A stretch of DNA of 64,000 nucleotides from Salvia splendens (taxonomy: Eukaryota; Streptophyta; Magnoliopsida; Lamiales; Lamiaceae). This document shows positions 1 through 64,000 of the stretch, in pieces. The notes under the pieces were generated by a model that was given only the letters and a program-made list of their open reading frames with translations, did no database searches and had not been told where the DNA came from. The first letter of the stretch is position 1. Each line of letters starts with the position of its first letter. The DNA lies in contig NC_056047.1 of assembly GCF_004379255.2 (NCBI RefSeq), positions 23,884,293-23,948,292 on the forward strand, written 5' to 3'. The translations under genes were made by a program, and so were the position numbers.

Positions 1-880
1 TTAGCTACTCATAGACAAATAGCAAAAACTACAAATTAAAGTAACAAAACATAAAGAAAAAACAAACAAAACCCAAGGATTAATTGTTGTGCAATCTTTA
101 GACTTCTCTTGCCTTGCTCCAATCTCCAAGAATGGTGATGGAATAATGGGTGGAGGATTTAGGGTTGGAGAATGGAGGGAGGAGCCATGAAGGCTCCCCT
201 TTTGGGGCTATGAATTGGTGAATATTATGAATTAGGTTATGGGGTGTATATAGGCTTGAAAAATGTTTAAACATGGTAAAACGTGTCCTTCAAGTAATAG
301 GAAATATGGAATTTTCGTGCCCCATAGGTAAAGGAAAATATTTGGCTTCACAAGGTAATGTCTTCTTTCCTTCTTTAAATTTCCGCCTAAATTCTGCATT
401 TGACAGCTTTGCGTGACCTTCGTAGAATGGTCATAACTTTATCCACAGAACTCCAATTGAGATGATCTTGGTACCTTTGCGACGCTCTTTCAAAGACGAA
501 GAGAATGACATATACAAAGCCAGGATCAAACTTCAGAATCGTCGGAAATATGAGTTTGAACAAGGCTGTCGTGCGCGACCGGGCCCAGCGGGCCGCTGGA
601 CAGCTCCAGAACTCTCTGGACTCGTTTCAGCGACCGCTGCATTGGGTCCAGCGGGCCGCTGGGTTGCACTTCAGTTTCAGCTTACGAATTTTGATCTTTT
701 TATGATCTTTTTCCGCTCTATTTTGCACATTTCTCATAAAACACGTCAAAATACCAAAATGGATAAAATATGTAAATAATGGACATGTAATGCAACTTTG
801 ACACTCAAAACGGACCAAATAATGACCTTAAAACAGTGAAAATCCGAGTGTATCAATGATGACGAGTATCAACACGCATG
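1..880. repeat. Non-coding repeat, probably LTR-derived
   Basis: No convincing gene is seen here; the short open frames have no family resemblance. The stretch at about 405-760 (a block containing 'aaagacgaagagaatga' and then 'aaaataccaaaat') recurs in diverged form inside the hAT element at about 1840-2090, so it is a dispersed repeat. The style of sequence resembles plant LTR-retrotransposon LTRs, but no TG..CA ends, primer-binding site or target duplication could be fixed. That identity is inference; the repeat status is seen. Confidence 0.4.
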
Positions 881-1009
881 AGATGTGGCGTATGACGCGG
901 TGGTTGAAGAGGTGGAGCGAGAAGTACAGGAGGAGGCGGAGTGTGCGGCGGCGCGGTCCCTCGTCGGATCCATCATCGGCGAACAATCCGACGTTACCAT
1001 GCCGGGGCT

Positions 1010-2990
1010 AACCAGTGGCTGATGGATGACTACTTTGCTTAAAACCCTTGTTTAACGCCAGAGCTTTTCCATCGGTGTTTTAGAATGTCTCGACTGCTCT
1101 TCCTCCATATATTGTCGTCATTGGCTGGGCGGTACAGGTGCTTCACCCTCCGACGTGATGCCAACGATAGGATCGGACTGTCGATGTTGCAGAAGTGCAC
1201 CGTTGCAATTAGGCAGCTGGCCTATGCTGGACCGACTGGCATGTTCGAGGACTACCTACATATGGGTGAGAAGACTAGCCTGGAGGTTTTGAGGCAGTTT
1301 TGTACGGGCATCAGGGCCATCTTCGGTCCAGAGTAACTACGAAAGCCAACTGCCACCGACTGCCAGATACTGCTAGATATGCATGGGAGGGTGCACGGTT
1401 TTCCATGGATGATAGACAACATAGATTGCATGCACTGGAAATGGAGAAACTACCCGCTGGCTTAGAAAGAGCAGTTCACTACCAGGTTCAAAAGCAAAAA
1501 CCCGTCGATGATCCTGGAAGCCGTTGTTGACTACCGATTGCGGATCTGGCATGCGTAACAGAGTCTAACAACGACATCAACGTTCTGCAGTCGTCACCTC
1601 TCTTCAATGAGCAGTGCCGGGGTGAGGTTCCGGAAATCAGCTTCGTGGCCAATGACAGGTAGGGATGTCAAAATAACCCGAACCCGCGGGCCGGCCCGAA
1701 TAACCCGATAAAAATACAGGGTTAGGGTTGTAATTTCGCAGCCCGAATTTAAAATCGGGCCATTCGGGCTGACCCGTTCGGGTTGTCGGGTTAGGCGGGC
1801 TGACCCGTTCGGGTTACGGGTCGGCCCATCGGGTTGAAGGCTTCTGCACATCGAGCAGTTTTTGTAACGGTCATAACTTTCTCTACAAAGCTCCGATTGA
1901 GGCGTGCAATATATCCACGCGAAGCTCTTTCGAAGACGAAGAGAATGATATGTATTAGAGGTTTATCAGACTTCAAAATCGCGAGAAACATTGACTCAAA
2001 CAAGGCTGCTGCACATCCACATATTTTGTGTACATTTTCTAATCAATTTTCTATCATTTCTCAACAAACATGTAAACATACCAAAATATAGAAATATAAT
2101 CAAAATTATCCAAGAAAACCCTCTAAAACCATGCAAAATCCAAATACGTCAACAGACTATATAAGATCACGAAAAAAATCACCATGTGGTTCATGGATTC
2201 ATAAATACTCGTATATAAAAGCTTTCTTTTAGTATATTTCCAATATAATAGTGCAAAGTGTTTTGACGCCGCTTCGTCAATGAATTATGCGTACTTTGAT
2301 GATTCTAAAAACATAGATAAATTATTATTTGACTTATTTACAGCTGGAATAAATTAAATTTGACCAATCATAATTCAAGAAAACTTAGAGTTACTCCAAT
2401 TAGCTAGCATCTTGATAATTCACTCTTCAACAATTCAAAATATTTTTGTTACATCTACGATGCACCTCTCACGTTATGAAAATTTTATTTAATTTTCTAC
2501 GAATTGATTTATGTTTGAATTTTGAAACAAAGTGTTGATTTATGTTTTAAATACATAAACATAAACATACTATTAATAGATATTTTGTAAATAATTATGT
2601 AATGAATAAGTTATTTAAATTTAAATAACTTAATCTTTTTTAAAAATATTAAAGAAAATAAAAAATATGTATTTCATTGTTGAATGATTAATTAAAAATA
2701 TGTATATAATTAAAGAAAATTTAAAATACGTATTATTTTTTGAAAATATTAAAAGAATTAAAAATACGCATTGGCCCGAATAACCCGGTGGGTTAGCCCG
2801 AAACCCGAAGGGTTAGGGTTAGGGTTAGGGTCGAACTTTTATAACCCGAAAAAATCATAACCCGAATAGCCCGTACCCGAATGGCCCGACAACCCGAATG
2901 GGTTGGCCCGAACCCGAACGGGTTGGCCCGATTGACATCCCTAATGACCGGCAGTACTCCTGTTTTGTCTCCATTTGTATCTTAAGCTCG
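1010..2990 (+). pseudogene. PIF/Harbinger transposase relic, interrupted by a hAT element
   Basis: A decayed DDE nuclease of the PIF/Harbinger (HARBI1/ALP1-like) family. Across several frames one reads the family order: NQWLMDDYFA, then stop, TPELFHRCFRMSRLLFLHI at about 1060-1115, LSMLQKCTVAIRQLAY at about 1180-1225, a catalytic-core block GFPWMIDNIDCMHWKWRNYP at about 1395-1455, PSMILEAV at about 1500-1530, and SNNDINVLQSSPLFNE at about 1560-1612. Stops fall after DDYFA, after YPLA and after RIWHA, and at least one frameshift is needed. The frame is cut after VANDR by the element at 1660-2943 and resumes as NDRQYS beyond it. No product is expected. The family match is firm; the outer ends of the parent element were not found, unless the GC-rich end at 6050-6134 belongs to a relative. 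Confidence 0.75.
1660..2943. mobile_element. Non-autonomous hAT element, 1284 bp
   Basis: Terminal inverted repeats TAGGGATGTCAA (left) and TTGACATCCCTA (right) are perfect over 12 bp. They are flanked by an 8-bp duplication, ATGACAGG at 1652-1659 and ATGACCGG at 2944-2951, with one mismatch. Eight-base duplications and this TIR are typical of hAT elements. Both ends carry arrays of the motif 'aacccgaa/ttcgggtt' (about 1675-1830 and 2775-2930), probable subterminal transposase-binding repeats. No transposase is inside. The middle holds a diverged copy of the repeat at 405-760 followed by AT-rich filler. It interrupts the PIF/Harbinger relic. Confidence 0.82.
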
Positions 2991-3099
2991 GGAAATAAAC
3001 ATTTAAAAAAAATGAAAATCCAGATTACTTGTAATTTGGGATTTGGATGGGCAGTGCAATATTATTTATTTCTGTAGTGGCTGCTAATAGTATTCCAAT

Positions 3100-3665
3100 A
3101 TAAGCTTGTATTAAATTGTGGGTTAAATTTAATTAGTAAAAAGATAATTGGATGAGGCCACATCCAAACCTCCATAGATCCCTGATTGGGCCCAAACATG
3201 AACTTAATATAAATAGGAGAATAAAGGAGAGACATAATTAATTAATTTACAGTAATAATTTTCATCCCCCTCTATTTTAGAGGAGCTCAGAAATTCTCTC
3301 AGCTTTCCTCCTTGAGATTTTTCTATCTTCTTTATTCGAGTCCTAGTATTTCGATAAGATCAACCCACACTGATTTCGAAATACTGTTCGGGAACCAGTC
3401 AGAAGATCAGTGGTCTAGTATTGAAGATCATCATCGTGGAGAAGGAACAAGCAATCGACAATTCTTTGGAGAATCAAATCGGTAACTCTAAACCGTATTA
3501 TTCATGTTTAGGATTTACTTTCTTTGAGCATGAATTATTTGCGTTCTAGTATGCAATTATATGTTTAACATGTGAATTTATTAAACGCATAATCCGTCAA
3601 ATAGATCCTTATCTGATTTATTTGTTTTGTACAAGTCTTCCGCTGTGAAGGGGCTCCAAACCCCA
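3100..3665 (+). repeat. Possible Ty1/copia LTR fragment
   Basis: The interval ends with 'acaagtcttccgctg' and a terminal 'ccaaaccccatca', wording often seen at the 3' end of plant copia LTRs. It has a promoter-like CT-rich leader around 3260-3330. No coding frame, second LTR or target duplication was found, so this is a resemblance only. A decayed host promoter is the alternative. Confidence 0.25.
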
Positions 3666-3799
3666 TCAATGATTGTACTTGTGATGGTGTGGGAATTGGA
3701 GGTCGAGACTTTGGGAATTGAGGTGTATGTGGTTGTGTAAGTGTAATGTGTTGCCTCTGTGCCTTGTGTTGTTGTCTCATATTCCTTGTGATGAAGTTT

Positions 3800-4100
3800 A
3801 TCTGAGAGAAAGCTTAGTCAACCACCCCTGTATATGGTTTGGAGGCTGTGTAAGTGTATTGTGAGGTCCCTATGTATTGTGTTTGTTGTCCATATGCCAA
3901 GTGATGAAGTTTTTCTTGGGAAATGCAAAAAAAGCCACCGCCTATGAAGGGTTTGGAGGCTGATGCCATGTGATAATACAAACACATTCACTGATTTACT
4001 TATAGAATGTACAATGACAATGATTATACAAAATACAGCATGGTATGCTTAGTAAGCCACCCATATGAAGGGTTTGGAGGCTGATGCCATGTGATGAAGC
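3800..4100. repeat. Degenerate tandem repeat (three units)
   Basis: The words 'ggtttggaggctg', 'gtgatgaagttt/ctttt' and 'aagccacc' recur at about 3775-3850, 3910-3975 and 4050-4105. They form three diverged units of roughly 120-150 bp in the 3' flank of the mariner relic. No gene is seen between 3665 and 4285. Confidence 0.5.
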
Positions 4101-4287
4101 TTTTTTATGGCAATAACAAAAAAATGCAGCATATGCACAACAAAAAAAAGAGTTTACATCTTAAACACAAACATATGTTGGTGCTTATATACTGTAAACT
4201 CCATCCCCAAATAGTATGTCTAGTACCCTATGTCATATGTCTCTCCAACATTGTTCTCAGGCATTTGTAGGTACTCAAAACTCTCTC

Positions 4288-5640
4288 TTACCAAACTCTC
4301 TTCAACACTAAGAGATAAAGGCTGCCCTCTGTTCTATGCAATCTGTCTTTGTTTAAGTGAGTGATCTTGTAGCTGTTGTTTTCATGCACTTCTAATATAG
4401 CTGTGAAACAGCTTTGCAATGTGATGAAGACTCTATTGAGAGTTTGTGTTTAGAGTTCTTTAAATGAGGTAAACACATTCCTCATCAAGTCATCTACATT
4501 TGTGGCTATTTTGTCATCTTGAAATGATTGTATGCCCCTAAAATACCCAAGGTCTAATACATTTGTGTCTGGGGAGTTAGATGGTTGGCTAATTAGATGG
4601 AATTCAAACCATCAATACTTGCAAGTGACTCAAACTGTTGGTTAGCAGCTCTTAGATGAGGTTTTGCATTATCTTGTTTGATGAATGTCTGCTTGCTTCC
4701 ATTGGCTGACCACTTGGCCTTGATTGTCAGTACAATATGTGCATGATGTGTCTATATATAATAAGTGATGACATTAATAATGTTTGATAGTAATGTGACA
4801 GAAAAAATTGGCATACCTGGTTGAGGAGACAAGCTTTCATGACTTCCTTGTTAACTGATTGAATAGGCTTTGTCTTAATTGTCCCTTTTAGTCTATTCTT
4901 TGAACTTCTTTTGGCTGGTACGTCCTCTGTAAATGGCATTAAGCCTAGTTTACCATCAAATATGGTTTCCCATCACTACCAATATGTGGCCTACTGACAT
5001 CAGCCATGGACATCACTTTAGTGATGAATCTCTTGGACTTACAGGACCTATAAGACTCATCCTCATTTGGCAAAAGGCAGTATCTGTCTGATGTCTTTGC
5101 CATGTAGAACCATTTCTCATCAATATGAGCTATGTTGTGCAATGAATGGTAAAGAAGTTTACCTTCAGCTAATGTTGGATGAATATAAGCCAGACACAAT
5201 TTCATCCTTGCAATTTTATTGGCTTGAGTCAGTGTAGATCCATCTGCCAACTGTTTATTCTTAATCCATCTCCCAACTGTTGACTTTACTTTAATCTTAG
5301 AAGCAAGCTTCCTTATTGTTGGCCTCTCAAGCATGGACATGTTTCTAACCTTTTCTTTATCTAGCATGATTTTATCTTGGTGTTGATAACCGTTTGCTTT
5401 GATTTTATCATAACAGGCTCCCTTATCTCTATTTGCTACTTGGCGATCTTCCATATTCTTATAGCTGTCCTTCTACGGATTTTGAATCTTTTGGCTGCCT
5501 CTGTAAATGAAACTCTTGGCAGCACTCCAGCTTTACTTTGTGTAGAAGAAACTGCACGAGGAGTTTCTTTTCTTAGCTGCTCAAGACGAATGAGGCCCGC
5601 TGTTGTGGCACTGCACCTGCTCCTGCTCTTGGACTAACTC
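4288..5640 (-). pseudogene. mariner-like (plant MLE) transposase, broken
   Basis: Read on the minus strand, this is a plant mariner-like transposase of the DD39D group. A helix-turn-helix part (FTEAAKRFKIRRRTAIRIW) is upstream of 5455. A 169-codon block at 5454-4945 follows with HIDEKWFYMAKTSDRYCLLP, carrying the first catalytic Asp, and then a block with AKRSSKNRLKGT. After a likely small intron (about 4820-4745) come KQDNAKPHLRAANQQFESL with the second Asp, SNSPDTNVLDLGYF with the third, and a C-terminal LNRVFITLQSC...YKITHLNKDRL ending near 4288. Stops and frameshifts lie between blocks (near 5460, 4940, 4590 and 4455), so it is dead although all three catalytic aspartates are still legible. 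No terminal repeats were identified. Mariner-like transposases are the known mobilisers of Stowaway MITEs, which abound here. Confidence 0.85.
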
Positions 5641-6049
5641 CTGCTTCTGCTCGTGGCCCAACTCTCAGACTAGCTCCTGCTCCATTGCCCAGTGATGATG
5701 GTTTTCTGAGGTTATTGACACTTTAAAAATGTTTCTTTTTTTTTGGTTGGTTAAAATTTCCTCCTTGTTTGTACATATTCCTTCCATGGAATTGGACACC
5801 TTCCCTCAGTTTTTTTGGAAATTTAAATGGAACATTTTTTTTGGTAATTCATTGTTGGCATTTTTCATTTGTTTTTGTTTTTTTTCATTTACTTGTGCAA
5901 CACCAAGTTTAATTAGTCAAATATAATCAATGAAATTTATTTAATCACAACACCATTCTCTCTTCATTCCAAAATTTAATTACATATTGCATTTATCTAA
6001 TAAATTTAAAGAAACAATCTTTACACATAAAAGTCAAAGAGGTCTCACT

Positions 6050-6134
6050 TTACGAGTCGGCGCGCTGCAACGCGTCGCGTGACGGACCCGTCTCTCCGGG
6101 ACGCCGGCGCGCCGCGTAGTGGATGCTCTAACAC
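6050..6134. mobile_element. One end of a PIF/Harbinger-type element
   Basis: A GC-rich patch in AT-rich surroundings ends in 'gtagtggatgctc' followed by 'taa'. This resembles a PIF/Harbinger TIR (compare 'gagcatctccaatgg' of the element at 11347) with a TWA target site. The matching left end was not found, so it is a partial element. The rest of 5641-6200 is AT-rich with no gene. Confidence 0.35.
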
Positions 6135-6212
6135 TTAAAAGAAATAATTGTAATGGAACATCTGTAAAAAATAATGTTCCAACCCTAATATAATGAACAG
6201 AGCAATACAATA

Positions 6213-6382
6213 TTAATCTTGCTAAATTTATTTATCAACAGCAATTTAAAGATGATATATTCCAGCTTTGAAGGAGCACTTAAAAATTACTCCCACAAAA
6301 TTAATCTTGCTAAATTTATTTATCAACAGCAATTTAAAGATGATATATTCCAGCTTTGAAGGAGCACTTAAAAATTACTCCC
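6213..6382. repeat. 88-bp direct tandem duplication
   Basis: Bases 6213-6292 and 6301-6380 are essentially identical, period 88, both starting 'ttaatcttgctaaattta' and both running to 'aaaaattactccc'. The second copy merges into the Stowaway element starting at 6378. Confidence 0.9.
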
Positions 6383-6628
6383 TCTCTCTGTCTGTGATTA
6401 GAAGTTCTATTTTTTCATTTCAGTTTGTCGGTGAATAGGAATTCCGGTTCACTTTTACTATATATAGGTCCCACATTTCACTAACTCATTTCACTCACAT
6501 TTCATTTTAAACTAACATATATAAATGAGATTCATATTCCACTAACTTTTTCTCACCTACTTTTCTTAACATTTTTTAAAACTCTGCATAAAAAAAATAA
6601 TGAGACTCATATTCGCAGACAGAGGGAG
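6378..6628. mobile_element. Stowaway MITE
   Basis: The TIRs are ctccctctctctgtctg and, at the right, cagacagagggag. They are flanked by TA on both sides (6376-6377 and 6629-6630). The interior is AT-rich without coding capacity. Between its end and 7250 only AT-rich DNA is seen. Confidence 0.75.
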
Positions 6629-7439
6629 TATCCGTGAATGATATTCAATCTCTTCCTTATTCCACTTTAATAGACTTAAAAATTTCGCTTAATGGATTGA
6701 AGAACAATTTTGGAGGGTGTGTTTCAAGAAAAACTATTTTCAAAGATTGAAGAACTTGAAGCTCTTGTCTAGAAATTTTAAAAAATAAATCCGTATTATG
6801 ATATTATTTGCCAGAAATTTTTTCGTCGGTAGGAAATAACAAACTCGAGTAAAGTTCGTGATATAATTTGTCAAGTTCAAAGTTCGCGAAATAAATCCAA
6901 CTTTTTGAGAATTTCATGATGTGAGGGGCCAATATTCCTTAATCAAATCATAACTTTTGCACATTTCTCAATTATCTCATACAATTAAAATTTTGATGAA
7001 ATTTGTTGTGACTTTTATATCTATGTCATTATATCATCACCAATTACATTGATAATCATCTAAAATTAATTATAATAATATAGAATAATATTAAATTTAT
7101 TAAGAAGTTAACCCAAATTCATAATTTAAATAATAAATTTCATCAAAATTTTAATTATATAAAATAATTGAAAAATGTAGTATAAAATTATGATTTAATT
7201 ATAAGCAATCAAGTAAATCAAAAGTTATTTAAATTGAAATTTTCTCAATTTATTAATCATTATATTGACAAAAGGGAATAAATTGAACAGCTGCTCCATT
7301 TTCCGAAGCGCACACTAACGCACTGTAGAGAGAAATCTCCCAATCCGCCAAAATAGATTCCGATCGGAAGAGGAAGCCGTCGGCGGATCGCGCCGACCGC
7401 CACCATAAGCACAAGCACAGCGCCTCTAAAAAGTCCAAG

Positions 7440-10400
7440 ATGTCCTCGTCGGAGAAGGTCAAGGCTTCGCACATCCTCATCAAGCACCAGGGCTCCCGCC
7501 GCAAGTCCTCCTGGAAGGACCCCGACGGCATCCTCATCTCCGCCACCACCCGTGACCAAGCCGCTTCCCAGCTCGAGGACCTCCGCCGAGACATCCTTGC
7601 CGGCGACGTTTCCTTCAAGGAACTCGCCACCAAGCACTCTCACTGCAGCTCCGCCAAGCGCGGCGGCGATCTCGGTCCGTTCCGATTTCTCTCATTACCC
7701 TACCTCCTCGCGCTTTTAATTCATTATTAGTACTTAGGGTTTTGCGATGAAATTAGATGGATTTTGATGCCGATTACTAGTTTTTTAAGGTCTACTAAAT
7801 TAATTAAGATACAAAATTGGGGAAAACCCCATCACCGTGTAGTATGGTCTCCAGGTAGTGGATTGGAGCTAATTGTGTTAATTCCCCTAGGTTTGGTGTT
7901 TGAATAAGGATGTCTTTTTGTACGTTGAGTCATAATTACGGAGATCACTTGCTTATAATGTGATATAGATGTTATCAAGAGTGATTCCTTGGGGAAATTT
8001 GAACACATGAATTCCATTATGCTGGTAGAATATCTGCTATTTAGATCAGTAAAATAAGCTTAAACTAGGCTACTGGTATAATTAGGCTTGGACAATAAAT
8101 GAGCAGGAGGACTACACAAGGTTCTCTTATCATCATTGTTGTTATTGTTATTCATATTATACTTCGCTGTATCTACAACAGCAATCATAGTCTGTAACTC
8201 ATTTTATATTTGTATACTAACAGGGAGCTGCATCACCACCACAGCATTATTGTTTGCTCAACTGCGTCTCTTTCATTTAGGGCTTTGAAAAATAGGTGCA
8301 TTTAAAATTACTGTGTCAGAAGAGAATACTATAGTTGTCCATAATTTGAGCTGAATAGGTACCTAGTTGGTCATGGCTGCAAATTGCTGTGAAAATGAAA
8401 GAACTCATGTAAAAGAGAACTTGGTTCTTGAACTTGCAAGCAGTAACTCACATAATGCATGCCCCAAAAAGTGCTTAAACTTGTTCTAGAAGTGCCTAAA
8501 ACTGCATTCTTTAATCTATGTGCCTTTTGAGACATTATTTATGGGACAGAGGGAGTACTAACAAGGACAAAATCGTATTTCAATAATAAACATATCTATG
8601 GAATATTACACTTTTGAATAGTGAATTGCGACAACCAATGGTTGAGTCTCCTTAAGATTATTTCTGATTGAATTATTAGCATAACTTTTCACAAGTGTTG
8701 TATGATTATTACTATTAGAAATAGTATGTGCAAGCACAATACTAAAGTTAGCCATTATCTGACTTGAACTGAACAATTAATTTTATCAGTGACACGCTGG
8801 TCTCTTTTTCCTTTCCTTTTCTGAGGAAAGTAACACACTAATCTTGGTCTCGGGCTCTCGGCTGTTTCAGCCAATGTATGGTAGCAAGTAATGCAAGCAA
8901 ATTAACAATTATAAGATTGGACTTGATCAATATTTAATTGGATAAACTACTAGTCTCTTTAATGTGTATTTTGGCATAGCATTGGCCATTGAGCCCTATC
9001 ATATGCACTTTCATCTGCCAGCGATCTTATTTTGGTGTGATTGTTTGACAGTTTTTTGTTATCTATCATTTCAATAAGGCCAAATGTACCTACCTATCTG
9101 GCCTCATAAAAGCCTATATTTTGAAATTTTCAAATCTAACATAATACATGAATATTAAAAAAAAGATACCTAATAAATTGATTTTCTTTTCAAATGTAAC
9201 CTGTGTCAACTTTCTGGCACCTTATTGTTAAGTTGGCAACTGGAATATCTTATTTCCACAATGTTAGTTATATTTCGGCTCCCAGCTTGATAATAGGGTG
9301 CTGGAAACTTAACCCGGCTTAGAATTGAAATGAAAATTAATTTATTAGGTACGTTGTTGTTATATTCATTTATTGCGTAAGATCAAAGGTTTCTATTTGG
9401 TTAGATTAGTATATTTGGCCTTTTAGTAATGGTGGTTGGATAGATCCATGGGAGTTAGACATAAATACCCATGTTCCTGATGTCTTCACACCTGTTTTAA
9501 TTTGGTTGGTTTTCCTGCTCCCCGAGCAGGACTTTTGCGTTCCTCTTTACTGGGTTCAACTCCAATTCCTATTCCAACTGTATGGCTGGCTTGCGAAATA
9601 TGCTTATTGTTCTATGTAGAATAATGATTTCTTAGACACAGATAGCCTGTTGTGGCATTAAACCTTATACATAAACTTAGTTTTGTCCAATTCTGTTGAT
9701 GTGTGCCTCAAAGCATTCTGGATGTTATTACAAGATGTACATGTTCACAGAAAAGGTTATAGTTTGTCAATCCCAATTTATGATTGCTTGCCCATTGCCC
9801 ACCCTGTGTTTGGAATTCTAGACCCCAGTGTTTTCCAAATCTCAGCTCTCTTCTTTAATATTGTCACGTTGCTAATGCAAGCTTTCCAATTCTGACATTG
9901 AAGCCTTTGTGCTAGGGTATGTCTTTAGCTTCTAACTCGATAAAGAAACATTAACATCATTCCATGTATAATTTTGGTTTTCCTTCAGTGCCTTTTCCCT
10001 GATTTCAGGATCCAAGAATAAGTTTTACCAGTTAAGAAGATTCAGTTAGCAAAGAAAAATGCAATTATTGATAGATATCTGAATATAATTGATTGAGACT
10101 TCTGCATTTTTGCCTTGTAGGCCAAGATTTTGTTACCTTGATAATCCTTGGCCCGTAGGTCCTGACACAAGGTCTTACTGAGTTATTCGGAGCTTATTTT
10201 AGGATTTAGTTTAGCTTGTATTCTCGCCTATTTATAAGGCAATGTATTGCATTTTATAGTCAACTTTTCACAATGTAGTCATTAAAGGAATTCCCCTCTG
10301 TTCTCTTCTCTTTTAGTCGACAGGTTTCTTCTTCTGTTAATGGCAGTTTTCTTCTTCCTCCATATAACTAACTGAAATTGATGCAGGCTCATTTGGAAGG

Positions 10401-10511
10401 GGTCAAATGCAAAAGCCTTTCGAAGAAGCAACATTTAGTCTTAAGGTGGGAGAGATAAGTGAGATCGTGGACACTGACAGTGGAGTTCATATCATCATGA
10501 GAACAGCCTAA
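7440..10511 (+). CDS. PIN1: Pin1-type peptidyl-prolyl cis-trans isomerase (parvulin)
   Basis: Exons are 7440-7674 and 10387-10511, separated by a 2712-bp GT-AG intron. The joint falls in a Gly codon (GGDLG/SFGRG), giving 119 aa. Pin1-type parvulins isomerise phospho-Ser/Thr-Pro bonds in regulatory proteins; plant members such as Arabidopsis Pin1At lack the WW domain and are also about 119 aa. The protein is all parvulin domain: [15 protein letters not shown] near residue 7, with the catalytic His and the basic phosphate-binding residues K-R-R, the [11 protein letters not shown] motif, and [24 protein letters not shown] and [10 protein letters not shown] at the end. The start is chosen because the family begins here. 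Upstream codons stay open in frame but have no ATG before an in-frame TAG near 7315. Exon 1 is markedly GC-rich. The long intron has no recognisable element. Confidence 0.93.
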
Positions 10512-11346
10512 TTCTTTGCATTTACCAACCAAATTTGTGTGCCATTCCAGTTTGAATTGAAGCATATAACCAGATTTTTGAGCTTCTCATTCTGATTCTA
10601 TTAGTATTTCATAATATACTTACAATCAATCAATCACTCACATGTTTGGGATATAGTAGTAGTAGTAGTATATTGTTTGCTTCGTTTCAGTTTCTTTAGC
10701 ATCATAATCTCTACGATGTTCATATTCTTTTCCGTTGCTCTTAAAAATAGATGGCCTCTTTTTACATCTGTTCCAAGCAAATTAAAAATGTTCCCTCATT
10801 TCTTAAATACCTCAAGTCTGGACTACTATTCCTCCTCTCACTAATTTCCTTTTTTCCTCCGTTAATTAACATCCTTACTTTTTACTAATACACCTTACAT
10901 TCTACTAACTCATTTCATTCATATTTTATTATAAAATTAATATATAGTATAAAAGTAGGACTCACATTCCACTTCATTTCTTAAAACCCGTGTAAGTCAC
11001 TGATGCCAATTAACTGGGGACGAGTGGAGTATTATTTATCTGGAATATCCTTTATCAAATGCCTTATTTTGCATTATCATACGTAAATTAGTTTTCTAAA
11101 TCAACAAACACATATAATTTATGAAAATCACGAATAAACTCTGGTAACTCATATTAAAAATGTCAACACAATGATATTAAAATATCAATATATAATCTCG
11201 ACAAAATTTTATTTTTAACACTGTGTTGGTGATTTACCAATTTAAGAAAGTTAGCAATTGATTTGACTGTACTCTTAGGAATACATTAACCTAATTAATT
11301 TATGCGTGACTTTTGTTCGACAGAGAAATTAATTCCCAATTAATAA
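10512..11346. other. Intergenic, with a probable decayed Stowaway copy
   Basis: This is AT-rich DNA between the parvulin and the MITE at 11347. Bases about 10828-11027 contain 'ttattataaaattaa' and 'taaaagtagga', matching the outer Stowaway element at 27817-28222, and end 'ggacgagtggag' before TA. It is therefore a diverged member of that family whose left end is unclear. About 11130-11265 contains words shared with the fold-back element at 36637. No gene is seen. Confidence 0.45.
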
Positions 11347-11719
11347 GAGCATCTCCAATGGCGGCTAGCGGACCGGTTAGCCGATTCCCGGCGCTGGCCG
11401 GTCCGCTCGCCGAACCATTGGAGTCGGCTAGCGCCAAATCGGCGAGCGGACGCCGATTCTCGGGCGCTGGCCGATCCGCTCGCCGGTCGGCTGGCCGCCA
11501 TTGTAGGCGGGTGATCGGCGAGCGATCGGCCAGCACTTTTTTTTTAAAAAAAAAATCGAAACACTATATATACGCGATTTTCACGTCCGACATGCGCCAA
11601 GTGGATGCTCATATTCGACTCTAAAATGATTTAATTGAAGAGTTGTGGGAATTTTTAGTGCTGATGAGTGGCAGGAGGAGTTGTAGCTAGTGGCTAGCTT
11701 AAAACCATTGGAGATGCTC
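11347..11719. mobile_element. PIF/Harbinger-type MITE, 373 bp
   Basis: The TIR gagcatctccaatgg is matched by ccattggagatgctc at the right end, perfect over 15 bp. Flanks are TAA (11344-11346) and CAA (11720-11722), an imperfect 3-bp target duplication of the TWA type. The left 180 bp is GC-rich with repeated 'cggcgagcgg/ggccgatccgctcgcc' words that fold on themselves. The short open frames here are by-products. It ends about 100 bp before the GMD start codon and so lies in that gene's promoter. Confidence 0.78.
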
Positions 11720-11815
11720 CAAGAGGAAGACGTAGAAGAAAAAAGGCAAAGGAAAAAAGAAAAGTAATAAATCCGACTATCAATTTCTCAACACACTCTC
11801 ATAATTTTTCCCCCA

Positions 11816-12901
11816 ATGGCCTCCGCCGCCGTCGCCGTCAGATCTGAACCAAAACCACCAAAAATCGCACTGATCACCGGCATCACGGGGCAGGACGGGT
11901 CCTACCTGACCGAATTCCTCCTCCAGAAGGGGTACGAGGTGCACGGCCTGATCCGTCGGTCCTCCAACTTCAACACCCAGCGCATCAACCACATCTACAT
12001 CGACCCCCACAACGCCCACAAGGCCCGCATGAAGCTCCACTACGCCGACCTCTCCGACGCCTCCTCCCTCCGCCGCTGGCTCGACACCATCCTCCCCGAC
12101 GAGGTCTACAACCTCGCCGCCCAGTCCCACGTCGCCGTCTCCTTCGAGATCCCCGACTACACCGCCGACGTCGTCGCCACCGGCGCCCTCCGCCTCCTCG
12201 AGGCCGTCCGCTCCCACATCGCCTCCTCCGGCCGCTCCCACATCCGCTACTACCAAGCCGGCTCCTCCGAAATGTTCGGATCCACCCCACCCCCCCAATC
12301 GGAATCCACCCCCTTCCACCCCCGCTCCCCCTACGCCGCCGCCAAATGCGCCGCCCACTGGTACACCGTGAACTACCGCGAGGCCTACGGGATATTCTCC
12401 TGCAACGGGATCTTATTCAATCACGAATCACCGCGGCGAGGCGAGAATTTCGTGACCCGGAAAATAACCCGCGCTGTAGGCCGGATCAAAATCGGCCTAC
12501 AGAGCAAGCTATTCCTCGGGAACCTCCAGGCCTCGCGGGACTGGGGGTTCGCGGGGGACTATGTTGAAGCAATGTGGCTGATGCTCCAGCAGGAGAAACC
12601 GGATGACTACGTCGTTGCGACCGAGGACTCCCACACGGTCGAGGAGTTTCTGGCCGTGGCCTTCGGCTCGGCTGGCCTCAACTGGAAGGACCACGTTGTC
12701 ATCGACAAGAGGTACTTGCGGCCGACGGAGGTGGACAACCTCAGGGGGGACGCGAGCAAGGCGAAGAGGGTGCTCGGGTGGAAGCCGAAGGTGGGGTTCG
12801 AGCAGCTGGTGAAGATGATGGTGGATGAGGATGTTGAGCTTGCCAAGAGGGAGAAGGTGCTAGTTGATGCAGGATACTTGGATGCTCAGCAGCAGCCTTG
12901 A
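11816..12901 (+). CDS. GMD: GDP-mannose 4,6-dehydratase
   Basis: A single exon of 361 aa, close to plant homologues such as Arabidopsis MUR1 and GMD1. The enzyme is an NADP-dependent short-chain dehydrogenase/reductase. It converts GDP-D-mannose to GDP-4-keto-6-deoxy-D-mannose in the cytosol, the first step to GDP-L-fucose for xyloglucan, rhamnogalacturonan II and glycoproteins. The Rossmann motif is GITGQDG (residues 22-28), and RR at 47-48 lies in the cofactor-binding loop. The catalytic set is visible: S150 and E152 in GSSEMFG, and Y173-x3-K177 in PYAAAK. Then come [36 protein letters not shown] and [23 protein letters not shown], all standard for the family. The first 15 residues are a variable leader. 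Codons are strongly G/C-ending. The long minus-strand frames across this gene are shadows. Confidence 0.97.
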
Positions 12902-13984
12902 ATATTTCATGATGCATTGGCATTGGTTGGTTGGTTGGTTGTTAGTGATAATCTGTCTATCTCTTACTGTGTTGAATTAGAGGCTAATGATGTGTCGGCA
13001 TGAGATCTGGATTCAGACGTTATAAACTGCTACTTCACATTTTGATGTCGGTTTGTTGCTTCAATCTTGAATACCAATAAACTGTTTTATTCGAACCATA
13101 TTAACCAAGGTTACTCTTCCTTTTCAACTCTCCTTTTAAACATGTGATGGTGAGAATTTGAATAGGATTGATATTTGTGATGGATGACTAGATCAGATGA
13201 GATGAGGTTTCCATGGCAAAGTAATGAATGGATTGAAGACAAGGAAACAACAAAGTGGTGGAGTATTACATTTCTCATTCACAGGAAAAGAGCACAAGCT
13301 TTGCTTTTCATGTCTACACCATCAACATACTGATGGCTCATAACAAAAAATAATGGAAGGGGGATTCTTACTACTTCAAATCAATTTTAGAAGCATACTG
13401 CAATGCTGAAGATAGACACCTTCACAAGCATAACTCCAGCAGATATCAAAATTAAGAGTTATTGAAAGTGGAGAGGCACATTTGTATGAGTTTGACATTT
13501 TACATTTTAAAATGGATAATGATGACAACAATCAACCTGAATCTCCATCAAAATGGAGTGTGTTGCTACAAAACTTTCGAGATGTAGTGTAGCTACAAAT
13601 ATGTGAGCTAATGTGCTAAATTCTTACTCAATTAGTATGCAATTTGAGTAGAAATGATCCAAATTTGATAGGTTGGCGTGTTGGTTGGTTCTAGGTACAA
13701 CAATGATCTTTTCTCGTATTGTTTAGCAACTAATTCGACACTTCAATAATAATTTTAATAATTTGAGTAATTATACCGATAAAATAAATCTAATCTTTCA
13801 ATTTATATTTAAAGTGACGTGCTCCCAACCATATGCTGCCACGTGACAAGTAAAATAGTCTAATGGTAAGTTCTTATTTAATACGCAAAGATCCATGATC
13901 ATTTTTTAATTATAACACTTTTTATTTTTTTTTTTCATTTTTCTAATCTATGTTATCAAGACGAATTAATAAACATATATATAG
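12902..13984. other. Downstream intergenic DNA
   Basis: This holds the GMD 3' untranslated region, with a short (GGTT)n run at about 12924-12941, and then AT-rich DNA. I see no gene, RNA or element with definable ends. Confidence 0.5.
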
Positions 13985-14345
13985 TGAGGTGCGTTATGGT
14001 GACATCATAGTTAAAATGACAACTTAACAACCAAGACAAGCAACTCGGCATATAGTTCCAAACAATCTGCAATACGAAATCAGAATACTATGGTGACACC
14101 ATAGTTAAAATGACAACCTAGGCAAGCAATAAGCGATACATAGGCAAACAATCTGCTATATGAGTACACAAGCAAGGAACTAGGCATATGGTTCCAAGCA
14201 ATCTGCGATAGGAAATGTAAGATATAATCAAGCAATCTGCGATATATAGGCAAACAAACATGTTACGTGGCACGCTAAAGGTGAATCTGCTCCTAAACCT
14301 AAGGATCCTCATTGGTGGTAGGTTGTCATTTTAGTATAACCCTAC
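13985..14345. repeat. MITE-like element with inverted ends
   Basis: Near the left, 'gttaaaatgacaact' recurs inverted near the right as 'aggttgtcattttag'. The left block is also repeated once inside (about 14090-14120). The interior has several copies of a 'caagcaatctgcgatat' word. No target duplication could be fixed, so the ends are approximate. From about 14345 to 15222 the DNA is AT-rich with no gene seen. Confidence 0.4.
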
Positions 14346-15230
14346 GTTTAGTTTATTGTCAAACATATGCTAACTATATTATATAATTTTTTTTCTCTCC
14401 CTTTGTCTTATTTTATTATTTTTTTTCTCTCTTATTAATTAGGGATTAAAACATATGTCGTAAGAAAAATTTATTTTCCAACGACGTATTATTAATCACC
14501 TCAATCAACAAATATAAATTATAAAATTAATACTCCTTTATACTTGCGCATAGATCTCATATAACATGTATTCACACTTGCAATGATCATATAGTTCTCA
14601 CCACATTATATATCAAATAAGTAGGTTCCAACTATATCACACCAAGACAAAGTACTCCAACAAAATTTTATGCAGTGTTGTTTAGTATATTAAATAGAGA
14701 AAAAACATTATATACGAGTCACGAAAATATTGTTTGCACTTTTAGAAATGGATTTAAAGGGAACATCTACAGAAAAATGTCACTTTGAAAAAAATTTATT
14801 TTTATTCATATTTTATACTTACCATATGATTAAATTTCTTAATTTTTGTATATATATTATAAATATGATATCCTAATAAATAAAAAATACTACTATAGAT
14901 TAATTTTACTACGACCTCCGTACACAATAAATAGTTTTGATAGCTAGTAGCTCATGTGTTTAATAAAAATTGGTAAAATAAAAGAAATATAGTGGTTAAA
15001 GTGTTGTTAATAAAAAATGAGATCCACCTCACTAGGAATAACACTTACTATAAATAGATAGAGACTAATTTTGGCTTTCGGTCTATAAAGTATGTGGTTC
15101 AAATGAGACTCACCCTCTTCGTAAATAAAATAACATTCAGGGATAATATTCAAAAGTTTCTAAATTCAGACTAATTAGTAATTTTAAATATTTTCTGAGG
15201 GCAAAACCTTGAAGCAAGGAGGGTCGTCAT

Positions 15231-18200
15231 TAAGCATGCACAAACCGAACCGGCCCGACGGTTAATCGGCACCGGCGGTTCACCGGTTTGAACTAGAGGT
15301 TCTACGGTCCCAACGGGCAGATTCCGGCTAGGGCGTAGGGTTGTAGGCGAGGTGTGCAGAAAAACCGACGGTTTCTGACATAAATCGTCGGTTTTTGTCA
15401 GAAACCGCAGGTTTCCGACGGTTCCGGTGCTTTTTCAGGTGGCAGAGCGTAGGTGGCAGTGTATAGGCCTGAAAACCGGTCAGAAACAGCCGATTTTCTG
15501 CCATAAACCGCCGATTTCCGTCAGAAACCGTGGACTGAACCGCCGGTGCAGGCAGTAAACCGGCCGAATTTGAATTTTTTTTTCTTCCAATTTTACTCCT
15601 ATAAATACCCCACTTCCCCCATCATTTTTACTCGTCCCATTCTTGTGTTAACAAGGATTTCCTTCTCAATCTTCATTTCTCTATTCTCTCACCATTCTCT
15701 CTAATTGCTCAAGTTGTTTACTAGTTACTACTTACTACTATATTTGTTGTTGTGTTCGTAATTTACCATTTATTCAATACTCCATATTCCATCCATACTA
15801 CTTTCATTTATCACTATATCTTCTTCTCGTGGTGGACCGGGACGTGGTGTTTGGGGCAAAGGAATTGCCCCAGATCAAAGTAGTCGTCCCTCAAAATCAA
15901 GGCGACCTAGTCGTCGAGAAGTTATGGAAGAGATTTCCCGAGTGGCGGTTGAACGCATGCAAGTAAGTTCCAAAAAATTATTTTTACAATTCATAATTTC
16001 ATAAGCTTTAGTTTTTAAATTTTTTTTGTGTTCCTACTTATAACATCAACTTATATAATATTTATAGATAGAAGAAGATCATAGGATGGCCATGCTACTC
16101 GCTGAAATGCATCGAGGTGGAGGGGGGGTGGTGGTAGTTCCCAACAACAAGATGACGAGTACGACGTGTCTATATCGTCGGACTCGGACAACAATGATGA
16201 TAGATCTCATTCTCGTATTCCGTCTTGCACCGGCGGAAATGAGGAGATGCCTCCTCCCCCTACTAACACTACAAAAGCTTTAAAATCTGATATTTTTGTT
16301 AAACACTATAAGAAGATCCTGGTGGTGATTCCAAGTCCTCATGATCCGCACTCTCAAGAAGAGACATCGGCGTTTCATGCATATTGTAACTATTGTGATA
16401 AAGTCTACAAATTTGTGAGTGGTGGGGGATATGGCACTACCTCTACCCAAACCCAACTAAACTTCCAACCTGGTGGCTCAGGTTCGTCAGGTACACCTCT
16501 TTTTAAATATGATCAAAAAAAATTTGCTGACGTTATGACTAGATGGACTGCAATGAAGCATTTTCCTTTTAATGTTTATGATGATAAAAAATTTGAGGTT
16601 ACTATGCAAAGTGGTTTAAACGTAGCTATCAAAAGAGTAAGTCGAATGACCGTTCAACGATCTACCGTTAGACAATGTTTAGAGAAAAAAGTTGAATTAT
16701 CACGTTATTTACTTAACCTGGGCCACAAAGTGAACATTTGCTCAGATGTATGGACTGATTGTTTTAACCGGCATTCGTACATGGGCATTACGGTTCACTT
16801 TGTGGACAATAGTTGGACTTTGAACAAGCGTTTAATTGGTTTTAGAGAATTTGAGACACCACACACTGCACCCGAAATTGCTTCTTTAATTATTCAAGTT
16901 TTGAATGAGTTTCAATTATGCAATAAGATGTTTTCTATTTGTTTTTATAATGCAACTGCTAACACTGCAAGTATTAGTAATTTGATTGTGGCTTGTGCTC
17001 CGGTTATTGGAGGTAAGTATTTTCATCAAAGATGCATATGTCATATTTTAAATTTATGTGTACAAGATGCGTTTGAATTATGGCAAAAGCATCTTGTACC
17101 TATTAGAATTGCAGTTAGATTAATCCATCAAAAGCCAGCTATTGGCAAAGCTTGGAAGAAATATTGTCATCAAAAGAATGTAAGATATACGATCTTTACT
17201 ATGGATGTGACTCATAGATGGAATTCGACATATGATTGTCTGAATTCTACTTGGACGCATAAAGATTCTTTATGTGATTTTTTTAGAACCTATCCCGTTC
17301 ATGATTTATATCTTTCGCATAGTTGTTGGGAACATAGCGTGGCTTTATTTAAATTGTTCAAATATTTAAAAAATGCAACTGTTGAATTATCGGGTGTTTA
17401 TTATTGCACTGTTGTTCGTGTTTTAGAGCATTGCATGTATATATCACTTGGTTTTAAAACTGCAATGAAAAATGCTTACTCTTCACCTGAATTGATGTGT
17501 GTTTTATATTATATGATTGGGAAATGGCTTAAGTATTTCAGTGAGATTCCAACGGTGTTTTTGATTGCAAAAGTCTTGGATCCAAAATGGAAATTAGCCG
17601 GTAACTCCAAGATTTTAGATTTTTATTATAACAATTTGAGTTCTATTGATCTTGGTCCACTTAAAGCATTGCAATCGATAATAGTGACGAATTCGGAGTA
17701 GACCTCTCAGAAACATTTCAAATAAACCTCCTGAACCGGTCAATTATCCAACAAACCTTCCAGTTTAACTTGCATGCTCTCTACACCGAATATGAAACCA
17801 AGTAAAACAGTACCCACCAAGTCAGAAGACTTCCCCCTCCTCCAACAACATAACTTTGGCTTCGCATTTCAAGCCGATTATGATGACCCCGACGCGCAAT
17901 CCCAATTAGCCGACCTATACAGCTACAGCACCGGCGGAAGGTCCTCAGGTATGGTAAGTGAGTTATATTTATATTTCGATTCACTCTTTTCCTTTGGTGA
18001 TGAAGGTCTTACTCCTCCCGCCCAAATCGACGTCCTCGATTGGTGGGGAACACAGGAGAAAGATTTTCTCATACTTGCGTCAATGGTCAAGGAGATTTTT
18101 TCTGTTCCGGCTTCCACTGTCGCCGTCGAGTCCGCTTTTAGTGTTGGCTCGCTTGTGTTGGATGGATCAAGAAGTAAGCTCTCCGCGAAAAATATGGAAG

Positions 18201-19118
18201 TCGTGATGTTACTTGATGATTGGGCCAAAGCTAACGTCGGAGAATAAGAAAATGATTGGGATGATCGTCAGGATGAATCACAAGAAGAATTCACCGGGGA
18301 TGAATCGTAGGCCAACCGTCAACCGCCGGCTAAGCCAAATAGGTAAGTAAGGTAAGAGAACTACGTGGACTTTGATTCCCTAATCCAAATGAACATTGGA
18401 GATACATAAGCACCTCAACTTAAATTTTTAAATTTAAGTTGAGCTCAAGTCCTTTTTTCCTTTATTTTTTTCCATTTGTTTCTACTTTAAAAATATGCAA
18501 ATACAATTAAATAATTGTATTTGTATATGCTCTAGTCGATGAAATAGATTTCTCTATAAGGCTAAATCCGGGAAACTTTTGACAATTCTACTATAATTGT
18601 TGATTGTTAGACTAAACTCAACATTTAAAGTTGAATTGCTAAAGGTGTCCTCAATTTAGTTATGTAGAAAAATCTCCTTCGCCGACTAAGAGTATATATA
18701 CTTATAAAATTAATGTTCAGAACTTCTAAGTCTTTTTTTGTAATTCGTAATTAGCTTCGTTGATGACTAGTAGTCTCGTTGTATTTAAATTTTCGTTTAA
18801 GACTTCAAGACCTCAAGGTTTTTGTGATTTGTAATTGTTGTAACTTGTAATCTCAATAAAATTGCAACTTTAATCGTGTTTTTTTTGCATTTTATTTACG
18901 CACATTTCATAGATAAACAAATTAAAAAAATGCAAAAAAAAAATTTGACGAACTGCTGAACCGGCCCGGAACTGGCGGTTCAGGCCAAAAACCGGCGATT
19001 TTTTGAACCGGAACCACCGGGACCCTTGGCGGGCCGGTTCCGGTTCATGGGAATGATGAACCGTGAACCGCCGGTTCATGAACCGGAACCGGCGGTTTCC
19101 GACCCGTGTGCATGCCTA
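15231..19118 (+). mobile_element. hAT transposon, 3888 bp, with its own transposase
   Basis: The ends are taagcatgcacaaaccg and, inverted at the right, cgtgtgcatgccta. They are flanked by a perfect 8-bp duplication, GTCGTCAT at 15223-15230 and 19119-19126. Subterminal regions (about 15240-15560 and 18955-19100) are packed with 'gaaccggcggttc/aaccgccg' words in both orientations, probable transposase-binding sites. A transposase relic occupies the middle. The size, duplication length and coding content all fit an originally autonomous Ac-like hAT element. Confidence 0.93.
15832..18247 (+). pseudogene. hAT transposase, decayed
   Basis: The first exon ends near 15962 (REVMEEISRVAVERMQ), followed by an intron to 16066 and then IEEDHRMAMLLAEMHR. 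A frameshift in a seven-G run near 16120-16127 separates this from the main frame, which continues to 17701. The main frame holds a degenerate BED finger (YCNYCDKVYKFVSGGGYGT, with the His pair missing), the RNase H-like core with the first Asp in NICSDVWTD, and the C-x2-H-like HQRCICHILNLC. It ends in a stop at 17699, then shifts frame twice. The hATC dimerisation domain is read at about 17985-18230 (LDWWGTQEKDF...STVAVESAFSVGSLVLDGSRSKL). The usual second catalytic Asp in the 'DNASAN' motif is replaced (FYNATANT). Frameshifts plus this loss argue that it is inactive. Confidence 0.85.
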
Positions 19119-19505
19119 GTCGTCATCCATCATGATAAATAGCTAAAATTGCGATCAACACTACGATTAACTGATCTAAACACATGATACCGAATTACCA
19201 AAATGTTTAAGAAGATTGAGTCTTTAAAAATACAATGTTCAACATATTATAAGTGTGTCTGTATCCAATCAACTATGAACTCAATTTGATTTAAAAAGTA
19301 CATTTAATTTTGAATCATCATAAACAATCAAATATTTCGATTTAATAAGCAGTATACAACAGTTTGTAAATTAGACTACGAATGGTTCTGACTCAATCAG
19401 ATTTTCAAGAATTGTATACAATCAAGGCAATTGCAATGGATATTAGCAGTTATAAAGAGAATAAAAACCTAGGGGGTGGATTACAACAATAGAGCATAGC
19501 ATCAT

Positions 19506-20798
19506 CTACTTAAGAGTGCTGTAACGGTTCGTGCCATGCTTCGCCCAGTGGTCTTTGAGATCGAGGGGAGAGGAGAAGTCGTACCCCTCTCCAGCGAGTC
19601 GATTGAGCAGCTTGTTGAACGCACTCCCGCTCATCTTTCTCCCCCCAACTCTGGAGTAGCGTTTGTTCGCTACCTGAGGCAGTGGATACATTGAGATCGT
19701 GGTTGTACAGCACGCGGATTGCCAGCCGCCGTTCCCCCATCTGTAGCACGGCTGTGGCGAGCTTGTGCATGAGCAAACAGGGACTGGCATGGCTGATTCA
19801 TCGAAATTGATTTGGTTTAAACCCAGTTTATCCTTCCAGGAGACTTGCTTATCTAGGTACTCCTCGTCACTGTCCAAACCCTGCTCGTTACTCCAACCAT
19901 TGTACGCATCAGAATTTACCTCCTCTTTTACCACTGCTTCAGCAGTTCTTTTGCCTGCTCTCGGAGGCTTGGCTGATTTTGTCGCTTTTCCTTCTTTGTC
20001 TTTCGTCTGCCTCCCTCTCCGAGGCTTGGGGGTTTCGGCAGTCTCTGCAACAACAATTTCATTGCCTCGTAAGTTTCCTTTAGGACTATATCCAGCAACT
20101 TCAGAAACACACATTTGCTGTTGTTGCTGGTACTGGATGATATGTTTGCCCCCACTTGCATGCTCACTTCCATATGAATCAGGGATATCGGTGTTGTCGT
20201 TCATTGAGCTCTCTCGATATCGAAGAGAAGCAATCGCTTCATCCCGTTCTTGTATGGCAGCATTTCTTTCAGCAATTGCAGCATCCCTCTGTAACATTGC
20301 CATATCACGCTCTTGAAAAGCCCTCTTCCTCTCCTCCAATGCCATGTTCTTTTCTCGGATGGCAGCATCTCTGTCGGCCGTAATGGCCATAAAGGTTTTT
20401 ATTGTCAAGTGATTGTGGTCCTTCAGTAAAGCATGAAGTCAGTAAAAATAGCATCTGATGAAGATGAGTGGTCAAAACATACATTCACAGTATACCTATT
20501 TTCTTTTCATAGTTTACTACTCTCCTATTCCCCTAGCTACTAACCATCCTCGGATGCGTGGAAAGAGATGAAGATGAATAATGACAATATATTACTATTA
20601 ACTTATGGCCAACATTCTACATTTGGAAACTTTTTAATGGGTGGAAAAGAGTCATATCTTACATTATTTTACCCTACTCTTAACCAGTTGATATTTTCAG
20701 ACAGGTATGCATATAGAATATACTAATGTCTACAAGTCTACCACAATTGAGAATTAACACAGGCACCAAATGATTGTAAACAGCAATATTCATACCAT
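19506..20798 (-). CDS. BBR/BPC GAGA-binding transcription factor, group II, copy 1
   Basis: BASIC PENTACYSTEINE proteins are plant nuclear factors that bind GA repeats and recruit Polycomb-type repressors, among others. I model exons at 20798-20796 (ATG only) and 20420-19506 with a GT-AG intron between, giving [15 protein letters not shown] and a total of about 305 aa. An Ala-rich coiled coil comes first (about 14-70: [11 protein letters not shown]...[17 protein letters not shown]). A Gln run and a basic NLS-like stretch follow ([11 protein letters not shown], then [10 protein letters not shown]). Last is the DNA-binding domain with the five cysteines CSC-x5-C-x10-CC, then [23 protein letters not shown] and [13 protein letters not shown]. 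It differs from copy 2 at only about nine to ten residues. At the place where copy 2 has an unspliced ATG this copy has CTG, which favours the spliced start. It is probably functional, but its leader is deleted. Confidence 0.83.
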
Positions 20799-21963
20799 CA
20801 TTAACAGTAGTATTAGTCTAGAAGTCCATCCTCGAAGTGTCTTTTCCTGCAAGAGGCAAATAACATCATTCAGAAAACAAAGCTCAGCAAATGCAAAATA
20901 AACTATCAGCAGCTGATTTTTCTGCTGTTTGCATCAGGGCGTCTAATTAAACTTATACAACTCTATAATCCTAGCTACCAAAAAGCACTCAGTCACAACA
21001 CCTACTAGTCGTAGATGACATCAATTTAGTCTACAAGAGGAATGGTGAATTTGTTAATATTGATTACCAAATTCAAGGAAAGAAAGTGGGAAAGGAAATT
21101 TCACATACATTGCTCTCCTGATGGCTGATCAAGTTGAGAGTAGACAAATGGGAAGTTCCTATCGAAACTTTCAAATTTATCTGCCTCTATTGTGCCAATT
21201 AACAAGATAATGGAAATGGATAGGTAGAAAAATTAGGCGATCACTTAGGCAAAATGCCTGCAAAGAAGTGATTTTCGAAGCCATGATGCTTGATCGGGAA
21301 ATCTTGGTCAAGAAGCTTCTACAGTTCTACCTGCCAAATGCCACTGACTTAACTTCATTCTAACAGCTCATGATTTCAAATACAACCTCCCTCAAACACA
21401 TAACACAATGCGACATCCATTGAAAAGAAAATCGAGGAAAATTAACACTTAGTTAAGTAGAATAGATGGAGGATTCGAGCAGTTCATATCTATTCGAACG
21501 AACACATTAGAACAAAGAAAAAAAACAAATGCAGCTTCTTTTTCACGAGACGGAGTTAATTGGGTTGAGTTTGTAGCTCGAAGTAAAGCATCAAGTTAAC
21601 AATTCCCCATTTAGAGAATAAGAAAGCAGTAAAACAGCACAAAAAAATGATTACCTACTAAAACGCTGGAGTATGAATTCCCAAAGTAAATTCAATTGTC
21701 GATCTTCACATTTACCGACCAACATCAATTGACCGCTGTAGACAAATTGGCAGCTGTAAAACGACGATCAGAAGGTTGAAATGCTCAAGATCGGAAACAA
21801 GGAAACTCATTTCAAATAAATTAAACGATTATCGAGGATCGAGCTAGTAGATCGGGGAAAGAAGAACAAGTGACTTTCAACACAAACCAGAGAGGGGCTT
21901 CCGGCGATGAAGAGCTTCAGCTTCCTTAAATTGGGAATTCGGACCTGCGAAATGGCGTCGTTT

Positions 21964-21985
21964 TAGGATGAAACGACGTCATTTA
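21964..21985 (-). promoter_or_regulatory. Conserved TGACGTC promoter word, copy 1
   Basis: Read on the minus strand it is taaatgacgtcgtttcatcc, about 45 bp upstream of the shared leader. The same word is at 24606-24625 in the other arm. TGACGTC is a bZIP-type core. Its role is inferred from conservation between the two promoters, which is also expected from recent duplication. Confidence 0.4.
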
Positions 21986-22010
21986 TTGGTCTACTCGGGT
22001 TCGGGTACCG

Positions 22011-24569
22011 CTTTCGGATCCCACATGTTTTGACGGAACTGCTCTGTCCTTTGCCTTCTTGGCTAGTCAACTAAATTTCAATTTTGCATCACTTGCCCCT
22101 TCTCTATCTTTTATTTCCATTCAATCCTTCATGTATTAATATTTTAATATCAGTTTTCAATTCAGTCAATTTGGAAAATTTGAAACGTGTTTTGAAACAT
22201 TTATATTAATGATCGGATTAATGACAGCGACTACACTTATTTTTCGTGAAAGTAATACTCTCTTTGTCCCACAATAATTTTCACTCTTGATGTGGGTACG
22301 GGTTTTAAGAAATGTAAAGAAAAGTTGGTTGAAAAGTTAATAAAATGTGAGACTCACTTTTTTATATTAATTTTATAATAAAATGAGAGTGAAGTGAATT
22401 AGTGGAATGTGAGAATTACTTACAATAAAGTGGCACAATTATTATTGGACGGACCGAAATGAAAAATAGTGACATAATTATGGGACGGAGGGAATAGTAT
22501 TTACTAGCTATGTGAAAAATAAATAATTTTGTGAGTTTTCAGATTATTAGAATAATTATAAGTGTGTAATATGCATCGAATGAAATGTTAGACTTAAATT
22601 TTACAATAATAATTTTAAAATATAAAATTATCAAAAAGCCATGCATTTCTTAGATTGTTGGAACTTGGGGTATAAAGTATATGATCACCTAAAGTTTTGG
22701 TGTGCTCGCTCATCTCCAGAGTTGAGGCACTACGGATTTGGGGATTCATGCCCCCTTAATATGTAATAAACCTTAATGAATGCAAGCTTACGTTTAGTTA
22801 TATAACAATATTTCGACAATGTTGGTCATTATTTTAGTGTCAACCTCTTGTAGGATTTTATTGATATGCATTCGAATTAAATATGTCTTGGCTTATGAAC
22901 ATTTGTTGTCAGTAAACTTTAATTCATTTATCGTAGATAGATTTGGTTAAACAGAAGATTCTTTAGTGAATTTGCAGGATATCTCTATCAAGTATAACCT
23001 CAAAACATATTTGGGTGTAGTTAATTAATAAATTAATGATCAACTAATCCAACAAGGACTCGTTTGATGATATGAAAACACCAAGGACTTTGGTGTACCT
23101 TAGGGCTAATAGAGGTGTAAACAATAATCGCTTTCTATGTGTCATATATGAGTCTCGCAAAATTCGAGTCGATCTTGTGGCCTGGTGTATTTTCCTCCCA
23201 AAAAAATACTTATTTCATTTTTAAGAGATTGTCGTCTTGTGGTGTATTTTCCTCTACTCAAATCTATTATGGTTCCTTCTAGTGCACACCATAATTCAAG
23301 TTGGCAATAGTTTTGGGGGTGGGTGAGTGGTGGTGGAGAACAAGAGTTCTGTTCCTAGCTTGCCCTAAAGAGTCTTCCCATATAAACCTAGAAATTTAAC
23401 ATCATATCACGCACTGTGGTTCTGAAAATACCATAGATCATAACTACCTCTCTATAGAGTAGGTTGCCTACATGCTTCGCATCATTATGTTTTTTTACAT
23501 GGTATGAATTGAGTCATTTCATTTGGAAACCTTTGACGACCTCAAAAATGCTATAATTATTTTTTTAAATCTTTTCTAAAAAACAATAAAAAAAAAGGGA
23601 GAAAAGAAAAAGGACGGGAGCAGGGTTAGCAGACCACTGAGTTAATCTCAGCGGCCCGCTGAGGCGAGTCAGACGCGCTTTCATTATTTCATTTATTCTA
23701 CTACTTTCAAACCCTAGCACCCACTCCCCCCTCTTTATATTTTGTTTTCTCCACATTATTCACACAACCACACTTCATATTCACATCAGTCTTTCAACTA
23801 ACACTAGGTACGTTCTTCTTGTAATTTCTGAGTATTGATCTTGAATTCTTTCATTGAATAACTTTGTTGTTGGTATATATTTTGGTAGTGTGGATTGGAG
23901 TTTGATGGGGGATAATATACTCATGGTAAATTGTTGGTGAATTTGTGAGGTGGAGTTATTGAAATTTATTAATTGTTGGGTGTGTTTGGATATGCTTAAT
24001 TTCTTGTAGATGAATTTTGAATACTCCCTTGGCTTAATTGTTTATACGATGTATTTCATGTTCATAGCATTGTGAGACTATTTTAACTTCCATGACTTGT
24101 GTATATCTAAACTTAATTGTGTTGCATGATCTTGGTCTATTATTTTTTTAAAATTCTTGCAAATCATTAGAGGATAAAGATCATGATGAGGGGGATGATT
24201 TTCGAATCAATGTAGATTAGTTAGTCTTGTATGTTTAGTTTGTTTTACAGACGTTTAATTATTTTTACTACATTAGTCCAGCTCGACCCTTGGTTCAATC
24301 GGTCCAACTAGTTAAATCGATAACTTTCTTAGTTCACTCACCGATCCGATATTTAAAATATTGACTAACACTATTTTAACTATTTTTCTACGAATTTGTC
24401 TTTTATTTTATGATATTAAATGAGCAAAGCCCGGGGGTTAAAATACTACTAATACATAAACAATTGAATGGAAAAAAAAGATAGTGAAGGGGCAAATGGT
24501 GCAAAATGAAGTTTATCTTGACTAGCAAAGAAGGCAAAGGACAGAAGTGCGCAGTTCCGGCGATATCAG
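22011..24569. other. Spacer between the inverted BPC arms
   Basis: About 2.56 kb of mostly AT-rich DNA with one clear Stowaway element (22258-22494). Bases about 23620-23830 hold a GC-rich word 'cagcggcccgctga' followed by a CT-rich leader-like stretch, reminiscent of an LTR or promoter but without definable ends. No coding gene is seen. Confidence 0.5.
22258..22494. mobile_element. Stowaway MITE
   Basis: The left end is ctctctttgtcccaca and the right end tgggacggagggaa. It is flanked by TA at 22256-22257 and 22495-22496. No coding content. Confidence 0.75.
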
Positions 24570-24605
24570 AAAACGGATACGGTTCAACTCCGACCCGTAC
24601 GACCA

Positions 24606-24625
24606 TTAAATGACGTCGTTTCATC
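24606..24625 (+). promoter_or_regulatory. Conserved TGACGTC promoter word, copy 2
   Basis: The word taaatgacgtcgtttcatcc is shared with the other arm, about 70 bp upstream of the leader block. It contains a palindromic TGACGTC(A)-like bZIP core. The assignment rests on motif and conservation only. Confidence 0.4.
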
Positions 24626-24673
24626 CTAATAACCACTAAAACGACCCCACTTAGCAGCTCCGAATTCCCAATT

Positions 24674-24800
24674 CAAAAAGGAAAGAGCATCTTTTATTCT
24701 CTCGCCTGCAAACACGCACACTCAGCTCTCTTCTCTCCGGCGAAGAGAGGGGAGAGAGTGAAAGTAAGATTTCGAGAGAGAGAGAGAGAGAGCGTGAGCT
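24674..24800 (+). promoter_or_regulatory. Leader block with (GA)n tract, only in copy 2
   Basis: This is a purine/pyrimidine-biased stretch ending in an uninterrupted GA tract at 24774-24792, preceded by further 'gaagagagggga' and 'ggagagag' words. It is the probable transcription start and 5' leader of copy 2. In the other arm the flanking words 'gaattcccaatt' and 'aaggaagctgaagc' are directly joined, so the whole block is missing. BPC proteins bind GA-rich DNA, so self- or cross-regulation through this tract is possible; that is inference. Confidence 0.7.
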
Positions 24801-25974
24801 TAAGGAAGCTGAAGCTCTTCATCGCCGGTAGCCTCTCTCCGGTTTGTGTTGAAATTCAGTTGTGCTTCTTTCCCCGATCTACTAGCTCGATTCTCGATAA
24901 TCGTTTAATTTATTGCCAGGTTTTGAATTGAGTTTCCTTGTTTCCGATCTTGAGCATTCCAACCTTCTGATCTTCGTTTTACAGCTCGCAATTTGGTCGG
25001 TAATTGTGAAGATCGAAAATTGAATTTACTTTGGGAATTCATACACCGGCGATTTAGTTGGTAATCATTTTTTTGTGCTGTTTTACTGCTTTCTTATTCT
25101 CTAAATGGGGAATTGTTAACTTGATGCTTTACTTCGAGCTACAAAGTCAACCCAATTAACTCCGTCTGCATTAGCAGCTATTATGAACTGTGTTTTTTTT
25201 ATTTTCTATGCTGACTTTACTGTGTTTGTTTCGAATAGATATGAACTGCTCGAATCCTCCATCCATTCTACTTAATTAAGTGTTAATTTGCCTCGATTTT
25301 CTTTCCAAACGAGGCGCGTCTTGCTGTACAATTTCAATGGATGTCGCATTGTGTTATGTGTTTGAGGGAGGTTGTATTTGAAATCATGAGCTGTTACAAT
25401 GAAGTTAAGTCAGTGGCATTTGGCAGGTAGAACTGTAGAAGCTTCTTGGCCAAGATTTCCCGATCAAGCATCATGGCTTCGAAAATCACTTCTTTGCAGG
25501 CATCTTCCTTTTGTGCCTGCCTAAGTGATTGGCTAATTTTTCTACCTATCCGTTTCCATTATCTTGTTAATTGGCACAATAGAGGCGTTTAAAATTTGAA
25601 AGTTTTGATATGAACTTTCCATTTGTCTACTCACAACTTGATCGACCATCAGGAGAACAATGTATGTGAAATTTTCTTTCTCCCTTTCTTTCCTTGAATT
25701 TGGTAATCAATATTAACAAAATCACCATTCCTCTTGAAGACTGAATTGATGTTATCTAAGACTAGTAGGTGTTGTGATTGAGTGCTTTTTGGCGGCTATG
25801 ATTATATAGTTGTATAAATTTAATTAGGTACTTTAGTAGTTTTTGTTAGTACGCACTGATGCAAACAGCAGAAAAATCAGCTGCTGATAGCTTTGTTTTC
25901 TGAATGATGTTATTTGCCTCTTGCAGGAAAAGACACTTAGAGGATGGACTTCTAAACTAGTTCTACTGTTAAAG

Positions 25975-27251
25975 ATGGTATGAATATTGCAGTTTCAATC
26001 ATTCGGTGCCTCTGTTAATTTCTCAATTGTGGTAGACTTGTAGACAGTAGTATATTACGTGCATTCCTGAAAATTTCAACTGGTTAACTGTAGGGTAAAA
26101 TAGTGTAAGATATGATAAAAAAAAGTTTCCAAATGTAGAATGCGGCCATAGACCTTTTATGCAGAATATCATATTTTCTTGAGAATAGACTAATTAGTTG
26201 ATGTATTTTCTGCACAAGTTAATAGCATCTTCATCTCTTTCATGCATTACGAAAACAGGTATACTGTGAATGAATGTATGTCTAACCTCTCATCTTCATC
26301 AGATACTATTTTTACTGACTTCATGCTTTAATGAAGGACCACAATCACTTGACGATAAAAACCTTTATGGCCATCACGGCCGACAGAGATGCTGCCATCC
26401 GAGAAAAGAACATGGCATTGGAGGAGAGGAAGAGGGCTTTTCAAGAGCGTGATATGGCAATGTTACAGAGGGATGCTGCAATTGCTGAAAGAAACGCTGC
26501 CATACAAGAACGGGATGAAGCGATTGCTTCTCTTCGATATCGAGAGAGCTCAATGAACGACAACACAGATATCCCTGATTCATATGGAAGTGAGCTTGCA
26601 AGTGGGGGAAAACATATCATCCAGTACCAGCAACAACAGCAAATGCGTGTTTCTGAAGCTGCTGGATATAGTCCTAAAGGAAACTTACGAGGCAATGAAA
26701 TTGTTATTGCAGAGACTGCCGAAACCCCCAAGCCTCGGAGAGGGAGGCAGACGAAAGACAAAGAAGGAAAAGCGACAAAATCAGCCAAGCCTCCGAGAGC
26801 AGGCAAAAGAACTGCTGAAGCAGTGGTAAAAGAGGAGGTAAATTCTGATGCGTACAATGGTTGGAGTAACGAGCAGGGTTTGGACAGTGAGGAGGAGTAC
26901 CTAGATAAGCAAGTCTCGTGGAAGGATAATCTGGGTTTAAACCAAATCAATTTCGATGAATCAGCCATGCCAGTCCCTGTTTGCTCGTGCACAGGCGCAC
27001 CACAGCCATGCTACAGATGGGGGAACGGCGGCTGGCAATCCGCGTGCTGTACAACTACGATCTCAATGTATCCGCTGCCTCAGGTAGCGAACAAACGCTA
27101 CTCCAGAGTTGGGGGGAGAAAGATGAGTGGGAGTGCGTTCAACAAGCTGCTCAATCGACTCGCTGGAGAGGGGTATGACTTCTCCTCTCCCCTCGATCTC
27201 AAAGACCACTGGGCGAAGCATGGCACGAACCGTTACAGCACTCTTAAGTAG
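25975..27251 (+). CDS. BBR/BPC GAGA-binding transcription factor, group II, copy 2
   Basis: Modelled as ATG at 25975-25977, the last codon of an untranslated exon 25927-25977, spliced (donor gtatga) to 26337-27251. The protein is about 305 aa, [15 protein letters not shown] and onward. An alternative unspliced start ATG lies at 26331 and gives MKDHNHL with the same frame. Domains match copy 1: coiled coil at about 14-70, basic NLS region at about 130-165, and the pentacysteine DNA-binding domain at the C terminus ([20 protein letters not shown], then CC, and RVGGRKMSG to the final [10 protein letters not shown]). Further untranslated exons lie upstream from about 24700, so transcripts have a spliced 5' leader. 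Differences from copy 1 include SELAS/SEHAS, RVSEAA/CVSEVA, DSEEE/DSDEE, KDN/KDK and TGA/TSS. The minus-strand 183-codon frame over this gene is a shadow. Confidence 0.87.
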
Positions 27252-27816
27252 ATGATGCTATGCTCTGTTGTTGTATTCCATCCCCTAGATTTTTATTCTC
27301 TCTTTATAAATGCCATTGTAATTGCGTTGATTGGATTCGTAATCTAATATACAATCTGTTATATACTGCTTATTGGATCGAAATATGGCATTGCTTTAAA
27401 ATTAAATGGACTTTTTTTTCTTGTCTATCAGTAGCATTTGAAGCCGTTAATCAATTGAGTTCATAGTTGGTTGAATACACACGCACACACATATGGTTTA
27501 ATAACAATTTTCTTAATTTTCACATTAAAAATGAATATATGAAATATATTGGTGACGGAGAGAGCATTAGAATACAATCATTCAAATTATATCAAACTAT
27601 TATTTTATGAACAAAATATATCATTTTTGCTAAAATATCGTTGTATGCTGAATTTATATCATTCTAAAACTATCATTTTTATATAAACAAAAATAACATT
27701 TTATTGATTATAAACATCATTTTATACATTCAGAAAGAATATCATATTATTGAGTACAAACATCATTTTATACGTGCCGAAAGAAATACTACTATCATTT
27801 AATTGATTACAAATAC

Positions 27817-28222
27817 TCTCTCTACATTCTTACTTTTTACTACTTTTGGTAATGAACCACATATTTTACTAACTCATTTCACTCACATTTTATTATAAAA
27901 TTAATACTCCCTTCGTCCATAAAAAATAGTCTCGTTTTGCCATTTTGGGATGTCTACAAAAAATAGTTCCATTTCTATAAATGGAAAGTCTCTATCTCAT
28001 ACTTTACCCATTTTTTCTCATCTCTCTTACTTTATGAACTTTTTCTCTTCTCTTATTTTATCAAATTTCTCATTAAAACTCGCGCCGTCAACAAATGTGA
28101 CTATTTTTTGTGCAAGGAGGGAGTATATAAAAGTAGGACCTATATTCCATTAACTTTTTCTACTACATTTCTTAAAACTCGTGTCAAGTCAAATAGTGTC
28201 AATTAATAAGGGACGAATTGAG
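27817..28222. mobile_element. Stowaway MITE (outer) carrying another Stowaway
   Basis: The left end is ctctctctacattc and the right end ggacgaattgag, flanked by TA at 27815-27816 and 28223-28224. Its interior 'ttattataaaattaa' and 'taaaagtagga' blocks match the copy near 10900, where they are contiguous. Here they are separated by the element 27907-28123. Confidence 0.7.
27907..28123. mobile_element. Stowaway MITE inserted in a Stowaway MITE
   Basis: The ends are ctcccttcgtccataaaa and ggagggag. They are flanked by TA at 27905-27906 and 28124-28125, inside the outer element. The inner 'aaaaaatagt' words near both ends are inverted repeats. Confidence 0.78.
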
Positions 28223-28523
28223 TATTATTTTTATATGGTTATCACCCTAAATATGGGTTATAATGTGATCACACCTCTACAATATGCAAAAGTAGCCATT
28301 CTTGATATTAGTGGAACTGGAATGTTGATCAGGCCAACCTACTAACTTGAACTTTGAAGTCATTTGTATTCGGGTTGTGAGCCATGGAGTTAAAACTTTA
28401 TTGAGTTAGAAATTTTAAATTCTAATCCTAGATGTTCAGAATTTGGGCTAGCTCACTGGACTAATCAGGCTACAACTAAAATTAAAATTAATCTATATAT
28501 TATTTTATTTTTTTAAGATTTTA

Positions 28524-28792
28524 CTTCATTCGTCCACAAAAAATAGGGCACTTTGTGAATAACACGAGTTTTAATGTATAGTAATTGGTAAAGTAAGAGG
28601 GAATGGAAAAAAAGTAAAAGAGAAGTAGTGCTAGTGAAATGTGGGGTCCATATTATTAGTAAGAGAAAAAGGAAAAAAGTAAGAGAGAAGTAGTGTTAGT
28701 GGAATGTGTGGTCCATATTATTTGAATGTGCCCTATTTTTCATGGACAACCAAAAATGGCAAATGTTCTATATTTTTCATTGACGGAGGGAG
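28524..28792. mobile_element. Stowaway MITE
   Basis: The left end cttcattcgtccacaaaaaa and right end ttgacggagggag are flanked by TA on both sides. The block 'agtaagagagaagtagtg' is repeated inside. Confidence 0.72.
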
Positions 28793-28954
28793 TATTTATC
28801 TATCTATACATATATAAAAAGAGAGTTTTAGTTGATATTTTCACAAATGCCATTTTAAATAAAAAAAATGTAAAACTTAATTAAAACTATGTTTGAAAAT
28901 GAAATTGTACATCTTTCATAGCGGCTGTTTCATACATATATATAAATGCAGCTC

Positions 28955-29212
28955 GCCCGCGGGGGCGTAGCGCAGTTGGCAACGGAAGGGCAGATCTTGC
29001 TGCAATGAGCCTAGATTGTCGTGTAGTTGGTTTCATCTCTCAGGCACAAGTGTGAGGCCTTGGGAGATGGGCTTCTGACATTCAGTGGGTTAAGGGAGAA
29101 GTTAAGGGTTCTCCGTTAACGGGCTACTGCGTATCCTGATTTAACCCCTCACATGATGTCGAACCGGAGTGTATGGGCCGCCAAGGCGACGGAATCGCTT
29201 TTTTTTTCTGCA
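28955..29212 (+). mobile_element. tRNA-derived SINE, 258 bp
   Basis: The body begins gcgggggcgtagcgcagttg, an RNA polymerase III A-box-like segment (tagcgcagttggcaacgg), followed about 45-50 bp later by a degenerate B-box region (ttggtttcatctc). It ends in a run of nine or more T. The flanks carry a 13-bp duplication, ataaatgcagctc at 28942-28954 and ataaatgcaactc at 29213-29225, with one mismatch. Long target duplications, a pol III promoter and a simple tail are the marks of a SINE. It is not a tRNA gene: no cloverleaf can be drawn. Confidence 0.82.
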
Positions 29213-29225
29213 ATAAATGCAACTC

Positions 29226-31021
29226 ACACTTTTAAGGAAATTAAAAACATTAATTCCTATAATTGTTGCCGATTAAAGTTTCAGTTTCATATATTAATGT
29301 GATTCACGGTTCAAGAAATGAAAATTGGATCTATAATGGCAGCCAAGAGTACATTGTCCCACCAAATTCCTCTAGATCTATTTTCAATTATTTTTAATTA
29401 TAGTCAATTACACATGAAAGTTGAAAAACGTATTCGTTCCATTAATTTTCATATCTTCTTTTCCTATATATTATCCCACTTACTGAATCATCTTACACAT
29501 CAAACAATTCCCCTCTCATAGCAAAAAATATTAACAAAAAAAAATATTACCCGTGGTTCTACTTGCCGAGCACTTGCCTTAATTCGTTGATGCAGTGACG
29601 GAACTAGTAATTTAAAAAAGTCGAGACTAAAATTAAATGATACTATATTATTTATGAGATAGACTAGCCTTTATCCAGACACATACTATAAGATTATCAA
29701 TTAAAAAATTCAAAGTAAATATTAGTGAGTTTTTATATTAATATGAATAAATATGAATTATAAGGATATGTGCGTTATATGGCTAACTCACCCTTAAATT
29801 GATAACTACAACTAAATACCCAACAAAATTATTTTAATCATAGTGTCTAAATTTGCTATTTCATATTTTCGTTCACATATCCACATCAAGATCTCTTTGT
29901 AGATAAAACAAAGATTTTACAAGATATATTCAATCACCCAAGTATATACTCGGAATATACCTTTCAATTTTTTCTCAACCGTTGAATTTAATTACAAAAA
30001 TCAAATATTCATATGACAAAAACTAATTTCCCATGAAAATCATTAACATAAACCCTAAATTGGTGGCAGGACTTATATAGTAATTCAAAACCTTCGTTTA
30101 CGATATTCTAAACCTTCTATACACAAGCAAATAACGGAAGAAACGAATTCTCCTATATAAGGGAAAAAAATATTGAGACAAAAACGAAAGTCCAAACCCT
30201 AAATATATATATGAAAACTTTGTGAAGGGAGTATTTCCTTTTGAGTTAATTATTTTGTTCACTGGTGGACACACATGTGATTAGGGAGGGGCTTAAGCCC
30301 TTCCCCGATTAATTTTTTTTATAATTTTAGTTATATAACATTATGGTTTTGTTGGTATTTTGTGTAAAATGAAGTGCAAAAGCCCCTATCAAAATAATAA
30401 ATTATAGGAAAATTATTATCTCATACAAAATTTAGAATATATAGCCCCTACTATAATAATTTTCTGTGTCCGCCCTTGATTTTGTTATTTAATTTATGTA
30501 GTGAGTTGGGCTTTCACGGCCCTGTTTGGGTTTTCTTGATGGTTCTTTCCCAAATGTATAGGTTACGTTGAACCAACGCATGGGGCTAGGTCTTTTTGGT
30601 TTCTTATAAATATAGGGAAACATCATCAATAGTTGACATAGAAATATAATAATAAAATTGATATTTCTCCAAAAATTATCGCTAAACCCTAGTTCATGCC
30701 TACTTTGTTAATTCTTCTTCTCACAAAGCTAGACAAACACTTCTACAACCTCCTGGAGCTAGCACTCCTCCTAACTCCCTCGTCGGCCATCACGCTGCAG
30801 TCACCGCCTCCCTTCTCAAGCATCCCACAGGGCGTGCGGAGGAGTGCTCGTGAGCAGTGGCTGCAGCGTGATGGCCACCAAGGGCGTGAGGAAGTGTGCT
30901 AGGTGCATGAGTGAGAAGCTCCAATTAAATGGGATCGAGAGATTGAGGAGTTTGTGGAAGTGTTGGCTTTCATTGAAATATTTGTTGGTTTTTGATTTCT
31001 TGTTACTCCATTTAAATAGTA
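29226..31021. other. AT-rich intergenic DNA with a short perfect inverted repeat
   Basis: Fragments of decayed elements are suspected (for example around 30250-30480), but no ends could be defined. At 30787-30883 a GC-rich patch carries GGCCATCACGCTGCAG and its perfect reverse complement about 65 bp apart. The 68- and 64-codon open frames over this patch match no family I know. No gene is called. Confidence 0.45.
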
Positions 31022-31241
31022 CTCTCTCCGTCCCATAAGAATATGCATTTTTTTTCCTTTTTAGTCCGTCCCACAAGAATATGCACTTTCTAATTTTAGA
31101 AACTCTTTTATCCCTAATGAGTTGGGACTCATTCCCCACTAACAATACTTTATTTACTTTTTCTTTCTATCGCTCTCTTAATTTACTAATTTTGCATTAA
31201 AACCCGTGTAGAAAGTGTATATTCTTTGGGGACGGAGGGAA
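31022..31241. mobile_element. Stowaway MITE
   Basis: The left end is ctctctccgtcccataag and the right end ggggacggagggaa, flanked by TA. The word 'aagaatatgca' is repeated twice near the left end. Confidence 0.75.
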
Positions 31242-31527
31242 TATCTTTTTCAGTTGTTATTGTTATCAGACCCTATAATCTGTAACTACTGAACTGCAGT
31301 TGGTCAATAAAAATTGTGTTCCAGTGAATTAAATATAAGACATGTCTTTTGATATTAATGACATGCATAATACAATGCCTTCATCATTTCACAATTTTTT
31401 TTACTTAAATCAAAACATTGGAATTTTAATTTATGCATATATATGACTATTGACAAAGATGTCATTAGTAGAGAACACTTAAAAGACCACGGATGTTGTG
31501 AAAGTTTATTATGGATAATAGATGTTA

Positions 31528-34271
31528 CGTAACATCCCAAATTATAGGGCTCGATGAAAGGTTTGGATATGTGATGAGGAATAGTAGTTAAGTTAAACCG
31601 TAAGGTATAAATTTGATACGAAATGCCGATTAGTCAATTTTCGGCAATTTCTTTTGTCCGTGTAAAATCATAAATCGAAGCTAAGGGTAATAATTTTATA
31701 AATTACAAATTATGGCCTAGAATAATTGTAGATAATGTGAGGAATTGTTTTGGACCATTTGAAGGTAATTAAAAATTTTATCTCCGATTATTTCATTTTT
31801 TAGGGAAAACGATCGGCGAAACGTTTGGAGTTATAGACGGAGATAATTTTACATTAAACTAGAATATAAATGCTAAATGATGGTATATATAAATAATTAA
31901 TATGATATCTTATGATATGGAAATAAATTAGCACAAGAAATGAAATTAAGTTAACTAAGTAAATAACTATAAATTAAAAGAAAATTCTAGAAGATTGCCA
32001 CCTATTATTATCAAATAAAGCTTGACTTCTTCCTCATTGGGAAAAGAGGAAAGAAACAGCAGCCATGGGAGAAGAGAGATCCGTGAGTTCTCATGGCACT
32101 TCTAAGTTCGATTTTTCGTTGAAATATCGATCCAATCGCGTAAACGTTAAGAAATCAAGCGAAAGAGCCTATAGTGTGTTTTGGACACAAAAGAAATGGA
32201 CCTAGAAGATAGCGAAGGGTAGGAAGATGAAATAGGCTTATATTCATAAGCCTGCGAGGTAGCGTATCCTCTCTATGGTTTTTGATTCCTTTGGTTGAGA
32301 TGATGTGTGCTATAATGTGATTATATGTGAGATGTTAATTAAATAATGTGCTTAAATATGCTTATGATTTAATATGTGGATTATTATGATACTTATTCAT
32401 TTTAATATGAATGATCTGCGGAAAAATGGTACAAATATGAGTAAAAGACATTGGATATGATATGCAATGAAATGTAATAAATTATGAAGATCTGAATAAT
32501 GTGAAATATGTCTGAATAGATTATGAAAAGATATCTGAATGTATATGAAAAAGAATTTATCTGATAAGTAGAGCCTGAATAAAATGAAACAAGAGAATAG
32601 TATGTAAAGGTTATAAAAACATATACTAAAAGTTTAGAATGTCTGTGAATTCGATAAGAATGGTTATCTGAAGTGATATTTGGAAATAGAATAAATGTGA
32701 AAAAGATATTTGAAAGAATAATATGAAAAAAAAAACGTCCCATTTGCTTGGTCATATGTGTTGGGTACAATTGGCATGCCATAGGACAGCAGCGCTGCAT
32801 TATCTGTGATGACTCGTCTTCTGGATAACCGAAGCGAGGATCGTCTGTTATCTGATGGGCCCCTTATCTAATCTGTCTGATCTGCACCCTAATGGGTGGT
32901 TGATTATCTGTCTGCACCCTCATAGGTGGTCTGATTATCTGTCTGCACCCTATGGGTGGTCTGTGCGGAGTCCTCTCGAGGACAAAATCCGCGTCTGCAT
33001 CTGATTCTGTTTCTGATCTGGTCCGTGTACCCTGCCTGAAACCAAGCAGATATTGGGGCTATATGATAAGATAAAATAAAATAATATCTGATGATTTCTG
33101 AAGAAATGATATGTAATCTGTAATCTGTGATATGTGATAATATAAGATAAAATAATATCTGATGATTTCTGAATAAATGATCTATAATCGGTAATCTGTA
33201 ATCTGCGATATATGATAAATAAGATAAAATAATATCTGATGATTTCTGAATAAATGATCTGTAATCTGTAATATGTGATATATGATAAGATAAGGAAAAA
33301 AATAATAATATCTGATGACTTGTGAATAAAGGATCTGTAATCTGTGATATGTGATTTGTGAAATATGATGTATGATATGATTGTTGATCGGTCCTCACGG
33401 AGGAAATGATATTTTATGTTGAACGGTCCCCGCTCGGGGTAATTAACACGGAAGAATAGTATATGAAAATAAATGGTAAAAGGAGAAAAATGTGATACGA
33501 AATGATATATGATGATATGTGAAATCTAGAGAAACCAAAGCTATAAGATACAATGAAAACGTTGTATTATAGAAATAAATATATGAATATGTTATCAAGA
33601 GACCGTAAGAGAAATATAACGAGAATGATATGACGAATATATATGGGTATCTGAACAGGTATGCTTTGGTGTGAAAATTATGAGGATTTGGAATATATAT
33701 ATATATATATATTGTAATAATAAGTCAAGATGATAAGGAAATGACATTAAAAATGAAATCTCTGAAGAGACATGAGTAAGAATGTATGGAAAAGTTGTAT
33801 GACAATAATACAAATAAGTTTGATATAATGAGTTTGTAAGTAATTTTGGAAATCTGCGATATTGAAATGAAAACAAGCAAAAGATTAAAAAGAAAATAAT
33901 GTAGTTATTATAGCTACTATTGTCTTAGCTGAGAGGGTTGGATTCTGTAGTTTGGATATTGCTACTAGGCTTTCGAGCTCACTCCCCATCTTTCTCCCCT
34001 GCAGGTTAGAGTCGACATTATGTCAGTGGTGTTGCGCAGCTTTGCATCTTTGGCGAGTCACTGGTGGTCAACTTGGATTAGTAGACGTGGCATGTTGTGT
34101 AATAGTTTAATCTTTAACCTTCCGCTGGATAAATGTTACGTTTTCAAATGTAATAGAATTTAATTGTGCTTTTAAGCTAAAAAGAAAAGGAAAAATTTCA
34201 GCACGGGTTTTTGATACTGAAACGTGACATCACTTGTTTGGTGGGTTACCAACCGGGTAAGGGGTGTTACA
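31528..34271 (+). mobile_element. Solo LTR of a Ty3/gypsy-type retroelement, 2744 bp
   Basis: The left end is cgtaacatccc (TG mutated to CG) and the right end ggggtgttaca. It is flanked by a perfect 5-bp duplication TGTTA at 31523-31527 and 34272-34276. No primer-binding site, coding region or second LTR is present, so it is a solo LTR left by recombination. The end words are typical of plant gypsy LTRs. It carries tandem repeats at 32880-33380 and is unlike the LTR of the element at 42998. The open frames on its minus strand are repeat by-products. Confidence 0.8.
32880..33380. repeat. Tandem repeats inside the solo LTR
   Basis: Three units of 'tctgcaccctaNNgggtggt' (about 32880-32960) are followed by about four diverged units of 70-80 bp built on 'aaaataatatctgatgattt' (about 33065-33330). 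Confidence 0.75.
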
Positions 34272-34298
34272 TGTTACTTTGCCGTTTAAAAAGATATA

Positions 34299-34434
34299 CT
34301 CCCTCTATCCATTATTTAAAGAACTATTTTGGATTGTCCGCGATTTATTGAATCATTCAAGAATCATTTTGGGTTGTCCACGATTATAGAATCATTTGAG
34401 TCAAAAGGGCTCTTTAAATAGTGGACGAAAGGAG
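34299..34434. mobile_element. Short Stowaway MITE
   Basis: The ends ctccctctatccattattta and taaatagtggacgaaaggag are flanked by TA. Almost the whole 136 bp folds back on itself. Confidence 0.75.
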
Positions 34435-34566
34435 TAATCCTTATGCAGGTAACGTCTTTTTCATTTTACGTACATATTATGTATTCCAAATAAGTAGACT
34501 AAATAAGATCTTACCTTGTACTCCCTCCGTTCCAAGGAATGGACTAAATAAGATCTTAACTTAGTA

Positions 34567-34772
34567 CTTCATTCGTCCAAAGGAAGATGACTCATTCTTT
34601 GGGCGACTCGGAATTTTATAAATATTTATTTTGTGTTTTAGGTGGAGAGAATAGAGTAAGATAGAATGAATAAAATAAAGATAAATGAGTTTTTATTTTT
34701 AGTAATGAATCTTTTTAAGTGGTACAAACTAAAAAGAAAAGTGAGTAATTTTCTATGGGACTCGTGAGGGAG
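34567..34772. mobile_element. Stowaway-like element next to a small duplication
   Basis: It starts after TA with cttcattcgtccaaagg and ends near 'gactcgtgagggag'. Just upstream a second TIR-like start (ctccctccgttccaagg at 34521) sits between two copies of 'gactaaataagatctta' (34498-34514 and 34543-34559). This suggests a truncated or rearranged pair. Confidence 0.5.
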
Positions 34773-36127
34773 TGATTCTTTATAAAAATAACTAGTGTCT
34801 CACCCGTGCTATGCATGTCACATTGTATTTTCTTACAAAATGTATATAACATTAAATTATTATGCATCATAAATATTAGTGAATGAAAAATCACTTATTG
34901 TAATTAACCTATAAATATTAATTATAATTTTTTATATACCTAATACAAAAACATATATAATTGAGAAAATGTATAATTTAATAGTGAAACACTATTACCC
35001 AGAAATGAAATAATACAATTAAAAGTTCACGGTGAAAATTAAAAAAAAGTCAGTATAAACAAATGATTTTACTATAATTATAAAATTAGAACATAATTAC
35101 AATTTAATTTTAATTATGTATTACTTTCTCGGGTAGTAGGGTGCAATTGTGCGTCGGATCTCACAATTGTTTTGAAGAGCTCTCATGCCGTTGTTGAAGA
35201 GCTCGTCCACAGAGCCATTTCCCAATTGCGCAAAATCGAGATCATATCATCATCTTCAGCATTCACCACTGATTTTGTTGTACCTGCCGATTATGATTAA
35301 TAAAAATCAGTTTTAATTAAATTATTATTTTAAATCTAAAATGGCAGTTTTGTAAATATCTCCAAAACTCCCCTTTTATATAGATTATATATTTATATAA
35401 AATCGAAGCATCTTTTTGTAAATTTTACTCACTAAATTACTTCAAACTTCTTAATTTGATTCGTTCAATTGGTTAATTTCACAACCTTATATATCTACAA
35501 TAATGCACCTGCCAACTATTATGGTGAATTTAGTATCAAAACTGATACATCAAATATTTGAATGCTTTATTAATAAAGTCTCCGAGTAGACATGGATAAA
35601 AAGTCCGCTTGTTTATTTTCTAATAAAAGATAGTACTACTTTCTCCGTTCCATTATAAGAGCATCCCAGGGGAAGAGATAAGATAAATAAATAGGTAAAA
35701 TCATATAACTACTATATTTACATTTTTTCTATGAAAATTCATTTTTTAAGGGAGTGATATTTGAGAAGATATTATACATTTTCTCATTTTGAAGAGGTAT
35801 CTTTACCTCTTCATTGATGGAGAGGTAAAATCTTATAACTATCATACTTGTCTTCTTTTCACGAAAAATCATTCTCAAATGGGGAAAGGTATTTGAGAAG
35901 GTATTACACTTTATGGATTTTAATGCATTTTGTACTACTATTTTATTTTTTTAAAAATGATTTACCTTTCTATATACATTTTTTCCTTCGGAATATGTTA
36001 TTTTTTAGAAGGGTATATTTCACTTTATGAGAAGGTAAATAGATAATATAAATCTTCCATTTACCCCTCCTTGTCGGAGTTGTTCAAAGTGGAGCGTTTC
36101 TATTTTAACACAAAATTTTATATAGTA
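34773..36127. other. AT-rich DNA with a probable PIF-type MITE
   Basis: Bases about 35658-36075 start 'gagcatcccaggggaagag' and end in a diverged inverse of it. An internal hairpin around 'gaggtatctttacctctt' lies near 35795, and the block 'aaaatcatataactactat' recurs near 35826. It looks like a PIF/Harbinger-type MITE, but the right end is uncertain. The rest is AT-rich with no gene. Confidence 0.4.
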
Positions 36128-36370
36128 CTCCCTTCGTTCCATAGTAGTGGAGTCATTCTGTCGTTTTGGTACATTCCATAATAGTAGAGTCATTTCGTTT
36201 TTAGTAAAAGTCGATACATTTCTTCTCGCTTACTTTTCCTCATCTCTTACTTTATTCTCTCTACTTTTTACTCTCTCTTACTTTATTATCTTTTTATTTA
36301 ATACATTACAAATCATTTTCTTAATCTCTGTGCCGAAAAGAAATATCTCCACCATTATGGAACGGGAGAG
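36128..36370. mobile_element. Stowaway MITE
   Basis: The left end is ctcccttcgttccatagtag and the right end attatggaacgggagag, flanked by TA. A near-copy of its left half starts at 63892. Confidence 0.75.
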
Positions 36371-36636
36371 TATATTTCTTTAATTTCCCAACAACCAAAC
36401 ATAGCCTTTGGGGTGTATTTCTTTTTGGAATATGTTTTCTATTATAATTAGAAATACGACTATTTATTTTGTTTATAAATAGATGTGCATGTGCTCTCCT
36501 ATGGTAAAATCATCCAAAAATTATATAATTAAATCTCTAGTTTGACATCATCTGCAAATATAGATATATCGAATTGTCTAAACAGTTCTATATGTGAATC
36601 TCTGATAGGATTTGCAATGTCGAGACGTGATCAATT

Positions 36637-36817
36637 ACTAACTTTGTTAAGTCATCAACGTAGTGTATTAAAAATGTCAACACGATGATATTGATATGTC
36701 ATAACATAATTTTGTTAACATTTTCATATATTGTATTGCCATTATATGTTGATATTTTAATATCATCGTGTTGATAGTTTAAATACACTGTATTGATGAG
36801 TTAACAAAGTTAACAAT
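36637..36817. mobile_element. Fold-back MITE with ~70-bp arms
   Basis: The left arm reads 'taactttgttaagtcatcaa', then 'gtgtatta' and 'tcaacacgatgatatt'. The right arm is its reverse complement with about 80% identity. No target duplication could be fixed. Pieces of the same family are seen at about 11130-11265 and 38350-38540. Confidence 0.65.
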
Positions 36818-37073
36818 TTGAAAAGTTAGCAATATAACGCACAATTGTCTGGGTTTATATCTCAAACTTGCCATTTATATGAGCTCCTCTGGAAAGTCCG
36901 AATAATGATTGTAGGAAAGGTTGAATTTAGTTATAGGTAAAAAGGAGATGAATCATCAGAAAATAAAAGGTAAAAATTTAATATTCATTTCCAAGTAATT
37001 AAATACTATATAGGATGGAAATCATTTCCCTTTAACCTTTTAAGCCGACAGGATAATAAGGGACTAAAAGTAG

Positions 37074-37248
37074 GGGCCAAGATCTCCTGCTGTGCACAGC
37101 AGGGGCTGTGCCACACATACACACACATTTATTTGTTTTATAATAAACAAACTTAATATTTTAATATTATAATTTAACAATTAAAAATTCTATGTATGGA
37201 ACAGCATCCCCTGCTGTGCTAACAGCCACAGCAGGGGATCCAAACCCC
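37074..37248. mobile_element. Mutator-type MITE, 175 bp
   Basis: The left end gggccaagatctcctgctgt and the right end acagcaggggatccaaaccc are inverted repeats with several mismatches. They are flanked by the perfect 9-bp duplication TAAAAGTAG (37065-37073 and 37249-37257). The word cctgctgtg also occurs inverted just inside each end. Nine-base duplications are typical of Mutator-like elements. Confidence 0.78.
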
Positions 37249-37257
37249 TAAAAGTAG

Positions 37258-39145
37258 AAGCAGCAGCCATCATACTTACATATATCATATATGGATGATG
37301 TGATCTTAATCGAAATATTTGTTCTAGTAATAAACATTACCTTAATTCATTTAAATAAATAAATAAAATAAAATAAACAAATAATAAACCACCTAAGTTA
37401 TGTCCCACATTTATTAATGTATGATAATTATTATCTACGATCCTTGTTTGTCATCTTCCACGATCCGACATTCAGACTTACGTTCCACAATTAACTAATT
37501 AGTTGCAATTTTGGGGTAAATAATTAGTATTTTATATATTAGCCGTGGATGGAATATTATAAAATGAAGTTGTTTCTCTAACTAACTATCACTGCACATT
37601 CTTTTCTGATTTTGAGTCTCTACTAGATTAGTGTTTATCTAAAAAGTCTTCGTATTTTGCACAAAAGTTAGTTGTGATTTAACTATTTAAGATAACTAAA
37701 CTAAAAATTCATTAAGAAATTAATAAACATGCATGAAAATGAAGAGAAGAGGGAAATTGAATCGAGAGTGAAAAGAGGTTTTTGTATCTAAAATTTAGTA
37801 TTTAATTATTTGGTTTGTTTTAATTTATGAACATTTGATTTAATTTTTAATGAGGCGATGTCGTAGGCAAATGGAAGGGTTTGCACGGATGGTAACATCG
37901 ATAAAATTGACCGATACTGGTTATAAAATTCAACACTCAATCAATTTTATGGATTTGATTTCTTTTGTTTGTATTCAATTGTAACGCGTCTCTACACTTC
38001 CCAATTAGTAATCAAAGTTGCAAATACTAAGATATTTCCACGTTTCAATTATTTGTTACACTCAATATGCGTTAAATATAAAGACACCGATTCAATCAAA
38101 TCATCTAATCCCCTCACTTGTATATATATTAGTTTTAAATAAAATGTGAGTGGAGTGAGTTAGTGGAAAGTGAGACCCTATTACCATTTAATCAGTTTTA
38201 ATCAGTTTTGTATCGTCCTAAAATGGTACGGAAATAGAAAAATGGGACTCCTAGTCACGGACGGAAGGAGTATATTTTAATCAGTTTTGTATCGTCCTTC
38301 TAGTATCTTTTAATTTTGGTAAACTTATTCTAAATACTCAACTAATTTGATGATATTACCAATATATTGTATAATGGTACGGTAATTCAAATATCAACAT
38401 ATAATGTCAATATAGTATATTCTAAATACTCAACTAATTTGATGATATTACCAATTTCAATCAAAATACTCAACTAATTTGATGATATTACCAATATACT
38501 GTATAATGATACTATATAATTAAAATATCAACATATAATGTAAAAAATACTCAACTAATTTTATGATTTCTAAATACTCAACTAATTTTATGATATTACC
38601 AATTTCAATCTGATGAATTATATGATGTTGCAGATTTTGTGGTAGATATATAGCCATAAGCAATTAATAAAAAATGGATCTGTGATTTCTTAAATTCAAT
38701 GAAAAAATTGAAAGCTCAGACGAGAGGTTTATAGTATATAATTATCCTTATTTTGACAACGGCATTGGAAATTCGTAGCTAGGAAAGATCACATTCATGC
38801 CTCGTGTCCACACTATTAAACCATGCTCCGATCTCAATTAATTAAGCGACACTTATTTTTTTTAAAACCCAACAAATCAACATTTCCATTACTTTTGATG
38901 GCGCAATAAATAACTACAACTTATTACAACTCTTCATAACCATAAATTCATCACCACTGAAAGCTGACAGATCAAATGATGGTGGAGCCAAAATTCACTT
39001 ACTATTATTCTTTTTAGAAATTAATTTTAATATTACTTCACCAATACAATAATGCAATGTGCGCCTAATTTTAAAAATACTTAAATTCCACCACTTTTAA
39101 TATGGAATTTAATTCCAAATCGCAGTATTTTTATGATACCAAATA
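37258..39145. other. AT-rich intergenic DNA with local repeats
   Basis: No gene is seen. At 38330-38610 the phrase 'aaatactcaactaattt' plus 'atgatattaccaat' recurs four or five times at uneven spacing. One end of a Stowaway-like element (ggacggaaggag, then TA) lies at 38258-38272 with its other end lost. Confidence 0.5.
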
Positions 39146-39378
39146 CTACCTCAATCCCTTAAAAATATAAATTATTTCCATTTTGGGTCATCACATAAGA
39201 ATAGAAATATTTGAATCTTTCTATTTTAGAACGTGAACCCTATAATCAACTAACACTATTTTCACTATATTTGCTCTTCCTCTCTTTTACTTTATCTATT
39301 TTATTTCTCTCTTACTTTACCAAGTATGCATTAAACTTGTGTCGTTTCAAAGTTTCTATTGTATGAGGAAGGACGCAG
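39146..39378. mobile_element. Stowaway-like MITE
   Basis: It starts after TA with ctacctcaatccctt and ends 'ggaaggacgcag' before TA. The ends are more diverged than in other copies. Confidence 0.55.
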
Positions 39379-39714
39379 TACTGTGTTTGGAATTGAAGGC
39401 TCCAATAAAATTCTGTGTACCAAACGAAGCACAATACTCGCTCGCCATAGAAATAAGTCATATTTCATTTTTTATCCGTCTCATAGAAATAGTCCATATC
39501 TATTTATAACAACATTTTTCTTCCTTTTTATTTTATCATTTATGAGCCCTATCATCGACTATACAATCCAAACTACTTTTTCTCATTCTCTTTTATTTTA
39601 CCAATTAGGCATTATAACTCATAACAAAACTTTAAATGGTCTATTTGTACAGGAGCATACTTTTACGAAACGGGTGAAAATGAAAAGGCATGAGAGCTGC
39701 ACGACCACTCACCC

Positions 39715-39717
<3 letters not shown>

Positions 39718-39778
<61 letters not shown>
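39718..39778. repeat. (TA)n microsatellite
   Basis: About 30 TA units directly abut the left end of the Pack-MULE-like element. A shorter TA tract abuts its right end (42390-42407). Confidence 0.95.
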
Positions 39779-39785
<7 letters not shown>

Positions 39786-39939
39786 TGATCTATGGCAAAC
39801 ACCTCTTAACCAAATAACTAGAGAACAAATAATAGCCACAAGATCAAAAAAATCAAGGGCTAGTATTAATTTTCGAATTTAATGAGATATTAGTTCCCTC
39901 AATCACAAATTTACTCCACAATAACAAGGCGGGGGTATA

Positions 39940-40275
39940 ATTGTCATTGCAGCCAAATCCTGCGTCGCCACCATCGTCAAACAGCTCAAACCTTCCCCGA
40001 CCTCCACAAACTAGCTCACCGCCTCCACCACCAAATCTGCCCCCGCGATATGCACCGTCACCGGCGGCGATTCAATCCCCTGCCCGCTCGAAACTTGTAG
40101 CATAAACCAAAAGTCCCCTGCGGATCGGTAGCCTTCTCCCCGTCGATCGCCTCCGCCAGCGCCGAAACCACCCCCTCGTAGATCTCCTGCGGCACGAACG
40201 TCAGCGTCGTCCCCGAATCGATGATGATGTTCCCCTCCTCTACCGATCCCCCAATTGAGCTTTCGAGGATGAGGC
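39940..40275 (-). pseudogene. Aspartyl protease (CDR1-like) fragment
   Basis: On the minus strand it reads EEGNIIIDSGTTLTFVPQEIY followed by VVSALAEAIDGEKATDPQGTFGLCYKF. After a frameshift it continues as ESPPVTVHIAGADLVVEAVS, then a stop, then FVEVGEGLSCLTMVATQD. This is the second catalytic motif (DSGTT) and downstream core of plant A1 aspartyl proteases of the CDR1/nepenthesin type. Only the C-terminal half is present and it is broken, so it makes no enzyme. It probably represents captured exon sequence. Confidence 0.8.
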
Positions 40276-40335
40276 AATATCAGTCCTCTTCTCTCTGACG
40301 CTGCTAGTGACCGATCCGACACTGCCCTCTGATGC

Positions 40336-40660
40336 CATGTTAAACTATATTGGGAAGAAGAAATTGAATTGGATTGCATTGTATTACATCATTTGGAGTA
40401 CCGAATACCTTAGTATATAGGTGGAGTTGGGGACTCTAAACAAAAATTAATCTTAGAACAATAATACTTTGGGACTAAACATTATCAATGCTAGGCTTTG
40501 GTACTCTAATATCTCTTTAACCACAATTATGCATTTTTTGGAAATGCTAAACACAATTGAGCAGAATCAATGGAATTAGAACAAAATGATAAACAAATAA
40601 GCAAGAATGAAGATTGGAAGAAAGCCCTAGTTTCATTAATTTGTGATTTGTAATTATAAC
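40336..40660 (-). repeat. Possible copia LTR end with primer-binding-like site
   Basis: On the minus strand the words 'tttaacatggcatcagagg' at about 40333-40351 resemble a copia LTR/primer-binding junction (initiator tRNA-Met type). They are preceded by a polyadenylation-like AT-rich stretch. No second end is visible. It could equally be chance or a gene start reading MASEGSVGSVTSS. Confidence 0.25.
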
Positions 40661-40772
40661 TTATCTATATGGGTACATAAAAATTGTGCTTAATTTGTGA
40701 TTTATGACTTGTCTATATTAATCGAGTACAATCAATAAGAAATTTGTGTTTTGTGTTGGTATTAACATTAAT

Positions 40773-41520
40773 GATTTTACTTCACTCTTGTTTACAAAAC
40801 ACATCACTCTTAGCATGATTTTACTTCACTCTTGTTTACAAAACGCATCACTCTTAGCAAGATTTTACTTCACTCTTGTTTACAAAACACATCACTCTTA
40901 TTATGATTTTACTTCACTCTTGTTTACAAAACACATCACTCTTAGCATGATTTTACTTCACTCTTGTTTACAAAACGCATCACTCTTAGCAAGATTTTAC
41001 TTCACTCTTGTTCACAAAACAAGAGTGAAGTAAGATCAGAATAAGAGTGATGTGTTTTGTGAACAAGAGTGAAGTAAGATCAGAATAAGAGTGATGTGTT
41101 TTGTGAACAAGAGTGAAGTAAGATCAGAATAAGAGTGATGTGTTTTGTGAACAAGAGAGAAGTAAAATCAGAGTAAGAGTGATGCGTTTTGTGAACAAGA
41201 GTGAAGTAGGATCAAAATAAGAGTGAAGTAGGATCAAAATAAGAGTGACGTGTTTTTTGAACAAGAGTGAATTAAAATCAGAATAAGAGAGACGTGTTTT
41301 GTGAACAAGAGTGAAGTAAGATCAAAATAAGAGTGATGTGTTTTGTGAACAAGAGTGAAGTAAAATCAAAATAAGAGTGAGGTGTTTTGTGAACAAAAGT
41401 GAAGTAAAAACAGAATAAGAGTGATGTATTTTGAGAACAAGAGTGAAGTAAAATCAGAATAAGAGTGATGTGTTTTGTAAACAAGAGTGAAAAAAATCAT
41501 GCTAAAAGTGATGTGTTTTG
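40773..41520. repeat. 44-bp tandem array that reverses direction (giant fold-back)
   Basis: Six units of exactly 44 bp start at 40773, 40817, 40861, 40905, 40949 and 40993 (each 'gattttacttcactcttg' and on). At about 41015-41020 the array turns around through a palindrome (cttgttcacaaaacaag), and about eleven units of the reverse complement follow to about 41520, again every 44 bp, with one partial 22-bp duplication near 41205-41235. In the left half, variants alternate so that units 1-2 equal units 4-5, a 132-bp higher-order pattern. Open frames over it are repeat artefacts. The transcript would form a long hairpin. Confidence 0.95.
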
Positions 41521-41719
41521 TAACCTTATGTAATTTGTTACACTTTCTTAGAGCCATCAATATACAAGCTGTCATGATTATAACATAATCTACAGATTAA
41601 TCATTGGTACAATTGAATCTGGCCTCGAAAGTCATGAAAAATAAGGACTAATTTTTCTCCTACTACTATTTTTATTTTATTAATATTGCTTGTTAATGAT
41701 TACGTACTTATAATTTAAA

Positions 41720-41905
41720 GGAACATTCCCAATTAACCACAGACACCGCCTTCTCGTCCCCTCCATCACCAAAGCATGCGCCCATTCCCAATCTCCCCGC
41801 ATTCTCGGCCGCCATCTCCACTGCAACGCCGTCAAACTCGGCTTCACTTCAGATTTCACCGTATCGAACTCGCTGCTATCCATGTACGCCAAATTGTCCG
41901 ACACG
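41720..41905 (+). pseudogene. PPR protein gene fragment
   Basis: One frame reads PSITKACAHSQSPRILGRHLHCNAVKLGFTSDFTVSNSLLSMYAKLSDTGRA (quoted in parts: SITKACAHSQSPRILGRHLH, KLGFTSDFTVSNSLLSMYAK). This is the characteristic order of a PLS-class pentatricopeptide repeat protein. It is about 60 codons with no start and no continuation, so it is a captured or decayed fragment. Confidence 0.7.
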
Positions 41906-42197
41906 GGCAGAGCTGACCGCCGGAATCCCCACTCCTCGCTTCGGCCACCTGACGCAGTTGGAGGACGAGGCGGCGTACGTTGATGCTTCCTAGATAAGGC
42001 GCCCCCTGGAGGGCTGATCGCGTTGTGCCGACGTTGATCCCGGTGAGTCCGACGTAGAGGTACAGCCACCGACGGACTATGCATACAGCGCCAGAGCCGA
42101 AGAAGTCGACGAGATCACCACAGACGGCGGCGGTGCAGCCGTCGGAGCCGTCTGAGAAGGCGTCGGAGTGGGCGGCGGTGGGGAGGCGGAGGGTCAC
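41906..42197 (-). other. GC-rich unknown open frame
   Basis: An open frame on the minus strand (it begins MTLRLPTAAHSDAFSDGSDG and includes LVDFFGSGAVCIVRRWLYLY and LTGINVGTTRSALQGAPYLG) overlaps the PPR fragment at its far end. I do not recognise a family. The GC content and low-stop composition suggest another captured coding fragment, but plus-strand frames are also open, so it is unproven. Confidence 0.3.
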
Positions 42198-42388
42198 AAC
42201 CGAGCCCGACAGTCACTTGGCATATTCACATTCATGTATTGAGTTCCCAAAATGCCCTTGGACAAGTTTTTTTCATAAAAATCTAAAAGTTTGTTTAAGC
42301 CATAGGATTAATTTGGAGTATTAAGATGTGTGGCTGAGATTTATTCTCTAGTTATACACTTAAAATTAGTTATATCTTGATCAGTACC

Positions 42389-42411
42389 ATATATATATAT
42401 ATATATAAAAC
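42389..42411 (+). promoter_or_regulatory. Possible TATA region of the GAD gene
   Basis: An alternating TA tract ends in tatataaaa about 55-75 bp before the GAD start codon and directly beyond the Pack-MULE-like right end. If used, the 5' leader would be only about 25-45 bp. Motif only. Confidence 0.35.
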
Positions 42412-42465
42412 AATAACAACCACATTAATCAGTCTTCTGATTTCTTCCGATTTTCCGAACTCGGC

Positions 42466-45400
42466 ATGGTTCTCTCGAAGGCGGCTTCCCAGTCAGATGT
42501 GTCGGTCCACTCGACTTTCGCTTCGCGATATGTTCGCCACTCTCTCCCCAGGTAAATATACAAATTCAAATTCAAATTCAAATTCAAATTCAAATTAATG
42601 GTCAATTAGGTATAAGATGTCGGAGAATTCGATCCCGAAGGAAGCAGCGTACCAGATCATCAACGACGAGCTGATGCTGGACGGAAATCCGAGGCTGAAT
42701 CTCGCCTCCTTCGTCACCACCTGGATGGAGCCGGAGTGCGATAAGCTGGTTTTGGCCGCCATCAACAAAAACTACGTCGACATGGATGAATACCCCGTCA
42801 CCACCGAGCTACAGGCCAGTCATTTTTCTCCCCAATTTCACTTTTTTTTTTTTTTATCTACATGCTTTATTTCAACTTTTTTTTATCTTAATTTTAATTA
42901 TATTATTATGCATTGAAAGTCCGACAAACTGTATCTCATAACGACTCACCTAATCATTTTCTTTTATCATTTATTTGCCAATATATTTAACTAATAATGT
43001 AATACCCGAAAATTTGTGGAATTTTATTCTTTTACTTAAGGATGAAATTCTTTTCTATGTTTTTGTGTTTATTTGATTGTTGTGGATGTGGTATTTTCTA
43101 CCTAGGCAAATTAAATGTAATTAAATAATTAATTAAGCCATGTGTTTAAAAATCCTAATTAAAATTAAATCTCTCTCTCTCTCTCTCTCTCTCGGTTTCT
43201 CACCCCCTCCCCACTAATTTCTCAACCTCCCCCACTCCCTCTTAACCGATACATCTTTCCCTTTCCAATCTCTCCCCACATCGTTTTCTCTCCTTTCTCT
43301 CTTGCAATTGCTCTCAACACCGGTAAGCTCCCTCTCTCCTTCTCCCTCTCGGTTCTCATCTTTTTCATTCACTCCCTCTCATCATCGTCTTGAATTCCTC
43401 AAGGTGATACCCTCCTTCGTCGTGAATCGGAGTCGGAAAAGGAAGTAAAGCTTTTGCGTTTCGTTTGAACCATCCGGGGAAGGTAACCCCTAACCCTTGT
43501 TTAATTCGAAAACTCATGCATATAGGACGTTTTTGGATGGGTTAGATGTTGAGTAGGATTTGTGGCTATGTGCTTGTGTTGAACATGTTTTTGATAGTAA
43601 CTGGCAGTGGGTTCCGACCCCTTTTTAACTGAGCAAACGACCTCCTTTTGGTACGATTTTTTTAACTGTATAAACTTTGGTGTGTCTTCTGTGTGGTGTG
43701 TAATTTTCAGCCTCTTTGGATGTCGTATGAATTTATTATGATTTTTGCAAGTAAACTGCGCAGTTCTGCGTGTGGTGTGTTCTGGGTGATGTTTTCATGT
43801 GCAATGGTTGGGTTTCTGAGTGTTATGTTTTTGTGTTGAATGTGGGTGTGTTTGGCCAAGAGATGGCTCGGGAAAATCTGTGTTTGGCTCAAGGGTTTTG
43901 TGTGGGTTGGCCGAGAGATCTAGGGTCCGGCCTAGGGCAGGCTGGTGGGAAGTTTTGAAGGGACGATCCCAGGTGTTTGGGTGTGTTTTGGGACGTAGAA
44001 TGCGTGGTGGGAATGTCGTATAGGGTTTGAGAATCGGAAGTTGAAGGAAAGTGAGTGTACACGGAACCAGCGGCCGAGGTGCCGAACAGATGGCCGAGGT
44101 GCCGAACAGACGGCCGAGGTGCCGAGCATAAGATGCCGAGGTGCCGAGCAGGCGGCCGAGACGGTCGGTCGAGGTGCCGAGCCGGACGGCCGAGATGGTC
44201 GGCCGAGGTGCCGAACAGGCGGCCGAGACGGTCGGCCGAGGTGCCGAGCCGGACGGCCGAGATGGTCGGCCGAGGTGCCGAGCTGTGCCGAGACAGGTGT
44301 CGAGCTGTGCCGAGATAGGTGCCGAGCTATGCCGAGACAAGTGCCGAGCTGTGCCGAGACAGGTGCCGAGCTGTGCCGAGACAGGCGGCCGAGGTGCCGA
44401 GCCAGGCGGCCGAGACGGTCGGCCGAGGTGCCGAGCCAGGCGGCCGAGACGGTCGGCCGAGGTGCCGAGCCAGGCGGCCGAGGTGCCGAGCCAGGCGGCC
44501 GAGATGGTCGGCCGAGGTGCCGAGCCAGGCGGCCGAGACGGTCGGCCGAGGTGCCGAGCCAGGCGGCCGAGACACCGAGCCAGGCCGAGACGCCGATCCT
44601 TTTTCCGAGCTTTTTCCGAACCTTTTCCGAGCCAAGTGAGCCGTTGCACAGTAAGGGTATGCCAGGACTTGGAGTGCTGTGTTCGTGTGTCGTGTGCGCG
44701 TTTTGGGTACGTCGTTTGCGTGCGGGGTGTGTTTCGAACGTGTGACTTTGTGTGTTGTTTTGTAATATGTTGTTAAGTGTGCGTTCGTGTAACGTGCTAG
44801 ATGTTGAAGTCGTCCACGTAGGAATCATGCATTGTCGTTTAAACCTCGTTTACCCTGACTCTAATCATGATATTATTTATCTTTCAAAAGGGTGATCTTT
44901 TTCGAGGAAAGTGTGGTTGAAGGGAACTGTTTTAAAAGCTAAGCAATCGAGGTGGGCTTTTCTACCCTACTTTTATGTGGGTTATCTTTAAATACGGACT
45001 TTGTTCCGGAAATGTTTATGGAGGTGAACTGTTTGTCTTGCCAATTATTTTGTTTTGAAACCTATCTGAAGTGGTTTACCACATATGTTTAATCGAATTC
45101 GGGTCTGTTGGGCTGCGAACCCTCAGGCTAGTGTACACGAGACTGGGTGCCATCTGAGAGCAAGTTGGCCGGTCTAGATGACCTGGGGTGTGGCCACGCC
45201 CCTTGTCATGGTTTGGATCAGATAGTGTATGATTGAGGGAATAAGGGTGGCAATATCGGAAAATGACTGCGCAGTCGAATTTATGAAATGTGTTTTGTGT
45301 ACTTGGGTTATTTTCATTATACTCAAAACCCCAATGTTACACTGTTATGGCATGACAAACTTTGTTTTTGGCGTGTGTCCACTGAGTGCATTAAGTACTC

Positions 45401-48400
45401 AGCCCTGCATGTTGTTTTCTTAATGTGCAGGTTGAGCGGCGATGGGGAGGACGGATGTTGAGCAGTTAAAGCCAAAGTGTGTTTTTATCTTTTGGATGGT
45501 GTCGTGTCGTCATACCCGGCATCATCTGTCTTTGGGTCTTTTCCGCTGCTTGTAAACCGTCACGATGTTTTCATTTAAAACTCTGAATACTTTAACTCAA
45601 GAATGTCGTCACAGTACTTTGTTTTGAATTGAATTTCCTTTTATTAAATGTTTTGGGTCAAATATTCTTGTTACCCCCCTTTCTTCCCCGCTTCTTTATT
45701 CCCCCCCTAGTCGCGGTCCACCGTACTTCCTATCCTTAGGAAATGCGGGCGTGACAGAGTGGTATCAGAGCCTAGGTTTTCTCTTTCTGCTCTGGACCCA
45801 AAAAAATTCTTTTTCTGACTGGAGTAAGTTTTCAAAAGTGTCATTGGCTCAACATCCGACTCATCGCACTCAACCAGAAATGAGGTAATGAAAATTTCGA
45901 AATTTTGGAAAGTATATGGAAGTGGAGGAAATTGTGATTTTGGTGTTGAAAATGATTTTTTTATGTAAAGTTTAAGTAAATGTTGAGACATGTGGAAGGG
46001 TACAACGTGATGTGGAAAAGTTGGAAATTATTTGAGTTATGAACTGTTAGGGTGTTATGAACTGTTGATGTATGATGAACTTATATGGAAGCATGTGGCT
46101 GATGTGTGATGATATGATGACGTGAATGTTGATGTGAGCTTTTATGTGAGTATGTGTTGGCCTTTTGAATGTTTGAACTTAGACGTGATAGAATTTCACT
46201 AGTGCTTCTTGGACCTATGATAGATAAAAGCTTTTGGCCTTTGAACACCAGCGGGTTTGGGTTGGAACAGCGATACGTACACTCTCTCTCTCTCTCTTCT
46301 TCGGTTATGCACTCTGTTTTTATACGCGAGGCGGTTGTTTCTGTTTTTCTATAGATGGCGCGTATGTTCCGAACCCCGCGACGGAGTGATCGCGATAGAC
46401 TTAGGGCACAGAGGGTGCTCAGAGATTATAGAGTGTACCGAAAGAAGGATCATGTACCGTTGATCGAGTTCGTGGCACACTTCGACACCCTCTGGAGGGC
46501 AGCTCAGGAGTTCGGAGTGACAGAGCATGACGGCATTGAGAAGCTAATAGATTTGCTTCCCGATAGCTGGAAGGAGTGGGCCGAAAGAACGGCGAGGAGG
46601 TACACGTGGCATGAGCCCGCTACCGATGACATGGTGGGTGACATGGCTGGCTTTCGGAAAGCCGTGTATTGTGCACTGGTGGACTCTCGAGAGGAGCAGC
46701 CCCCACAGGAGGTGGAAGAGAGGGTCGTGTATCAGGATAAGTATGTGAGCATGTACGAGGGTGAACAAGGGTATGAAGATGATTATGAGGAGGCTCTGCC
46801 AGGGAACTCCGAGGAGGACGACGACGAAGACCCGGAGGAAGGGCCTATGGATGAGGATGATAGAGTCGTAGTCTAGAATTAGAATAGTTCGTTGTCTTTT
46901 CAGTTTTTGCTTTCTGTACGATCTACTCTTGGGAACAATGTTGGCCTTCTTTCTTTTAATGAGAATTTTGATTTTGATTTATATCCTATGTGTTGCATCT
47001 TATACTACATGAAGGTTTTATAAGAAAATTTTGAGAAAGTGGTAATTTTGGATGAGAATTGTAGTAACACTTTTTGGATATTGAATCAGAATGCCGCCAA
47101 GACGTGCACGCCAACCACGACAAGAACCCCACGTGGAGGCACCACCTCCACCACCTCCACCACCACCACCTCCACCCCCGCCTCAACAAGAAAGGTTCAT
47201 AGTTACGTTCTCAAGGCAGAATCCCCCAAAATTTGACGGACAAGGAGACCCATCCAAAGCGGAAGAGTGGATACGCGGCCTCGAGCGTATCTTCAGGGTC
47301 ATGGAGTGCACAGATAGGGAGCGCATTGCTGGTGCTACCTTTCAACTGTTAGGTGCTGCCGATTACTGGTGGGAGACTCGGCAGAGAACTATGGATCCTG
47401 CACGCCTGGAGGCGCTAACATGGGAGGAGTTTAAGGTGGAGATTGACAACAAGTATGTTCCAAAGACGTACAGACGGGCCAAGGTGGTAGAGTTCCACAC
47501 ACTAAGCCAAGGCCGAATGACTGTAACCGAGTATGACCGAGCCCTCGCGCAGATGGCACGATATGCGCCCGAGTTGATGGACACCGATGAGAAATGGGCG
47601 GTGAAGTTCCGGGCCGGGCTCAGAGATGAGATAAAGGCCGCATTGGCCTGTCGAGGAGAACTCTCCTACTCGGAGATCTTGACTTGTGCACTGGACGTGG
47701 AAGATGCACTCCCTAAGCCAAGAGTTGTGGCAACAACAAACGCGACACCTCTACAAGCTCAGCCGGGCCACCAAGAGAAGAGGAGGTGGGATGGTGACCA
47801 GGCTCAGTATGGTGGTAAGAGGCCACAACACATGAGGAACCCACCCTACAATGGCGGGAGACAGAATACTTTCCAACCGAGGGCAAACTTTCCGCCGAGG
47901 AACCCTCAATGTGGAAGGTGCTTCAAGTACCACGCCGGGGAGTGTCGAGACCCTAGGTGCTTCAACTGTGGTGGGAGTGGCCACTACATCCGAAATTGCC
48001 CAAACAAGCACATGGGAACGGGAACGAGACAGAACCAGCTAGGTTTCCGTCCACAATCCCAGGCACTACCTGCACCTCCACCGCAACAACGCCGCCAAGG
48101 ATTACCATCGCAAGCAAGGGCCTACGCCTTGAAGGGGAAACAGCCGGCAAACGGGAAAGAAACCTTTGAGCAAGGAAACTTGGCAGGTATGGGCACACTT
48201 CTCAATATGCCTATAGTTGTCTTGTTTGATACGGGTGCGTCGCATTCCTTTATATCAACGTCTTGTGTGGATACTTTGGAATTACCTACTGTTAAGACCG
48301 AACCCACTATGAGTGTGACCTCACCGGTAGGCGGGGCTATAGATATATCCCGATCTTGTGCATGTGTGAACTTTGGAATAGGTGAACTCAGTTTAGTGGC

Positions 48401-51400
48401 TTATAATTTGCAAGTAATGACGATGGGTAGCGTAGACATAATCTTGGGTATGGATTGGTTAGCGGAGAACCACGTTACCCTTCATTGTAGAGAAAGGAAA
48501 ATTTCGTTTGAAACCCCCGGAAAAGAGCCGATGAAGTTTCACGGAGTCCCAATGAGCCGACGCAAGTCCATTATCTCTGCGCTGCAAGCCACTACAATGA
48601 TGAGGAAGGGATGTCCAGCGTACCTTGTTTATTTGAATGGGGAGGAGAAGAAAGACAGGAAGATAGAAGATGTGGCGATAGTGAGTGAATATCCCGACGT
48701 CTTCCCCGATGCGTTGCCAGGACCCCCACCCGACAGACAGGTAGAATTCACGATCGATCTGGAGCCCGGATCGGCACCAATATCCAAAGCACCTTATAGA
48801 ATGGCACCAAAAGAGTTGGAGGAGCTTAAGGTGCAACTGCAAGAGCTATTGGAATTGGGATTCATTAGACCTAGCGTGTCACCATGGGGAGCACCAGTGT
48901 TGTTCGTAAAGAAGAAGGATGGAACGATGAGGATGTGCATCGACTATCGGGAGCTAAACAAACTAACGCTGAAGAACAAGTATCCACTACCAAGGATAGA
49001 CGACTTGTTTGACCAACTTCGAGGGGCAGGAGTCTTCTCTAAGATGGATTTGAGGTCTGGGTACCATCAGCTGAGGGTTCGGCGAGAAGATGTACCCAAG
49101 ACAGCTTTTCGAACAAGATATGGTCATTATGAGTTCGTTGTAATGCCTTTTGGACTGACGAACGCCCCGGCAGTGTTCATGGACCTTATGAACCGCGTGT
49201 TCCATCCATTTCTGGATCGGTTTGTCCTGGTTTTCATCGATGACGTGCTTGTTTACTCAAAGAACGAGGAGGAGCACAAAGAGCACTTGAGAACCGTCCT
49301 AGCAACTCTAAGGGACGAGAAACTATATGCCAAGTTCAGTAAATGCGAGTTTTGGCTCAAGGAAGTAAATTTTCTTGGACATGTAGTAACTTCAGATGGA
49401 ATTCGTGTAGATCCGGCCAAGGTAGAAGCGGTGCAGGAGTGGAAGTCACCTTCTACACAAAACGAAATCCGAAGCTTTTTAGGACTGGCGGGCTATTATC
49501 GAAGATTCATCGAGGGATTCTCGAAGATAGCAAGGCCAATGACGCAACAACTGAAAAAGGGAGTCAAGATGATTTGGACGCCAGAATGTGAGGCGAGCTT
49601 TCAGTTGTTGAAGGAGAAATTGACCACCGCACCAATCCTAGCTGTGCCGGAGCCAGAGACTGACTATGCGGTATATACGGATGCGTCGAAGGTGGGACTG
49701 GGATGTGTGCTTATGCAGAAGGGGAAAGTGATTGCATATGCATCGAGACAATTGAAGCCCCATGAACTGAATTATCCGACGCATGACTTGGAACTGGCAG
49801 CTGTGGTACATGCTTTGAAGATCTGGAGACATCATCTTTATGGAGTCCGTTGTGAGATATACACGGACCATAAGAGTCTAAAGTACTTCTTTGAGCAAAA
49901 GGAGCTGAATATGCGCCAACGTAGGTGGCTCGAGTTGGTAAAGGACTACGATTGTGGTATAAATTACCATCCGGGAAAAGCAAACGTAGTGGCCGATGCT
50001 CTTAGTAGGAAGTCTCAATCTCAGCTGGCCACCTTTCTTACTATCGAGGAGAGTTTAATCCAAGAGTTCAGTAAGATGCGGTTGGAAGTAGTGAGAATGC
50101 CCGAGACTGTGGAAGGAATAGTAGCCACGTTGGTGATGGAACCCGACTTAAGAGCCAAAATTGTAGAAGCTCAACGGCGAGATACGTTACTAGAGAAGAT
50201 TCGCTCAGAAGTGAGGACGGGTGAACTCGGAAATTTTCGTGAGGCAGCGGATAATGGTCTCACATACAAGGGAAGGTTGTGTGTGCCTAAGGATGAAGGC
50301 CTGAGGATGGAAATCATGAGAGAAGCACATGAAACCCCATACGCTGCTCATCCAGGGAGCACCAAAATGTATCAAGATTTGAAAAGACAGTTTTGGTGGA
50401 ACGGTATGAAAAAGCATGTTGCGGTATTTGTGGAGAGATGCCTAGCATGTCAACAAGTAAAGGCGCTACACCAACGGCCCTATGGGAAATTGCAACCCCT
50501 CGAGATTCCGGAATGGAAGTGGGAACATATTGCAATGGACTTTGTGGTAGGACTGCCAAAATCCCAGCGAGGGAACACGGTGATTTGGGTGATTATAGAT
50601 CGCCTCACCAAATCTGCCCATTTTGTGCCGGTTCGTGCCACTTATGGATCCGATCAGTTGGCTAAGGTATATGTACGGGAAATTATACGCTTGCATGGAG
50701 TCCCAGCGACAATCACATCTGATCGTGATGCTAAATTCACTTCTAGATTTTGGACAAGCCTGCAGCACGAGTTGGGGACTAAGTTGAATTTCAGTACAGC
50801 TTTCCACCCACAAACCGACGGGCAGTCGGAGAGAACAATTCAAGCCTTAGAGGATATGCTGCGAGCCGTGGTGCTAGATCGAGGCGTAGGTTGGGAAGAA
50901 GTGTTGCCCCTGGTAGAGTTCGCTTACAATAATAGTTACCAGGCGACTATCAAGATGGCCCCATATGAGGCTTTGTATGGAAAGAAGTGTAGGTCGCCAC
51001 TTTATTGGGATGAAGTGGGTGAGAGAAGAATTCTCGGACCAGACTCTGTAGAAGAGATGATAGAGATTGTCCGACAAATCCGTGGGAGGATCAAGGAGGC
51101 ACAAGATCGACAGAAATCTTATGCGGATGTTCGAAGGACCGACTTACAGTTCGAGGTCGGGGAAAAGGTCTTTTTGAAAGTTTCCCCTTCTAAGGGAATA
51201 ACTCGTTTTGGAGTGAAAGGAAAACTGAGACCCCGATTTATCGGTCCATACGAGATTTTGGATAGAGTCGGCGTGGTAGCATACAGATTGGCCCTACCAC
51301 CAAGCTTCGGAAATGTGCACAACGTCTTCCATGTGTCACAATTGAGGAAGTATGTGTACGACCCCACACACATCGTTCACCAAGAAGAAATGATGGTCCT

Positions 51401-51788
51401 AAATCCCGATCTAAGCTATGAGGAGAAGCCCGAGGCCATTGTGGATCGAAGAGTGCAAGAATTGAGGAATAAGTCAGTTGTTTCGGTGAAGGTACGGTGG
51501 AGGAATCATGGAATCGAAGAAGCAACATGGGAATTAGAAGATAAGATGAGAGAGAGGTTTCCAGAGCTGTTTGAGTAATCTAACAAATTTCGGGACGAAA
51601 TTTTTGTTAAGGTGGGAGGAATGTAATACCCGAAAATTTGTGGAATTTTATTCTTTTACTTAAGGATGAAATTCTTTTCTATGTTTTTGTGTTTATTTGA
51701 TTGTTGTGGATGTGGTATTTTCTACCTAGGCAAATTAAATGTAATTAAATAATTAATTAAGCCATGTTTTTAAAAATCCTAATTAAAA

Positions 51789-51824
<36 letters not shown>

Positions 51825-54800
51825 TTCTCACCCCCTCCCCACTAATTTCTCAACCTCCCCCACTCCCTCTTAACCGATACATCTTTCCCTTTCCAATCTC
51901 TCCCCACATCGTTTTCTCTCCTTTCTCTCTTGCAATTGCTCTCAACACCGGTAAGCTCCCTCTCTCCTTCTCCCTCTCGGTTCTCATCTTTTTCATTCAC
52001 TCCCTCTCATCATCGTCTTGAATTCCTCAAGGTGATACCCTCCTTCGTCGTGAATCGGAGTCGGAAAAGGAAGTAAAGCTTTTGCGTTTCGTTTGAACCA
52101 TCCGGGGAAGGTAACCCCTAACCCTTGTTTAATTCGAAAACTCATGCATATAGGACGTTTTTGGATGGGTTAGATGTTGAGTAGGATTTGTGGCTATGTG
52201 CTTGTGTTGAACATGTTTTTGATAGTAACTGGCAGTGGGTTCCGACCCCTTTTTAACTGAGCAAACGACCTCCTTTTGGTACGATTTTTTTAACTGTATA
52301 AACTTTGGTGTGTCTTCTGTGTGGTGTGTAATTTTCAGCCTCTTTGGATGTCGTATGAATTTATTATGATTTTTGCAAGTAAACTGCGCAGTTCTGCGTG
52401 TGGTGTGTTCTGGGTGATGTTTTCATGTGCAATGGTTGGGTTTCTGAGTGTTATGTTTTTGTGTTGAATGTGGGTGTGTTTGGCCAAGAGATGGCTCGGG
52501 AAAATCTGTGTTTGGCTCAAGGGTTTTGTGTGGGTTGGCCGAGAGATCTAGGGTCCGGCCTAGGGCAGGCTGGTGGGAAGTTTTGAAGGGACGATCCCAG
52601 GTGTTTGGGTGTGTTTTGGGACGTAGAATGCGTGGTGGGAATGTCGTATAGGGTTTGAGAATCGGAAGTTGAAGGAAAGTGAGTGTACACGGAACCAGCG
52701 GCCGAGGTGCCGAACAGATGGCCGAGGTGCCGAACAGACGGCCGAGGTGCCGAGCATAAGATGCCGAGGTGCCGAGCAGGCGGCCGAGACGGTCGGTCGA
52801 GGTGCCGAGCCGGACGGCCGAGATGGTCGGCCGAGGTGCCGAACAGGCGGCCGAGACGGTCGGCCGAGGTGCCGAGCCGGACGGCCGAGATGGTCGGCCG
52901 AGGTGCCGAGCTGTGCCGAGACAGGTGCCGAGCTGTGCCGAGATAGGTGCCGAGCTATGCCGAGACAAGTGCCGAGCTGTGCCGAGACAGGTGCCGAGCT
53001 GTGCCGAGACAGGCGGCCGAGGTGCCGAGCCAGGCGGCCGAGACGGTCGGCCGAGGTGCCGAGCCAGGCGGCCGAGACGGTCGGCCGAGGTGCCGAGCCA
53101 GGCGGCCGAGGTGCCGAGCCAGGCGGCCGAGATGGTCGGCCGAGGTGCCGAGCCAGGCGGCCGAGACGGTCGGCCGAGGTGCCGAGCCAGGCGGCCGAGA
53201 CACCGAGCCAGGCCGAGACGCCGATCCTTTTTCCGAGCTTTTTCCGAACCTTTTCCGAGCCAAGTGAGCCGTTGCACAGTAAGGGTATGCCAGGACTTGG
53301 AGTGCTGTGTTCGTGTGTCGTGTGCGCGTTTTGGGTACGTCGTTTGCGTGCGGGGTGTGTTTCGAACGTGTGACTTTGTGTGTTGTTTTGTAATATGTTG
53401 TTAAGTGTGCGTTCGTGTAACGTGCTAGATGTTGAAGTCGTCCACGTAGGAATCATGCATTGTCGTTTAAACCTCGTTTACCCTGACTCTAATCATGATA
53501 TTATTTATCTTTCAAAAGGGTGATCTTTTTCGAGGAAAGTGTGGTTGAAGGGAACTGTTTTAAAAGCTAAGCAATCGAGGTGGGCTTTTCTACCCTACTT
53601 TTATGTGGGTTATCTTTAAATACGGACTTTGTTCCGGAAATGTTTATGGAGGTGAACTGTTTGTCTTGCCAATTATTTTGTTTTGAAACCTATCTGAAGT
53701 GGTTTACCACATATGTTTAATCGAATTCGGGTCTGTTGGGCTGCGAACCCTCAGGCTAGTGTACACGAGACTGGGTGCCATCTGAGAGCAAGTTGGCCGG
53801 TCTAGATGACCTGGGGTGTGGCCACGCCCCTTGTCATGGTTTGGATCAGATAGTGTATGATTGAGGGAATAAGGGTGGCAATATCGGAAAATGACTGCGC
53901 AGTCGAATTTATGAAATGTGTTTTGTGTACTTGGGTTATTTTCATTATACTCAAAACCCCAATGTTACACTGTTATGGCATGACAAACTTTGTTTTTGGC
54001 GTGTGTCCACTGAGTGCATTAAGTACTCAGCCCTGCATGTTGTTTTCTTAATGTGCAGGTTGAGCGGCGATGGGGAGGACGGATGTTGAGCAGTTAAAGC
54101 CAAAGTGTGTTTTTATCTTTTGGATGGTGTCGTGTCGTCATACCCGGCATCATCTGTCTTTGGGTCTTTTCCGCTGCTTGTAAACCGTCACGATGTTTTC
54201 ATTTAAAACTCTGAATACTTTAACTCAAGAATGTCGTCACAGTACTTTGTTTTGAATTGAATTTCCTTTTATTAAATGTTTTGGGTCAAATATTCTTGTT
54301 ACCCCCCTTTCTTCCCCGCTTCTTTATTCCCCCCCTAGTCGCGGTCCACCGTACTTCCTATCCTTAGGAAATGCGGGCGTGACAAATAAATTCAATAATA
54401 TGCACAAATTTGGGAATACAATATCAATATGTGTATATATTGGTGGTACAATTAATTTTGTGCAAACTGAGACCTACAACTCCTCGACGACGGTTGGTGA
54501 TCACTGATCACATTCCATGATACAGATTAACATTATTTAATTTCTACACCATTTGGTTCTTCTCATTTAATAAATGTGGACAATTGGACTACGTGTAGAC
54601 AAAGGAAAGTTACAAACAATTTTTAATTATCGAAGAACTTTTGCACCAATACAAAAAGTCTAGTGAGAGAAAGTAGGGACCAACTACTTATCGACGAGTG
54701 GATGTCATCCTATACAATTTCAACGGAGTGTGAGTGAATAGATCCTTGATTTTTTTTATGTTATTTCATACGAGTATTTAATTCTTTTGATTTCCAACAA

Positions 54801-55254
54801 TTATTTTTAATTTAGAATTTAATTATTAATACTTCTTTATAGGTAGTATGTTATATTTCAAATATTAATGAGACCCAAATTACTTTACATAAGGAGGCCA
54901 CTTAGTTATATGTTTTTCCTAGTTTATGTACTATAATAATATTTTACATTTTAAGAGAGCATATATATATATAGCTTCTTTTTAATCACAGCCCTTGGAT
55001 CCTTGAATTGGATGGTTGTGATGATATGCATTATTACACTATAATGGTGCATTATTAGTCGGTGTGCATTATTCAACTGAAAATCTGCATTATTACACTA
55101 TAATAGTGCATTATTAGTCGGTGTGCATTATTCAACTAAAAATCTGCATTATTAAATGACACGTGACATCAATCTAACTGTCGGATGACAAAATCGTAAG
55201 GCTGAGATTAAAAAGAACAATAGAACAAAAGATACAAAAATGATATGAATACAT

Positions 55255-55301
<47 letters not shown>

Positions 55302-58289
55302 GTAGAAAGTAAAGTAAAACGATTATATCTGCTACCAACTTATTATGTTCAGATAGAGCTACTAATAATTTATGGTAAAAAAGTTTATAATTTGAACTAA
55401 AAAAAGAAGTTGGTACTCCATCTGTTCCATTTTTAATGGAACGTTTTTTTGTTTCAATAAAAATGAAACGTTTCATAAAATGAAAACATATCATCTCTAC
55501 CTTTTTTCTCTTTTTAACTTTACTTTTTTTCAATAATTATAAAACAATATTATATAAAATTCTGTGTCGGAAATTAAATATTTCATATTTATTGAGAAAG
55601 AGTGGATATAATTTAACTAATTAACATAACCAATCTCGAACACTCTAGATAGTGGTCCTAACATTGCAGGCCCAACTAGGGGAGGAAGAATCCTCCAATG
55701 AGTAAGATAGAAGTATGGGATGTTTTGGTTTTATTTAAAAATTAAATGTGTCAAGTGTTGGGATGATGGATCCAAAAATATGTTAGTCATTACAAATTAG
55801 ATCCACTTAATTTAATTTTTTATGGTCCATATTAGTCCTTCCAGCCTACCCAATCCCCTTCAACTTAAGGATTTCACTCTAGAAAGTAGAAATAAGAGTC
55901 CGTCCGCTAAAACCTAATACGTTTTATCATTTCAGTTGTTCACCAATTAAAGACATATTTGCACTTTTTTTTTAATAAGTGGATTCTATGTATTTTACTA
56001 ATTTATTACATTTATATTCTACTATAAAATTAATACATAGAGAATAGGATTCACATTTCATTAATTATTTTAGCAAATTTTTTTATAAAGTTAAACAATT
56101 TCTTAAAACACATATCAAATCAAAATGTGTCTTTAAATGACTATCCGAATAAGTATATGATAAATGTCCTCCATTCTTAATAATGTTGAATATTGTGTTG
56201 GAGCAGAACCGGTGCGTGAACATGATCGCGCATCTATTCAACGCACCACTAGGAGACGACGAGACGGCGGTGGGAGTGGGAACCGTGGGATCTTCGGAAG
56301 CCATAATGCTGGCCGGTCTGGCATTCAAGAGGAAATGGCAGAACAAGATGAAACAGCTCGGGAAACCCCACGACAAGCCCAACATTGTCACCGGCGCAAA
56401 CGTTCAAGTCTGCTGGGAGAAATTTGCCCGCTATTTCGAAGTGGAGCTCAAGGAGGTCAAGCTAACTGAAGGATACTACGTCATGGATCCCGACAAGGCC
56501 GTCGAGATGGTCGACGAGAACACCATCTGTGTCGCCGCCATCTTAGGCTCTACTCTTAACGGTGAATTTGAGGATGTCAAGCGCCTCAACAACCTCTTGG
56601 TCGAGAAGAACAAACAAACAGGGTATCTTATTTCTTACACAAAAACTCGTATATAATCCTCTCTCTGTCCCATTAAAAATGAAACGTATTTTGGGTTATC
56701 CCATTAAAAATGAAACATTTCCTAAAATGAAAATATCACCGTCTCTACTATTTCCCTCTATCTTACTTCCCACTATCTTACTTTATTCTCCTTATCAACT
56801 CACAAAACAACACTAAATAAAATCGCGTGTCTAAAAGTAAACGTTTCATATTTAATAGGACGGAGGGAGTAAATATCTAAAAACTGATATATTACTAGTA
56901 TCTAATTTCTCTTGGCAGATGGGATACCCCCATTCATGTGGATGCGGCTAGTGGTGGCTTCATTGCTCCGTTTTTGTATCCGGAGTTGGAGTGGGATTTC
57001 AGATTGCCGTTGGTGAAGAGTATCAATGTGAGTGGGCACAAATACGGGTTGGTGTATGCTGGTATCGGATGGGCCATTTGGAGGACCAAGGACGACTTGC
57101 CCGACGAGCTAATCTTCCACATCAACTATCTCGGATCCGATCAGCCCACCTTCACCCTCAACTTCTCCAAAGGTAATGTATCCCATACTATCTCATGCCA
57201 CTGAAACTGAAAGGATAGTCTACTACACATTAGTTTGATATTGTCTGCTTTGTTTCGATGGGTTTGCCCCACGATTCCGGAACCGGCGGTTAAGGTTTGA
57301 AACCGCCGGCTTCGGTTTTGGAAATTGTCGAACCGGAACCGAACCGTGAGGGTGGTTTGCGGTTCCGATTCCGGTTTCGGTTTTTTGTTTGGAATCGACG
57401 GTTTTTCACGGTTTCGAACCGCCGGTTTGCGGTGGTTCCGGATCGTTTCACGGTTTTTCGGTGGTTTTTCAAGGTTCCGGTTTGGAACTGCCCGAAACGG
57501 CAATCCAGCACGGTTTCGGTTTTGGAATTTTAGAACCTGAACCGGCTTACGGTTCCAAAAGTGACAGTTTCGGTTCTATTTAAATCTCACGATTCCGGTT
57601 CGGAACCGTAAACCTTGGGCATCTCTAGTTTGCACCCAACAATTAAGTTCATCAACTAAGTTTGATGTTTCAAAAAATTGCAGGGTCCAGTCAAATAATT
57701 GCTCAATACTATCAACTCATTCGGTTAGGTTATGAGGTAAAGCAATCAATCGCTACGTATGCTCAACATTTATTAGTATGAATACAACAAAATGAGAATA
57801 GAGGTAAAAATGCAGGGGTATCGCAACATAATGGAAAACTGCCAAGAAAATGCAATGGTGCTAAAAGATGGCCTCGAGAAAACAGGGCTCTTTACCATCG
57901 TGTCAAAGGACCACGGCGTCCCGCTGGTGGCGTTCAGCCTCAAGGACAGCAGCCGCCACAACGAGTTTGAGATCTCTGAGATGCTCCGCCGCTACGGGTG
58001 GATCGTCCCCGCCTACACAATGCCGCCAGACGCGCAGCACATCACGGTGCTTCGCGTCGTCATACGCGAGGACTTCTCGCGGACTCTGGCGGAGAGGCTG
58101 GTGCTGGACATCGAGAAGATCATGCACGAGCTCGACACGATCCCTTCGAGGGTCACGGAGAAGATCGCCACGGACGAGGAGCATGCGGTTGTGGTGAAGA
58201 AGACTGCCCTTGAAGTGCAGAGGGAGATCACTGATGCTTGGAAGAAAATGGTTGCTGATCACAAGAAAAAGACTAAAGGGGTTTGCTGA
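42466..58289 (+). CDS. GAD: Glutamate decarboxylase (calmodulin-binding type)
   Basis: Exons: 42466-42551, 42610-42814, 56207-56622, 56919-57172, 57684-57736 and 57816-58289. Joined in frame they give 495 aa, the usual length. The PLP enzyme makes GABA and CO2 from glutamate in the cytosol. Exons 1-2 encode [20 protein letters not shown] and on to [12 protein letters not shown]. Exon 3 starts [20 protein letters not shown]. The PLP lysine is K277 in [10 protein letters not shown] (exon 4). The C-terminal tail [19 protein letters not shown] (W480 with flanking lysines) is the Ca2+/calmodulin-binding autoinhibitory region of plant GADs. Introns are GT-AG except intron 2, whose donor reads CAG/GCCAGT. 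Intron 2 is about 13.4 kb because it contains the 11.4-kb retroelement 42998-54384. Introns 3 and 4 each carry a small transposon. The coding sequence has no stops, so the gene is probably functional if intron 2 is spliced. Confidence 0.93.
42560..42597. repeat. AAATTC hexanucleotide repeat in GAD intron 1
   Basis: About six consecutive copies of 'aaattc' fill most of the 58-bp intron between exons 1 and 2. It is a likely length-polymorphic microsatellite. Confidence 0.9.
42998..45756 (+). repeat. 5' LTR (2759 bp)
   Basis: TG...CA bounded. It contains a (CT)11 tract at 43171-43192 and a GC-rich tandem array at about 44064-44596. Compared by eye with the 3' LTR, I find (CT)11 versus (CT)13, which explains the whole 4-bp length difference, and two substitutions (near 43144 and 44301). 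Confidence 0.95.
44064..44596. repeat. GC-rich tandem array in the 5' LTR
   Basis: Built from 'cggccgaggtgccgag' words. Clear 34-bp units (ggtcggccgaggtgccgagc plus caggcggccgagac) lie at about 44416-44560, with shorter 16-22 bp variants before. Period 34 with no stop words leaves long open frames on both strands, which are artefacts. It is a CpG-dense island in an AT-rich region. Confidence 0.9.
45760..45772 (+). other. Primer-binding site
   Basis: TGGTATCAGAGCC starts three bases after the 5' LTR. It is the standard complement of the 3' end of initiator tRNA-Met used by many plant LTR retrotransposons to prime minus-strand synthesis. Confidence 0.93.
46355..46876 (+). CDS. Extra ORF upstream of gag-pol (173 codons), function unknown
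   Basis: An open frame in the sense direction between the primer-binding site and gag. The start follows 'ttctatag', which looks like a splice acceptor. The N terminus is basic ([20 protein letters not shown]). The middle ([20 protein letters not shown], then [20 protein letters not shown]) has the hydrophobic/aromatic spacing of gag capsid segments. The tail is very acidic ([20 protein letters not shown]). I recognise no named family. Extra sense ORFs are known in some plant gypsy lineages, but this one does not match any I can name. It could be a gag-derived or captured accessory protein, or a leader peptide. A separate 214-bp gap lies between it and gag-pol, so it would need its own transcript, splicing or reinitiation. 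Confidence 0.6.
   Translation: MARMFRTPRRSDRDRLRAQRVLRDYRVYRKKDHVPLIEFVAHFDTLWRAAQEFGVTEHDGIEKLIDLLPDSWKEWAERTARRYTWHEPATDDMVGDMAGFRKAVYCALVDSREEQPPQEVEERVVYQDKYVSMYEGEQGYEDDYEEALPGNSEEDDDEDPEEGPMDEDDRVVV
47091..51578 (+). CDS. Gag-Pol polyprotein with chromodomain, 1495 aa
   Basis: One uninterrupted frame. Domains by residue: Pro14 run (18-31); gag capsid region about 40-210; CCHC knuckle C290-x2-C293-x4-H298-x4-C303; aspartic protease with D380-TG; reverse transcriptase about 555-740 with the active-site FIDD (D717, D718); RNase H about 857-975 (D864, E901, D926, D969); integrase with HHCC finger (H1080, H1087, C1117, C1120) and DDE triad D1150, D1211, E1247 (35 residues between the last two); GPY/F motif near 1385; chromodomain about 1446-1495 ([20 protein letters not shown]). 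All key residues are present. Chromodomains steer such elements to particular chromatin. Gag and pol share one frame with no stop or shift between them, as in most plant chromoviruses. Confidence 0.96.
51609..51621 (+). other. Polypurine tract
   Basis: aaggtgggaggaa ends immediately before the 3' LTR. It is the plus-strand priming site and lies 31 bp beyond the gag-pol stop. Confidence 0.9.
51622..54384 (+). repeat. 3' LTR (2763 bp)
   Basis: Near-identical partner of 42998-45756, with (CT)13 in place of (CT)11. Confidence 0.95.
52692..53224. repeat. GC-rich tandem array in the 3' LTR
   Basis: Same array as 44064-44596, unit for unit, with one substitution seen (ggtgccgag here for ggtgtcgag). 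Confidence 0.9.
54976..55230. mobile_element. MULE-like MITE with an internal duplication
   Basis: The ends 'ttctttttaatcacagccct' and, inverted, 'aaggctgagattaaaaagaa' form about 25-bp inverted repeats and lie between TA tracts. Inside, a block of about 60 bp (gcattattacactataat and on to caactgaaaatct) is repeated directly at about 55029 and 55089. Ends are approximate. Confidence 0.55.
55258..55299. repeat. (TA)n microsatellite
   Basis: About 20 uninterrupted TA units next to 'tccc', the same arrangement as at 39718. Confidence 0.95.
56655..56869. mobile_element. Stowaway MITE in GAD intron 3
   Basis: The left end 'tcctctctctgtcccattaa' and the right end 'taataggacggagggag' lie within the 296-bp intron 3, so the element makes up most of the intron. 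TA flanks. Confidence 0.72.
57257..57628. mobile_element. Non-autonomous hAT-like element in GAD intron 4
   Basis: The interval is filled with 'gaaccggcggtt/aaccgccggttt' and 'ggttccggtt' words in both directions, like the subterminal repeats of the hAT at 15231-19118. The right end, inverted, reads tagagatgcccaaggtttac, and the left has the diverged tgccccacgattccgg. The target duplication is not clear. Open frames here are artefacts. Confidence 0.6.
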
Positions 58290-59656
58290 TTATTTTAATC
58301 TACATAATTAAGTGAAATGCTACTGCTTTGGTTTGGTTTGGTTTGGTTTGGGGCATTATTAGCATGAACTATATTTCGTCCAGCTATGTCTGCGGAGTTG
58401 TGAATCTTTAGGAATGTTATGTAAGAGTGTATTATGCCACCTTTATGTTTAATACTCTTTTTCTTTTTTCTCTGAAATTCTCTCCCCTATTTCCCTCTTT
58501 TATTCATAAACTAATCTCCATAACCTCTTCAGCCTCCACGTCATTTTCTTGCCTCTTTATTCTTGCGCAATTTTGACTTTTTTAATCAATTTAGAAAGAA
58601 ATATTGGTCTCTAAAATCATCAACTTTGCCTATGATTTGGTATTTCCCATGAACTTTAAAATTGATCTATAATATCACAAACTTTACATTTTGTTTGGTA
58701 TTTCTCAAATTCACTCAAATAAGATATTTTCATTAAAATTTTATTTTACGTAGGCAACCATGATACGTTTTATGATATTTTAAACCACTTTTTAATTTTA
58801 TAACATGTAGGATAAAAAGTATGGTTGAAAATTACGCTGATTTAATTGTGTCAAGTATGATAAAAAAAAAAGTCTCGTAAGTTAGTCAAATATAGTAATA
58901 GACATGTCATGAGAAATACCAAACAAAGTGCAAAATTGTGATTTTATACTAATTATAAAGTTCGTGGATCATACCAAATTTTAGGCAAAGTTTTTGATTT
59001 TATGGACCAATTTCCTATATAGAAACCACAAATTTCATTGTTTCTCCAAATGACAGAAACTACTCAATTTTGTTTCTATTTGCAAGTACAATTTCATCAC
59101 CAATTACCACCTCATGTTTCTTCTGTCACCACACAATCTAATTCAGTCAAAAAATTGAATGCTCGCAGCCGCACCGGATTCGTCCCCAAAGTTTCCACTC
59201 TTCAAATTTCGAATCTATAAGCATTGAGTTTGAATTCAATATCCCCTCACCTTCGTCCCATAAAAAAATCTCAGATTAAATATCAAGAAAGCAAGAGAGG
59301 TAGAAGAACATCGTCAATTGAAATAAATTCAGAATACGGGGAGATGAGGGTTAAAGGAAAAAACTCATCAAGTATACTGCTCGTACATTACAGTTTAAAA
59401 TTGGCTTATACAGTAGTTGAAATTACAAGAAGCAAAGATCTTGAGTAAGAGCCTTACCAAATTTTTCATTGTCGTAAACAAGGTGATCTCTCGCTTCATA
59501 TCCCCCTTTCATTTGCTAATCATGCCACGAATACATTACACAGTGCTTGATTATGCATCAATCTCTTCCCATACTTCCCGGTGTCGTGAATCAGTCAGTC
59601 ACTTGTTCGCGATAACATTAACAACGAATTTCCTTCATGTTTGCAAGTGAATCACA
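58290..59656. other. Intergenic region between convergent GAD and PRP38 genes
   Basis: GAD 3' flank with a (TTTGG)n run at about 58328-58350, then AT-rich DNA. About 58620-58700 and 58900-59020 are inverted copies of one phrase set ('aactttgcctatgatttggta' style, quoted loosely), so a decayed fold-back element is likely. The short open frames at 59038-59650 resemble no family and partly lie in the PRP38 3' untranslated region. Confidence 0.45.
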
Positions 59657-62091
59657 TTACCTCCATGACGAACCACCAAGTCTGATCACCTCCTCAGTAC
59701 CACCGGGCCTGTAAGGGCGACCCTCCGAGGCCTCAGCCACGCCCTCCTTTTGATTGCTCGACACACCGTACAGATCTTTGAGCTCAGCCAGATTACTTGA
59801 TGCAGATCTCTTCTCCTTACTTTCATGGCTAAATGGATTGTGACCACTTACATTATGCTTGCCATATTCATTGGTGCTCTGACTTTGACTCCGGCACCTG
59901 CTCCTACTCCTACTTCTGCTCTGATGAGAACCGCCTTCTCTCCTGTAGTCTTCACGGCCCCTCCTATCATAACTCCTTCTATAGGTGTCTCGGGATCTCC
60001 TGTCATAATCATGCCTCCTATCCTTACCTTTTTCCGGCTCTCTTCTCCTTTCATCATCCCTGTCTCTATACCGCCGATCCCTGGTTCTGTCTTGATCGCG
60101 GTTGTCGTCCTTGTCCTTGCCCCTGTCTCTCTCCCTTCCAGGATGATCCCGATCAGATAGATCACCATTTTGGGGAGATCGTCTTGATTCATTACCTCGA
60201 TCATAATAATGATTAGCTGTTCGCCGAACTGGAGATGAATCCCTAGTTATTGTCCGATGAGGGGCACGTTGACCGAAAGAGACAGAAAGGGCAGCCTTAA
60301 CAGAAGGTGGTCTTCTTGCAGTCTCTTCACTGCCACGAGTGGTCTCACCAGTAACTCCACAGTGTTTAGATGGCAGGTTCATACTTTCAAGATTGGCTAC
60401 AACAGTGCGCAACACCAGCACCGGAATACGAGGAAGAAGTGTGTCAAAATAGTACTGCATGCAGAAAACAATTTATCAGAATGGACAAAGATGCTGATGG
60501 TAGAAAAGCAATAATCTCAAAATTTTAATCAAAGCAAGAGCAGATGATGCACAACCTGTCCAAGAAGCAAATCCCTCACATACGCACCCATTGTTGTCAT
60601 ACGGCCATTACAACCAGGAGAGAATTCCTGGAATTAAGAGATGGACATAAAATATAGTGATGTTCAATGGATACAAGTTGACGGTGAAAAAAAAAAGAAA
60701 ATTAATAACATAATGGTGCTGACATAAAAAAAAAAGGTCCCCCAGAAGCCACTAGACAACTTGAGAATTATTCAAGAAATGTTCCCAGATATGACTAATG
60801 CAACAGCCTAAGTAATCCAGGATGAGATACCAAGTGGAAACAGAACTAGACCAGTCAGATAATAAAACATGAATAACTTATCATATATACAACAAAACCT
60901 TGTCCAGATATTTTTTAAATTCCCACATAACATTTCACCTGAAGGGAATCATGCCAATGCACCACTGATGAATTGTAAAATTGTTCCATCCTGGCCATAA
61001 TGCATCAGACACAACAGGAAATTCCAGTCATATAGGCAAGAGATCATCCACACATAACCCAAACAGAACGATCATAGATTCCCTTGCAGTCAGTGAGAGA
61101 TAGCACGATAACTTATAAAATTGCTAAATAAAAAACATCAAAATAATAGTGGAAATATCAAAAAGTACCGTAAGAGAAAGTATTCAATAAGGAGAGACTG
61201 ACTTCCGAGAAATATGTAAACCACAGTGCCTGGTTTTATATGAGAATATGCCACAGGAAAAACAGGCTGAATGTGTTCGAAGAAAAAAAAATCAAATATT
61301 TCTTTCTTTTTTTAAATGTTTGGAGAAATGTGCTGTGAATCTTATATTTGTTTGCCTAAATTATATTTATGTGTTAACTTTTATGTGTGGAAATTCGGAC
61401 GCTATGAGTAATACATTAAAGATTAAGTTATTATAACAAACACAATGCTGACATGTAATCTAGTTGGTCGGCTCGAGCTGTACCAGTCCATTGAAAGTCC
61501 AACACATTACAGTCGTTTCAAACTACATAAAACCAACTTCAAGAAACCAATTCATGATAAAAACGAACTTTACAGAATCAAGTGGACAAGGCATTTACGG
61601 CATACCTCATCATCTTTTACATACGGTTCACACCAACTCCATAAAGTCTTTGGATCAGCTACATACCTTAGATAGAGAAATCCTATCTGAAAAATGATAC
61701 ATGACAAAACATCAATCATTTCATACCAAATAACTGTAAACAACTTAAAACAGAAAATAGGAAAATCTTCTATGTCCTATATACCAGGAAAGGTTCTTAC
61801 TGCTCTAATATAAGGAGAATCTGGGTGATTCAATAAGCCATGCATTTGCTTGACAGTGAGCTTCATAAGAAAGAATTTGTAGAGGAGGCAGAAAGCAGTA
61901 GAAGGCCCTCGGCAGTTTCCAGTCATCCATGGCTCCACGTGTGTGACAGTAACATAAATCTCATCAATAACCTCATGATAAGTTTTCAATTTCAACAGGT
62001 CACGAAAATAATCAGAAGAAAGTATATTCATGCATAATACTTTCTCCAATAATTGATCAAATGGTCTCCCAGATGACTTTATCTCGGACAT
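59657..62091 (-). CDS. PRP38-family pre-mRNA splicing factor with RS-rich tail
   Basis: Coding exons on the minus strand: 62091-61801, 61686-61606, 60627-60556 and 60454-59657, all phase 0 with GT-AG borders, giving 413 aa. The PRP38 domain spans about 15-180: NILSSDYFRDLLKLKTYHEV, HVEPWMTGNCRGPSTAFCLL, LTVKQMHGLLNHPDSPYIRA, then IGFLYLRYVADPKTLWSW, GRMTTMGAYVRDLLLGQ and YYFDTLLPRIPV. A basic Arg/Asp/Ser-rich tail follows (REPEKGKDRRHDYDRRSRDT, SRSRSRSRCRSQSQS), as in the Arabidopsis RS-like PRP38 protein SRL1 (~390 aa). PRP38 is a tri-snRNP protein needed for spliceosome activation; RS tails mediate protein contacts in nuclear speckles. A 5' untranslated exon ending at 62919 is spliced to 62107 (donor gtgagg, acceptor gtag). 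The plus-strand frames here are shadows. Confidence 0.94.
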
Positions 62092-62107
62092 TATGGATCA
62101 CCCGTTC

Positions 62108-62990
62108 CTACAATGATAAGGAATCAAAGATCATATAACTGAATTAATGATCAAGAGCAGTAACGATAAAGAAATATCACCATACCACACACATGGAAAA
62201 GAAATAGTAACTGTTAGATAGAAAGAGAATCATCTGGTTTACATTCTTGCCAAAAAGCCTAACGAAACTAGCCTCAAAATATCAAAATAAACCAATAGAG
62301 ACTGTTAGAGGGTGTTAGCCCCAAAATTTAAGGATTCAACTGAGTATGAACACCATTCCCCAGAAAAACATCCAAAGTTTCCAGATATTATTTTATTTGC
62401 AGTATAAAAGTTTTTTTATTAAAAAAAACATTATTTCTTACTCACATGAATGCTTCCTCCAACTTGAAAGACATACAACTTCAATAATCAGTCAAAGTTG
62501 ACTCCAAATCTAAAACATATACTCATTTTCACAACTCCATATCTCAAAATACCCATTTCCCCCAAAAATCCTAAAAGAAAAAACATGTCAAACCCTAGCT
62601 ACAATAAAAAACTACATGAAATCCGACCATCATAAAATTCAGTACAACCATGCTCAATTACAAATGCGCCTAATCAGAATATATATTAAAATCATATCTT
62701 TCAATTTGCTTCTCAAACTGAAACATAAAGCAGCTATGAGCAGAAAAATAATACTTTAAATAAGTAAATAGACATTCGGCGCGCGCATAATTCACATATA
62801 CGATTGGGGATTGAAGGAATCACAAACCAAAAAGTGGCTGAAAAATTGTTCTTCCAATTGAATTAAACCTGGCTACAATTTATCGTAAAGGAGCTGAAGC
62901 AATGATCCATTTCCTCACCTTGAATGAAATGGGGAATTGCGAAGGAAAAAGGAGAAAATTTGAGAGAGAACCCTAGGCGGAATAGTAATG
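62108..62990 (-). other. 5' untranslated intron and first exon of the PRP38 gene
   Basis: On the minus strand a pyrimidine-rich leader (about 62990-62919) ends 'cattcaag' before gtgagg. The intron runs to 62108 and the last leader bases precede the ATG at 62091. A 5' leader intron is common in plant splicing-factor genes. Exact start unknown. Confidence 0.6.
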
Positions 62991-64000
62991 AGAGAATTTG
63001 GGGATTAAAAATGTAAATATTGACTATTGGTTGGACCCCCAAATGAATAGATAAACCACTATTTATATAGTATTAATTAGTCGACTTGATTGGTAGCAAA
63101 TTCAATAATAAAAAGTTATACAATTCGTAAAAATTAAGATAAAATAGCTTTTTTTTATCCTAGAGAGAAGACAATACAAACTTCTCTGTATCGGCCAAAA
63201 TTTACAAAATTATACTACTGTTTAAGTTATTAGTAATGTACTAGTACTTCTTCAGTTTGCTAGTTATTTGAAATCATAATTATTTATTTTATTTTATTTA
63301 TGAAAAATAAAGGCTGCCACAATAAGAACATTAATGCACGGATAATTAAAAAATGGAGTCCTATATTTAAAGGAATATTTTAGCTACTTTATTAGTTACT
63401 ACACTGTATCGAAGCCTAATTTCCAAAACACTTAATTATATTATTATGATCGTTAGTATATAAATTAAAGAATTATATTATCTTTCAATAACAAATTATA
63501 CCCTCCGTCCATTAAAAACGATATTACAATTATTATAAAATATACATATTACAGCTTGATAAGACTTACTGATTAATGTCGAACTAATTTTAAAAATCGA
63601 ACTAGAGACTAAATTAGGGTCATTAAATCTAGTTTTTTTAGGAGATTCGTTGATGTGTAAATTATTTCGTTCTTCATTACAAGCTCATTTTACTTAATTA
63701 TAGTAGATTTATTACCTCATTCCGATACATAGTACATTGAAACTACAGTATATTTTTACTTACTTCCAGTAAGTTTTGAAATGATTCACCACATGCTTCA
63801 TTCTAATTCATTGAACTGAGTTTTTACTTTATTCACATTAAAAAATACAATATATTCCAGTAGGTTTATTACTTCATTAAAGATGTTATTACTACCTCCG
63901 TTCCATAGTAATAGAGTCATTTTGTCATTTTGGTACGTTCCATAGTAATAGAGTAATTCCTCTTTTTAGTAAAAGTCAATACATTTTTGCACACCTAATT
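62991..64000. other. PRP38 promoter side and AT-rich flank
   Basis: No gene is seen. A Stowaway-type end (ccctccgtccattaaaaacg) lies at 63501 without a partner. At 63892 the left part of another Stowaway (ctacctccgttccatagtaa), closely like the element at 36128-36370, runs off the window. Confidence 0.5.

Follow-up and report, generated by a model that had tools for sequence, protein, structure and literature searches.

The array of 44-bp repeats that inverts on itself within the window (the whole 64,000-nucleotide stretch of Salvia splendens DNA analysed here) is probably a minisatellite inside a Mutator-like (Pack-MULE-type) transposon, one that is non-autonomous, present in high copy number and inclined to insert into (TA)n. 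A block of the array would have been turned round once, in the founder of a subfamily, at a 4-nt microhomology, and then transposed to five copies. The locus is real and is mostly explained by ordinary transposon biology, and the preliminary description of it, made from the sequence alone, is confirmed as an observation and partly supported in its interpretation.

The inverted array and its host transposon

Tandem Repeats Finder (TRF) resolved a left arm (40771–41021) with 5.7 copies of period 44 at 94% matches, and a right arm running in the opposite direction with ~11.4 units of the same period, starting at 41018 and ending at 41499 or 41521 in overlapping rows, which bears out the preliminary description of an array inverting on itself. 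The 132-bp higher-order pattern described for the left half is also real, since units 1 and 4, as well as units 2 and 5, are identical. A palindrome had been placed at 41010–41030; it is present, with its centre corrected to the spacer at 41013–41017 and its perfect arms to 40997–41012 and 41018–41033. The right arm contains one 22-bp half-unit slip (41194–41237) and a 1-nt deletion (inside 41480–41501). Comparison of its units with the left arm revealed no significant trend with distance from the centre (Spearman −0.17, p 0.44); of the B halves, it is R20 and R22, far from the centre at the outer end, that resemble the left arm most. The two 22-mer halves of the 44-mer match at 13 of 22 positions, a figure equalled by 1.3% of shuffles at the best rotation; it is no more than suggestive of a 44-mer derived from two 22-mers.

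With three mismatches at most allowed, a 20-nt half-unit pattern matched the window 30 times, 29 of them in the array (shuffle mean 0.62, n=100). The claim that the unit matches nothing else in the window thus holds apart from a single place, 63785, with three mismatches. Under one scoring, the best inverted repeat measured 241 nt in the array vs at most 15 nt in ten comparison stretches, seven of which were tandem arrays of the window. Searches of viral and prokaryote collections with the 44-bp unit gave no matches, Rfam gave none over the window at gathering scores, and a literature text search with the letters of the unit did not find it, the sole match being an En/Spm-like motif in a Klebsiella paper on another topic.

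The array lies within a non-autonomous DNA transposon of ~2.6 kb (39780–42388; 2609 bp in the window copy), whose ends are GGG-starting terminal inverted repeats (TIRs) lying inside a (TA)n microsatellite. The following features were mapped (strand given where it applies):

39718–39779: (TA)31 microsatellite that flanks the element on the left and was probably its target (TRF; TA runs occur around other copies too)
39780–39951, + strand: conserved left end, its outer ~80 bp being the left TIR, starting GGGTAGTGATC (genome matches; inverted match to the right end)
40061–40279, − strand: aspartic-protease-type gene fragment, presumably captured (Pfam TAXi_C match that passes its cut-off, E 7.2e-9)
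40338–40767: three-piece mosaic, presumably captured (genome matches to the pieces)
40771–41021, + strand: left arm, 5.7 × 44 bp, mostly type-1 units with the 132-bp higher-order repeat; putative turned-round block
41013–41017: 5-nt spacer CACAA, palindrome centre, common to all five subfamily copies
41018–41021: 4-nt overlap of the arms, AACA (TRF borders and sequence), read as junction microhomology
41018–41521, − strand: right arm, ~11.4 × 44 bp, type-2 units with the outermost type-1-like; usual orientation of the family
41714–41980, + strand: possible PPR-type gene fragment (translation judged by eye)
42201–42388, − strand: conserved right end with the right TIR, reading inward on the − strand as GGTACTGATCAAG (inverted match to the left end)
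42389–42408: (TA)n, right flank

A Pfam search of the possible PPR-type fragment gave no match.

The two ends were traced in the plant's own genome (806 Mb, 1162 contigs). The left-end region has at least 41 matches at 81–100% (40 of 1492 candidates scored), and the exact left-end 25-mer has 202 copies. For the right end, a family 25-mer from which the window copy differs at two positions has 186 copies; the reversed control of each 25-mer occurs nowhere. The TIRs align in inverted orientation from their first bases, with matches in 57 of 95 columns in the window and 57 of 91 in L047, and the inverted match of the left to the right end covers 79 bp at 75%. Among 100 + 100 listed places of the 202 + 186, 24 inward-facing left–right pairs were spaced at 1.66–7.5 kb vs three same-strand pairs; 22 of the 24 were at most 3.21 kb apart, and five spanned 2040–2043 bp. 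As a unit, window positions 39762–42407 recur at C1:33.56M (97.4% over 2676 bp) and positions 39766–42407 at C7:24.42M (95.1% over 2651 bp), each with different flanks. Four further loci (L013, L014, L016 and L018) have in common with the window just both end regions, L014 slightly more, with the array between.

The element prefers TA repeats: (TA)n flanks were found at seven of eight loci inspected and, among 20 others, at all 13 that contain the exact left-end motif. The copy in L047, where the TA run is interrupted, is bounded by a direct repeat of 10 bp, TACATCCCTA, and L013, outside TA repeats, has no clean 9–10-bp target duplication by eye. At the array edges the best candidate duplication was the 8-mer pair TAACATTA/TAACCTTA, which 24% of 300 random zone pairs equal; it was rejected and became moot once the true ends had been mapped.

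The sequence between the ends varies. Among 17 genome matches to the 40338–40767 mosaic, only the five subfamily copies have it whole; the 12 others are partial and correspond, in its own coordinates, to about 24–175, 179–302 and 299–430, with one at 362–415. This segment has TGTTAA/TTAACA ends, and the stretch beside it resembles a tRNA-Met primer site; its identity as an LTR was rejected, its pieces lying apart in the 12 other matches. In L018, the sequence that separates the left end from the array is unmatched by the other family loci compared.

Of 86 Pfam MULE matches (of 150 listed), one was less than 15 kb from any of the ends compared (200 of 388), and it lay outside the element, so that comparison yielded no transposase-encoding partner. 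A 7.5-kb candidate for the autonomous element, L046 (C4:33582600–33590400), proved to be a family member with a nested copia-type retrotransposon that has an open 1345-aa polyprotein frame. Three other loci (L017, L044 and L045) are composites in which left-type ends face inward ~4.3–4.7 kb apart with two arrays between them.

The repeat across the family and its relation to known systems

The preliminary description had pointed to the genome-wide copy number of the unit as a check. The 44-bp array has at least 391 scored matches in the genome (23 of 1889 candidates scored), and it was present in 20 of 20 loci that were chosen as the best-matching left ends, the window copy included, with sequence taken to ~1.5 kb beyond the end. 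In these elements the array begins about 0.7–1.1 kb inside the left end. Long arrays of the unit occur on contigs C19, C1, C8 and C3. In L012 (C1:23371000–23380999) the unit fills positions 5–9959 of 10000, matches run on to 23382263, and the array is satellite-like, with a variant order that recurs. The term satellite-like, used earlier for the array in the window, suits such long arrays elsewhere; in the window the repeats make up the inner part of a DNA transposon of ~2.6 kb. Most likely it grows and shrinks by its tandem nature and sometimes expands, as in L011 and L012.

Mutator-like elements (MULEs) have long TIRs at their extreme ends, as the present element does; they duplicate 9–11 bp of target sequence and are mobilised by a mudrA/MULE transposase. 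Pack-MULEs have conserved ends around differing gene fragments. The family resembles Pack-MULEs in carrying gene fragments between conserved ends (the aspartic-protease-type fragment, the three-piece mosaic and the L018 stretch) and is unlike them in having a 44-bp minisatellite at every one of the 20 loci chosen by left end. Membership of the Mutator superfamily is likely.

As described in the available part of its report (PMC4486113), MuTAnT of Medicago truncatula comprises non-autonomous Mutator-like TIR elements in (TA)n microsatellites, with a 9-nt target duplication outside TA repeats, 90% of elements measuring 200–300 bp, the TIR GGGGTTTGCTAGAACA and a known autonomous partner. Like MuTAnT, the present element is a non-autonomous TIR element inserted into (TA)n, with ends that start with a G run. 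Judged against that part of the report, it differs in its TIR, which begins GGGTAGTGATC (by eye), in its size of ~2.6 kb, and in its minisatellite array, a feature not described there; the lists compared here also yielded no autonomous partner. The direct repeat around the one copy in L047 measures 10 bp.

Two other kinds of element were considered and rejected. CACTCTTA resembles an En/Spm (CACTA/TnpA) motif; no CACTA occurs in 40301–42000, however, the one TAGTG at 40305 lies inside the element, and the mapped ends read GGGTAGTGATC. Subterminal motifs vary widely in soybean, according to the accessible portion of PMC2613891. A foldback element was rejected because the tandem repeats are internal and do not form the TIRs. 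Foldback-type transposons do have inverted, internally tandem TIRs, and in one of them, Tetris, TIR-220 repeats seeded satellite DNA (PMC4079207, in the text at hand). The present family shares with Tetris the transposon-borne tandem repeats and the longer arrays elsewhere, whereas the repeats of Tetris lie within its TIRs. That the inverted arms are themselves terminal inverted repeats of a Tetris- or Galileo-like transposon is highly improbable, as the element termini lie 0.9–1 kb outside the arrays and differ from them in sequence, and as the array has a single orientation in the 15 non-subfamily loci chosen by left end. Short transposon-borne arrays that occasionally expand are also reminiscent of the Ogre LTR-retrotransposons of Lathyrus, whose internal tandem repeats gave rise to satellites in the section of PMC7004042 consulted; there the carrier is a retrotransposon, and here it is a DNA transposon.

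The system joins a TA-targeting, gene-fragment-carrying DNA transposon, a minisatellite found at all 20 loci and kilobase satellites of the same unit, three features usually seen apart. It allows the passage of transposon-borne repeats into satellites to be watched, together with the birth and inheritance of a palindrome.

Origin and spread of the inversion

Five copies of the element (in the window and on C1, C7, C12 and C15) contain both array orientations, and all five carry the aspartic-protease cargo. Their junction core is identical, the contigs and flanks differ, and the exact junction with the C-containing spacer occurs at only these five places in the genome. In each, a reversed block of type-1 units lies proximally, and the type-2 part keeps the usual orientation. 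An identical core in different surroundings argues for a single inversion event spread by transposition and against an assembly artefact, which the preliminary description had entertained as the refuting case, with a single-orientation array behind it; the comparison is one of assembled loci, not of reads. Tandem repeats often misassemble, and an array falsely inverted or collapsed would belong to that kind of error. The differing arm lengths of the five loci, and arms that differ at ~13–15% of positions, unlike a mirrored read, make the chance of this negligible. The left part differs by 0.3–1.1% over 984–993 bp between four of the five copies (all but C15), and therefore the spread was probably recent.

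In the preferred sequence of events, the array block in the subfamily founder would have been turned round, either flipped in place or pasted as an inverted copy, after a break or template switch that healed at the 4-nt AACA microhomology and so created the palindrome. The rearranged element would then have transposed to give the five copies with identical junction core, and unit slippage would have let the arm lengths drift among them. Support for turning in place comes from 25 array starts in non-subfamily elements: the first unit always ran the usual way, and in 19 (many of them near-identical copies) the earliest unit that could be classified was of type 1, as in the left arm. The 15 non-subfamily loci have a single orientation relative to the left end within the ~1.5 kb examined. 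The phase of the proximal edges, which lie 0–36 nt upstream of the first A half, varies and so lends no support to an in-place flip.

Several observations count against a turned-round block. The other six array starts (L016, L018, both of L028, L031 and the second of L011) are of type 2. Among the top 12 matches to the left arm, two of which have no known orientation, the best match is proximal, near the left end, in L013, L014, L017 and L046, which favours turning in place, but not in six loci (L011, L019, L028, L032, L037 and L045), and the best in the family reaches only 95.6%. Two orientations also occur in L016, the usual one first and the reversed after it, and L045 has a second array that runs in reverse with respect to the left end closest to it. 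The missing clean target duplication in L013 and the failure to find a transposase among the matches compared weigh against the wider explanation, that of a Mutator-like element.

The main rival is fold-back (snap-back) priming, in which a strand would have folded back on itself at TGTT/AACA inside a single unit and been copied from there, each arm then being the inverted copy of its partner. The 5-nt spacer and 4-nt overlap are what a TGTT–CACAA–AACA fold predicts. Moreover, a one-letter variant of the junction, with a T in the spacer, is found at a sixth place, in an unrelated copy (L048, C371:153400–156800), where an otherwise usual array has about one half-unit inverted at its proximal edge, in the same geometry; this is a possible recurrence at the same microhomology. 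However, the arms differ in unit type (type 1 in the left, type 2 in the right) and the right arm is in the family's usual orientation, so a turned-round block fits better. Later homogenisation inside each arm could mask a common origin. We regard fold-back priming as possible, though doubtful.

Hairpin potential and neighbourhood

A hypothetical transcript of the array would fold into a hairpin of 234–246 bp with 85–87% pairing, short of the more than 250 bp of near-perfect pairing claimed earlier. Around the centre, 199 of 234 positions (85%) form Watson–Crick pairs, rising with G-U pairs to 210 on + strand RNA and 204 on − strand RNA, and the best offset arm pair measures 246 nt at 87%. For 40767–41525, the minimum free energy of the predicted + strand fold is −379.6 kcal/mol, with longest stems of 41 bp including G-U pairs, and that of the − strand fold is −326.3 kcal/mol, with stems of at most 33 bp. 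Among the five copies, the number of paired positions out of the first 234 is 199 in the window and C1, 156 in C15, 126 in C12 and 68 in C7, the last being low because a 1-nt shift breaks the register.

A hairpin transcript is possible in the turned-round subfamily, and so is the dicer substrate suggested in the preliminary description. A bolder reading would make this a natural hairpin-RNA locus, whose read-through transcript is diced to siRNAs that silence array-bearing family members in trans, as in the maize locus Mu killer, an inverted duplication in a Mutator element that is proposed to work in this way in the available part of PMC3440606. The predicted folds of both strands and the inverted arrangement within a probable Mutator-like element are in its favour. 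Mu killer, however, inverts transposase gene and TIR sequence (same source, same part), whereas the arms here are neither of these but a non-coding minisatellite. The arms pair at only 85–87%, and in three of the five copies they are shortened or out of register, which indicates that the hairpin is not kept intact. We consider this reading unlikely. Less likely still, to the point of being speculative, is that the five copies form a dispersed Mu-killer-like trans-silencer, in which siRNAs from the hairpin, aided by G-U pairs on the + strand, would act on hundreds of array-bearing transposons and on the long satellites of the unit, and which would spread by transposition alongside them. The single-orientation siblings offer built-in controls for small-RNA comparisons. 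As internal non-coding sequence of a transposon, the array most likely does nothing for the host.

Glutamate decarboxylase coding sequence can be recognised ~0.2 kb downstream of the element's end, and the element, judging from this position, could conceivably affect that gene. The window has further repeats and genes. Between the glutamate decarboxylase coding parts (42599–42913, and 56183 onward) sits a young Ty3/gypsy retrotransposon (42998–54384) with AATAA on both sides, ~2.76-kb LTRs that are 99.8% identical, each with a GC-rich tandem array, and an ORF for a 1495-aa polyprotein in which a chromodomain was matched. The hAT transposase-like ORFs at 16166–18247 comprise a first without a Pfam match and a second with Dimer_Tnp_hAT. 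The BASIC PENTACYSTEINE6-like protein of the window shares 96% identity with a cluster that bears the name of Salvia hispanica, in line with a Salvia-like plant. Its gene region is present as two inverted copies (19293–21929 and 24800–27416) that are 85% identical over 2.7 kb, and the latter, the only one searched, has a Pfam GAGA_bind match.
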